Shown here: one piece after another, positions 1 through 64,000 of the stretch
How positions within the stretch are numbered: the stretch's first letter is position 1
How the letters are laid out: each line of letters begins with the position of its first letter
Source: Acytostelium subglobosum LB1
Lineage: Eukaryota; Evosea; Eumycetozoa; Acytosteliales; Acytosteliaceae
Length of the DNA: 64,000 bases
Direction of reading: 5' to 3'
NCBI RefSeq assembly: GCF_000787575.1
Contig: NW_012236513.1
Location: forward strand, 310,001 to 374,000
Notes under the pieces: model-generated
Database searches by the model: none
What the model saw: only the letters and a program-made list of their open reading frames with translations
What the model was told of the DNA's origin: nothing
Position numbers and translations under genes: made by a program

Positions 1-3000
1 TGGTTGGTATTCTCCAGAAATTGCTTGCCAACCTTGACGGTGATGGGCTTGTCGCGTCCTGTTCCCTTGGGTGTGTGACAGATCAGCGATAGATGATCGG
101 TCCAAGTGATCTGTGTGCAATCCTTTCCATCAATCTGTACGTTGTTCTCGTCCTTCTTTGAAGTGATCGAAGTATCCTTGCCCAATGACTCTGGTATGAA
201 GTTGTTGCCTTGGATTGTAATATCGCCGCCAACAGTTGGTGACGTATACTTCTGATTGTCCAGCTTAGGTGCTAATGTTTATGGCGAGTTAGTGATTGAC
301 CGAGTGGAATGATACCATTGAGTGAGTGATTGGACATACGATTGTAGGACATGGTGATGTTCTTCTCAGGGGTCTGGCCACCAATGGTGATGTTCAATGG
401 GACATCCTTGCCAATGCCTGGTGGAGCTGTACACTTGATATCTTGCTCGGACATCCATTGAGGGGATGAGCATTCCTTGTCATTGACGGTCACCTTGCTG
501 TCAGCAGGGTCGACACCCTCCGGTACAAGGTTGTCACCTTTGATCTCAACCTGTTGGCCATTGGTATCACTGTTGGTGCAGCTCTCAAGTGAAGGACGCT
601 TGTAGGACATGGTAGATGAACACTTCTCGTTTGGCTTGTCGGTAACACATGCCTGTCCACCAACAAACACTTCAACAGTATGATTGGCACCAATACCTGG
701 CTTCACTGTACATGATATCTGTGATGAGTTGGTCCACTTGATCTCCGAGCAAAGTTCATTCTTCACCGTAACATTGCTATAATCAACTGTACCTGGTTCG
801 ATATCCTTTGGAATAAAGTTCTTTCCATCAATACTGATCTCGCCTCCACTTGTTGGGAGCATGGATACATTGTTGACTTGAGGAGCTAATGTGATTGATT
901 GATTGATTGAGTTAGTATGTGTTATCAATCAATCAACCGTGCATATGAACTTACCATGATAGCTGAAGTAGTAGAGTGATGAATCGTTGTTGGTCATTGG
1001 TTGAAGTCCTATTGTGACGTTGATGAGGTGTTTGGCACCAATACCAGCGGGTATGGTCATGTTGATGAGTGTCGAGTTGGTGAACTGAGTGTTGTTCAAC
1101 AGTCGATCACCAAGCATTACGAATGTGTAGTTGAGTGGGCCAGAGATGTCGACGTCTAACTTGCTATCAGCTGGATTATCAATATCATAGTACATGATAG
1201 TATACTCATTGGGCACAAAGTTGTTGCCTGTTACAATGGCTGAGTATCCACCATCAGTGTTGGTGTTGCCAGCGCTTTCCATTGATGTACCATTGATGGT
1301 AGGTGGGAGGTATGAGATGGTCTCGGTGGCGACATTGGACCTGACTTTCTCAAGCTCGACAGTGACAAACAATTGATTGGGTCCACCAATGCCCGGAGGG
1401 AGCTCGCAGCGCAGACAGTCAAAGTCGATGGTCGAGCGGAAGGATGGTTTGAATGCGATGTAAGGGTCGAACGGTGTGTCTGGAATTTGTACAGTTGGCG
1501 CGTCGATCGTGTTGCCATTATCATCAATGTACTGCTTGTCCATGTAACAGCTGTCCGAGTCATCAATACATTCCACAGGCATTTGATCATAGATGAATAC
1601 AAAGGGCATCTCATCAATGACTGGGCCGAGGTCAGTGCCAGCCACCCAGAATGAGCCGCCAATGGCAGTGGGCATTGGCTCTTGGACGACTTGCAGGATG
1701 AATGGATCCTTGTACTTGTAGAGCTGGGTGCTGGGATCGGATGTTTGGCCGTTCGCCGAGAGTGTGACTTTGTTGGCGCCATTTCCATTGGGTACAACAC
1801 ATTCGACCTCTGTGTCGAGTGTGATCATCTTGGTCGACAAGCAGGGATCAATGTCAATCCACGCCTCGATGTTTGATAGTCCATTGATTGCATCGCCAAA
1901 GTATTTGCCTATGATCGTGAGTATGTCTCCGCCACTTAGTGATTGTGCGGGGCCGACAAACGATGTGACGATTGGTGCTATGTAGTCGACTGTGAATTTC
2001 TGGCTGTTGACACTGAGTTGGTTGGCAACCGTCACTGTTAGTTCTTGTTTTACTCCGGCTCCACCTGATGTAGTGTACACGATCACACCTCCACTGCCTC
2101 CGAGTATATTTGTTGGCACCATGCTCAATCCCTCTTTGACAACAATGGTGTCGACTGCCTTGGATGTGAGCGAGAAGAAGTTGGTTCCAAAGATTGAGAT
2201 GATACTGCCAAATGGCTTGAGGGGTTTGTCCGACATCTCAACGCGCTCGATCACTGGTGCATCGTAGGTGAACTGAGGAAGCGGGTTGCTAGGGACCGGG
2301 AGAGTGCTGCCTGGATTGGAGACGGTGATGGACTGCACGCCAACGTTGGATGGGACTTGGCAAACCAGTGTCTCTCTGCCCTCGGGTATGGGCTGGGCGG
2401 GCGTGTACTGGATCAATGTGCAGTCCATGCCACCAACCTGAACGCGGGCATTGGCTAGCTTCCATCCAGTGATGGTCATTGTGTTTGATTGTGTTGGTAT
2501 TGTTGGAGAGGTGAATCCAACAACATTGTCAACGACTGGGTCTGAGTTACATAAAGATAGTGCCGAGGCCAGGAGGTAGGTGGAGTATGTCTGCGTGTCA
2601 AATCCACATAGCTGGCCATTGTAAGTGGCGACGACGATGCCCGTTGATGATGAGGTGTCGACTGCATCTCCAACAAAGTACAATATCATCTCTTCATAGA
2701 TGATAAAGTCATTGGCAATGTTGACCAAGTATTGAAGCATCGAGGTGACAACCACAAGTGTGTTGGGGTCGGTGACTGTCGAAGTGGTCTCGCGGCCCAG
2801 TCCGGTGAGGCAGAAGAGTGGGTCAAAGATCTCGATGAGTGCTTGGAGGTGGAGATCTGACTTGAACATCGACTGGAAGGCATTGCGCATGCTCGGGGTG
2901 TAGAAGAAGCCAAAAGCATGATTGTTGTAGAGGAGTGACAGGTCGGGGTCGGTTGCCCAGCTCAACACAGCCTTCTCAAGTAGTGAGTGACCAACTCGAT

Positions 3001-5525
3001 CAAGTTGAGTCAGGCACACGCCAAAGGACAAAAGGTAATCGTTGATCGTCGGGTCGGTTGATGGGAGAGCGACTGGAGCGCAGGGTGTGGTTGGGGGCAA
3101 AAGGGCCTGATCACATGACTTGAGATTATTGAACTGGACAACTTGGTCAACATGTCCCATTGTCACCTCGTAGAGGTATGTGGTCGGGTCGATTGTCTGA
3201 GCGACAGCGCCACCAAGCTCGCTGGCAAGGTCCTTAAAGGATGCTGAAGGGTTGGCGAGTGAGGCCTTGATTGCGGCGTCCAGTATGGCAGCGAGGGGGA
3301 TCGTGAATCCACGATTATCATCAAATGCGTAGAGGTTACTGAATTGTGCATTGCCAATCACATTGTCATTGTCACCATCCATCAGATCCCAGATCGCTGC
3401 GGTGATCCATCCAGGCGAGGCCATTGCATTCAAACGTGTGGTGAGGTCAGAGTTGAAGTGCTCAATGTTTGTTGGCGAGGCGTAGCAAGAGTCGAACTGA
3501 ACTGCCTGGCCAGATGGGGAGATGGCCTGGCGGAATAGTGCTCCGACTGCGGCGACCAGGCCGGTGATGAAGGCGCGCGAAGGGTCAGTGTCGAGTACTT
3601 GGGCAAATGGCACTGTCATGGGCTGGTAATTGATGGCCGAGTTGCCACGCGCAAGAAGAGAGTATGCAAACACTTCGGCAACTTGCTCAACGCACAGCTT
3701 CTGCAAGTTGATGTGGACGTCGGTATTGGCGCCAATGGTGGCGCGAGTGCGGTCTTGTGACAGCGTGATGGTGATGTCATTGAACAGGTAGTCGGGCAGA
3801 GCATACTCCTCACGAGCAAGCTTCACAAACATTTGGAATAGTTTGTAGACCATCAGGATGGGGTCCACCTCGGCCACGAAGGCAACATTGTCTCGTGGCG
3901 TCAGTGGCATCGATAAGAGATTGCCCTGTGAATCCTCAACACGCAGCTTGTTGACTGTATCCTCGAGGAAGCATGTGATGGACAGTTGGTAACCAGTTGT
4001 GATTGATTTCTCTAAAGATACCAAACCGATGGAGTCCGAGACGTATGAGTACTGTTCGCCAATGTTGTCGAGACATGATTGATCACATGATGGCAGTTGT
4101 TGTTGTTGCTGGCCACTCTTTGGAATTGGTAACACCTGGACCTTAGTGTTGTGGAGGAGACCATCGGTCTGACCCAAGTATGGCTGGCCGAACGTGGTGA
4201 CATCGATGTCGTACATCAGTCGGCCGTGGAAGTAGGTGTCCTTGACTGTGGACACAGTCTGGCTTGGACATGCGGCATACGACGAGCATGGAGTTGAGAT
4301 GATGGTGACTGACGAGAGGTAAAGGAGGGTGGCCAAATCATTGATAGCCGAGTGATCTTGAAGACAGACAATAATACATCCACCTTCGATTGGAGAACAA
4401 GTTGAGTCTTGAATACATATTGATCGATCAGCTGTGATGGCCACATGACTCTGGTCGATCTCAGAGCTCCATTGGCGTGACACTGGAGGGATCTTGAACT
4501 TATCCGCAAAGCCACTGGGCAGTCGAGTCTCAACGACGCCAGATGCGCCAGTAGGGAGAGCATATCCAGTCCTCTATTTGTTTGATTGAGTGACATAGTA
4601 AGTGAATGATCGAGTGATTGATTGATTGTGCGCGTGTGGTACATACTGGGATAGTGAGAAGGGACACGGGAGAGATGAGACCTTGGGTCCAGAAGTCGTT
4701 GAGGTAGGCAGAGAAGAGGGATACTTGGCTTGGGTCGTGGTAGGCAAGAGTCTGGCTGGATGATGGTGGACTGGATTGGAAGTATGAAAGTAAGTTGATG
4801 GCGTTGGCAGTCTGACTCTGGACGCTGGCATAGACATTGGGCGAGGCACCAGCAAGTACAGGTAGTACACTGGCAACATTGGAGAATGAATGGCAGACGA
4901 ATGTGTGGGCGTATGAGAGGCGCAGGTCGTCCTGGACCGAGTCAGGCGATGCAACGTGGAAGTCTGTTGGGAACCATTTAGCATCAGGTGCCTTGGTTGG
5001 CGTCATTATGCCCTTGGATGTGGCGCTCAACAAGGGGAATCCTTCCTTGGAGTGCTTAATGTGGAAGCCTGCATTGGATGAGCCGCTGGCCACAACGATA
5101 CCTCGAGGTCCATGACGTCTGCGACTGTGTGATGTTTCAGAATGATCGCGAGCGTTCAACGAGGGATAGAGCTGCCCAGACTGGTCGCCCTTGTAGGGCA
5201 GATCGCTGTAGGCGAGGTGAGATAGGTCGGCTGCTGACGATGTTGTTGAGTCAAGTTGCGACAATGTCGCGGCCAGACAGCTCGATTGTGAGGTGATGTC
5301 AGTTGATGATGGTACTGTGATTGATTTGCCATTGCTATCAACATAGATGTATGAGTTGGTAAAAGGAAGTAGCTTGACGAACCACCAATCTACAGGCTGT
5401 CCAGCATTGGACATGCAAGATGGTGGTGTCGTGGCGGCAAGCGCTCCCATTGTATTAGCCAATGCCACTACCAGCAATATGAGTGCTGGCAACAGCCGCA
5501 GCACAAAGAGTGTGCGTATTGACAT
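1..5525 (-). CDS. Giant secreted protein, DNase II-like pseudoenzyme domain plus IPT/TIG repeats (3' end beyond window)
   Basis: Exons by GT-AG and phase: 5525-4647, 4573-955, 885-340, 271-1 and beyond; about 1,771 codons are visible. Start ATG 5525 opens a hydrophobic signal peptide (residues 1-30). Residues about 36-320 match the DNase II fold: GQPVDWWFVKL start, FHIKHSKEGFP core, THTFVC-like strand. The HKD active site is degraded. The first motif reads HGPRG, lacking the lysine of HxK; the second reads DQSHVAI, with Q and H where DNase II has H and K. Nuclease activity is therefore unlikely (inference). Residues about 430-968 are a partly helical region I do not recognise. From about 969 there are at least eight IPT/TIG Ig-like repeats with the usual VPPGIG-type turns. 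No membrane segment is visible, but the C-terminus is missing. It is transcribed away from the related gene at 6497 and the two are probably paralogues. Confidence 0.85.
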
Positions 5526-6397
5526 CTTTCTTTCTTTCGTTCGTTATCTTAGATTGATTGATTGATTGATTGATTGTTAGATTGAATGAATGATGATAGT
5601 ACATTTTAGATTGAGTGAATAACGAGTTTGATAACCTCGACTGTTGGACGGCGGAGTGGCTGGCCACTACCAATCGGGTAGCATATATGAATGCTAAACC
5701 CTTGTCGCTTGCCCATTCCAATGGGTGTATCTTTGCGCTCTCGTCTCTTGATCTTTGCATCCATTCGGTTGGGTCTACCGAGTTCCCCTGGTACACTTAT
5801 CCATAATTGGTATCATCATTGATGTGATTGATGTCATTGATGTGATGTGGATGGAGATATAAGAATCAAAAGATATAATTATAACCTTGATGATAAAGAT
5901 CCGTGTTGTGATGAGTGAATGAAATGAGGGAAACAGGTGAAGCTCGCATTATTCAAGACACTTGTCTAATTTTTAATGTGACGTTTAGCTGAAACGAATC
6001 AAAATTACTATTTTTGGTTAAAGTATCTTCATTCACTTCGGCCGCCGCGTTCACACAACCTCACTCAAAGATATCCACTCACTTCGTCTTTGTCTCAAAC
6101 AGACATAATGTTTAACATACACGACGAGGTATTGGACAATGAATGGGCAAGGCGAGGGATTGGACACAACACACAGGCTTGTGGATTGTTTGACGTTGAT
6201 TGGATTACAATTATGGACTCGACACTACAGTAACTCATGCATGACATCTATCCCAGCCATGCATCCCAGGTCAACTAAGACCGAGTCTTGAGCTGTTAGA
6301 TATGTCAAGCGAGCGAGCGAGTCGAGATGAATCGAATCGTATCGAAGTCGAAGGAAGGACGAAGCATACTCAATCAACTCAACTCAAGCCAACCCCT

Positions 6398-6436
<39 letters not shown>

Positions 6437-6496
6437 CTACTACAGTCACACAATCAATCATACAATACGTAAGACCTACACGATTAGACAATAGTA
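5526..6496. promoter_or_regulatory. Shared intergenic region of the two DNase II/TIG genes
   Basis: 971 bp between two divergent start codons, so it should hold both promoters. It carries a (GATT)n tract at 5551-5576 and a (CAAT)n tract at 6399-6436, each close to the start of its gene and each CAAT in that gene's sense direction. I see no coding sequence and no clear TATA box. The rest is ordinary AT-rich spacer. Confidence 0.5.
6399..6436. repeat. (CAAT)n microsatellite
   Basis: About nine uninterrupted CAAT units in the 5' leader of the giant gene starting at 6497. The same tetranucleotide marks most introns in the window. Confidence 0.9.
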
Positions 6497-9400
6497 ATGA
6501 GGAGGAGGACACACCAAGTGCCACTCTTACTACTACTCCTAGTATGCTGGCTATCGCCTGGAGCGATGGCAGCGCCAACAATGACAAGGTTGTCACCGGA
6601 TTGGGCGCCACCAATGGGTGGAACAACATTCAAGGTGATAGGCACAGGCTTTGAACCACACAACATCATCCTTGCCCAGATAGACACGGTGGCAACAACA
6701 TGTACTTACAATAGTGCCACTGAGCTGACATGCAAAGCACCTGAGAGCGTACGAGGTGCAGCGACCAATCTCCCCTTCCAACTCGAGATTGACAACCAAG
6801 TCGTTTCTCAATCCAACATTAAGTTCCGATACGTCTGTAAGTCAATCAATCAATCAATCGCCCAATGGAATCATTCAACTCACTCACTCACTCACCCAAT
6901 CAATCTATTAATGATACAGCCCCGATCGTCCATGAGTTTGATGAACAGTATGTCACTCCAGGCCAGAGGTTCACAGTGATTGGCGAATACTTCTTTGGGC
7001 TTCCACCAATTAATGGACTGATCATTGGAACGTTTGGGACCACGCCATTAATCGAGTTCAGATGTGTGTTTGAATCGGTCAATACGATTGTCTGTACCAT
7101 GCCTGCTACCTTTGGCTTCAAGCTCAACAAGTTCTATTTGGCCGATCTGGTACCCAACATGCTCGTCTTCTATGTGGAGACTGCTCGCATTCAACCAACT
7201 GCCAAGATTGCCCTGTTCAGTATGTACCATCCACGGATGTGATGTCATCGATCACACAAGCACCAATCCACTAATCAATCAATCAATCAATTTGAATAGA
7301 ACCATTTATTACTCAGATTCGCAAGAGTAATGCTGTTGGTCAAACGAGGGAGGTTAGATTCATTGGTCCAATGCTCCCAAAGAATGAGATAGCTGATCTC
7401 AGTCGGTTCCAGGTCTTTATGCAATCTGGAAACACAATTCCATGTACCCATATTATGATTGAGGATGATCAAAAAGCAAATAATATGCTTACCTGTACCT
7501 TTGAGTTCCCTCCCAACACCATCTTCCCCGTCATCCTAAAGCCCATAGTATTGCTCAACGGCCAGCCATTGCCGATTGGTCAACAAAATACGTATGTACT
7601 CCATCCATTGATTGATTGAATGAATGACTAACATTCCATTTCATTCCATTCCATTCCGCTCCACCTCCACTCAAGTGATGGATTCATACCTTTACCAAAC
7701 AATGAACAATTGACTTTGAGATATGAAGCATTGGACATCAAGATTGAACCATCGTCACAGTGGCAGGGACAGGATATAGCAATCTCTGTTGCAGACATTA
7801 ATTCGATTGGCCATTTCAAGGTTGGTGCCAGTCCTTGGTTTAGTCTCAAACCAAATATGATAAAAAATGGAAAGATCTACATCACAATGCCTACCACTAC
7901 CTTCCCCTACATCGACTTCCAACTCAGATACAAGGCACCTCCTCAAGCTGAGACCAACATTGTCCGTGTACCCGTCCGTATGTAATCAATCATCAATCAA
8001 TCACTCATGGATTGCAATCACTAACTTCAATCAATCAATCAATCATATAGTCAACACTCAGTTGACATTGTCACATACCCAGGGCTTGGCAAGTGGTGGA
8101 TACACTGTCACTGCGACCTTTGGCAGCATGCCCGGTCCACAGGATTTAGCCATCAAGTATTATATTGATGACAAAGACACAGACTCTGTTAATCTATTTA
8201 TGACTCGCAACTCAGCTACATCAAACGTGTACACAATACCTGCTGCCAATGACTTTGATTTCAAAGGTCGCGCATCAGCCCAGTACAAAGTCTTCATACG
8301 CTACAACAGCCAGTTGTTTGAATCCAGTGCCACATTCGCCTACACTTGGCCTTGGATTGGACAAGCATTGCCAGCCAATCCCCTGACCTTGGCCAACTTT
8401 GAGCTTGTTGGCACAGGGTTCACATCGACATCACTCGTTGTGATCACGTACAATTGGAGAGGTGCGATTCAGACCATCAGGCCTCCATTCATCCTCAACA
8501 GCGACACATCCATCATGGTGACCACGCCCGAGTTCAACACTGATGAGCTAGACAGTGTCCGAATCGAGGTTGTTTTGGACAATGGCATCAAGTCCAACCA
8601 GTGGTTGGTGCCCTACGTCTCGCCACAAGTGATGGCCATCTCACCAGAGTATGGACGAGCCCAATCATCCATGCCTGTCACCATCTATGGCTTTGGCTTT
8701 GGCACCACAACAGCAGGTCTCACAGTCGAGTTGACTACGGCCACAACAATCCCACCAACCATCATCCCTTGCGCTGTACTCAATGTCGCGGCTAATACAA
8801 ACAACAACATTCGTGGCAATCAGATGATCACTTGCATCAAGCCAGCGACAAATGTCCAGGCTCAATTCAATGTGTTGGTCACACGCAACACATTCCCAAG
8901 TCGCGAGACGGTGACGTTCAAGACTCACGGCCTCACATGCCTGGGCTACAAGGGCAAGCCCGTCGACTGGTTCCTCGTCAAGAAGCTTGGCTCCAGGTCT
9001 GGCGATCCCAAAAAGAAAGATGATATGTACAATGGTCACTTCTATGTGGACAGCACAATGGCGTTGGGCGACCAGATCATTCTCCCAGAGCGATACGACG
9101 CCCGCGATGGTGGCATCGCCCAGACCTTCATGCAACACCACAACTACCCCTACATCTTCTTCAGCGATCAACAGAGGAAGAGGGATACCCCCTCAGCAAC
9201 AGGCACGCATAAAATCGATACACCTGATAACGGACATGTCAAGGGCGGTCTGATGTGGGATGTCTCCGGTGGAGTAGTTACCGACTCCATCCACATGATG
9301 CACTCACAGTCTTCCTTCCCCATGCTCATTTCAGACGATGGCACAGCCATCCCGCCGCGGTCCACATACGCCACGCCCGACAACACCCCGAACACTCTTG

Positions 9401-12400
9401 AATGGTTTGGTGAATCCATGGTCGTTGGCAACTACTTCTTCTGCTACCGTCCCAACGATATTAATGACGCCGCGCAGTACTTCCTCAACACCGACGCCAT
9501 CTCCGCGAGATATCCTGGCTCCCACCCGTTCCAAACCACCTGGTTACCTTCTGCGCCCCCCTCTGCCCTGAGTCACTTGCTCACATCAGTGACAAGCCAT
9601 ACCGTCACACGCTATGGAGTCACAAAGATGAACGAGATCAGCGCGGGGTGCCTGGCCAACTCGTGGCGGACCGACCTGAACAACTACTGCTACTTCTCAC
9701 GAACGGTCTTCAACAACAACCTTGGCACAACAACGACATATTTCTCCAAGACAAGAATCAACTACGTTATCAACACAGCTATTACCACGCCTGCCACACT
9801 CTTGCCACAGTCTCTCTACTCTCGTTTCGTCATCATGACCAACAAGAATACGGTCTCCACTGGCACGCATGCACCAAAAAGCGATGACACCCGATTTGGC
9901 GGTATCGACATCTGGGAGGTGATGGCCAACAGCTTGGGCCGAACAATGTTTGTGCAGACCTGGATCAAGCTGCAGGGCTCAAGACGTATGCTTGGCGCCA
10001 ATGGCATCATCAACGTCGAGATCATTGGGATTCCAGATCGCGCAAGGATATCTGGCGACACGAATATCAAGCTGAGCACTGGACAACAGGATCACACAAA
10101 GATGGCATGGAGCGCATTCCCCGCGGACAATGGGCCAAAGGTTGGTCAAGACAACATGTTCTGTTTTGGCGACTCCAACAGACACAACAAACAAGGTAGA
10201 CGTGGTGCTGGCGCCTTCTGTTTCCAGAACGAAATGCTCGTCAAGATGTTCCACAGCTTCGTCCTCACCTACACCTCCTTTGTAAGTTACTTCCACTCAA
10301 TCAATCAATCAAACAATCAAGTATACTGACTCACTCAATCAACCATGCAGGTGGATTATAATGAGATACCTGATCAGTTACCAATGGTCTCCACCAATAT
10401 GAACAATGCTATTCAATTTATGGATGGCGGTGCACCTGTCCAGATGAGGTTGCCCGGTGGAGCATTGACGCCTATCTATATCACAAACAGGAATCCGACC
10501 AAGACCAATACCGTGGACCACTACAGACCCGGTGAAGTGATCAACTACGTGTCGGGCGGCCCACACACCAGGACTGTGCCCACACCAGTTCTATGCCCAA
10601 ACAATGTGGCACCGCCACTACTCAACAACGACCCTGAATGCTCCCTTCTCATCACTCATGGTGGCCACGCCATTGGCGTTGACAACCTGCCCATCAAGAT
10701 CAGAGCCCCATACATTGCCATGCTGCCGCCCAACAAGATCCCCATGTCAACCAACATCAACAGCATCCCTGGCAGCGAGGTCGTCTTTTCCCATTTGGAG
10801 AGTGCCAACCCCTTCATCCAGGGAAAGTTCGGTATCCAACTTGGCCTGGAACTGGCCAACTATGTCGTCTACTATTGCGATGACCCAGCACCAATCACCG
10901 CGATCCAGTGCCAGCGAGCCGGATTCAATCTGTTGACGACGGACAAAACCATCGCACTTCGCTTCTTCCGCACAATGCCAGCAACAAACGAGATCGTGTT
11001 GCCCGAGTTGACGGTCTACCCGCTCGACTATCAGATGCCACCCCCGCCTGTGACCTACCCGGCAGCCGTGGGCACATTCAAGTCTCTTCAGCCGTTCTAC
11101 AAGCTGGGCCATGGCTTTGCCTACATCGCCTACGAGGGCACTGAGGACAAGGCAGCGATCTGCGCCAACCCGCCATGCACGTTGGACAACTCATATGTGT
11201 CCGAGACAAGATTGATCTACCTCTGCTACAAGGTGGCATCAATGTCCAGCGCGCCAGGCATCAAGGTATTCGATGGCTTGACAATCGACAAATGTCCGGG
11301 CAACAACAACAATGACAAGTCGTTGCCGACTGAGGCCGCGATCATCAAGTTCATCGGCAGGATCAGGAGATATGTCATCGCCGATAACAGGATGAAGAAG
11401 CTCTTCCCTGCGTCAGTGCTGCCGCCAGTGATCAGTGTTCGAGAAGACCCCATGGCCAACAACAGATATAGCTCGCCCAACATTGTCCTCCAGAAACTCA
11501 ACGTGTTGTGTCAAGATGAGTTGGCCTACCTCATGGCGCTGCACTTGGTAGACCTCCACACCGCGTACAAGATGGTACATCCGTTCGTACATTTGGACTC
11601 GACCACACCCGATTGGACTAATGGTGTTGCACTGGCCATCTCCAAGATACTCCTGGAGTTCGTTAATCCCCCAGTGCACCCATCACACAAAGGAAAAGTT
11701 GACACATGCTTCCAACCAACCATCACCATTCAATCATACAATGACAATGACGTTGCGTAAGTATTCCATCCAAGTCCATGTCCCTCAGACTCTAACTCAA
11801 ACTCATCAATCATTCAATCAATCAATCATACAGTACTCTTCCAACATATGTTCGTGTTGCTATGGCGGTATACAAGTTGGCACAGTCCGGACTAGTCAAG
11901 TCTCCAATGGACTTCTTAAATCATTTCTTCCCAATTCTTCATAGTCGCAACTCACTCCAGATCAAGACACCCCACGATCTCTTTGGAGATATACCATTGA
12001 CACTAGAACTCAACAAAATAATCTACACTCTCAACAACAACAACAACAATCTCCTCATGTCCAAGTCCAATCTCCGTAGTCTGGCATCATCGGCACTCAA
12101 GTCCATCGGCACATCACTACCAATAGAGCCAATAACCGACACATTCAATCAAGATGGCCAACCAACAATCGATGAACTGGCCGATGAAGACACACTCTCA
12201 GACCATTACATGTCAATTACCGCGTTGAATGATCAAGAGTATGCCGAATTGGCCATCAGTTTGGACAAGTGGGTAACGATCAAACAGAAGAATATGGCCA
12301 TGGAAGTGTTGTTGTCCACCGAGGAGTTGACCGCCACATACCAATATGCACTCACATACCTCGATCATGTCGCTTCCATCGAGCTCAGCTCAGCCTATCC

Positions 12401-15400
12401 ATTGTGTGAGCAGATTGCTGATGACGGAACCAGCACGTACCAGGTGTGCTACCCTCAGACCATCAGCTCACTCACGTCAATCATTGAGTTCATCATTCGC
12501 TCGCCATCAACTGTGACTCAGACACATGGTGATATGGTCTACTACTTCTCGCCAAAGGCCGACCAGACACTGCCAGCACTGTTGCCAACTCAATATGATG
12601 GCTTGGTGATCGCCACACTCAACTCAAAGATCTGTGATGTGTTGCCAATCAGTAATGTCAACTTCCAAGGACTGGCCACAGCAACATCAGAATCATTGTG
12701 TGAACAAGCTGGCCCTATCATCAGCTCAGTTTCAAAACAAACAGGATCAAGTGTTGGTGGCCAGAAGATCACAATTTATGGCACATCATTCAATGCGGAT
12801 CATGTTGTAGCAATTGGAGAGACATTGTGCAGTCAAACAACATACTTGGTCTTGTCCTCTGGTGATCGCGCACTTGAATGTACCGTTCCACCTGGTGTGG
12901 GCTCACACCATCAGGTGTATATCGTCACTGCAGATGGATCATACGTCCAAGACAGTGTGTTCCTCTTCTCATACGACTCGCCGTCAATCTCCTCGGTGTC
13001 CTATGCTTCTGGACTCACACACATCGTTGGCAAGAACTTTGGAAATCCAACCATCATCTCTGCCGACACTGACTACGCCATCGACGTGTCATTGGACGGT
13101 GTTGACTGTCCCATCACTCAGTTTGATGACTCCAACATTGCTTGCAACTCTCAATATATGTATGGCGATCGTTTGGTCCAGGTCACAGTTGGCAACTCAG
13201 TGTTCAGCACCACGACCAAGCTTCAGGCCACCCTTCTCAATCAAACACAAGTGACATTCACCAACAACGCACCAGTGATCACATCACTCCGTCCAAGTCA
13301 AAGCCAGGCTGGAGACGTGATACAAGTGATTGGAAGTGGTTTGATTGGATCTGATCTATCACAAGCATACTCATTGATAGAGTCTAGCAAGGTAGCCACA
13401 CTTGGTGACTCATTCTCAACCGAGGCCACTGTCCAAGTGCCCCTCTACTCACAGTACGCCAGCAGTCCACTGTTGATGCAGGTTGAGAACACCGTGAGCA
13501 ACATAATCACATTCAATCTTCGTGCTCCATCAATCACATCATTCACACCCAATCAGTTGCCAACCACTGGTGGTGTGTTATTGATCACTGGATCAGGATT
13601 TGGAATGGTTCCAGAGGCATTGGACTTTGTTCATCTTGGTCCATACTCATTGATCTGCACGCCATTCTTGAAATTCATTGAATGTACCGTGCCACCTGGT
13701 GTAGGAGCATCCCTCACACTGACTGTCTCTGTGTCTGGACAGACTGCCACGACCACCTCAACATTCTCATTCAACGCGCCAACCATCACCAATGTCCAAG
13801 TCAACGTTGCCGACTCCATTCTGATGATTGATGGCAGCAACTTTATCCAACCTCCAACGACAGTATCATCTCAGGACACGTTTGTGACGCTCACATCATC
13901 AGTGTTGGGAGAGACACTCACATGCACATCACCCAACTTTGTCAGCCAGTCACAGATCACTTGCACTGTCAACAACTTTATCGACCTGTCCACTGTCCAA
14001 GTGAGCATTGGTGGACAATTGTCCAATGTGTGGACGCTCACCACATCACTCCAAGGCACCATAATCATTGTGGACAACACAAATACTCAGGTTGGAACAG
14101 TCAGTGACGTCAACTTGGTGTTGACTAAGTCCGGCTCCAGCACGCCACTCACTACGACATCCTCGTCATCTGGCTCATACTCATTCCCCAACATTCTCCC
14201 AGGCACATACACCATGACCATAACAAGCAACAATCCGTCAATCATGCTACCATTGACTACTATAAACGTTGTAGTACAGGTGCCTTCAACAACCAAGAAT
14301 ATCTACGGATTGAACAAGGTATCTGACTGCAATGGTGTGTTGAACTCTGGCTCAAACACTCTCAATGTTCAACTTGGAACACTCTATCTCGATGACTTTG
14401 GATGGTGCTCATCCACAGGTAGTTGCGCGATGAAGGTCAGCAGTGAGACATTGCCACAAGGATGCGTGGCAACATACCTTCCCAACAATGTCGTGACGAT
14501 CACAGCACGATTAGTGGCCAATGTCAAGGTGTACCTCGACTCACAGATCACTGGTGTTGCCTCTGCCACACCATACACCAACGTTCAAGTTGTTGCCAAC
14601 CAGGTGACATACGCTGTAGACGCGACCACTGGCATTGCCGCAGTCACACTACCATTGGGCAACTCAATGATCCACATCAAGACATTGGACAACAACTTCA
14701 TATCGTTGATCAATGATGTTACAGTATCGATGAGTTTGGCCACACCAGTGATCGATCTGAGCTTTGGAGTCTATGAGTACAAGTGGTACGCAACACATCC
14801 ACCAGTCGTATTCACTCGTCCACAGAGCACCAGTACACTATCACTACCAATTGGCTCATGGTTGGAGAGCTTCCTCAACAACCTCGGATGGTCTGCCAAG
14901 ACAATCATCAGTGACGTCCCGCCTCCAATGTATGACATTGAGGTCTACAGAGGATCACAACCATTCATCAACATAGTTGACTTGTGTAAGTTTGAGTATT
15001 TTGTTTGTGATTGATTGATAAATCATTGGACATGGAACTAATCCACCCCCACCAATCATCACACTCAACAGACATGTTTAGCAATCTTCCAAGCAAGATG
15101 GTATGTCGTGGACAGACCATTAGCGTGCCCAATCGCTACCCTGTTAATCCACCCACTATCCACCTGTCAGGTATGTGTCTGATCAGTCACTGGAACTATT
15201 CCAATCACTCAATCAATCAATCAAATACTAACCACTCGACTCACTCACAGTCCCAGACAAATCAGTGATAGTAGGCTGCTCAGTGGATGCTGGTGGGCTG
15301 ACTCTTAGTTGCAGATTCCCTGGTCCATTGGACACCACATCACAGGAACATGAGATAATGTTGATATGGAGAGGTCGTATACCAGTCTTGTCCAGAAACT

Positions 15401-18400
15401 ACTATTACTCATATACCAGGTCATCTATCCAAGGTCAAGTGTACGTCGACGCCAATACGAATGGAGTGTATGACTCGGGTGAGACACTGCTCCAAGGTGT
15501 GCCTGTGACTCTTAACCCACTGAACTTGAAGACCACCACCTCCAACACCGGTGTCTATGAGTTCAACTATGATGCTGGCACAACACCAGTCACATCCTTC
15601 AGCATCAGTGTTGACATGAGCGCATTCACTCAATACTATGATCCACTGTCCTCTCATGGATTGTCAAGTACTGCATGTGGCACAACTCTCAACATTCCAG
15701 TGTTGAACACTGGTCCCTCAGCATGCCAGGTCACACTCAAGTCTGGCACCAACACGCTCTCGATCCGCACGCCACTGATCGACCTCACGCCATATGGCTG
15801 GTGCGCCACAGGTGGTACATGCTCCAACCCAATCACATCGATTGACAACCCATCAACATGTGCGCCATCACTCGCCACCAACAACATGTTCTCGCTCATA
15901 CCCGGCACACCCTACTCATTCAAGTTCATAACTGATCAGTTCTTGACTGGAAACGCCGCCAACACGCTGCCAGCATTGGATGTCACGTCCAACATCAAGA
16001 TCACAATATCCACCACCACGCCCTCGCCCGCCAACGTCAAGTACTCATTCATCTACTCGCCCATCGGCAACACACTCAATTTCAACCTGCCAGTTGGATC
16101 CACCGTGGTCTCGATCGTCTCGCTTGTCCCATCACTCGTCCCCCTGCTCAATGATGCCCGCATCTCAGTTGATACTGCCGCACAGCCAGTTGTAGAGCTA
16201 CCACTCCGCTTCTACACATGGGACTACGATGCCAACCACGGCCCTGCCAAGCTATATGAAAACAAGCTATACGAAGGCCAATACCTCGCCTTGCCATTGG
16301 GCCCTATCGACAGCAGGGCGATCACCAATCTACTTGGCACAATTGATGGAGCGATCAGACTACCGCCTGGTGTGAGGATCAGCATGTCTTCATCCTGCAA
16401 CTCTGGTGGATACTATGGATTCCCCGTCATGTATGACATTGGAGGCGACGTCAACCTTTTCCGTGAAAAGTTCTGCGCCAAACCCTTTGACGTATTCTAC
16501 TACTATACGATGGACCTCACTGATGCCAGTAAGTTCTCTCTCCCACCCATTGGGACTATTCCACACAATCACATACTAACTTAATCAATCAATCAATCAA
16601 TCAATCTATCAAAGATATGTTTGACAATGTACAACCATCATGTCTTGGATCCACTTTTATCCTCCCCAACCGTTACATCAACTATGTCCCTGAGCTAAAA
16701 CTTGATGGTAAGTCTACTACCTCTCACTCCCGCGACAATAGAATGAACTAACAAATGAAATGATCCCAATCATACAGGTTACTCTGGACCCACTGTACCA
16801 TGTATTCCTGACGCTACTGGCAAGACCTTAACATGCACATTTGCACCAAACATTGGCAGCCACAGTGCGAACATTCATTTGAATGGCGATTCACTCTACA
16901 AATTCTACCACTTCTCTTATCCTGGTAAGTGAGGACATCCGCAGTAGTCATCCCTTCCTGGAATAGTTCCACTCACTCACTCACCACCTCCACCCATCCC
17001 ATCCATCAATAGACGTCACAATGAAGGGATCAGCCTTCCTTGATCTGAACCAGAACAACAAACAGGATGCAGGCGAGCCATTTTACACTGAGAAGATTGG
17101 AGTTAATATCTTGACTACTAGCGTGAACAGGACTTGGGTGTTCCCCGCAGGATTCGTCCAACTCAGTCTCGGAACAGTGTATACACTCAGCATTCTCAAC
17201 TCATCATTCCCAGTGACACTGTCTGGCTATGCTGGAACATACATCGCATCACAACCAGTCCGTCAAGTATACATCACTCGTGCGATGGGATGTTCGGCCA
17301 CGATCCCAGTGGCACTGGTAAAGGTGTCAAGCAATGGATGTTTGAGCAAGTTGAGTTCAGGCACATCCAATGTACTCCAAGTTCAATATGGCGCCACCAA
17401 CTTGTCACAATATGGATGGTGTCCATCACAACAAAAGTGTGACTATCCCATCACCGACTCAATCGTTCCAACACATTGCACTCAATCATTCACATCATCC
17501 AGTGTGATCAACATTGGATACAACTGTCGCTTCAGGAACTTTGACTATTCATCACTCTCTGGGTATGTATCAGTGATCACTCAGTTCAATGAGTCAGTCA
17601 GTGCACTCAATCAATCATACTAATATCCAATGAATCAATCAACCAATCAATGCTCAGTGTCACATACTCTATCAATGAATATTCGAATGTGATATATTAC
17701 TATTCATTGTGCGGTCCAACACCAACCCAGTGTGCAGGATTGTCCACTACCAAGGACATCAGTTTGTGCCAGCTCCACCTAGCTGATTACTATCCAGTTG
17801 GTCAACAAAGTGCCAACACTTGGGATATCAATCGTATGTTATCTCAATCAATCTATCAATTAACTTAAAGCACTGTGAATGAGTACTGACAACCCAATAG
17901 CATCTCCAGGATCAGGATACAAGTTGACAACCAGTGCCAAGAGTAATATCAATATTACAAGACAGGGTTTGGTTAGTGTAGCATGTGGACCAACTACTAA
18001 AGTGACAAAGGCAGCTGAGCCAGTTGGACTTTCATATGTCATCAACATGGAGTCACCATTGGCTTGCGCACCAAGTGTATCATGCGAGTACAATGGACTT
18101 AGATTCTACGATCTGTCAAAGTATGTGTATCACATTGTTTGATTGACCCTGGCCATCAACTGCCACACTCATATACTAATTCAATCAATCATAAAGTACC
18201 ACCCTCACTATCAATGACGTCAAGGAAAAGACAGTATGTATTCGAACCAGAGTTAACTCAGTGCTCCATCCAACTCAAATAACTCACACGCTCCCTCACT
18301 CAATCAATCAAGTATAACTACACTTTCTCAATCTGTTATAACCCTTCTTTTAGATGTGGAACAATATTGGGAAGCCAAGTGGCCTCATGTCAGCTGGTCA

Positions 18401-19747
18401 GTCAATCATCCAGCGGAACCGTTTATGTTGGCAATGGAGATTGGTCCAATGCTGTTTGGAGCAGTCCAGGTATGCTCCCCTTCCCCCCAACATTATCTGG
18501 AATCATTCCACTCACTCACTCCATCATTCAATCAATCAATAACACAGAGAAAGACAACTATGTTGGTGCCAAGCTTACGTATGACTCTCCAAACGATATG
18601 TGTGGAACACTCAAGAGGAATACTAAGATTCATTTGATGTGTGGTCCAGACACAACATATAGTGTAGTGCTTGGATATGAGAATCCAGCTGCACGTTGCA
18701 ACTATGACATGTACGTGTCCACCAAGTTGGCATGTCCAGTTGTTGTACCAAACTGTCAATTCAATGGAATGGACTTCTCATCGATTGCCAAGACTGAGTT
18801 CACCACAACCATACCTGTCAAGTCATATCATCAAGTTTGTGGCACGCCTCCAACATGCATCAAGAACCTCCTTGGACCATTCTCATCATGTACCAACTCT
18901 GGCACACAATGGACTGCCACTGGAACACTATCCACAGGACAATGGTCATTGAGTAGTAAGTTATCAAACATTAAAATGAGTGTTGGAAATGGCCCTGATC
19001 ATGCTAACATCCACTCACTCAAATCAAACAGATGTTGTGAATGGCGTCATGGTCAACTACAAGACTACTGCTGCTTCATGTCCAAACCAAGTGAGAGACA
19101 CATCGATCCATTTGGTGTGCGACACAACAACAAGCACCAAATCAATCTCTCAACCCTCAACGTGCCACATTGATATCGTAATGGGATCACCCTTGGCATG
19201 TCCCAAGCCAGCTCCAAACTGTCAATTCAGCACCTATGACTTCTCAATGCTCGCCTCGTATGTTGATCAACTCATTGTAATGAATGGAATCCAATAACTA
19301 ACTCAATCACATTCATTTAGTACAACCTTCACTCAATCAGGAAAGGACTTGGCAGGAACAACAGTTCCATTCAACTTTAGAGTGTGTGGACAAGCATATG
19401 GATGTGTGAACACAACTGGTGCATCAGTTTGTGTTGGAAAAGGTACAGCTTGGATTGATGGAGGACAAGAGATATCAGGCACCTGGTCAAAGAATGGTGA
19501 GTATATTTATGACAGAAGTTTGAAGTTGGGTTAATGAATGAATCACTAACTTGGCCTTGGCAATATAGCTGGAACCAACACCATCGATCTCAAATACACT
19601 GGTGAGTACAATACTGATTGTCCAAACTACTATCCAACAACTACCATCCATTTCAAATGTGGAACTGGTGCAACAGTGGCAACCAATGCCATCGAGACAT
19701 CCAAGTGCCAGTATGACATTCAAATGTCAACTCCAATAGTATGCTAG
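6497..19747 (+). CDS. Giant secreted TIG / DNase II / SdrD-like / MRH protein, about 3,922 aa
   Basis: Twenty exons, phase-consistent: 6497-6836, 6920-7219, 7300-7591, 7676-7977, 8051-10281, 10351-11756, 11834-14985, 15072-15170, 15251-16528, 16615-16707, 16778-16924, 17013-17562, 17658-17833, 17901-18120, 18197-18233, 18313-18469, 18548-18955, 19032-19257, 19321-19496, 19569-19747. Residues 1-25 are a signal peptide. About six TIG repeats reach residue 700. Residues about 705-1155 are DNase II: KPVDWFLVKKLG, first HxK (HVK, about residue 806), second HxK (DHTKMA, about 1092), then GDSNR and RGAGAFCFQ. Residues 1156-1900 are unrecognised. More TIG repeats follow, then three SdrD-B-like modules each with a YGWC unit, then four MRH repeats (about 3,390 to the end). 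MRH repeats 1 and 2 keep the Q, R, E, Y sugar-binding set; 3 and 4 do not. There is no C-terminal anchor, so it is probably secreted or lysosomal. Confidence 0.85.
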
Positions 19748-19939
19748 AATGCCCAATCAATCAATCAATCAATCAAACAATAAAGACAAGTTTAGACATA
19801 GGATAGTTGTTTGTGGAGTTCGACGGGTTCTATACATTCAAGTAAGAACTCATACGTGGGTATTTAACTATTAGTTACAAGGGTTGGAAAGGCGATTGAT
19901 GGTGATGACAACTGAGGTGATGGTGGTCGCACGGTGTTC

Positions 19940-20265
19940 TTAGAGACCGACAGTTTTGGAAATAAGGCCATCTGCAAAGGCGATAGTTGTGCCGAGGGCG
20001 CCGTTGACTGTCTTGATTGCGCCATCGACGAGTGGCTGCAAGTCGGAGCCAAGCTGGGCAACGATACCCGAGGATCTATTGGCCGATTGACCAAATGAGC
20101 TCATGCTTCCACTGGACACTGATCCATTGGAGAATGATGAGGCGTTGAAGGAGAGGGAGGACATGGACTCTGTTGTAATGTTTCGGACATTTTATGTTAG
20201 TTTGATTGATTGATTGTTTGATCGATTGATGTATTAATGATGTCCAACTTACTAAGGAGAGTCAT
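19940..20265 (-). CDS. Small serine-rich protein, hssA/sigN-like
   Basis: A two-exon gene: 20265-20253 and 20169-19940, with donor GTAAGT and acceptor CAACAG. It gives about 79 residues starting MTLLKSMSSLS, followed by a serine/asparagine-rich stretch and a hydrophobic, glycine-containing tail (TVNGALGTTIAF). The MTLL start with an intron after four codons, the small size, the serine-rich front and the hydrophobic rear resemble the dictyostelid hssA/2C/7E and sigN families, which are expressed during multicellular development. Function in those families is poorly known. It lacks the cysteine/glycine cluster typical of hssA, so family membership is tentative. It converges on the giant gene ending at 19747. 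Confidence 0.5.
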
Positions 20266-21503
20266 TTTTGATTGATTGAGGTATTAGGTTAAAGTAATTG
20301 TTAATTGAATTGATAACTTGATGATTTGAAGTAAACCGGATTGTTGAGGTATTTATAGGTGTCTGTTAACTTGCCAATCAATGCTACAAGACATAACATG
20401 ATGATCCACTACCCATCCATCATCACCCGAGATAGTGTGTGAGCTAGTTGACCCGACTTGACTTGACTTAGTCACTTAGTAGGTCAGTTACCCTGTCAGC
20501 CAGTCAGCCGGCCAGTGAGTCTGAATGACATCATCATCAGATCGTTAGTTCATGGAAGGCATCCAAGAATTGATTATTAATAATAATGCTCGCTCAGGTG
20601 AGCGAGTTGATTATCCAGTGTATGATCGATTCATGATTATCCAATCCGACATCAATTGGGTAGCTGCAGTGACACTCATGAATCGATCCAGTTTGAAACA
20701 TCTAATGAAGTCTGGATGTTGATGTTGATGATGATGATGATTGTCGACTACATGTCGAGTCTGAATTTGATTCATATGCACGTAACATCTATAATCTTCC
20801 GAAAGTGATAGATAGATAATACACGTGTTGTTGTTGTCTTATGACAAGAGTGAGTGAATTCAATTGTTGTTGTTTAGTATTACATGTCAATCAATTATTG
20901 AGTGTGTATGTATGTTTGATTGTTGTGATCACGACGGGTAATGTGTGAGTGGGTGAATGATTGCTTGATGTGTGTGTGTGTGTGTTGGTATTCTACCCAA
21001 CACCAACAATTATAACTATGTAATCAATAATAGTAAATAAGTAAGTAATAAGAAGAGTGTAACTTGACTAATCTGATTATGTCTCCTTTTGGGTCAGATT
21101 CCAATGACGATTGATTGGCGCGCCTTTTCAAAACAGCAAACATCGTCACCACATTCATCCAAAACAAAAGACTGACCAAAAGAGTGGGGTGGGGCGAGAC
21201 AAAGGCCCAAATTGAATTGGGAACTGCGTTGCATCCCAGACGTCGAAAGATCTATGAGGTGTGTCGACCTTACAATAAATAAAAATAATGATGATAATTA
21301 GGTCCATTGAGTGAGAGTGACCACCGAAACAGATACATCTCCATTCGCAATGGCGAAGTCTCATTGGACCACCACATCCTCCTCGATTACTTTGTTAACT
21401 TGATTGCCCCTTTAACCATTCATTCTGATTACTCCTCCTCCTCCTCATTTCTTTGTTAGTTATATTATATTATACACATATATATTATATATATTAATAT
21501 AAA
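20266..21503. other. Intergenic spacer with short inverted repeats
   Basis: 1.2 kb without a supportable gene. It holds two perfect inverted repeats: CTCGCTCA/TGAGCGAG at 20589-20606 with a 2-nt loop, and a 13-bp pair at 20624-20636 and 20676-20688. There are GAT-rich and TG-rich simple tracts around 20720 and 20970. The last 60 bases before 21504 are almost pure A+T, as expected just upstream of an amoebal start codon. Confidence 0.5.
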
Positions 21504-22589
21504 ATGGAAGATTACTTCAATCCAGCATCTTATGCTCACCTGTTCAAACACTCATTGTCAGAGTCTGACTGGAGTGAACTGTTCAACTTGGACTTTAAGT
21601 TTGTGATGGGAAAGACACCTCTGTCCCAGTTCCAGATTCTTCCAATCGTCATTGGTATCTACCTTTTCACCATCTTCTCCATCAAGGTAAGCCTAGCCAT
21701 ATCACCTCTGTTGATCGTTTGAAAACTGATGATGCTGACACTACTCCCAATCAATCAATCAATCAAACATTATAGTTCTTGATGAGAAATAGAGAGGCCT
21801 TCGAGTTGAAGTCTGCCTCTGTCATCCATAACTTCATTCTTTGTGTCTGGTCTTTGGCCATGTGTGCTGGTGTAGTCTACGAATGTTACAAGAGGATAAT
21901 GGTATGTATCAATTCCCATACTCGTCAATCAGACGTCTGACACACACACACCACACCACACTCATCACTTATTCCCGATTTGGCGATCAATCAATCAATC
22001 AACTAATCACCATACAATAATAATATCATAGGGAGAGGGACCATTGTTTACATTGTGCGAGACAGCAGCTGGATACAATCAGGGACCATCATATTATTGG
22101 TCGTACATTTTCTACTTGTCAAAGTTCTACGAGCTGTTTGACACTGTGATCATTGTGCTCAAGAAGAAGCCTTTGATCTTCTTGCACGTCTACCATCACT
22201 GCATCGTCGTATGGCTGTGCTGGTACTTCCTGTACACTGGCTGGTCGTTGCAGCTGTGGGTCGTGTTCCTCAACACATTCGTCCACGTCTTTATGTACTA
22301 CTTCTACTTGAACTGCGCTCTCGGCATCCAGGTGTGGTGGAAGAAGTACATCACCATGATCCAGATCATCCAGTTCTGCTGCTTCGCTCTGGTCGGAATC
22401 CTGCATCTTGGTCTCATCAACACTGTTGGCTGCCAGACCCACTACTCTGCCTTTGCCTCGGCCTACCTCATCAACTTCTCCTTCCTCTTCCTGTTCACAC
22501 AGTTCTTCAAGCGCTCATACGACACCAAGGGCAAGGTTGCTGGATCATCCGCCAACAACTCCAGAACAAAGCCAATCAAGTCCGAATAA
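21504..22589 (+). CDS. ELO-family very-long-chain fatty acid elongase
   Basis: Exons 21504-21686, 21776-21901 and 22032-22589 join in phase 0 to 288 residues, a normal length for ELO proteins. These are multi-pass ER membrane 3-ketoacyl-CoA synthases that condense malonyl-CoA with an acyl-CoA. Diagnostic motifs are all present: KFYELFDTVIIVLKKKP, the histidine box HVYHH, an NTFVHVFMYYFY segment and KKYITMIQIIQF. About seven hydrophobic segments are visible. The tail ends in a lysine-containing sequence (TKPIKSE) that could serve ER retention. It is convergent with SBDS. Confidence 0.95.
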
Positions 22590-22765
22590 ATCATCCTCCT
22601 TCCTCCAATCAATCAATCAATCAAATACTTCAATCACATTCGTAAAGTCAACAACAAAGGGGAAGCTAGTTCGCATTTTATGTACATTTCGCGCTGCTGT
22701 TGTTCGTTTCCTACTTCTTCTTTTTGTTGTTGTTGCTTATCTATCGCCGCTGTTTCCTGCAACGT

Positions 22766-23618
22766 TTAAACCTTGGAGTCACCTTCCTTGGCAACGGCCA
22801 GATTCATAATCTCGATGAATCCCTTGCCCTTGGTCTCAGTCTTGACAAAGTCGTCCAGCTTTCTGAATGCACCCGGGTCGACAAGACACACGAGTGACAG
22901 ACCGTTGTCATTGTCCTCCTCTTCGATCTTGGCCAGCATTGGTGCCAGCTTATCGCGGATCGCCTTTGTGTCCTTGATGGCAATGTTGATGTTGAGACGC
23001 ATCTGTGCACGCTGGATGGGGATGATCGCCGAGATCTGTTTGATCACCTCCAGTGACTGCTGTTTGGACGATTTGGTCGGGTGCAGACTGTAGTGCACGT
23101 CCTTCATCGCCTTCTCAATGATGCCCACGGGGATTGGGCGCTGTGTCTCTGGGTTGACACACTTCTCCGCCACGATCGTAGCGATATCACGGAATTTCTG
23201 TTCGGATTCGTTCTCGCGCTCCTTTGACGACACTTGTAGCTCTCCCTTTTCCAAGATCTGCAATAGAATCTCTGACTCATTGTCGGTACCAAATGCCTTT
23301 ACCAACTCCTCCTTCTTTGCTACGATTCCCTTTGATACATTTGTAAATATTCTATGTATCTGTATCACTTCATTCAAGTCTTTCTCACTATAATTATTTG
23401 TTTGATTGATTTGATTGATTTGTTGATTGATTGTTAGTATAGGAATGAATGAATGAGGGTATGTATGTATGTATGTATGTATGTACATACACTTTAGTTC
23501 TCCATGATTGCACTTTGTTGGGATAGCAAGCTATTTCGAATCGTGAGCCACCCTTCTTGAACCTGACTGTAGTGACATTAGTCAGTGTTTTATTATTAAC
23601 TGGTGTGAATATACTCAT
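22766..23618 (-). CDS. sbds: SBDS ribosome maturation factor
   Basis: Exons 23618-23491 and 23387-22766 give 249 residues, the usual SBDS length. SBDS works with the GTPase EFL1 to remove eIF6 from late cytoplasmic 60S subunits. The N-terminal domain reads [19 protein letters not shown] and the exon junction restores SWRTKVEKDLNEV, a classic SBDS signature. It continues with [15 protein letters not shown], the central helical domain ([16 protein letters not shown]) and a C-terminal ferredoxin-like domain. The single intron (23388-23490) contains (TCAA)n and, near the donor, a (CATA)n tract. The product is expected in cytosol and nucleolus. Confidence 0.96.
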
Positions 23619-24357
23619 TGTTTAATTTTTATAATGTATTGTATATATATATAGTAAACTTATACTTATATATATGTGTGTGAATGTATTATTTGTTTGA
23701 TTGATTATGTCTAATGTGTGAATGATTGCACTTCGTTCGTCTTCTAATCACTTATCACTTCAACACACTTTCGCGAAAAATTGGAGATTAATTTAATTAT
23801 TTGTTTGGTATCTTTTTATTACATAGAGATATATATATATTTATATATCATCAAGGTCATATGATGTTCTAGTATCCACAGGTATTCATAGCCATTTATT
23901 TATTTTTTTGATAACTTACTCTAATACTACCAATCTCGAATGTCCAATGAATATAAGATCAATGTCAGGTTTGTGTATGTTGATATAGATCCAAGGATGA
24001 ACGGATGATTATAATAATCAAAACAACATAGTTTACTAAGGTCTAATCCATTCTTATATTCAGAGGAAATTTAAACAGGCCTGGTTATCCTAACCATCAT
24101 CAGCTAGATTTTTGGACTATGCTCTTTAGATACAAATTAGTTGTGGATATTGATGTATGTCTATTTTAGTTCATTGTTAACCTGGCCTCATTATGGTTAC
24201 CAGGACAAACATGGTCTTAGTATAACTCCTTCGCTTCATCCAATCAATGATATTGCTGTCCTTTGGTCGACCATCATTCATCATATAAGCAACCAACCAT
24301 ACAAACAAACAAACTAACAAACAAACATAACAAACAATCAAGTATAACAACAACAAC
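23619..24357. other. AT-rich intergenic region
   Basis: 739 bp between SBDS (leftward) and the first cysteine-rich gene (rightward), so it holds both promoters. Near 23768 lies the palindrome TTCGCGAA. From about 24150 the sequence is duplicated upstream of the second cysteine-rich copy (shared GTATGTCTATTTT and CCAGGACAAACATG). No gene is supportable here. Confidence 0.5.
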
Positions 24358-25416
24358 ATGATTGTGACTCTGTTGTTCATGTTGACTGTAATCACACTCA
24401 AGTCCAACGCTCAATGCTTTGAATGTTTGGGTGCCAATGATTTATGTACACCCAGCAGTGCAGCCTGCACAGCGGGAACTACATGCACCTGCGAGCGATG
24501 GCTCATACAGATGTATACTTCCTCCAGGTCTCGGCGAATCCTGCAACAGCACTCTATATTGCGCCGACAACTATTACTGCCACCCACCTTCCTTTACCTG
24601 TGTCAACGCGTACTACCTCGGTTATGGAGAGGCTTGCACCCTCGATATACAATGCTCCGGTGCTCTGACCTGCACCAACAACAAATGTACCAACACTGTA
24701 TACCCTCGATGCGAGAGTTTGCTCGATTGCAAGTATAATGAAGTCTGCTCAGCCAATGGATGTGCACCGCCTGTCCACATCGGTGGAGCATGCCAAACCA
24801 CATATGATTGTAGTCCAATCAGTACCTGTCTGTTTGGAGTATGCGCACCCGCCTACACAGTCGGCCTTGGCGGTGCCTGTACCGAGGACAATAATCAATG
24901 CGATATATCCAAAGGATTGTCCGTATGTATTTGATTGACTGAATGATGTTGAACTGGAACTGGAGGGACTAACACAACAACACTTGAATGGCAACCCAAT
25001 GAATGGCTGAATTATACTTGAAGTGTATTAATTCAACATGCCAGGTACCTCCAGAGATACTATGCAACAATGATTTAGATTGTCAAGATGCAATAGGTGA
25101 CCTGTTGTATGTGTGCATGTGTGGAGGCAATGGATCAACTACCAACTCAACAGGTGTTTGTTTTAATCTCAGTAATAAGGATTTCAAGAGAGACTTCTTC
25201 AATATGTACACTTGTCAACAGATGAAAAGATGTCCATTCGTTGAATACGCCACTCCAAATAGCTGTTCTTATCTCTGTAGGGATTATCCACCAATACTCT
25301 GTAACAACGGTGGTTCAACATCATCATCATCATCATCATCCAACTTTGCCAATACCAATGTTGTCCTGATAGGCTCCATTCTCATTGCACTCCAAATAAT
25401 AATGATATTAGTGTAG
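24358..25416 (+). pseudogene. Cysteine-rich surface protein, copy A (frameshifted)
   Basis: Exons 24358-24922 and 25024-25416. It starts with a signal peptide (MIVTLLFMLTVITL) and then has dense CxxC/EGF-like cysteine spacing (CADNYYCHPPSFTC, CKYNEVCSANGC). The rear has a serine run followed by a short hydrophobic end (VVLIGSILIALQIIMILV), the layout of a GPI-anchored or membrane-anchored surface protein. The reading frame changes near 24484-24496: against copy B two bases are missing, so the first 40 or so codons and the rest lie in different frames. This is either a real lesion or a sequencing error. I do not recognise the family. Function is unknown; the layout suggests a secreted or surface role. 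Confidence 0.65.
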
Positions 25417-25864
25417 ACAATAAATACTTACACTACGATCCATTCAGTGAACGAATAGACTGTTACCGGTAACATCAGTCTATTCTTTGGTCATGACATC
25501 AGGGATGTTCTTAATTCATGTTTGTCAACTTCGAAGTACCATTGAGACAACATTAGGATAAGCCAAGGAGTTATTCTAAAGAATGATCTAGTCCTGGTTT
25601 GCCAAACCATTCAATTGCCATTTCATTCGCGAGTTGAAGTATGTCTATTTTCAAATACTATCTATCTGTTTATTAATCGGGACCTATGATGGTTGCCAGG
25701 ACAAACATGTCTCCTCCCAGGTCTAGATCATTCTTTAGAATAACTCCTTGGCTTATCCAAACAATGATAAATAAGACTTTGGACAACAAGTCTACAATCA
25801 TTCTTTACTCGTTTAAACTACAATCCAACAAACAAACATACAACAAAACAGAACAAAACAAAGC
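25417..25864. other. Spacer between the two cysteine-rich copies
   Basis: 448 bp with no gene. It contains the 42-bp inverted repeat described separately and the duplicated promoter block of copy B. Confidence 0.6.
25556..25758. repeat. Near-perfect 42-bp inverted repeat with 119-bp loop
   Basis: Left arm 25556-25597 and right arm 25717-25758 are reverse complements with a single mismatch. The right arm lies in the promoter of copy B, and a diverged version of it (about 24211-24250) lies in the promoter of copy A. The structure could fold into a long hairpin. It may be a MITE-like insertion or a palindromic promoter element. I see no clear target-site duplication. Confidence 0.7.
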
Positions 25865-26908
25865 ATGAAGTATAACAACGTATCATACATGATTATGGTC
25901 ACGATGTTTATGATGGCTACAATCACACTCAAGTCCAACGCTCAATGCTTTGAATGTTTGGATGCCAATGATTTATGTACACCCAACACTGCAGCCTGCA
26001 CAGATCAAACTACATGTGCCCTTGCAAACGATGGCTCATACAGGTGTATACCACTTCCAGGCCTCGGGGAATCCTGCAACAACACTCGATATTGCGCCGA
26101 CAACTATTACTGCCACCCACCTTCCTTTACATGTGTCTTGCACCGACAACGCACAGTACTCCCGTGGTCTTAAATGCACCAACAACCAAGATATCAATCC
26201 AAACTATCCTCGTTGTGAGAGATTGGTAGATTGCAGGTACAATGAAGTATGTTCAGCTAATGGATGTGCATCACCAGTGCCCAACGGTGGAGCATGCAAA
26301 GCCACTTCTGATTGCAGTCCCATCAGTACCTGTCTGTTTGGAAAATGCGCACCCGTCTACTCAGTCGGCCTTGCTGGCTCCTGTTCTGAGTTCAATAATC
26401 AATGTGATATATCTAAAGGATTGTCTGTATGTATATGATTGAATTGACTGAATGATGTTGAACTGGTAACACAACAACACTTGTTTGGCAACATAATGAA
26501 CGACTGTACAATACTTGGTAGTGTATTAATTCAACATGCCAGATACCTCCAGAGATACTATGCAACAATAATTCGGACTGTAATAATGTAGGCGACCTGT
26601 CGTATCTGTGCATGTGTGGAGGCAATGGATCAACTACCAACTCAACAGGAGTTTGTTTTAATGGGAACAATAAGGCTTACAAGAGAGCCAAGTTCAATAC
26701 TTACACTTGTCAACAGACGAAAAGATGTCCATCAGTTGGAACGATAACTCCAAGCAGCTGTATATATCCCTGTATCGATTTTCCACCTTTTGTCTGTAAC
26801 AATGGTTCATCATCATCGTCATCATCATCTTCCAACCTTGCAAATGCCAATGTTGCCCCAATCGGCTCCATTCTAGTTGCACTTCTAATAATAATGATAT
26901 TAGTCTAG
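25865..26908 (+). pseudogene. Cysteine-rich surface protein, copy B (frameshifted by a 29-bp loss)
   Basis: Exons 25865-26426 and 26522-26908. Same layout as copy A: signal peptide, cysteine-rich repeats, serine run (about 26802-26838) and hydrophobic C-terminus (IGSILVALLIIMILV). The frame breaks near 26137: 29 bp present in copy A (24605-24633) are absent here. The first frame then ends at a stop near 26171, while the homologous sequence continues in the next frame. The lesion differs from that of copy A, and each copy is intact where the other is broken. Confidence 0.65.
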
Positions 26909-27239
26909 ACAATAAATAGCTTAACTTTTCGATCCATTCAGTGGACGTGGACTGTTCCTGGTGCTGGTACTGGTGCTGGTGCTGATTCTGATGATGGAGG
27001 TACCCTGGATGACTTGAATAATGCACTCAAACCATTACAAACTCAACTCGCATCACTAGCTACCTGTACTGATTTTAAGAATCCACTTAGAATTATCACC
27101 AATCAAATGGGATACCGGTGGAATCAAATATTCGCAAAGTTGATAATGGCATTACTGTTCCCATTTGCGGTCACCCAATACTGTATTATCAGTGATCCCT
27201 ATTTATTATGAGCCAAACATAGCCTTGTGCAACTTGGGC
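26909..27239 (+). other. Possible gene fragment between copy B and PTEN
   Basis: A frame stays open from the stop of copy B to 27211. Its middle part looks protein-like: a GAGTGAGADSDDGG linker, then LDDLNNALKPLQTQLASL and a CTDFKNPLR segment. There is no start codon in a good context and no visible splice partner. It may be an exon remnant of a lost gene or chance coding potential. Confidence 0.3.
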
Positions 27240-29357
27240 TCATGGTGTGGCGGATGCAGGCCCACCCTTGACGTTGGCACTGACAACCAACGACGTCATT
27301 GTGGTGGAGGTCGTGCTGTGGCTGGCAGTGTCGTGTACTTTGATTGATTGATAATCGTCTATTGCTGCCTCGTCTGGCGGTGTTGATCTGTGATTGCTGA
27401 ATGTTGGCGGGGGTATCAGTCCATCACTCTTGTTAAGGCCGCCACCACTTCCTCGATGTCCAGAGAACTGAGCAAAGATGCGACTCCTTGAAGGTGGTCG
27501 CGGTGGTGTCCAACTGCCTGGCAGTGTGTGTCGTCCTGGTGGCTTCTCGTCGGTGATGGAGATGGGATTGCTCTTATTATTGTTGTCCACGGCAATATCG
27601 ATTGTGAGCAACTTCTTCTTTAAATCGCTAACCTCCATCATCTTGCAATCTCTATATGATATACTTGTTGTTGGACTACTACTACCACTATAACTACTGC
27701 TGAGGTTGTGGACTCCTTCCAGCGTGGAATGAGTGCGCGGATGTAGTATATTCTGTTGTTGTTGATGTTGATGTTGTAAATGTTGATATGATTGAGATAG
27801 TTGAAGTACTTTGGAATGACTGCTGGATGGTCCAATGAATGATGATGATGATGATACAGTTGATGATTTGAGTCTGTTCTCTATCGGTAGTGAACTGGTG
27901 ATCGCTGGTAAATGTGTAAATGGTGATGGTTGCGTATGTGTAGTCGTTTGTGTCGATGTAATATGATGATTGTTTTGATTGTGATGACCATGTCCAGCAC
28001 CAGCAGGCAGTGCCAATGTCAGATCCTTCTTTGCCTTGGTCTGTTGGTACTTCACCGCCATAATGTTCCAAATCTGAAATGAATGATCGGGCAGTGTAGT
28101 ACAGTCGTTCTGAAATATACACTCGATGTAGAAGTCATCGTCGAACCTAAGGTTATTGGGGGGGCATGTCAGTGTCAGAGTCCAGTTGTGTGTCTTGCCC
28201 ATCATCAATCAATCAATCAATCAATCATACTTGTCAGACTTCTTGAAATGGTCCAAGTCCTTCTTGAAGAAGACTACTTTGTTCTGTTCCAAGTTGATGA
28301 ATGATATGTTGAAGATGAAGTGAAATATCTGTTTCCTTGATGAGCCTGAGCCCTGGTACACTCTGACCACGAGGTCCTTAATGAATCGCTTGCCAATCAC
28401 AATGTTAACCTTATACTTGTTCTGTGCGGCGTTGACAGCAGCGACCCTAAAGTTGATTGATTGATTGATTGAGTGAGCGAGTGAGTGGGATGATTCCAGG
28501 GAGATGGCAATCAGCTGATGATTGTTGTTTGAAGACACCTTACTGTAATGATGATGGTGAACTTGCGAATAGGAGGTTGGACTCCTTCTCGTGCTCGTAT
28601 ATCTCGAGGGAGATGGAGTTGGCCTTCTCTCGCGTCATTGTGCCAAGGTCGATGGAGACGAGGTTCATGGAGAACACCTCGATCATAAAGTTGCCAGTGA
28701 CGATCTGTTTGAAGTAGTTGATGTAGCGCTGCTGCGAGGGCTGCGTGACGCCCTTGTGCTTGGTGCTGCGTCGCTCGGCAAAGTGCTTGAGACACTGCTC
28801 CATCGTGTCAAAGTGGCTGCAGTAGTAGAGATAGCAGCAGATGATTGTGCCCGTGCGGCCCTTGCCACCCTTGCAGTGCACGACGGCCACGTTCTCTGGG
28901 TCGGCTCTCAGCCAATTATCGAGTGAGTTGACGATTTCAAACAACAAGTTTAGTGATGGAGCGTGATGATCTGCAAAGGGGAAGTCCAATATCTGATTAT
29001 TGAACTTGGCATAATCATAGCCACGCTCGCAAAGGTTCCAAATCATAAACTTTCCATTATGCTTATTCGTCAGCAATCTACAAACATCATTGATCGAATT
29101 CCTCCATGTACTCTCCAATCCAGAGCTTGGGAAACTCATTGCTTTATGTTTGAGTGAGTGATCGAGTGAGTGATCGTGATTGAGTAAGTGAGTGATCATG
29201 CATGATTGATAGATTCGTCGCTCACTGGATCATCCAATAGCATACCTATTATATTATTTGTTATATATGAGAGATCTAGATCGATACCATCATCTCTGTG
29301 TCTTCGTCGATCAGCCGATACAATCGACCTGACCTTCTTCTTCAACACCTGACTCAT
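27240..29357 (-). CDS. PTEN-family PtdIns(3,4,5)P3 3-phosphatase with C2 domain
   Basis: Four exons: 29357-29246, 29141-28544, 28446-28231, 28146-27240, giving 610 residues. The first exon supplies the PTEN start (DDGIDLDLSYITNNIIAM), joined in phase to SFPSSGLE. The phosphatase P-loop is HCKGGKGRTG, with both lysines that PTEN uses for the acidic inositol head group, followed by KGVTQPSQQRYINYF. A C2 domain follows (KVNIVIGKRFIKDLVVRVYQ to FDDDFYIECIF). The last 250 residues are a low-complexity H/Q/S/P tail. PTEN sets the back of migrating Dictyostelium cells by removing PIP3. D. discoideum has ptenA and the PTEN-like cnrN; the GG in the P-loop may point to the latter, but I cannot decide. 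Confidence 0.93.
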
Positions 29358-29712
29358 TCCTGTTTAGTTTGTTTGATTGATTGATTGTTTGTTTTGTTTT
29401 GTTTGATAGAATAAGTATTATATGTAGTATATGTATTATTACAACATGTAAGATATATATGTGTGTGTATAAGATTGCAAAGAAAGTTATTAGTATGTTT
29501 GAAAACGTGTGTCTTGTGCTCCGAAGATGGGCTCGGATCATGAAAGTGCGAGCCAGCCAACAACAAATCAATCAAAGATCGCGACAAGTGGGTGGGGGGG
29601 TTTCTTGGACTTCCCCACTTTCCTTTCAAAGACACACACAACCCTAACCTTGAACAACACTTTACAACATTCATTTGAAATCACCAACTCTCTTTGAGAG
29701 AGAGATAGATAT
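29358..29712. promoter_or_regulatory. Divergent promoter region, PTEN / ERCC8
   Basis: 355 bp between two divergent genes. It has AT-rich tracts with several TATATAT stretches and a G-run near 29590 (GTGGGTGGGGGGG). Nothing else is recognisable. Confidence 0.45.
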
Positions 29713-31369
29713 ATGTACATGACGACGAATACGACGACGAATAATACATCAACGACGTTTAATGACTATTTGTTGAATAGAGAATTGGCCCCAGTAGGAG
29801 GCTCTGGAGGTCTACGTCCACTGCGTATTACAACTGCACGATTGAATAGTCAGAGATATGACGCTGTGCGCACACGTATCCGTTCAATAGACCTCTCCAT
29901 CCGATACGATATACTCACCACATACCATGCACCTGTCTATCATCTCGACATTGACAAGTCTGAAGCAAGATAGTGAGTAGTGCTCATCATCATTCATTCA
30001 TTCAATCATTCGTTCAATGACTCATTCAATCAATCAATCAACCAAACTTAGTTTGATATCATCTTCAGCAGATGGTAGCATTGCAATATATGATATATAT
30101 GAATCATTTATGAATACAAGTACAAGGAGGAAGGTGATACCAGCGGTATCGACGATGAAGAGACCATGCCAATCATTGACACGTGCAGTGACTGATGTGC
30201 TTTGGTATCCATTCGACACGGGAATGTTCTTTAGTGGTGCCACAGAAGGCTTTGTCGACGTATGGGACACAAACAAAGAGTGCATATCTCGATCATTCAA
30301 TCTCGAGCACTCGGTCAATGCCATCTCAATCAGTCCACTCCCATCCAGTCAGCTGCTGATCGCTGTGGGCACGTCTGATCAGAAGGCGCGTCTTTGTGAT
30401 GTACGATCAGGCACCTCCACACATTGTCTTACAGGTCACCGCGAGGCTGTCCTGGCGATCAAATTCTCGCCCTTCTCCGTTCATCACCTGGTGACGGGCT
30501 CCAAAGACAAGTCAATCCGTCTGTGGGACATCAGGCGATCAGACACATTCTTGATGGCGCTCGATCACCTCAACGAGACGACCGCACACGTACATACACC
30601 GCAGTCAAAGGCTGCTGCTGGCGGTGGTGGCCAGGCCTCATCATCCTACGACATGGATGCAGGCGACCGACTCAAATCACACAAGTCAATCTATTTCAAC
30701 AAGCAGGGCCGAGTCTACTCGACCAGCGCAATCAAGCCTGGCGACTTTGTACAGAACTCGCCAAACATGGCGGCCAAGGACGCACCAGCCGCCCACAATG
30801 GATTCGTTACGTCGCTGGTGTGGACGCCCGACGGCAGCGCACTGCTGAGTACAGGCAGCGATCGAAAGGTACGTCGGTGGGACATGCAGACAGGCGTCAA
30901 CACGTTTGTCGACTTCCCCCACGTGTACAACAACAACATGATGGGCAATCAGATGTGTCTGTCCTACGACGGCATGTATCTGATGCATCCCAATGGCAAG
31001 ACGATCAATATGTACGACGCCGAGACTGGCGACCTGATCAAATATCTCAAGGGACACTTTGAACGTGTCAACTGTTGCATCTTCCATCCACATCAAGAAC
31101 TAATGTTCAGTGGGTCCAATGACAAGCAGATCCTCATGTGGGATACAACTCTACAACAATCAAAGCCAGACGACAACAATGAAGTTGTCCCAACTATGGT
31201 AGAGGCATCTGGTGGACACATCAACATGTCCATCAACAATAATGTCAACTCGAACATGGACAACAACAACAACAACAACAACAATAACAATAACAATATG
31301 GATGAGAAGAAGAAGGATGTCAGCCTACCAGATGTCGACAACTGGTCAGATGATGAAGAAGAACAATAA
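29713..31369 (+). CDS. ercc8: ERCC8/CSA-like WD40 repair protein
   Basis: Exons 29713-29972 and 30052-31369 give 525 residues. CSA is the WD40 substrate receptor of a CUL4-DDB1 ubiquitin ligase in transcription-coupled repair. WD blades are visible: RYLISSSADGSIAIYD at the exon junction, GATEGFVDVWDT, HCLTGHREAVLAIKFSP, VTGSKDKSIRLWDIRR, STGSDRKVRRWDMQTG and FSGSNDKQILMWD. The order and the LWDIRRSDTFLMALD segment match CSA. Before the last blade lies an insert rich in S/A, and after it an N run (about 31261-31298) and an acidic tail. The start could be 29713 or the next ATG at 29719. Confidence 0.9.
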
Positions 31370-31559
31370 ACATCCAAAAGTTGCCTTTGGTCTTTCGGGG
31401 CTTCCCGTCAAACCTTGGACCAATCACACACATTTTGTCGTGTGATGATCATTTGCATTTCAATCATTCATCACTTTACTTTAATTGGTACAGATAAAGA
31501 TACAAATACGTAGACTGACTGATTGTTTGATTGAGTGAGACTCGTATACAGCAAGCAGG

Positions 31560-33636
31560 ATGGGTAACGAGAATGGAAGGATGCTGACTCCCGAGGAGAT
31601 GAAGAATAGGGAGGTCGGACTCATGGACAGCGAGATGAAGAGGAAGCTTAACACAAAGGCATCAAAGTACACTCGTATGTTGTTAATTGTTATCAACATG
31701 CGCACCTTAGTCGCTGACTCACATCCATTCATTCGATCATTCATTCAATCAACATAGTGAAGCTTGTTATAAAGGGAGATAGGAATACAGGCAAGACTGC
31801 ATTGTTCAATCGACTTCAAGGGAAGCCCTTCACAGAGGAGTATGTGCCAACTCCAGAGATACAGATAGCGCACATCAATTGGAACTATAAGAGTAGGGCA
31901 AGATCACGGCAGGGCAGGCAGGACATGGCAAAACATATCGGGCTTAAGACTAACCAACGCACACTTGATCAACAGACACTGACGACATTGTAGATGTAGA
32001 AGTATGGGATGTTGTTGATGTTGCAACTACAAAGAAGAAGAAGTCAGCTTCGACATTGGTCACATCACATTCGAAGCAACAGCAGCAACAACAGGATGAG
32101 GAAGAGGACGAACCATTCACAGTGCCGTCAAAGGATGAGATGCTCAAGAAGAAGACGAGTGGCGGCAGCTTCAAGATACATAGCTTGGACGCACAGACGA
32201 TTGATGTGATGAAGAATGTGTCGGCTGTCATCTTCATGGTCAACCCGCACAAGAAATGGACGTTCCAGTACGTCGAGCGCGAGCTGGCCAAGATCCCCGC
32301 CGACGTCTACGTGATGCTGATCACCAACTACCGAGATCAGGGCGACAGCTCCAAACAGCTGACGCCAGGCGAGATCCAGGCGCTGTGTGAGCAGCGTGCA
32401 CACATGCAGCACATCGATGCGTCAATGTACAACGCATATGGTCTGCGTGGTGTCGTCAGTTACTTCAACATCCCGTTCCTGCAACTGCAGCGCAAGATGC
32501 TACATCAACAACTCGAGCGCAACAAGATTGAGTTCAGCTCGGCCGTCGAGGAGATCAACATGCTGGTCAAAGATCAGAACTACAACGAGTTTGTCAAGCG
32601 ATTGGAACAGACGCGCAAGGAGCGCGAGCAGCAGCAACCTCTGCAACAGCCGNNNNNNNNNNNNNNNNNNNNNNNNNNNNNNNNNNNNNNNNNNNNNNNN
32701 NNNNNNNNNNNNNNNNNNNNNNNNNNNNNNNNNNNNNNNNNNNNNNNNNNNNCGCCCGTCTCTCAAAGTCAATGGGTATCTCCAAGGAGAATACTCCAGA
32801 GTTGTCATCTGCCAACACTCCCGCGCCCACTGCCACGCACACGGCTGCGCCTACCCCTGCGCCAGCCATGCCCAAGGTGCTGACAAAGGTCGACGAGTTC
32901 AATCCAGGTGAGGCTAGTGACATGGACAGCTTCTTTGACGACGACAAGCCCAAACAATCAATCATCAAGAACATATTTAGTGGCGGCGCCAAGCCGCAAT
33001 CAGTCCGCTTCACAGTACAAGTTTGGAGACGACGACGACGACGATGATAAATTCAATCCATTCGTCACCAAGAACGAAGGTGCCGACAGTGATGACGACG
33101 ACGATGATTATCAACCTGTCCAGGCCAAGGCCAAACCAGCAGCTGTCGCCACCCCTGTAAAGAAGCCCGAGCCAGTGGTAAACAAACCACAGCCACAACC
33201 TGTTGCTGCCAGTCCTGTCGCGGCCAAAGTCACGCCAGCAAAGGATGTACAACCCGCCAAGACAGCCACAACCCCATCAACTACTCCAAGCAAGCAGGCA
33301 GTTGTATCCACATCACCAAAGCCAAGTACAAGTGCACAGAAGCCAGCACAACAGGTAAAGTCACCTGTTGCCAAGCCAACAGTGGTCAAGTTCAACGACG
33401 ACGATGATGATGGAGTGAACACTCTGGTGGCAAAGGACGAAGGAGATGACAGCAGTGACGAGGACAAACAAGTGTTCTCAGTACCAGTCACCAAACAGAA
33501 GCAGACATCATCATCAAAGGCAGCACCTGCCGCTGCATCCAAGTCATCAACAACAAAGCCAACACCAGCTGCACCCACCTCGGCAGCTGACTATCTGCCG
33601 CCTGAAGAGGACATGGATGACTTCTTCGATGACTAA
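31560..33636 (+). CDS. rabl6: RABL6-like GTPase (crossed by assembly gap)
   Basis: Exons 31560-31674, 31758-31892 and 31976 onward; the third is interrupted by 100 N at 32653-32752. The P-loop [15 protein letters not shown], the [19 protein letters not shown] segment and [13 protein letters not shown] after the second junction match RABL6/Parf. NYRDQG takes the place of the guanine-recognition motif and [11 protein letters not shown] is nearly preserved as [11 protein letters not shown]. The rear is K/A/P-rich and acidic, ending DDFFDD. After the gap the frame starts in one phase and shifts by one base near 33000-33020, just before a GAC run. This is probably a sequence error beside the gap, as no credible intron fits. 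Confidence 0.88.
32653..32752. other. Assembly gap (100 N)
   Basis: Exactly 100 N, a common placeholder for a scaffold gap of unknown true length. It lies after a CAG/CAA (Q) run in the RABL6-like gene, so a repeat collapse is likely. Confidence 0.99.
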
Positions 33637-33902
33637 TTAAAGGTATTGCCATTATATGTTGTAATAATAATAATAACTTGTCGAGTCACCAGTTGCGGCT
33701 GACTGGATGTGTGGGGTTTGTTGGCGGGATTGCGGATAATGGAAACAAGTTGGCAACACAAAATGGGGATCATTGTCGAGTCACCACTTTATAATTGAAT
33801 GATTGAACATGTAATAGATATATAGGATACTTACTACTTATATTCAATCATGTTAACATTAATGGCCACTCTCTTCAACCAACAACTACAACAACAATAA
33901 CA

Positions 33903-35174
33903 ATGTTACCAAAGAATACAATACTCATTGCTAGTCTACTTGTTGTCATACTGTATTCATACACGTATAAACAACAAGATATGGCAAGGCGTGATGCAGT
34001 CCTAGTGAATAATCATATGTTATACAAGAAGCCTATCAATAGACAACAACAACATTATGAACAAGAACAAGAACATCATCAGATAACATTTGTTGTAGAC
34101 GATAAGGTTGAACCAACATCATACAGTGGTATCAGAACAAGAAAGTTCGACTACTCAAAGTTGGTTGGCAACACTGATCCAAACAGGTACATTCAGCGTG
34201 AGCAGAAGGAGCCCGTGGTCATCAGATCGAGTATCAAGCAGAATGATATGGTTTGGCTGGGCCACAACTCATTCGTAAAGTCAGCTGTGATGGCATATAG
34301 TAATCATTTGCATTTGGTAATCAGACCGGATGATGTGTGGCTGGCATTGATCACCCAGTTCTCATACTATGTCAATGGCAATGCAGAGTTGTTGCGCGAC
34401 AAGTTTGTGACATTCGATGGAAAGCGAGAGTTGAGGGTCTCAGCTGGCGGCTCATTGTTCAGCGCACCGTATGAAGAGCTCACTCTTATGATGTCCGATA
34501 AGATCGCAGAGAATATCAAGGACGCCTCAATCCGAGACTGGGTGCTGCCTGGTTTCACGACAACTACCGCAACCGACAAGATTGTCGGCACGATCGCCTT
34601 GATGTCCACTACCAAGGCGTACTTTGACTTTGTGTTTGAGCTCGAATGCGGACTGCCCAAAGTGACGCTGCTTGGTTCGGTGGACGACTGGAAACTGATC
34701 AGACAGCGCTTGGAAGGATTTCTCACATTCGACACCAAGGATGGCCACATGAAGCGATGGGTAGACATGTTGCTGCCAGTGCTTGATCACATGGTGCGCT
34801 CAGCCGAGGGCAATCCGGACGTCGCCTGGTGGAACCGTATCGCTCACAAGCGTGAAGGTGGCTCGGGACCGACATGGCTGTCGGGCTGGATCACAACATT
34901 CATGGCATTCGACGAGGATGGAAAGTGGCAGGCAGATGTACCCAAGGTCACGGTGCCATTTGGTGAAGAGCCTGGCGAGTTCGATTCGCCATGGCCTATC
35001 ATCGACTCTCAACATATACCTCGAGGCTTTGTATCATGTCCACTAAAGATTGATGATAATGGAACTGTATATGATACTGATATCTACTCTGGACACATCG
35101 TATCCAAGTTGATCAATAACCAAACAACCATTGTTCCACAACTAGACTGGTGTTTATTACTATCATCTAAATAA
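33903..35174 (+). CDS. DUF4419-domain protein with N-terminal signal anchor
   Basis: A single exon of 423 residues. Residues 6-22 are hydrophobic (ILIASLLVVILYSY), giving a signal anchor or signal peptide. A Q/H-rich linker follows. From about residue 105 the sequence has the features of DUF4419: FVKSAVMAYSNHLHLVIRP, then DDVWLALITQFSYYVN, and later WLSGWITTFMAF. The family occurs in amoebae and fungi. Its biochemical role is unknown to me, and I see no catalytic motif that would settle it. Confidence 0.8.
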   Translation: MLPKNTILIASLLVVILYSYTYKQQDMARRDAVLVNNHMLYKKPINRQQQHYEQEQEHHQITFVVDDKVEPTSYSGIRTRKFDYSKLVGNTDPNRYIQREQKEPVVIRSSIKQNDMVWLGHNSFVKSAVMAYSNHLHLVIRPDDVWLALITQFSYYVNGNAELLRDKFVTFDGKRELRVSAGGSLFSAPYEELTLMMSDKIAENIKDASIRDWVLPGFTTTTATDKIVGTIALMSTTKAYFDFVFELECGLPKVTLLGSVDDWKLIRQRLEGFLTFDTKDGHMKRWVDMLLPVLDHMVRSAEGNPDVAWWNRIAHKREGGSGPTWLSGWITTFMAFDEDGKWQADVPKVTVPFGEEPGEFDSPWPIIDSQHIPRGFVSCPLKIDDNGTVYDTDIYSGHIVSKLINNQTTIVPQLDWCLLLSSK

Positions 35175-35205
35175 ACGTCCATACATGTATTAAGTAATGA
35201 ATGAG

Positions 35206-35280
35206 CGAGGATGAGGGCAAGGGCAAGGGCAAGGGCGAGGGCAAGGGCGAGGGTTGAGGGTTGGTGGTTGAGAGCAAGGG
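35206..35280 (+). repeat. G-rich minisatellite, (AGGGCA)n-like
   Basis: About nine short units of GGGCAA/GGGCGA type, all G-rich on the plus strand, between the DUF4419 gene and the P-loop kinase gene. Runs of GGG at regular 6-nt spacing could form a G-quadruplex. A relative lies at 44449-44524. Confidence 0.85.
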
Positions 35281-35359
35281 TGAGGGTTTGAAGTCATCAT
35301 TCATTCATTCATTCAACATGTGTTTGAACATCAAACAAATAAATAAGTACATGTATAAG

Positions 35360-36074
35360 ATGAGCTCAAAGACAACAGGTGTAGTAGTAGGAAGGATTAT
35401 AGGAGTATGTGGATTGAATGCATCGGGCAAGTCAACAGTATGCTCATTCTTTAAAGATAAAGGATATCATGTGTTCTCTCTGTCAGATGTACTTCGACAA
35501 GAACTAAAGAATAGACATATAGAGGAGTCAAGAGAAGCTCTAATAAACATAGGCAATGAGTTAAGGAATAGTAAGTTGAGGGCATGCATGTGATGCATAA
35601 GTCAAGTCACGCCAACACTCACTCACTCACTCTCCAACAGAACATGGACCTGGTATCTTGGCAACGATGGCATTACAAACGGTTATTGGTGGTGGCGGTG
35701 GAGAGGGACGCAATAAGGATGTAAACTATGTGATCGATTCAATCAGACATCCTGAAGAGGTTAGACAACTTAGGATGCAGAAGGATTATCCATTCTGTTT
35801 GATTGGTGTAGACTGCTCACCAGAGACAAGATACGCAAGACTAAAGTCTCGTGCAAGACAGGGTGATAACACAATCAGTCTGGAACAATTCCTTCGAATC
35901 GATGGTCTAGAGACAAACAACCCAGATCCCAATGGACAACAGGTTGGCGCAGTACTCGCACTCTCAGACATACGCATTGACAACAATCAAGATTCATCCT
36001 ACGAGCAGTTCCAACACGACGTTCAACAACATCTTGGCGGTCAAGTCGAGGCATTCTTTGACCAGAAGAGGTAG
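35360..36074 (+). CDS. P-loop kinase-like protein related to the N-terminal domain of some dCMP deaminases
   Basis: Exons 35360-35570 and 35641-36074 give 214 residues. The Walker A is GVCGLNASGKSTV, followed by FSLSDVLRQELK and the helix with EALINIGNELR. The second half has YVIDSIRHPEEVRQLR and GVDCSPETRYARLKSRAR. This pattern is known from dephospho-CoA-kinase-like domains fused in front of dCMP deaminase in some eukaryotes. Here the protein ends after the P-loop domain, so the deaminase part is absent. I chose the ATG at 35360 (AAGATGAGC); 35351 is also in frame. An extension to 35261 would run through the G-rich minisatellite and is unlikely. Confidence 0.8.
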
Positions 36075-36175
36075 TCAACATATCAATCAATCAATCAATC
36101 GATCGAGATCATACACACATGGATATGCCCTTGATCATCATTAGTTTAATAACATTGATATCAATCAATCAAAGA

Positions 36176-37866
36176 CTATAAATCCGCGCAGAGGGTATAG
36201 TCTGGTCTGGCCGAGTTTGCAGCAGGAGTATAGTTTGGCAAAGCGTAGGGTATGTCCTCCCCAAGCAAGACTGGGAATGCCTTGGAATAGGTGGTCTGGA
36301 TACGATCGTAGAACGCTTGCCACTTGCAATCGAGGATCAAGGCCTCCTTGACAATGTGACCCGTTCCTCCAAGGATGGCCACAATAGATGCCTTGGTATC
36401 CCATGATGTCTTGGAACACACGGCCGTGCCGTCATTCAGCGCCGACTCGGTCGAGCCGTACGGGCCCTGCATGGCGGGTCCCTTCAACATGTTGTTGTAC
36501 CACACCAGACCGACCGTGTGATTGGCCATCAGCACGGGGAAGCCTCCGTACGGTGTGTAGAAGTCGGTGTACTGGACGGGTCCCGTTGCGAGCGGGGGTA
36601 TGCCCACGCTCGTAACATAGTTCTCGGACGTATTGTACGCTGCGCTGCCAAAGCCGGGCATCTTGTTGATGTGTGAGTACCAGGTGCGTGCCTTCTCGCA
36701 GTTGGCCAGAAGACGTCGCTGGATTGGAACGTCGTGGTACGGCAGCTGGAAGTACTTCCAGGCCTCGTGTGCCGAGTAGGTCCATCCCTTCTGCACTGTG
36801 ATGGTGCCGGGCGGGATGGTCCAGTCCTTTGAATCAATGCGCAGGGTCCAGGCCTTTTCGCGTTGCTCCGGCGTCTCAAACTTGGCGAACAGGTCACCAA
36901 AGATGCCCATGCACTCGCCGTCCCATGGGCCGACCGACGGGTAATCGCTATCCGAGCGATAGTGGTTCTCGGCTACGGGCTTGTCATTCTGGCCGACAAA
37001 GGCCGACATGGCAAAGTAGTTCTTCGTCCTGTTGAAGAAGATGGTGAACGCGTTGTCGGCCATAAGATCAAAGTACTTGCGATAGCGGAGTCCCAATTGA
37101 GTGTGATCCTTGTACTGCTTCTTGCCCAGGACGTGAGCCACCGCATACAGGCCCCAGGCCATCTGGCCCTCGTCCAACGAGGGCACAGAAGCGTCGGCCT
37201 TGACCTCCTGGCGCAGTCCAGAGTCAACCACACCAATCCATGGAATGTATCCACCGTAGCCTGGCAGCTCCTTGTTGAACTTCTCCAATGTGGCGATCTT
37301 GCGATATAGTGTGCCCAACACATTGTCCAATCTACTATCGCCAGTGTTGATGTATGTCCTCTCCTCGGGTGTCAAGTCGATTGGATAATGGAAGTAGTCG
37401 AGTGGGTCGTAGCCCTCTGACGTCACACCATTGAGTGCCAGTGCCAGCATTGCCAACTGAATCGACTCCTTACTTCCAACCGTATACCACCTTGGTCTTG
37501 TAAAGTTACCAGTCACAGGATCAAGACTACTACCATCAATTGTCATTCCAGACTTGGCATTTATTCCTGCTCCATGTGAGTGATACTAAATATTATTTTT
37601 TTGATTGATTGATTGATTGATTGAGTGAGTGGGATAGTTCCATCGTATGATTTGAATGAACATACATTTCCTTCATAATGTAGAACTGATTTGACATAAG
37701 CTTGGCGAGCAACCTTACTATTTAATAATTGATCATCTGTATATTTGTGGGCAAAACGACATTGTCCTTTATAAATATTATTAGACCAATTATCTGCTGA
37801 AACATTATATATTCCAATTTGTATAATTAGACATAGTAATATAATTAAATATTTACTATTATCCAT
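36176..37866 (-). CDS. Secreted glycoside-hydrolase-like protein (possible endo-beta-1,2-glucanase family)
   Basis: Exons 37866-37666 and 37585-36176 give 536 residues. A signal peptide (YLIILLCLIIQIGIYNVSA) opens the protein. The body has aromatic and acidic segments typical of (alpha/alpha)6-barrel glycosidases: GYGGYIPWIG, SLDEGQMAWGLYAVAHVL, WDGECMG, GWTYSAHEAWKYFQLPY, FYTPYGGFPVLMANH and MQGPYGSTESALNDG. I think these resemble the GH144/GH162 beta-1,2-glucanase group or related glycoamylase-like families, but I cannot verify it. It would act outside the cell or in the endolysosome, perhaps on bacterial or self glucans. The intron (37586-37665) carries the shared hairpin motif. Confidence 0.65.
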
Positions 37867-38416
37867 ATTTAATAATAATAATTCTTTATAAATTTTAATA
37901 TAAAATTGAATGGAATTGGTCCATTCATCATTGTATTTATACAATAATTTTTATTTCTTTGATCGATCATTCATTCATATCAGATAACGAATAATTGTAT
38001 AATAGAATAAATTGATAATTGGTTAGAATGTGATGTGGGAAGATGTAGGTTGACTTGATGTTGACCACTCACACACACACACACAAACACAAACTCACAC
38101 TCTTACCATCATCCCTACTAGTATCTGAACAGTTCAGTTACAAAGAGATTTACTCAATCATATCATCAAATGACAGTAATTATTTGTATGATCATTTTTT
38201 TAACTATTTGTCATCTCTCCTTTCAAAACAACTAATCTGGAATTGACAAAATAATTGCCCAAGTATACTTGTGAAGTAAAAATAATTTCCAAAGTAATTG
38301 TAAACTTCATATTAGTGATTATTACTCTGAGATATTCATAAATGCCGTAGACACAATATTGGACTTATCTCTACCTCCTCCTGTCATCTTCTCCCATCAT
38401 AACAGTATAATTCGCG
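37867..38416. other. AT-rich intergenic region
   Basis: 550 bp with a (CA)n tract at about 38071-38088 and AT-rich sequence. No gene is supportable. Confidence 0.5.
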
Positions 38417-39848
38417 ATGAGGATGTGCATGCATGGGGCCTACAACAAGTATCTTGCCAACCTCTTCCCATCTGCGCAGAATAATATACTATCTTCTTCT
38501 CTCTTCCGAAGACAAGAGAATGGCATCGATTGCTCTAGTTTGTCATCGTTGGTTCTACATGGTGTCCAGAGAGCTTATGATCAATATATTGACATAGATA
38601 GGTCGCTTTCATTGGTACATTCCATCATCTCCAGACGACAGCTGCTCATCAGGAATATTGGCAGGCTGTGTCTTGGTGATTTCCAGCCACAAGCGTGACT
38701 GGCTCCCCGCTCGCCAACGAATGTGTCTTGCGGACATTCTACGATTCGATTCATTCGGATGGTATTAAAGTTCGGCATCTCATCATTGTTGGTAACCGAT
38801 GGCGCATCTCCTTGATTAATGTGGAGACTTTCCTCCATGTCGAGAAGGTGTCCGGGGTAAACAAGAGTTCACCGAGTTGGTCTCACTTCTCCCATCACTA
38901 CGCTCAATCAGACTTCTTTACATGGATAACTTATGCACCAGCGATCCAGACGATGATAACTTACTTCAGATGATAAGTAGGTCGACCAGTAGGATCAACT
39001 CAATCACTGCCACTGTTGGTCTTTATGAATTGGAGCCGATTTATGCAGACGGTGAAGACTATTTCTTGGGACAATATGACCCACCTCCTCCAGGTCGTTA
39101 TTCATCAGATCACATCGTAAAGGAAATCATTTCAAAATAGCATATCACAAAACTATCGCTTAACGTTCCGGTGTCCAATATCACACTAGTTAACTCATTA
39201 CTGGCAACACAACGATTCACACATCTTGCCGTTCCACTTCATTGCCGCGACTCAAAGGAAATGGATTCCAGTCAAACAATCGATCTTCTCAAATACGTCT
39301 GCACGCCATCATGTCCCATTGTTTCATTATCGTTAATAGCACCTATGGTTGACTTTAACCAAAGAGGCCAACCATATATCGAGATACCAGGTATCAATCT
39401 CAGGATGTGGTACCGCCAACTGGACAGATTTCCTCGATTCCCTCCGACACACTCTGCCCTCAGATCACTGACTTTGGACAATCTTTTGGAGGCATATAGT
39501 GCCGAGTTGTTTATCTCGATGGGTCATAATCGTACAATTGAACATTTGGCATTTAGAAACTTCTCCATTGACAATGAAAAACTAGAGAGCCTCAGCGATT
39601 GTCTACTTGCAACAAACAAAACAGGTATAGGTCACCTGTCATTCACAAACAATCTTCTTAGCCCTGTTTAGCCAAGGTTTATCAATGCTCTGATTCTCAA
39701 CACAACTATCACTCGCATTAACATTGTCGGAGACCTTTCTTCACAATTATCCTTTCTTAATGGGGGAACTAGCCCAATCAATTCATCAGAAATGATCGAT
39801 TTCGGACCTATAATATTAAACAAAATAAATGTGTCTATATCACATTAA
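38417..39848 (+). pseudogene. Decayed leucine-rich-repeat-type gene
   Basis: Protein-like sequence runs through several frames in order: 38417-38698, then from about 38695 in another frame, then from about 38877 in a third frame through in-frame stops at 39138 and 39669 to about 39848. The content is consistent throughout: leucine-rich strands with spacing like HLAFRNFSIDNEKLESL and HLSFTNN, and SLTLDNLLEAYSAELF. The front resembles an F-box-like start (SLVLHGVQRAYDQY), but weakly. With two frame changes and two stops it cannot make a full protein, so I call it a host pseudogene. I do not recognise the parent family. Confidence 0.65.
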
Positions 39849-40024
39849 TATGATGATGATAGTAACTAATACATTAATAAATTATTTGATCAATGTTCCA
39901 TGGAAATGTCCTGTTTTGGAAACAAAGAATTCAAATAACAACTCAAAGGCCAAAAAACGAAAGTTTCGGTCTCATTCTTATTGTTTGGTTGTTTGTTTGT
40001 TAGATAACAAGTTAATAAGATATA

Positions 40025-42490
40025 ATGGTTCCACCTCCACCTACACCTGCTGCCTACCAGCAACAACAACAACTATCACAGAGAAAGAAGAAGAAGGAGA
40101 AACGTCAACAACAGCAACAGCCACAACAATCACAATCACAACAACAACAACAACAATCACAACAACAACCAAAGACACATCAACCTCAACCTCAACAACA
40201 ACAAAAGATACAAAGAAGACAACAACAACGACAACAACAACAAACAAAAGATAAAGAAGAAGTTACAATAATTGATCAAGCTACATTAGAGTTAAAGAGA
40301 AAAGAGATACAAGATCAAAAGGTTAGACTACCTGTATATACTGCAAGAGATGCATTACTAGATAATATTAGAAAGAATCAGACTGTTGTCGTGATATCAG
40401 AGACGGGCACGGGAAAGACGACACAGATACCTCAATACCTGAGGGAGGACGGCTGGACAAAGAAGGGCGTCATCGCCATCACCCAACCAAGGCGAGTGGC
40501 CGCCATCTCCATCTCAAAGCGTGTGTCTGACGAGATCGGATGCAAGCTGGGCGATGAAGTTGGCTACTGTGTGCGATTCGACGATCAGACCAATGAACAG
40601 ACCAAGCTAAAGTACATGACAGATGGTATGCTGGTGCGTGAGGCGATGATCGACCCTTCGTTATCCAAATACAGCGTGATCATATTGGATGAGGCGCACG
40701 AGCGCACACTCAACACCGATGTACTCTTTGCGCTCATCAAGTCAATCCAAGCCAAGCGACCATCACTACGCATAGTCATCATGTCTGCCACACTCGACGC
40801 TGAGCTATTCTCCGCCTACTTTAACAAGTATGTTGTCGCGTCACAATGTCATGCATGGCCCGCAAGCGACTCACTTACTAACCCGATCGATCAATCAATC
40901 ACTGGAACTATCCCAATCATTCAATCATTCAATCGATCAATCAAACAAAGAGCACCCATATTATACATTGAGGGAAGACAGTTCCCCGTGCGATTGTTCT
41001 ATTCGAGCGAAGTGCAGAAGGATTACTTGGACGCCGCATTAGTCACTGTGTTGCAGATTCACTTGGAGTTACAGAATGGCACTGATAACAATGCAATGAT
41101 AACAACATTGGATGGCAGCGATGACGATGACAATGGCGATATTTTGGTATTCTTGACAGGTCGCGAGGAGATTGACAACTTGGAGAAGCTGCTGCTGGAG
41201 CGCATTCCACGTCTGCCGCCAAACGCCAAGAAGCTGCTCGTGTGCCCTATCTACGCCGCCATGCCACAGGAGCAGCAGATGAAGGTATTTGAGCGCGCAC
41301 CCAAGGGCACGCGCAAGGTCATCATTGCCACAAACATCGCAGAGACCTCACTCACAATCAATGGCATTCGATACGTGGTGGACACGGGCGTGGTCAAGTC
41401 GCGCCTCTACAACCCCAAGATTGGTGTCGACTCGCTCACCGTCATCCCCATCTCCAAGGCGTCGGCGCAGCAGCGTACGGGTCGTGCGGGTCGTGAGTTC
41501 CCGGGTCAGTGCTACCGCCTGTACACCGAGGAGACGTACGGCAAGCTGGACGAGTCGTCCATCCCCGAGATCAAGCGATCAAACATTGCAAACGTCATCC
41601 TGCAGCTCAAGACCATTGGCGTCGATGACATCCTCGGCTTTGACTTCCTCGAGCGACCCCCTTTGTCGGCCATCCAGAAGTCGCTCGAGCAGCTCTATTG
41701 TCTGGACGCGCTGGATCACAGTGGCGCGCTGACGACACTTGGACGCAAGATGTCGCAGTTCCCCCTGGAGCCAATATACAGCAAGACATTGATCAAGTCG
41801 GAAGAGTTTGAATGTGTGGAGGAGGTGCTGATTGTTATCAGCATGCTGTCGGTCGAGTCTATATTCTACACGCCACGCGACAAGAAGTCGGAAGTGGAGG
41901 CGATCAAGAAGATCTTCTTCTCAGCCGAAGGTGATCATCTAACACTTCTCAACGTATTCCGCGAGTTCCAACGAGTGAATGGCAATCAACAATGGTGTTA
42001 CGATCACTTCATCAACATCAAGTCAATGGACAAAGTTGTGGTATGTATCACTGGCACTATTCCAATCACTCAATCACTCGATCACTGACCCTCCCCAACT
42101 AATCAAACAATCATATAGAATGTATTCAATCAATTGTTGGAGTATTGCCAGAACTCGAATATGAAGATTGAAAGCTGTGGCAATGAATTGGAACGTGTGA
42201 GGAGATGCTTCATCACTGGATTCTTCTTGAATGTGGCAGCACTGCAACCTGATAAGAAGTATCGCACGATGGTTGACAATAGGGAGATACACATCCATCC
42301 GACGTCATTCATGTTTGACATCAAGCCCGACTATATACTATACAACGAACTGACAGTCACGTCCAAAGCATTCGTACGCAATGTTATACCGATTGAACCT
42401 TCATGGCTACCCGAGTTATGTCCCAAGTATTATGGATCGCGGCCTTCCTCCACCTCCTCAGCTACCAACTCTGTCCAGGCCTCCAAATAA
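40025..42490 (+). CDS. dhx33: DEAH-box RNA helicase, DHX33-like
   Basis: Exons 40025-40827, 40951-42040 and 42119-42490 give 754 residues. After a Q/K-rich N-terminus (about 85 residues) the helicase core shows SETGTGKTTQIPQYL (motif I), TQPRRVAA (Ia), ILDEAHERTL (II, DEAH), MSATLDAE (III), FLTGREEI (IV), TNIAETSLT (V) and QRTGRAGRE (VI). The order PILYIEGRQFPVRLFY followed by DYLDAALVTVLQIH, and the C-terminal IHPTSFMFDIKP, fit DHX33 better than DHX35 or DHX8. DHX33 acts in rRNA synthesis and translation initiation. The first intron (123 bp) has no stop and keeps frame, so its retention would add 41 residues between motifs III and IV. Confidence 0.93.
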
Positions 42491-43228
42491 CATTGCTCGC
42501 TCTCTGAACTTCGCCAACAAATCTGACTGATTATTTCGTTTCGTTTTTTCATCAAAGTCCATCACATCAAGCGATTGAGCGAGTCTATCATTCATTCATT
42601 CACCTTCATTCATACTTGTACATAATTATATATATATATATATATTCTGTTCTGGACTGGACCTGCTGTGTCTCTCTCGCTCTCTTTGGGATAGACAGAC
42701 ACAGCTTCCAACATTGAACAGTAAGTAACATCATACTCAATCATAGTAACTTGGAAGTTGGTTATAAGCAGCAACATTGTTTGTTAGACCTAGATGATGA
42801 AACTCTTTTATTTATTCTGACACTTCTAAAGAGAAGGACTAGGGTCCTATGACTCATAATTGTGTTCTGACGCACGTCTAACAAACATTGTTGTTGTTGT
42901 TTATAACCTCTTACATCCCTCGATGTCAACCAATACTAACATCCAAACTCAACTATCTCTCTCTTCATCACAGTTTATCAATGTTATCATCCATTCAATG
43001 TATTATTAATAATAAATAAACATCTTAAGTTAACTTGATCTATCCATTCATATATTCATTCTATTCTTTGTGTAATGTCAGTGTCCATTCGTCCACGTAC
43101 TTGTGATCGTGATTGATTGGTTGAGTGGACCCCAGGCCCAAGTCAAAGTTTGAAGTTGTCTTGCCCACACACATTGAGATCATCTTTGAAGTTGTAAAGT
43201 AGAGATAGAGTAGATATATACATATATA
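42491..43228. other. Intergenic region holding an snoRNA candidate
   Basis: 738 bp. A (TA)n tract lies near 42628-42647. The main structure is an inverted repeat with arms at 42761-42789 and 42876-42907 that encloses C/D-box-like motifs, described separately. The remainder is AT-rich spacer. Confidence 0.6.
42783..42882 (+). ncRNA. Candidate C/D-box snoRNA
   Basis: A terminal stem GTTAGAC (42783-42789) pairs with GTCTAAC (42876-42882). Inside it are a perfect C box ATGATGA (42794-42800), a D' box CTGA (42817-42820), a weak C' box TATGACT (42848-42854) and a D box CTGA (42867-42870). The order and spacing fit a methylation-guide C/D snoRNA of about 100 nt. The stem continues outward for about 20 more pairs, which is unusual. 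I could not assign a target in rRNA. Confidence 0.45.
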
Positions 43229-44397
43229 ATGATGTCGATGTTCAGTAACAGTAGCAGACGTATCATACAAAGAGGTTGTGCGAATGCCATCCAACAATCA
43301 AAGATGATGGCTAGGATGCCACGTCCTTCATTCATTGGCTCTTCCAACAACAATAATAACAACACATACAACAATGCTAGACATTATTCTTCAGGAGTAG
43401 ATGAGTTGATTAAACAATTAAAGACAGAGAGAGAGGCTATAGTTGCAAGAGAGGCAGAGAAACAGGGAAAGAATGACCCCGAGGAGCTGGTGCCATTCAA
43501 CCCTTCGCACTTTATCACTTATGAAGACATTGGTGTCAATCTCACTATTGGTGAGCCAAAGCCATTGGAGCGAATCAGTGAGCAGGTGCAACTGGCCCTA
43601 CAGAACAAGGACTATCGCTACCTCAACCCATACACCTACCTCTTCCCACAACGTACCTTTGCCATGGACCTTGCCTACACGCCACTCAAATTGCGAAGCA
43701 TGTGGAAGTCCATGATCCCATTCAAGAGAGACAAGTTAGAGAAGAGTATGTTATGTTTGATTGATTGATCGATCGATCATCACTCTGACACTGACATTCA
43801 ATCAATCAATCGATCAAACTATCAGGATTGCTTGCCAACTTCCATCGCTTGATATCATCAATTGAGAACAATGACATTGAAGCACTGAATGATATGAGAC
43901 TGGACGGCACACAAATGGCAATCGAGTCATTCCGCGACGTCTTCCACACGCTCCGTGCAGAGAAGATCAACTACACATTCACAATGCGCGATGTGCGTGT
44001 TGTGATCGATCACGTGGAGCCATCGCTTCCATTCTTCCTGGCCAATGCGCTGTACTTTATCGATGGTGAGTTCCGTCTGCCGGACCTCGACGACAAGCCC
44101 GTGCAAGTCAGCTTCTTCACGCCCATCGTCTGGCTGTCCAAGTTCCCCGAGCTGGCCGAAGACGACCTCCGACCACTGGAGCAGATCAACTTTGACACAG
44201 AGGTCGAGTGGAAGCCATCCAGAATCGACATGATCGGTGTGGTCAGGGAGATTGCCGATGCCAGAGTGGCTGTCATCATGCAGAAGCTCAAGGAAGTACA
44301 GAAGCGTGTCACTGAAGAGGCTCAAGAGCGCAATGAGCAAAGATTGGCACAAGAGAAGCTTGAGCAAGAGGAGAAGGTTTCTGCTCAGAAGCAATAA
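43229..44397 (+). CDS. Predicted mitochondrial protein, family not recognised
   Basis: Exons 43229-43745 and 43826-44397 give 362 residues. The N-terminus is basic, rich in S/R/N and free of acidic residues for about 50 positions (SSRRIIQRGCANAIQQSK), as in mitochondrial presequences, and holds an N run. The middle (LRSMWKSMIPFKRDKLEKR, then LLANFHRLISSIENND and ALYFIDGEF) suggests a Tim44/mL45-like alpha+beta fold, but this is only an impression. The end is a charged coiled coil (about residues 310-362). The product probably acts in the matrix or on the inner membrane. Confidence 0.75.
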
Positions 44398-44448
44398 AAT
44401 AATAATAATACACGACATATATATATAATAGATAGGATAGTTAATGGA

Positions 44449-44524
44449 TGTGAGGGCAAGGGCAAGGGCAAGGGTAAGGGTAAGTGTGTGAGGGTATGTC
44501 TGCGAGGGTATGTGTGTGGGGGTA
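44449..44524 (+). repeat. G-rich minisatellite, (AGGGCA/AGGGTA)n-like
   Basis: Units of GGGCAA change to GGGTAA and then to GGGTATGT over 76 bp, G-rich on the plus strand. It lies just 3' of the mitochondrial-protein gene, like the similar tract at 35206-35280 that is also just 3' of a gene. Units resemble telomeric repeats but are irregular. Confidence 0.8.
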
Positions 44525-44648
44525 AGTTTGAGCAATTTATTGCATCACATCACTTCACTTCACTTCATTGTTAATTAAACACTTTACATGTACAATGTGT
44601 ATATATATATATTTAATGATTCAAAGAGATATTTAAACCTTACCCTTA

Positions 44649-47600
44649 ATGTCATATACGAGAAAGAATGAACAGAAGCAACAGCAATATCAACAAAACA
44701 ATGATAATAACAACAACAACAATAACAACAATAATAGATATAGTGGAGAAGGAAGAGGAGGAGGTGATGATGGATCAACTGGGGAGCCAGCCGCAGGAAC
44801 ATCCGATTGGGTATTAGTACGCAACTCAATAGGCGGCACAAACCAACAACAACAACAGACACCTCAAACACCTCAACAACATCAACATTATACATCACCT
44901 CGCGGATCACAACATAATCATCCTTTGAATGATGGTGGCATTGGTATTGTCGACAGCGGTGGTAGTAGTAGTGGCAGAGTACAATCATCAAATCCAATCA
45001 ATATACCTCAGGGTCGCGCGAGTAGTGGAGGTGGAGGATTTCGAAAGCATAGCTTCATTAGTAATTTGGAGGCATTGATTGGTGGCGCCCATCAACACTT
45101 GATGTCATCATCCACTTCACCATCATCACCATCACCCAAGGACTACCTATCACATTCATCCTCCACACTCATGGACTCACGTGGCACCAGCAGCAGCGCG
45201 AGCAGGACACACAACCCGTCGTCCACATTTGATACAGGCGTGTATCAGGTAGGCAGCTATGGAGACACGACCTCCTCATCGGCTCCACCCGCCTTCTCGA
45301 CGTCGCCAACCTCAATAGGCATTGGCACCTCATCGTCCGTGCATGGCGGGCATGACAAGAAGTGCCACTACTGCGCCAAAGACAGCGAGCGACGCTATCA
45401 TCAGTTTGAGCACGAGATCGTCGACTTTGCGCAGAGCATGGACAGGCTCAAGCAGTACAAGAGTCAGCAGAATGTCATCTCGATCACGCCGCCCATTCCC
45501 GTCGACCAGGACATCATCTCGTGCTACAATCAATCCGAGAACCTCTCGTCCATGTACTACAACATACTGACGCAACTCGATCTGGAGCGACACAACTACA
45601 TGCTGCACCTCACAGAGATCCTCACCTTTCTGGACGAGCTCGAGCGCTTCTCATCCACCCTCGACATTGCCATCTTCACCAGACTTGGCGACAACATCCG
45701 CATGATGTACGACCATCTAACCTTGATCAAGAATGACCTGTTGGACACACAGAACAAGACAACAACGGCTCAGTTCAAGTATGTTTGATTGAATGACACT
45801 GGTTTGATTGATGGACGACTGATACTGACCATCCTATCACTCGCCAACTCATCAATAATAGGGGATACCTTTGTATATTCAATCACACACTAAACAACTT
45901 GGAGAAGTCAACACAACAGTTCACATTGAAGTTCCTCCATTCAGTGGCGCCACCTCTGGCTCCGCCAGAAGTACTCTTCACCGACTCTTTGAAGAAGTAC
46001 GCCAAGATAGCCATCACCAGACAGAAGAACATCCCACTAGGATGTGAGTGGAGGATCACTCTAACCTTCACCAAGAGCTTCCTTGGTATGTGTCCATCCC
46101 CATCTCCATCACTCACTCATTCATTCATACTAATACCTTGATCATTCATTCAGAGTTCATCAAGTATTGCGACCCGATCAAAGGCATTACATTGTTGGTG
46201 ACTCATTCATCATCACAGACACCTCAATACTTCCATGTAAAGAACAAACCCATTGTTATCAACGAGGAGAAGCAGTTCATTCACTCGGTATATCATTTCT
46301 GCTCCGAGCTACAATCACTGCTACAGAAGGAGGACAAGTTCTACCTCGTCTACATTGTAAATAATATCAAATATCTGCTATCCATGGTACCCAAACAGAC
46401 CAGGGAATTGTCCAAGCTGGAAGTAGACCGACTCCAATCACTACTCAAACGTATGAATGTCATCATCATGATCACTCAATCACTCAACTTAACTCAACTT
46501 ACTCAATCAATACCATCAGGAAACCCAAACACATACTTGAAGGAAGTGATACCATACTTTATCAAGAAGTTGTACTTGGATCCCATGTTCTTCCATCTTT
46601 GGAATCATCAGTGCATCCATTTGGTCAACACAAAGGACTCGACTGGCGACATCAATCAACTGCATAGCAAGAGGTACTCATTTATCCTCTCATTCGACGA
46701 GCAGGGCGTGTTGATATACTACACCAAGGCCAATGTGCGCGAGGTCCAAACAGAAACCTTCACCAACACATCACAACTACTACATTTTGTCGAGAGCCAC
46801 AACTTCATCTCGGTGATTCTGTCGAATCGCGAGGTGCTACCCATCAGCTACTTCAACTCAATCGTGCCTGCACCCTCACCCTCGTCACAGTCGCCTACCA
46901 ACTCGCTCACCACCTCCTCCACCACCACTGTCGTCTCGCCATCCGCCAATGCCATGCCACATCACATCACGCTGTGTGGCCCATGTATATCAACGCTCAA
47001 AGAGTACTTGGAGAGGATGAATCGAGAGATACTCAAGGATCACGCGACCTACTCCAAGTTTATCGCCGACAACAAAATATCGACAAAGGAGTTGAGCAGT
47101 CTCAGTTCATCAGGCTCGCAACACTATCAACAGCAGCAGCAGCATCCACAGCACCATCCCCAGTCAGGGCACCACACTCCCATCTCCACAACCAAGATAA
47201 CCAAGGAGTTCAACGACCTCCAATCATTGAGCAATGAAGACCTAGACAAGGAAATCGAACGAGTATGTATCCATGCATGTTTGGAAGTTGGATCAATCAC
47301 TCACTCGATCAATCAATCAATCATTAGCTCGACAAGGAGAACATTGAATTGATGAAGGAGAACTTATCATTGGAGAGGACAAAGGATGATATTGTGGACA
47401 TTCGTCTCAAGTTGGACGCCAAGCACAAGGAGATCAAGGCAGAGGAGAGAGCGCACTATGACAATGTCAACAACTTTTACAAGCAGTACTTTGACCTCGT
47501 CACGGACAAGCGTATACTGGACAACCAGAACCAGCTGTGCAAGACCGAGATGGACGGCCTGAACGACTTCAACATCGTCAAGGAGGCATTCCACATCACA

Positions 47601-48146
47601 TTCGAGAAGGTGGACGAGCACACCATTGTAAAGATCAACGACATGCGACTGGGCACGCTGCCCAAGAACAAGGTGGAGTGGGACGAGATCAATGGCGCCA
47701 TCGGGCAGATCGTCCTTCTTGTTCATACCATTGCCAAGCAGCTAAACTACGTCTTCCAACGACACAAGCTGATACCAATGGGCAACAAACCATTGATCCA
47801 ATCAAAGAACGATAAGGAATCATTCCCATTGTATGGTGGAGATGATATTTACTTCCGATCATTCATTTGGAGCAGAGAGCACAAGTTTGACATTGGCCTG
47901 GAGGCCTTCCTGGGTTGCGTCAACGAGTTGTGCTCACTGTTCAAGAACACCGTGTTCCCATTCAAGATCGAGAAGGACAAGATTGGCGGCAGCAACGGAT
48001 TCCAGACGATCCGAGTCACTGGCAACTCCGAAGTCAACTGGACCAAAGCACTCAAGTACATGGTGACCAACATCAAGTACATCATGGGCTCGACCAGTGT
48101 GTTCTCTGGCACAGGTTCTTCGCCATCCCCATCCAATAAAGCATGA
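44649..48146 (+). CDS. atg6: Atg6 / Beclin-1 homologue with long N-terminal extension
   Basis: Exons 44649-45778, 45862-46085, 46154-46450, 46520-47262 and 47328-48146 give 1,070 residues. The last 270 residues are Beclin: a coiled coil (LDKENIELMKENLSLERTK) and then the evolutionarily conserved domain (KVEWDEINGAIGQIVLL, FQRHKLIPMGNKPLI). Beclin scaffolds the class III PI3-kinase Vps34 with Vps15 in autophagy. The usual N-terminal CxxC appears as LCGPC at about residue 775. In front lie about 770 extra residues: N/Q/S-rich sequence, a second CxxC (CHYCAKDSERRYHQFEHE) and a folded unknown region. D. discoideum Atg6 proteins are similarly enlarged. Four of its exon junctions restore the frame, which supports the model. 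Confidence 0.93.
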
Positions 48147-48222
48147 TTGATCGAACGAACGAATGAATGAATGTAGTTTATAAAGATGCCACTCACGGCG
48201 AAGATTTATTCGCTGCGGGCGA

Positions 48223-49350
48223 CTATTGCACCAACAGATTGGATAGCGCGCGCAACACGGTCAGCTCCTGCTCGTACTCCTCTTGGAACTTGTCAAGACT
48301 TTTCAGTCTCGCGCTAACCTCATCCAGCAGCCTGAGCTTCTTGCACTCGACCAGATTGTCTTGGTTGCCCTTGACCAGCTCGAGCAGTGTGTCCTCGCAC
48401 TTCTCACACAGAATGGCCTGGTGAGAGTCTGTGACTTTGGCGTTGTTGAAGCTGTGCACGAGGCCGACCAAAGCCTCCAGTACGCCGCACTCGTTTGCCT
48501 TGGCCTTCAGTGCCGGATGCAGATGTAGTATCTTTCTCAATATATGTGTTGCCTTGATCATTCCAGTGACACTGTTTGGAACAACATGCTTTGTTGATGT
48601 CTCCTTGACTGTTTCAGCGTTGTTGTTGGCAGTGCTGCTATCCAATGGGATGTAAATGTCGACCTCTGGTGTGAGGAATGATACACATAGCATCATCAAT
48701 GATTCCATTCTCTCGGGATGGTCCTTGTCAATGAGTCCAGCGGCGCCCAGCGCACTCAGCAATGAGAGGAACTTCTCGCGACATAATGCGTTGGTCTCTC
48801 TGCTCAGCAGTCCCAATATAATGTCGCCAACGCCAAGCTGGTTCAAATACTTTTGAATCGACTCCTCATTCTGTGTGATGATTGAGAGACACAACGTTGC
48901 TCTGGCACGCGTGTCCCTGTCCTCGCCCTTGATCAAGTCCAACAAAATAGGCACGCCACCAATCTTGATGTAGTCGCCTGCATTGTCAATATCCTCGATA
49001 AAGAACTCCAATGCGTCCAGTGATGAGCAGCGCTGACCAGGTGTGGACTCGGGGTTCTTGAGTATGTCGTTGATCTTGGTCATCTTCTTGGCGTCGTCCT
49101 CCAAGTTGTCGAATGCAGCGCGCAACCATTCATAATCCTTTGGGTCACGGTCTGTCAACACTGTCTCTTTCAAATTCGGTGAGTCTGTATGTGTCAAACA
49201 GAACTTGAGCAATCCAGGTCCAATATCCCTCGGTACATCATAAGATGATCTTGGAACAATCTTATTCTGTGTCGTTGTCGTTGTCGTTGTCGCTGGAGAA
49301 GATGCGTCAGTTGTTGACTTCTTTTGAGTTGCTGGTGGTCCTAACATCAT
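48223..49350 (-). CDS. HspBP1/Fes1-like Hsp70 nucleotide-exchange factor
   Basis: A single exon of 375 residues. The pattern LLKFCLTHTDSP near the start, LEDDAKKMTKINDILKNP, then ALEFFIEDIDNAGDYIKIGG and GVPILLDLI is the HspBP1/Fes1 armadillo-repeat domain, which strips ADP from cytosolic Hsp70. The family length is 290-400 residues, so it is complete. A T/S-rich stretch fills the first 35 residues. The start may be the first or second methionine. Its divergent neighbour encodes Hsp110, another exchange factor for the same chaperone, so common regulation is plausible. Confidence 0.9.
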   Translation of the reverse strand: MMLGPPATQKKSTTDASSPATTTTTTTQNKIVPRSSYDVPRDIGPGLLKFCLTHTDSPNLKETVLTDRDPKDYEWLRAAFDNLEDDAKKMTKINDILKNPESTPGQRCSSLDALEFFIEDIDNAGDYIKIGGVPILLDLIKGEDRDTRARATLCLSIITQNEESIQKYLNQLGVGDIILGLLSRETNALCREKFLSLLSALGAAGLIDKDHPERMESLMMLCVSFLTPEVDIYIPLDSSTANNNAETVKETSTKHVVPNSVTGMIKATHILRKILHLHPALKAKANECGVLEALVGLVHSFNNAKVTDSHQAILCEKCEDTLLELVKGNQDNLVECKKLRLLDEVSARLKSLDKFQEEYEQELTVLRALSNLLVQ

Positions 49351-49856
49351 TGTTTATATTATATTATTATTATTATTATCTATACTTAATATGATATTAT
49401 ACTATTAACTAATTACAACTATATATACATGTAATAATCTTTGAATGTAAGTGTTAAGATGTTTGAACTTGAAGAGAGAATTAAGAGAGAGGACGAGTGT
49501 TGTTCGTTGGAAGTTCAAAGGGAAACACTGTGGATATCAATGAAATTTCGCGTGCAGTTGCACGAGGAATTTCTTGCAGATTAGATTGAGAGAACATGTG
49601 GGGTAAAGAGTGTGTGCGAGTCAGGCAGACCTCGAAAATAAAATGAATGACTCGTGTTGACGAACAACACCAACTTCAAAGCCCAAGGGAGAGTATCAGT
49701 ATGCATCGCATTTAACAACATCACTCATTCACTCATAATATATATCTATCTATCAAACAAAGATAAATACATATATTCATAATACACACACATACACATA
49801 TATATTTTAATTAGATATATTATAACTTTAATCACCAACCACAGGAATATAATAAG
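49351..49856. promoter_or_regulatory. Bidirectional promoter of two Hsp70 exchange-factor genes, with palindrome
   Basis: 506 bp between divergent starts. At 49543-49574 lies an imperfect palindrome: two 15-base arms matching at 13 positions around a GT centre, with the perfect core CGTGCA/TGCACG. Its left end includes TGAAATTTCG (49542-49551), which fits one two-unit heat-shock element (nGAAnnTTCn). The flanks are AT-rich. A role in heat-shock control is inference. Confidence 0.5.
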
Positions 49857-52305
49857 ATGTTTGTCGTCGGATTCGATTTCGGTGTTAAGAACTGCACAAT
49901 TGCCGTTGCACAAAAGGGAGGCATCGATGTTATTGCCAACGAGGTTTCCAATCGTCTTACACCATCACTCGTCTCATTCGGTGAGAAGGAGAGATATCTT
50001 GGTGAGCCAGCTCAAACAAACGTAAGTCCAATCACCTCGCACATTCAATCACATCATGTGATCGATCATTCAAACTAACATCCATCCAATCATTCCATAT
50101 CATTCCAATCAATCATAGTATTTGAGAAACATTAGAAACACAATTACAAACATAAAGAGATATATTGGAGTCAACTTCAAGGATGTGCAGCAGGAGCTGA
50201 AGCAGGAGTGCTTCTCATACCAGGAGCTTCCAAATGGACAAATTGGATTCAATGTGTCGCTGTGCGGAGAGCAGCGCGAGCTGACTGCCACCGCCGTCGT
50301 CGGTATGCTGCTTGGCAAGCTCAAGCGCACCACAGAGGCCTACGCCAAGGCCCCCCTTAGAGAGGTGGTCATCTCAGTGCCAGGCTACTGGACCGAGTAC
50401 CAGCGCCGCGCCCTCCTCAACGCCGGCCAGATCGCCGGTCTGAACATCACTCGTCTCATGAACGAGACCACCGCCACCGCGCTCTCCTACGGCATCTACA
50501 AGGAGTTGCCAGAGGACAACCCCCTCAAGGTGCTGTTCATCGATGTTGGAGACGCCTCGACCTCGGTCGCCGCCGTCGCCTACAAGAAGGGTCAGCTGAA
50601 CGTCATGGCCACAGCATTTGAGAAGGATGTTGGTGGACGCAACTTTGACCAGACTCTGCTCAAGCACTTTGCTGCCGAGTTCAAACAGAACTACAAGATC
50701 GACATTTACGAGAACAAGAAGGCCATGATCCGTACTCTACAGGCCTGCGAGAGGATGAAGAAGATGCTTTCGGCGAACTTTGAGGTGCCCATCTCGATCG
50801 ACTCGCTCATGGAGGATAAGGACGTCAAGGGCAAGCTGACCCGTGATCAATTCGAGGCTCTGGTCGCCTCCGACCTTGAGGCCATCTTGGCACCAGTCAG
50901 AAAGGTGCTCGAGATCACCGGCATGTCTGCCGACCAGTTCGCCACCGTCGAGATCACTGGAGGTGGCACGCGTTCCACCTCTGTCCAGAAGAAGCTGTCT
51001 GAGTTCCTTGGCCGCGAGCTCTCCAAGACCATCAACTCTGAGGAGTCTGTTTGCAGAGGCTGCTCGCTCCAGTGCGCCATGCTGTCGCCAGTGTTCAAGG
51101 TGCGTCCATTCGCCATTCACGAGATTGCCTCCTTCCCAATCCAGGTCTCATTCAAGTCTGCCTCAAGCGACCAGAACCTCGCCGTTTTCAACGCCACCTC
51201 CCCATTGCCCTCTGCCAAGCCAATCCGTTTCTCATTCCCCGTCACCAAGGCTGAGCCATTCCAGCTGGTCGTCAGCACCACCTACGGCACCCTCCAGACC
51301 ATCACCGTCAACAACGTGCCAGCCTTCACCAACAAGTCCACCGTCAAGGCAAGAGTCTGGTTGGACGTCCACGGAATCTTCCATCTCGATGAGGTCAAGC
51401 TCGTTGAGACTTTGCCAGAGGAGGCCGAGACACCAAAGGAGGACGTCAAGATGACCGACGCCGCCCCAGCTGAGGGAGAGGAGAAGAAGGACGAGGCCAA
51501 GAAGGAGGAGCCAAAGAAGGTCAAGGTCAGAGAGACTGCCCTGGAGTACCAGGTCAACATCCCAATGAACAACCTCGCTGACTTGCAGAAGGAGATCGAG
51601 GAGGAGGGACGCATGCACGCCACCGACGTCCTCGCCACCGAGACCGCCGACAAGAAGAACGCAGTCGAGAGCTATATTTACGATATGAGAGCCAAGCTCA
51701 ACGGAGAACTGAAGGAGTACGCCACCGCTGAGGAGTCGTCCCTGCTGACATCCATGCTGACAAACGCCGAGGACTGGCTGTACGCAGACGGCGAGGACGC
51801 CACCAAGTCAGTGTACGTCGCCAAGTTTGAGGAGTTGGACAACGTTGGAGGACCCATCATCAAGCGTCGCGGTGAACGTGAGGCCTACCCAGAGGTGGTC
51901 AGGCGTCTGCGTGACGCCGCCAGCTTCTACAAGAACGAAGCCTTCACCCCAGTCGAGAAGTACGAGCACATCGCCAAGGAGGACAAGGAGAGGATCATCA
52001 ACGAGGCCGACCAGTTGGTGGCCTGGGTCGACCAGCTGGTCACCAAGCAAGGGTCCTTGCCAAAGACTGCCGCATGCATTGTCAACGTCACCGATGTCAA
52101 CACCAAGATCAAGCAGTTTGAGTACATGGCCAAGACCATCCTGAACAAGCCAAAGCCCGCCCCACCCAAGGTTGAGACACCAAAGGCTGAGCCAGCCCAA
52201 CCACAGACTCCACCACCCCAGACTGAGACTCCACCACCCGCCACCGAGGAGTCTGCCGAACCAGCACCAGCCGCTGCCAAGGATGCCAACATGGATCTCG
52301 ACTAA
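49857..52305 (+). CDS. Hsp110 / Sse1-type Hsp70-related chaperone
   Basis: Exons 49857-50021 and 50119-52305 give 783 residues. The ATPase domain opens [18 protein letters not shown], differing from classical Hsp70 GIDLGTT, and contains [21 protein letters not shown] and [20 protein letters not shown]. The C-terminal half has an acidic K/E-rich loop (about residues 500-530) in the beta-domain, then a helical bundle with [20 protein letters not shown]. The tail is P/T/E/A-rich and lacks the EEVD end of cytosolic Hsp70. These are Hsp110 features: a cytosolic exchange factor and holdase for Hsp70. Coding sequence is strongly GC-ending at third positions, suggesting high expression. Confidence 0.95.
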
Positions 52306-52937
52306 AATAACAATACTTCAAATATAAAATTACACAAAATGGAACAAATAAAATGTTCATTATCTTTATTAATTATTATTATTATTATTTAATTTATTAA
52401 TTTAAAATTACGATGGATAATATTGAATGTTCTGTTGAATATTCAATTGACGGACGGGATGGATTGTATTGGGTTGATTTCTTTCAATCAATCAAGTGAT
52501 TGGAAATTAGATGGATGCTGCAAATATAACAGATGTAACTGAAGTAAATATTAACATTTATTCTTATAACATTGTTGTTGCATATATAGTTACAAGGATA
52601 TTCCCACCAATCAAAGTGAGTGACGTGACCTTGTTGTTGATGTTGTTATTTATCGTATTTTGGATTGTGACGTGACCCTATCAATTGATCAATGTTAACA
52701 ATTACGAGAGTGTGCTCGTAAACGGTGGAAAACTTATAAAGCTAAGAGATAATATCTATTTGAAATCTAAACGGGGGTACCCTTTGACTTTCAATCTTAT
52801 CAAACTTATCAAAGTTATCTTTTACCAAAGATTGGGGAGGTGATCAATATAAATACAACGAATCTTGTATCAATTATTCCATCCAAACAACAATAATAAT
52901 AACTATTATCACAATTATAATCAATATAATAATAATA
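52306..52937. promoter_or_regulatory. Intergenic region with GATA-like cluster upstream of the tandem secreted-protein gene
   Basis: 632 bp. At 52795-52820 there are three closely spaced TTATC units (CTTATCAAA, CTTATCAAA, GTTATC), the reverse of GATAA, and AGATAA lies nearby at about 52746. About 30 bp further lies a TATA-like ATATAAAT (near 52847-52854), 85-90 bp before the start codon at 52938. This could be a GATA-factor-controlled promoter. The rest is AT-rich. Confidence 0.45.
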
Positions 52938-54161
52938 ATGAACAAAAATATTAGAATAATATTTGGATTGATGTCCATTGTATTGATGGCGGCGGCTGTC
53001 AATTCAACAAAGTTGAATGTGCTGTATTCTGGTTGGATGGACTTGATGAGTTACAATCAGATTGATATTCAGACTGGAAAGACTGTTGAGCAATACTGTG
53101 ACGTTCCCAAGTACTTCCACATCCTCTCCATGCTCAACTGCAAGACCAGTGGAGGTTATGGTGGAGATTTCATCATCTTTGCCAAGGTCATGTGTAACAC
53201 TGCTAACCTTGAGTACTGCTCCCAAGTCGTGACCTACAACTCTGGTGTATGTATCAATCATTTATTGAGTCATTCAATCCATCCATATTTCAAACATATT
53301 AACTAATCTATCAAACAATCAAATATATATAGTCTAACAATATCACTCCAGTGACTGGATACATCCCAGAGCCAAAGTATTGGAATAATAAGGCAATTGG
53401 TCAGGGACTTTATGGATATAACTCAATGACCCAGACTGTCTACTATCTTGCCCAGGACCAAGGTAGCAAGATGATAGGTGTTGTTGCTGCCTCAGGAAGC
53501 CCACCATCAAAGTATGTATAAACACCTTCTGGAACTATTCCAATACCTCAATATATTAATCAATCATTCTATCAATCAATCAATCAATCAAACATATAGG
53601 ACATTCAATGTGTTCCCCACCCCAAAGGACTATGTGAATGTTGGATCATTCTATGATGCCTCTACCGAGTCATTCTACGTTGCAATGCTTGATGAAACTT
53701 CAAGACTCACCATCACCAAGTATGATGTGTTGAACTCCGGAGTCAATCAATCTGCTATGAGCTTGGGTGTGTCGGTCGATCCCTCGGACCAAGGCTTCTT
53801 CTCAATCTTTGTCTATGACAACATGTTGTACGCAGCCGTCGCATCAAAGAATACCGACTCTGAGCAGGACTTCCCACTGTGGATTGGATCAGTTGATTTG
53901 GAGACCAATGTAGTGACCCCAATCATCCAGCAATCGGGTGTCTCTGTCAACTTCTCACCATATGCCATGTATCCATTCGCCTTTGAGCCCGCCACTGGAT
54001 TCCTCTCAGCATACGTCCAGCCCAAGAACGCTACTTACGATGATCCCAACATTCTCTACTTGGTCAACATGTCAAATGGTCAATTCACCAAGTCTCCCGT
54101 CACCTTCCAAAATCAGATCACAATTGATAATGGAGCTGATATCATCTTGTCACCATACTAG
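52938..54161 (+). CDS. Secreted protein of tandem pair, copy 1 (family not recognised)
   Basis: Exons 52938-53246, 53333-53511 and 53600-54161 give 349 residues. A signal peptide (IIFGLMSIVLMAAAVNS) is followed by a globular sequence with paired cysteines near the front (YCDVPKYFHILSMLNC, MCNTANLEYC) and a beta-rich body with repeated GLYGYNSMTQTVYYLA, VNVGSFYDASTESFYVAML and FAFEPATGFLSAYV strands. The pattern is reminiscent of a beta-propeller, but no named domain is recognised. It is about two-thirds identical by eye to the next gene, with the same three-exon structure. Dictyostelid genomes hold many such secreted families of unknown function. Confidence 0.85.
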
Positions 54162-54808
54162 ACTTGAGCGCAAGTGTTAGTGTGTGTGTGCATGTGTGTG
54201 TAGTAGAAGAACTCATTAATGGATGGATCAATGGATATCATTCATTAAATAATAATATTATTATTACTATTATTAATATTAATATTAATAGTATCACTTA
54301 CCATGTTTGTGTTGTGTATTCTAAGTTCTTGATAATGTTGGTTGATGAATTAGTTGAATGATTGAGTCGATTGATTGAATGGTTTAGTTATGGTGATTGA
54401 AATTTCAGATGAATATTCTTTAGACTGGTAGGAAGTTTCTATTATATGATTAGAATAGTTAAAGGAGTATAACACTGGTAACGTGAAAGTTACTTGTTAC
54501 ATTCATAAAGGTTTAATCCCATCAAGTTAGGTGAGTGTCGACCTTGTTGGATCAACTTGGTTACCATCTTTGATTCAGAGCCAAAAAAAGACAAGTCGCA
54601 AACCAAAACGCAAAATTACACTCGATAGTGGGCTCGCAAAATAAGATCTTTTGTTCAGAGGTGGTTCCACAATAGGACTCCGACCGACAATCAGATGGTC
54701 AAATAGATCCATCACAACAACTACATCCACAACTACAAATAGTACTCATTATCTAATCAAGCAATCATATACATAATAATCAAATATTTTTATACCTAAC
54801 TTATAAAA
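54162..54808. other. Spacer between tandem secreted-protein genes
   Basis: 647 bp: TG-rich and AT-rich tracts with (TTA)n near 54250-54290, and no coding sequence. TATAAAA lies directly before the next ATG, too close to act as its own TATA box. Confidence 0.5.
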
Positions 54809-56018
54809 ATGAATAACAAATATAGTAGAATATTTGGACTTGTGTCCTTAGTTTTGATGATGGTGGCTGCGACTAGATCAACATTTATTCCACCATCAAA
54901 GTTGAATGTAATCTATTCAAATTGGGTTGATATGATGAGTTATAATCAGATCGATCTACAGACTGGAAAGACTGTTGCCAAGTATTGTGATACACCAGAG
55001 TATTTCGACATCCTATCCATTCTTGACTGTACCACTGGTGGTAACTATGGAGGAGAGTTCACAATCTTTGCCAAGATAATGTGTGACAAGGCAAAAGTTG
55101 AATATTGTACTCAAGTGATGACCTATAACGCTGGAGTATGTATTCAATCAATCAGGAATCTAATTCATTCAATCAATCATACTAACTCAATCTATTGATC
55201 ATAAAGCCAAACTCTTTGACCGCAGTGTCTGAATTCATTCATGAGCCAAATGATTGGTATTATGAGCCAATTGGTGAGGGACTTTATGGATACGATCCAG
55301 TGACCAAGACTGTCTATTATCTTGCCAAGGAAGAGGATTCCAATGTCCTCGGTGTTATTGCCGCCTCAGCAAGTGAAATGTAAGTTTATGATTATGGAGC
55401 TATTCACTCACTCTATCAATCAAACATACTAATCAATCAACCAAATCAATTAACAGGACATTCACTGCATTCTCAACACCATCAAAGTACATCAATGTTG
55501 GATCATTCTATGAGGTTTCAAGTCAGACCTTCTATGTTGCAGCTCTTGAGGAGAACTCTAGGATCGTGTTGACAGAGTATGATGTGTCGACAAAGTCTGT
55601 CAAGCAATCTCAAGTTACCCTGGGTGTTAAAGTCGACCCATCAGAGGAAGGATACTTCTCAATCTTTGTCTATGAGAACATGTTGTACGCCAACTTGGTG
55701 TCGAGGAGCACCGACACCACCAAGGACTTCCCATTGTGGATTGGATCAATTGATTTGGTCTCACTTGCTGTCACACCAATCATTCAAGAGTCTGGCGTTG
55801 CCGTCAACTACATACCATATGCCATGTATCCATTTGCCTTTGAGCCTGCCACTGGGTACCTCTCTGCCTATGTCGAGACCAAGAACCACACCTACAATCA
55901 ACCCAAGTTGCTCTATATCGTCGACATGTCCACTGGTCAATTCACCAAGTCTGATGTCCTATTCAAACATGACGCACAGATCGTGAATGGCGGTGAAGTC
56001 ATGTTGTCGCCCTTCTAG
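54809..56018 (+). CDS. Secreted protein of tandem pair, copy 2
   Basis: Exons 54809-55135, 55207-55379 and 55457-56018 give 353 residues. It shares with copy 1 the signal peptide (IFGLVSLVLMMVAATRS), the front (KLNVIYSNWVDMMSYNQID), the cysteine pattern, GLYGYDPVTKTVYYLA, and FEPATGYLSAYV. Intron positions and phases are the same, so the two arose by tandem duplication. Copy 2 has a short insertion after the signal peptide (FIPPSK). Both copies are open and look functional. Confidence 0.85.
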
Positions 56019-56166
56019 ACATTAGCGCGTGTGGTGTGTGGCGGTCGGTTAATTCAACACAAAGAAGGTCGCAAACTTCCCAAACTTTGGTAAAAACACA
56101 AGATTGAGTTGGATACTTTTGCGAGTCGACTTCAAGATTGAATGGATCGATCTTAACTACATTCAT

Positions 56167-57234
56167 TTATACATTAATAATATTATTATTACTATTACTA
56201 TTAATATTATCACTTAATAATACATTGTATCTCTTAGTCAACTGTAAAAGTAGTTCCACTCTTTGTCGTAATTCTTGTAATTCATGTTCATCTTGTTGTT
56301 GACCATGTTGTTGGATATCGATCAATTGTCTCTTATATAGTAGTTCAGTATTATACTTTAGATACATAGATTGTTGGAATAGTTGTTGTCTCTTGCTCAT
56401 CGATGAAGTGTTGGTGTCACAACAGGACACTCCAGATATCATTGACAACAGAAGTATTGGATCGATACGATATTCATTGGACTCGTCACCTTCATAGAAT
56501 CCCATTCTCTCGATATATTGAATGATGCCACACTTTGGTCCACCTGCAACCTTTATCAACAACTGCTCGCTATCCATCTTTGTCGATGTCACATTCTCAA
56601 TTGTGTACTCATAGTTCCATTTGCTATTCCAATATTCTGTTTCCAACTGTTGCTCTTGATACTGTTGCTCCATTGTCCTCTTCTTGCCACCAAACAATCT
56701 TACAATCAATCCTCCATCCTTCTTGACATTGCCATTGACATCATCGACATTGACCTCATTGTAGAACAATGAGTATTGGTATCCATTGAACAATTGTTTC
56801 GTTATTGTTAGCCTCTGTTGATGTTGTTGTTGATCACCATCACCATCACATCTTAATTCTTCAGGTACATTGTAATCGATTGTTATTGGTGTCATTGGAC
56901 CGTATTGATGCTTGGTCCTTGTGTCTTCACATTGTTTGATAATGTCATTGAGGTAATGTGCCACGTCAACATGTGTAATCTTCTTCTTGTTCATTGTATC
57001 ATTCCATTGATCCAACAGTAACCAATCCTTTTTGATACGATCCTTTAACGATTCATTTGGACCTAGATATCCTTCAAAGCTTCTATATCTCCATTGTGTA
57101 TCCGTTGTGTTATCACTTATCCTTCTTGCTCTCCTCTCAATCTCATCGATTGTCAATCCATTGACTTGATTCATATCATCAATGTCCTTTAATGACTTTA
57201 ACATCATCATTGATGATGGTGATGTTGTAGTCAT
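56167..57234 (-). CDS. Conserved-looking protein of unknown function, 355 aa
   Basis: A single exon. The front is helical with a basic patch (EIERRARRISDNTTDTQWRY) and a RIKKDWLLLDQWND segment. The middle has beta-like strands (YQYSLFYNEVNVDDVNG, then LIVRLFGGKKR). Q runs and an NSNSNNN tail are present. No signal peptide or membrane segment is visible, so it is probably cytosolic or nuclear. I do not recognise the family. Long open frame, clean codon use and no competing frame support it as a gene. Confidence 0.7.
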   Translation of the reverse strand: MTTTSPSSMMMLKSLKDIDDMNQVNGLTIDEIERRARRISDNTTDTQWRYRSFEGYLGPNESLKDRIKKDWLLLDQWNDTMNKKKITHVDVAHYLNDIIKQCEDTRTKHQYGPMTPITIDYNVPEELRCDGDGDQQQHQQRLTITKQLFNGYQYSLFYNEVNVDDVNGNVKKDGGLIVRLFGGKKRTMEQQYQEQQLETEYWNSKWNYEYTIENVTSTKMDSEQLLIKVAGGPKCGIIQYIERMGFYEGDESNEYRIDPILLLSMISGVSCCDTNTSSMSKRQQLFQQSMYLKYNTELLYKRQLIDIQQHGQQQDEHELQELRQRVELLLQLTKRYNVLLSDNINSNSNNNIINV

Positions 57235-57360
57235 TGCTTTGTTTGTTATATATCTATATCATGTGATCACTTTGATCAATTCAATGAATGAATGGTCTAC
57301 CCCACCAAACAATCACTAACTCACGTCCATTGACCAATCAATCACTCATTAGTAGATAAG

Positions 57361-58567
57361 ATGCAAGAACAAACAGATACTGTAACAACAACTACAACTA
57401 CACCTCAATACACACTTCGTCAGGCAACTGATGATGAGTTCAAACAGAACACCTTTGATAGCTATCCTCAATGGGGCAAGCCACTAACTCCCGAACAATA
57501 CTGGGGCCGAGAGGTCGTTTCCAAGGCTGTAGTGACCAATCACAGGCCATGGGTCTTGTTATACGATGGTATGTGTCACACTCCAATCAATCAATCAATC
57601 ACACGACATACTAACATGCGTCAATGTGTTCACAGGCAAGACCGTCTCATCATGTGAGACATATGGTGAGAACTCTGCATATTGTTATATTGATGACGAT
57701 CAGTTTACTATGCATCGTGGAAGATCAGAGTCTGTTGCCAGTGTGTTCGTCTCTGAGAAGTATAGGGGCAAGGGATACGCATCGATAATGATGAATATGT
57801 TGCGCGAGCAATGTCAGAGAGAGGGTGCCATATTCGTTGACCTCTACAGTGACATCAACCCACAGTTCTACGCCAAGTGTGGATGGACCGAGTACTCAAG
57901 GCAATCAGTGATCATCGATCTGTCACAATACCCTGCCACTGCCACTGCCACTGCCACTGACCGCACAGACATCACAATGATTGACTCGTCCAACTATGTA
58001 CCAATTGTACACATGGAGATTGAGAAGACGACACTGGTGTTCAAGGAGAGGTGGCAACACTTCCGCCAACAACTCAATCAACAACAGCACCCGGACAATA
58101 ATGCCGCCGATGGCATACCCACACACTTGTTTGGCAAGTTGCTCACGCCAGAGCGCGTTGCCTGGCACATGTCGCAAGTACAACTCTATTCCCAGTCTCT
58201 TCAAATCCAACCAGTGCCAACATGCTTTGGTGTCAAGATCAACGCGACCGACTCGTCAATGTTCTGGTTCCAGGACTTTAGAGACAGAGAGTTGTACATC
58301 TTCCACTTGACAGCGGCCAACAAGGAGGACTTTAAGACAATGATCGATCTGGCAGTGGCCGAAGCACGCAAGTATGGATTCAATGAGGTCAAGTTCTGGT
58401 ACAACGACTCCGACAAGATCAAGCCAGAGTATCTCGAGCACATTGGACAAAAGATTGTAATACGCGATGGTTCAGTACCAATGGCCGTCGACTGGATCCC
58501 ACCTAATGCACCATCAATCTCTGGAAAAGGAATGTTCATCAATATAGAGAAGTTCGTATGGGTCTAA
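57361..58567 (+). CDS. GNAT N-acetyltransferase, LYC1-like
   Basis: Exons 57361-57568 and 57636-58567 give 379 residues. The acetyl-CoA site is VASVFVSEKYRGKGYASIMM, with the R/Q-x-x-G-x-G/A pattern as RGKGYA, followed by LYSDINPQFYAKCGW, the usual GNAT motif B. The N-terminal segment (LRQATDDEFKQNTFDSYPQWGKPLTPEQYW) and the long C-terminal half of 200 residues resemble fungal LYC1-type lysine acetyltransferases. The substrate is not determined by sequence. A (TGCCAC)n tract near 57932-57958 encodes an AT repeat. Confidence 0.8.
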
Positions 58568-59075
58568 TACCTCAATCAATCATTCAATCGTTCTTGTAAT
58601 GTGCTGACGACAGCTACACGCTTATCGAACAATGAATGGACCGAATAGATGTCTACTTCCTCACTCAGTTCTTCAGAGGTATATATATGAGCGTGTGTGA
58701 GTGTGTGTGTGGAATGATTAGTGATGGTAGTTACCTTTGAAAGGGAATCATTACCTAATCAAGTTCTCATTGCCATTATAGTCAACAAAATTGGGTTATT
58801 TAAACTTGATGAACGATTCCTATAGAGGGTAATCATTAACTTTCTTAGCCATTCTAATCATAATGGATTATCCAAACATACCCAACCCGTCTCTTCATTA
58901 CAAACCACACTCAAATATATGCCCATCATTCGTCTGGAAAGGTAAGGATGACCTTTTAAAGAATGATGACTGTTACTTCTCTATTTATATTCTTTATTAC
59001 CAACTTAATTATTCTTTCATCCTATCAATTTATATAGATAATTACATATATATACATATAATCAAACATAGTGAC
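58568..59075. other. Intergenic region
   Basis: 508 bp; (TG)n around 58692-58712, then AT-rich leader sequence up to the start at 59076. An in-frame ATG at 58863 exists, but the sequence after it is AT-rich and low-complexity, so I treat it as leader. No other gene is seen. Confidence 0.45.
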
Positions 59076-59669
59076 ATGGAGCAGAAACATTATAAATTGG
59101 AAGACGATGGACATCAACAAGACAACTCAATACTATCATATACTACAACAAATAAAAATACAAGAAACTATAATATTAATAATAATAATAATATCTTTAA
59201 TATTCCTACCCTTACCAAATCAGAAATAGCAATAATGTGTTACCTCAACTCTACTCCCCTACATGTAATTGATATTAATAGACAAGGAGATGTGTATGTC
59301 CATCGAACGGATAAGAATGTCGAGGTTATAGTCGATGTTGCTGGCCAATCGGACCAAGAGTACGTTCGTGGTGTCTCCCTCTCCCTGGAGTCCTCCCTCT
59401 TGCACACCACGGCCATGATCCCCCAGTATGTAGAACATCTTGCTCCCAACCCTACACATCCCTTCAGAATGGTATATGCCGGTCGTATTACTATCCCGCA
59501 TTGTAATAGCCCCAAGTACTGGAGCCTCCATCTCATTGCTGATGCCAACGAGAGGTACGTTCCCGAGCAACTCTTGAACTCCCCATACACCATTGAGGTT
59601 GGTCTAACCTTCGCTACCAGACTCATGAATCAATGGTTCCCTGGCCAACCTCTTCCAGCCAACATATGA
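59076..59669 (+). CDS. Protein of unknown function, about 197 aa
   Basis: A single exon starting MEQKHYKLEDDGH. The first 45 residues are N/T/Q-rich. The rest looks folded: YLNSTPLHVIDINRQGDVYV, then VVDVAGQ-like strands, IPQYVEHLAPNPTHPFRMVY and LTFATRLMNQWFPG. There is no signal peptide, membrane segment or known motif. It could be a dictyostelid-specific protein. I rejected an upstream extension to 58863 because it adds an improbable AT-rich, I/Y-rich stretch. Confidence 0.65.
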   Translation: MEQKHYKLEDDGHQQDNSILSYTTTNKNTRNYNINNNNNIFNIPTLTKSEIAIMCYLNSTPLHVIDINRQGDVYVHRTDKNVEVIVDVAGQSDQEYVRGVSLSLESSLLHTTAMIPQYVEHLAPNPTHPFRMVYAGRITIPHCNSPKYWSLHLIADANERYVPEQLLNSPYTIEVGLTFATRLMNQWFPGQPLPANI

Positions 59670-59766
59670 AGCACCCTGCTCATCTGGACTTCTGGATTCT
59701 CCATCACTTGATCACACGACACAACGATAAATCAGTCCATCAATCAATCCGTAAATCCGTCCATCC

Positions 59767-59801
<35 letters not shown>

Positions 59802-59804
59802 TAT
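59767..59804. repeat. (CAAT)n microsatellite
   Basis: About eight CAAT units downstream of the gene ending at 59669, in that gene's sense direction. Confidence 0.9.
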
Positions 59805-59872
59805 CAATCTGCTCCACAAATAAATAAATCGATATCATATATTCAATCATTGTCGACAGCTGCACGCTTGTT

Positions 59873-61580
59873 TTACTTTGGAGGATTGTGGTGCGCACTC
59901 AGATAGGAGTCTGATTGCATCTCCACCATACGGGACACAGCCCTGCTAAACATAAATCGCTCTTCCTCACCAGTGAACCTGGACAACTGCTCAGGTGTCA
60001 GTTTGAGGTCGTCGGTCATCTGTCTAAACTCTGCGGTAGTAGTATCGACGTCCTCAGCATTGGACATGAACAGACGTGATGGTGCGGCCTCTGCGCAGAT
60101 GATCAACTTGACCTTGTGTTCATATAGTACGTCGACCAGTGTGATGAATCGTCTTGCCTGGTTCTTGGTGGACTCGTTCATCGATGGAACGTCCTCGATA
60201 AATACAGTATGGAATTGTTTTGAAATGGCAATATAGTCGGCTGCGCCCAATGCTGCATCGCACAGCTCTTTGAATCGATAAAGAGCAATGCCCCTAGCAC
60301 TTCTTGGGACAACCAATTGTCTTGACGCATTAATAGTGATAGTCTCGCTGACTACCTCTTCGCCCTGGCGCAGTTCATCAAACAAATGATAGAACTTCTC
60401 CTTGTTCTCTGGAGTGAGTGGACTGTGATGTGATGCGGTGGATTAGTCCCAGGCCACATCCTGTCATGTCCATGTACATGTACATACGTTAGATAAACAT
60501 TCTTTGATCGCTTGCCTGTCAATCGATAGTCTAGACCAGAGTTTAGGTTGTGGACAAGACACTTGGACTCCAAGAAGTGAATGAATGGTACGAATAGTTG
60601 TCTATTCAATCCATTCTTGTATAGGTCGTTTGGATGCCTGTTGGATGTTGTCACCAAGATGGCACCATTATCAAACATACAAGCAAACAAACGTTTCAAT
60701 ATCATTGCATCTGACACGTCTGTCACTTGGAACTCATCGAAACATAATAGCCATGCCTCGTCCGTCAACTGTTTGGAAAGTGGTGGGATGGGGTCGGTCT
60801 CATCATCAGACTTGGTCTGTCTCCACTTGTGTATTCCTAATGATTGGTTGATTATGATTAGATTGATTGATTGATTGACTGGGGGATAGTTCCAAGGGTG
60901 TTGGTAACATACTCTTATGTACGTCGAGCATGAAGTGATGGAAATGTATTCTCTTCTTCTTGTGAATGGGGACAGAGTCGTAGAATAAGTCCATGAGGAA
61001 TGATTTGCCACATCCAACATCGCCATAAAGATATATGCCCTTGATCTGATTCTTTGATGATGGTGACGATGGCTTGGATGACAGGATAGATAGTTTGGAC
61101 ACCCACTAAACGCGGTCAAGTCAGTACAATACAGTGTAGTAGACGATGTGGACAAGGTGAGAGACCTACCTTTGAGAAATTGCCACTGTCAGAATCGTCC
61201 GATGATACTGGATTGTAGTCTTTGATTTGATTGTAGAGGTTCTGTAACAGCTTGACAGTCTCGCGCTGATACTTGTCAACCTTGATCTTGCCACTGCTTA
61301 TCAACTGGTCGTAATTATGCAGTGGTCCCTCCTTTGCTGCAACAACATCATGTTGCAATGCACTATGTATTGATTGAGTTGTTGCCTCTGCCTTTTCAAA
61401 CAAAGTACTTGTCGATGAGTTTGTAGGTGTAGTCGAATAACAACGATGCACTGTATTCTTGTTCAACTGTACTATATCCTCATTGTTGTTAAAGTTGGTG
61501 CGAACAATGATGTTGGAACTGCGTCGAATGATTGGGACCAGTCTGCTTTGTGCTCCACTTCTTGTTAATAATGTCAGCAT
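59873..61580 (-). CDS. AFG1/LACE1-like mitochondrial ATPase
   Basis: Exons 61580-61170, 61105-60913, 60836-60488 and 60422-59873 give 500 residues. A basic N-terminus ([18 protein letters not shown]) is a likely mitochondrial presequence. Walker A is [15 protein letters not shown] and Walker B is [25 protein letters not shown] crosses an exon junction correctly. [17 protein letters not shown] and [24 protein letters not shown] complete the AFG1 signature. AFG1 proteins are AAA+-related and help turn over respiratory-chain subunits at the inner membrane. The second intron carries the shared hairpin motif. Confidence 0.94.
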
Positions 61581-61759
61581 TGTATCATTAGATTGATTGA
61601 TTGTATAAGTATGTTACTTGTTAGTGAAACAAACAATCTGATTCAGTCATTCGTCAAAATGAGGTCATTCTTATTCATGTTGGGCACGGAGACTTCATTC
61701 GGCAGATACTTAGTTGACCACGCTCCACACGACTCTCGCATACACACAACACATAAACA

Positions 61760-63024
61760 ATGAACAACGAGGATTCAGATGATTACATTGAAGATGTAGC
61801 AGCAGTTGACGTCGACCAAGATGATGGAGTGGATGTAGAGAGTAGATATAATGATATATTATCAGTGTTGGCAACAGAGACTAATGGTATGAGTTACCGA
61901 GATGAATGAAAGGGTGAGGCACATGGCTAACGAGATACATGAACACAGACTTCTACGTAGTACAACAGATTGAGAGGATTGAATGTCCATCACCATTAGA
62001 GTTCTATAGAGAGTATGTCGCACAGAACAAACCTGTCATTATAAAGAGTATGTGTATGACGGACGCGTCAACTCAAGGTAGTCACACTCATGAGCTCGAC
62101 TAACTAACTCAACATAACTTAGACGCATTCAATAATTGGAAGGCTTTGAAATTATGGTCGATTGAATATCTAAGGAATAAGATGAAGGATACAGAGGTTA
62201 CGGTTGCAGTGACTCCAGATGGTCTGGGCGACGCGATAAAGAGAAGTACAAAAGATGGCAAGGAATACTTTGTGAAGCCACTGGAGAAGAAGATACCATT
62301 CAGTCAATATCTCGACACACTGGAACATCTGCCGCGAGACGACGGCACTTCCAACGTGCACTACCTTCAATATCAGAATGGCAGCTTCAACTTGGAGTTT
62401 GAGGCGCTGTGGCAGGACATTGACCACGCCGCCATCAACTTTGCCAAGGAGGCCTTTGGCATGGAGCCCGAAGCCGTCAACTTCTGGATGGGCGAGGATC
62501 GCGCCATATCATCGCTGCACAAGGACCCCTACGAGAACATCTACTGCGTGGTCAAGGGCACCAAGGTGTTCACGCTGTTGCCGCCAACCGACTACCCCTT
62601 CCTCTACGAGACCGAGTTCCCGGCCGCCACATACGTCGAGGCGGCGGACAACCCGGCGCGACTGGAGATGCGCACGGACGACCCGCCCGAGCGCGTGCCC
62701 TGGATCCCCGTCGACCCAGCCAAAGACTACAGCGTCAACTGCCATCGATATCCCCAGGTGGAGCGTGCGCATCCACTGCATGTAGAGGTACACGAGGGTG
62801 AGATACTCTATCTTCCCTCACTTTATTATCATCGCGTGGCTCAGCGCGGTGATCACGAGCACAAGACCATCGCCATCAACTATTGGTTCGACATGCGCTA
62901 TGGTCCAAATCATGTATACTATCAATTCATTCGACAGTTCAATGCAGCCAAGCCACTACCAAGTGTTGATGTTGCCGCGTCGTCCAAGTCTTCGAAGAGT
63001 GTGGAGACGGGATCGCAGGAGTAA
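61760..63024 (+). CDS. jmjd7: JMJD7-like JmjC lysyl hydroxylase
   Basis: Exons 61760-61886, 61949-62047 and 62123-63024 give 375 residues. After an acidic N-terminus (about 45 residues) the front reads PLEFYREYVAQNKPVIIK. The iron-binding triad is visible: H and D in SSLHKDPYENIYC, and H in LYLPSLYYHRVAQ. NFWMGEDRAISSLHKD, VPWIPVDP and AINYWFDMRYG match JMJD7, a 2-oxoglutarate oxygenase that (3S)-hydroxylates a lysine in DRG GTPases. The first two exons are small and recovered only by splice phase. Confidence 0.93.
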
Positions 63025-63090
63025 TGATGGGACAGGCCAATCAATGATGGATCGCTCAATCAATCAATCAATGAAACCAACAAAGCTACG

Positions 63091-64000
63091 CTATGCTCTG
63101 TTGAGCTTCCTTTGTAGATATCGCTCTCTTGCTGCGGCAATGGACTGCTCATCATTCCTTCGTGGATACAACAACTTGGGAGTGTTGTCCACTGTCTTTG
63201 ATGCAGATGATGACTCCTTCTTTGAATGTCTTGACGATGACGATGATGATGAATATGATGACTCATTGTTGTCGCCACGATCTTTGTATCTATCTCCATC
63301 TCTATCTCTTCTCTTGTATCCATGATCATCGCGATCTTCATATCTCCTGCCACCTCCACCATCTCCGCCTCCGCCTCGACCACGGCCAGAACCTCCACGA
63401 TCATCATCTCTTGGTCTGCTGTATGATGATGATGATGATGATGACTTGTTTGAGTCCTTAGTCTGTGCCTGAGCCTCTGGCTTGTCATCTGTTATTGAGT
63501 GATACATGTTCTTGTGGAATGATGACATGTCTTTCTTCTTTGTGACATCTTCCTCTTGCTCGAGTAGACGCTCGCGCTCCTCCTCTCGCTTCCTCTCTTC
63601 CAATTGCTTCTTGTAGGCCGATGTGATGAACACGTCCTTGTCCTTGAATGTGTCGCCCTCTGCGTCGCGCTCACGCTGCACCTGGTGATCCTTGACCTTT
63701 TCCAACTCCTTCTTCTTGCGATCGGCATGTTGCAGCAGGTCATTAATATACTTTGGCTTCTGTGCCTGTTGTTGTAGACCGGCTCGCATGGCATCGGCAC
63801 CCTTCTTCTTCTCCTGTTTCATCGAGTCGTACACACTGTCATACTCGAATGCCGTTGGGTCCAATTCCAATGCTTCCACCTGCATCTTCTCAACCTTTGT
63901 CGTCGGTACACTACTCGTTGGTCTATTCTTCTTTGCATTCTCCAATTCACGTTGTCTATAATAATCAATTGCACCTTCATTCTTTACTGTTGTTGTTGAC
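63091..64000 (-). CDS. nsrp1: NSRP1 (CCDC55)-like splicing regulator, 5' end beyond window
   Basis: The frame is open from 64000 to the stop at 63091, about 302 codons. The NSRP1 core is clear: DPTAFEYDSVYDSM, KPKYINDLLQHADRKKKELE, then DVFITSAYKKQLEERKREEE and DVTKKKDMSSFHKNMYHS. A serine run and an RG/RD-rich region (about 63270-63430) follow, typical of nuclear-speckle proteins, and the end is LYPRRNDEQSIAAARERYLQRKL. NSRP1 affects alternative splice-site choice. The start lies beyond the right edge. It converges on JMJD7, whose stop is 66 bp away. Confidence 0.92.
   Translation of the reverse strand, partial: STTTVKNEGAIDYYRQRELENAKKNRPTSSVPTTKVEKMQVEALELDPTAFEYDSVYDSMKQEKKKGADAMRAGLQQQAQKPKYINDLLQHADRKKKELEKVKDHQVQRERDAEGDTFKDKDVFITSAYKKQLEERKREEERERLLEQEEDVTKKKDMSSFHKNMYHSITDDKPEAQAQTKDSNKSSSSSSSYSRPRDDDRGGSGRGRGGGGDGGGGRRYEDRDDHGYKRRDRDGDRYKDRGDNNESSYSSSSSSSRHSKKESSSASKTVDNTPKLLYPRRNDEQSIAAARERYLQRKLNRA

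Follow-up and report, generated by a model that had tools for sequence, protein, structure and literature searches.

A DNase II domain among adhesive repeats in a divergent gene pair of Acytostelium subglobosum

In the 64,000-nucleotide stretch of Acytostelium subglobosum LB1 DNA analysed here (the window), a DNase II domain lies between two blocks of TIG repeats in the very large predicted product of one gene (gene A), and an adjacent, divergent gene (gene B) has the same core order. Our analysis confirms at the level of sequence that the combination of DNase II with adhesive repeats is real and that it belongs to a gene pair, which is larger than the single gene first noted. The preliminary description had treated gene A as an isolated fusion, which the core order shared with gene B makes improbable. 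DNase II is chiefly familiar as a self-contained enzyme for clean-up in lysosomes. The component families are known, and TIG and colossin-type proteins are already abundant in the lineage; what would surprise a specialist is the architecture together with an apparently active/inactive pair. If this is true, the presence of DNase II in giant adhesive proteins, with apparently active and apparently inactive paralogues side by side, would point to an extracellular or matrix function acquired by the enzyme and would be relevant to the way in which social amoebae deal with bacterial DNA and with DNA nets of their own.

Structure and domains of gene A

Gene A occupies positions 6497..19747 of the forward strand and has 20 exons coding for a multidomain protein of 3922 aa. 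Its exons are located at 6497-6836, 6920-7219, 7300-7591, 7676-7977, 8051-10281, 10351-11756, 11834-14985, 15072-15170, 15251-16528, 16615-16707, 16778-16924, 17013-17562, 17658-17833, 17901-18120, 18197-18233, 18313-18469, 18548-18955, 19032-19257, 19321-19496 and 19569-19747. The model was assembled by hand from the sequence, and it confirms the single phase-consistent 20-exon frame over 6497-19747 that had been proposed: beginning at the ATG at 6497, the frame stays open for 3922 codons and closes with a stop codon whose last base is 19747. All 19 introns are of the GT-AG type and 63-95 bases long. Their donors are GTATGT (9/19), GTAAGT (8/19), GTATGC and GTGAGT (1/19 each), and 12 of the 19 are in phase 1, five in phase 2 and two in phase 0. 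The word CAATCAAT occurs 28 times in the 1482 intron bases of gene A (in 12 of the 19 introns) and is absent from the 11769 exon bases, and of the frame-shifted word ATCAATCA the introns hold 27 copies and the exons one. The bulk of the protein comes from the long uninterrupted exons 5, 6, 7 and 9 (about 744, 469, 1051 and 426 codons, respectively).

Our own gene finder also returned a single chain for each of genes A and B, although it had been trained on the hand model of gene A and is therefore not independent of it. For gene A the program differs from the hand model in the start (6566), in two acceptors (10378 and 15386) and in retaining the intron 18470-18547; for gene B it starts at 5450 and ends at the stop at 272, where the hand model has an intron. 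Altogether 15 models scored above 15, genes A and B included, and six of the 13 others were compared with Pfam. No tRNA genes were found in the window. The A+T content of the window is 54.8% (GC 45.2%); genome values of 55.0% for A. subglobosum, 77.6% for D. discoideum, 68.0% for P. pallidum and 66.2% for D. fasciculatum are given in Table 1 of PMC4334915.

The first 25 residues of gene A (6497..6571, forward strand, as are all gene A features) form a putative signal peptide, assigned by eye; hydropathy in the protein is highest in the window beginning at residue 8. This window (2.08) and one at aa 2989 (1.97) are the two highest 19-residue peaks. The second could possibly be a membrane span, but by eye its unit has an earlier, less hydrophobic copy in gene A, which argues for a beta domain. 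The N-terminal region (6572..8913) contains two TIG stretches (Pfam TIG, E 2.6e-14 for aa 1-720) and is followed by the DNase II domain. With the open frame of exon 5 taken alone, a TIG match (E 0.0018, 18.6 bits against a Pfam cut-off of 20.9) and DNase II are both found in it, and since this exon is uninterrupted, the junction between them does not depend on any splice inference. Next comes the middle region, about aa 1156-1905 (10351..12677, right edge approximate), which resembles the middle region of gene B over aa 1432-1891; exon 6 matched no Pfam family. The second TIG block (12714..14019, right edge approximate) consists of four stretches in exon 7 (Pfam TIG, E 2.1e-20). A weak SdrD_B / CarboxypepD_reg-like domain at 14097..14234 stays below the Pfam cut-offs (SdrD_B, 24.4 bits), and an SdrD_B domain at aa 2769-2818 (15433..15582) exceeds its cut-off (E 1.6e-7, 31.9 bits against 29.7).

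The C-terminus is made of four tandem MRH-like repeats (aa 3385-3516, 3517-3662, 3663-3792 and 3793-3922; 17525..19747), seen in Pfam, PDB and alignment. Specifically, Pfam PRKCSH_1 matches in four stretches (E 8.4e-13), and the PDB matches are the gamma subunit of GlcNAc-1-phosphotransferase (E 3.8e-5) and the beta subunit of glucosidase II (E 9.5e-4). Sugar binding by MRH domains involves Gln, Arg, Glu and Tyr residues. When the alignment of the repeats was read by eye for these residues, Arg was found in three of the four, and two have Glu and Tyr in the aligned position. Arg, Glu and Tyr occur together in repeat 1 alone, where the adjacent Cys is replaced by Leu, and Gln had no placeable position in the alignment. 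The repeats may bind glycans, but they retain the expected residues only in part. Pfam thus bears out the earlier claim of TIG, SdrD-B-like and MRH repeats beside DNase II, with TIG in two plus four stretches, SdrD_B once above the cut-off and PRKCSH_1 four times.

The DNase II domains of genes A and B

The DNase II domain of gene A spans aa 707-1153 (8935..10275) and lies wholly inside exon 5. It had been expected at residues 705-1155, where Pfam indeed gives a significant DNase_II match (E 1.4e-27, 97 bits, profile positions 1-324 of 326). By motif positions, the first half of the active site (9235..9321) consists of HVK (H807, K809; starting at 9235, aa 807), D815 and an HSxxxFP motif, here HSQSSFP (9301, aa 829), with H829. 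The second half (10090..10227), placed by motif positions and alignments, has DHTK starting at 10090 (aa 1092; H1093 at 10093, followed by K1095), GDSNR at 10168 (aa 1118) with N1121, and RRGAGAFCFQ at 10198. The HVK near 9235, the DHTK near 10093, GDSNR and RGAGAFCFQ of the preliminary description are all present at agreeing positions. All seven active-site residues examined (H807, K809, D815, H829, H1093, K1095 and N1121) are kept, and judged by its residues the active site is complete-looking.

The structures in PDB give a weak match to the domain (5i3e/5unb, a solved DNase II from Burkholderia thailandensis; E 0.029 for the match as a whole), which counts for the second half only. In this alignment QDH.K, GD.NR and RG.G of the second half are paired with the solved enzyme; the first-half H, K and D and a later H are paired as well, in a piece that scores −4.0 bits and is not significant alone. 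The fold of DNase II is a pseudo-dimeric PLD fold; for the domain of gene A, AlphaFold gave a mean pLDDT of 29.9 with an alignment of two sequences (the domain and a piece of gene B exon 1). By motif, gene A presumably has equivalents of the catalytic residues of animal DNase II (our own mapping, as is the human HxK numbering), H829 being by our reckoning five residues farther from HxK than its animal counterpart. According to PMC9208542, DNase2 consists of two PLD halves, and each of them contributes H, K and H/N. In human DNase II, Gly116 and Asp121 are reported as highly conserved and His130 as likely catalytic (PMC5736616), and His115, His132 and His297 are crucial in the pig enzyme according to the title of a reference cited in PMC11430429.

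Gene B is located on the reverse strand (1..5525) and was read from the ATG at 5525 through exons 5525-4647, 4573-955, 885-340 and a further exon from 271 past the window edge. As the gene leaves the window, its product is at least 1771 aa long; the N-terminus is strongly hydrophobic, a putative signal peptide. Its DNase II domain (aa 36-373; 4334..5420, reverse strand) is matched by Pfam DNase_II with E 1.5e-23 and 84 bits over profile positions 1-316 of 326, and seven TIG stretches are recognised (Pfam, E 9.7e-42). The middle region (2549..4297, reverse strand, edges approximate) lies in exon 2, an uninterrupted exon whose single frame runs from the last part of DNase II across the middle region into TIG repeats. 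If HxK plus a third residue (H, then N) is looked for in each half, gene A has both sets (H807, K809, H829 and H1093, K1095, N1121) and gene B does not. In alignment, the first half of gene B reads RRRHGPRG, without any HxK, against DNGHVKGG in gene A, and in the second half DQSH stands against DHTK and QDSTC against GDSNR. Because both HxK pairs are absent, gene B is predicted to be inactive as a nuclease in spite of scoring as DNase II, and it probably binds rather than cuts. The middle region of gene B had no match in Pfam and none in PDB at E 1. The DNase piece in exon 1 gave two chance-like PDB matches (E 0.055 and 0.22), the solved DNase II not being among them, and a match between gene B and the Ig domain of TgrO1 was not significant (E 1.2). 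The start codons of the two divergent genes are separated by 971 bases (5526..6496), possibly a shared promoter.

A shared core and its possible meaning

Smith-Waterman scores of genes A and B were compared with those of 500 shuffles under two matrices. For the DNase domains the score is 95 with BLOSUM62 (shuffle maximum 62) and 122 with BLOSUM45 (maximum 83); for the middle regions it is 96 (maximum 66) and 141 (maximum 98), and in each case none of the 500 shuffles reaches it. Controls with mismatched regions stay within the shuffles, 88, 379, 116 and 98 of 500 reaching the score. Taken alone, the two DNase domains are weakly similar in their C-terminal halves (score reached by 12 and 8 of 500 shuffles). 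BLASTP of the whole proteins connects the N-terminal DNase parts (A from 707 onward, B from 36 onward, E 4e-6) and finds a collinear match between A 1532-2295 and B 580-1413 (E 3e-10) with TIG repeats included; the middle regions alone are weak in BLASTP, their 26.2 bits (E 0.005) falling short of the 27.3 bits seen in the best of 200 shuffles. Since both genes share DNase II, middle region and TIG in this order, the core order is probably older than the pair, i.e. it would predate the A/B split and be neither a one-off fusion nor a model error. The N-terminal TIG, SdrD_B and MRH parts of gene A are extra to this common core.

The reading we favour, with moderate confidence, is that gene A encodes an acid nuclease, secreted or endolysosomal, which adhesive repeats hold in place, and that gene B is its pseudo-nuclease paralogue. 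The product of gene A would then be a single protein of very large size, probably secreted, with DNase II placed between TIG blocks and with SdrD-B-like and MRH-like repeats after them. It would cut DNA as DNase II does, by a phospholipase-D-type mechanism in which the two HxK halves form one site. DNase II is an acid, cation-independent endonuclease that leaves a 3'-phosphate. As DNase2 works at acid pH and needs no cofactor (PMC9208542), a phagosome, a lysosome or an acid extracellular space would all be possible places for gene A. In such an acidic or extracellular place the repeats might hold the enzyme to a surface, a matrix or a ligand, and its likely substrate would be the DNA of food bacteria or extracellular DNA. 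Sentinel cells of D. discoideum have been shown to release DNA nets, and added DNase I dissolves these nets and raises bacterial survival (PMC4773522); this suggests the amoeba's own nets as a second possible substrate. Gene B, with the same core and no HxK pairs, would bind instead of cutting. A wider proposal is that in this lineage DNase II has given rise to a family of giant matrix proteins that are secreted, and that a head-to-head pair, one member cutting and one not, captures and trims extracellular DNA from food bacteria or from the amoeba's own nets; we consider this unlikely.

The favoured reading assumes that gene A is a single gene. Two or more genes could have been wrongly joined, for example a TIG–DNase II gene ending at 10327-10329 and another starting just before exon 6, and it is true that the DNase_II profile ends almost at the end of exon 5 and that reading through into intron 5 meets a stop at 10329. 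However, from this stop to the next in-frame ATG (10345) there would be a gap of 15 bases, and that ATG is inside the intron and has no signal peptide by eye. Intron 5 is like most other gene A introns in its donor type, length and CAATCA repeats, and the same order is found in gene B, whose exon 2 is uninterrupted. We regard the split as very improbable, and the fusion of TIG with DNase II would survive it anyway.

Other readings concern function. The DNase II domain could be non-catalytic in both genes, a module binding DNA or another ligand, and the proteins would then serve adhesion or recognition in the manner of Tiger proteins or colossins. Such a role is compatible with the DNase_II score of gene B, which is near that of gene A (84 and 97 bits) without any HxK, and with the description of Tiger proteins as including cell-cell interaction and self-recognition proteins and of colossin A as apparently structural (PMC3188802), but against it, gene A keeps every active-site residue examined; we find it somewhat improbable. 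It is also conceivable, if somewhat improbable in our view, that gene A is a lysosomal or phagosomal DNase II for the DNA of food bacteria, its giant extensions being trimmed after sorting. Amoebae digest bacteria, and elsewhere MRH proteins are tied to lysosomal sorting. The acid, cofactor-free activity of DNase2 (PMC9208542) would suit these compartments, although the repeats stand on both sides of the domain across a frame of 3922 codons. To our knowledge, no cleavage site is known for the gene A protein.

Comparison with known systems

The claim that no protein with this set had been described agrees with our search of the open-licence literature, where no paper had both 'DNase II' and 'TIG domain' and no title among those joining Dictyostelium and DNase II concerned this architecture. 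It is quite possible that the gene A protein exists as an unremarked database entry. DNase II genes of dictyostelids are already known, since sequences from D. discoideum and D. fasciculatum were used in a published tree (PMC4148230). In one survey of DNases few unicellular eukaryotes are mentioned, and no word of its main text begins with 'amoeb' (PMC9208542). Related loci were searched in collections of viruses, prokaryotes and plasmids (phage records left out), which say little on relatives of gene A: viral contigs gave one pattern match and prokaryote genome contigs 11, none of them confirmed, and tblastn against plasmids gave no match at E 1. Three NCBIfam queries returned nothing significant.

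Compared with DNase II (PF03265; animal alpha and beta, bacterial 5i3e/5unb), gene A has the same two HxK halves, HSxxxFP, GDxNR and RG(G/A)G, and its domain matches nearly the whole Pfam profile. The domain is about 450 aa long against 326 profile positions, and it is set in a protein of 3922 aa. Other known DNase II enzymes are normally stand-alone proteins of about 350-400 aa. That gene A does not stand alone, as the known forms do, counts against an 'ordinary DNase II' but not against the domain; for the long DNase2b a length of 335 aa is given (PMC9208542).

With Tiger proteins gene A has TIG repeats in common, and DNase II sets it apart from them; for the transmembrane segment of Tiger proteins, the possible candidate in gene A is the hydropathy peak at aa 2989. 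According to Table 2 of PMC4334915, the IPT/TIG, EGF-like, C-type lectin family has 43 members in A. subglobosum and nine in D. discoideum; for the Colossin D / Cna B-type family the numbers in the same paper are 33 and five. Colossins, with their Cna-B / SdrD-B repeats, resemble gene A in being giant and in having an SdrD_B-type domain. Their repeat array is absent from gene A, where one SdrD_B domain is above the cut-off and one below and where DNase II and TIG are the main components. MRH proteins (glucosidase II beta, GlcNAc-1-phosphotransferase gamma) are matched by the four C-terminal repeats of gene A, which differ in being tandem, in belonging to a giant protein and in having mixed binding residues.

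A divergent DNase II–TIG neighbour and the shared middle region

Divergent from gene A, the plus-strand gene that joins a DNase II domain to TIG, SdrD_B and MRH-like repeats, lies gene B (1-5525, minus strand), which extends beyond the left edge of the window and encodes DNase II together with 7 TIG stretches. Sequence alignment showed that its DNase II has lost the HxK pairs, the His-x-Lys motifs of both active-site halves. The proteins of genes A and B can also be aligned along about 460-470 aa of the middle region between DNase II and the TIG block (10351-12677, plus strand, in gene A; 2549-4297, minus strand, in gene B). Pfam searches matched no family to exon 6 of gene A or to the gene B copy of this region, and a PDB search with the latter gave no match.

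Introns of gene A

The introns of gene A (6837-19568) are uniform in length, 63-95 bases. CAATCAAT repeats were counted 28 times in 1482 intron bases and 0 times in 11769 exon bases.

Other genes in the window

On the plus strand are genes for a Cupin_8 protein (62182-63024, E 1.4e-59) and a GNAT acetyltransferase (57566-58567) whose C-terminal domain is LYC1-like. Gene prediction gave two adjoining plus-strand 3-exon genes that are alike by eye, 52986-54161 (333 aa; no Pfam family at E 0.001) and 54860-56018 (336 aa). At 48223-52305 two neighbouring genes diverge: one on the minus strand for a Fes1-like exchange factor, and one on the plus strand of the HSP70 family, which by eye resembles Hsp110.
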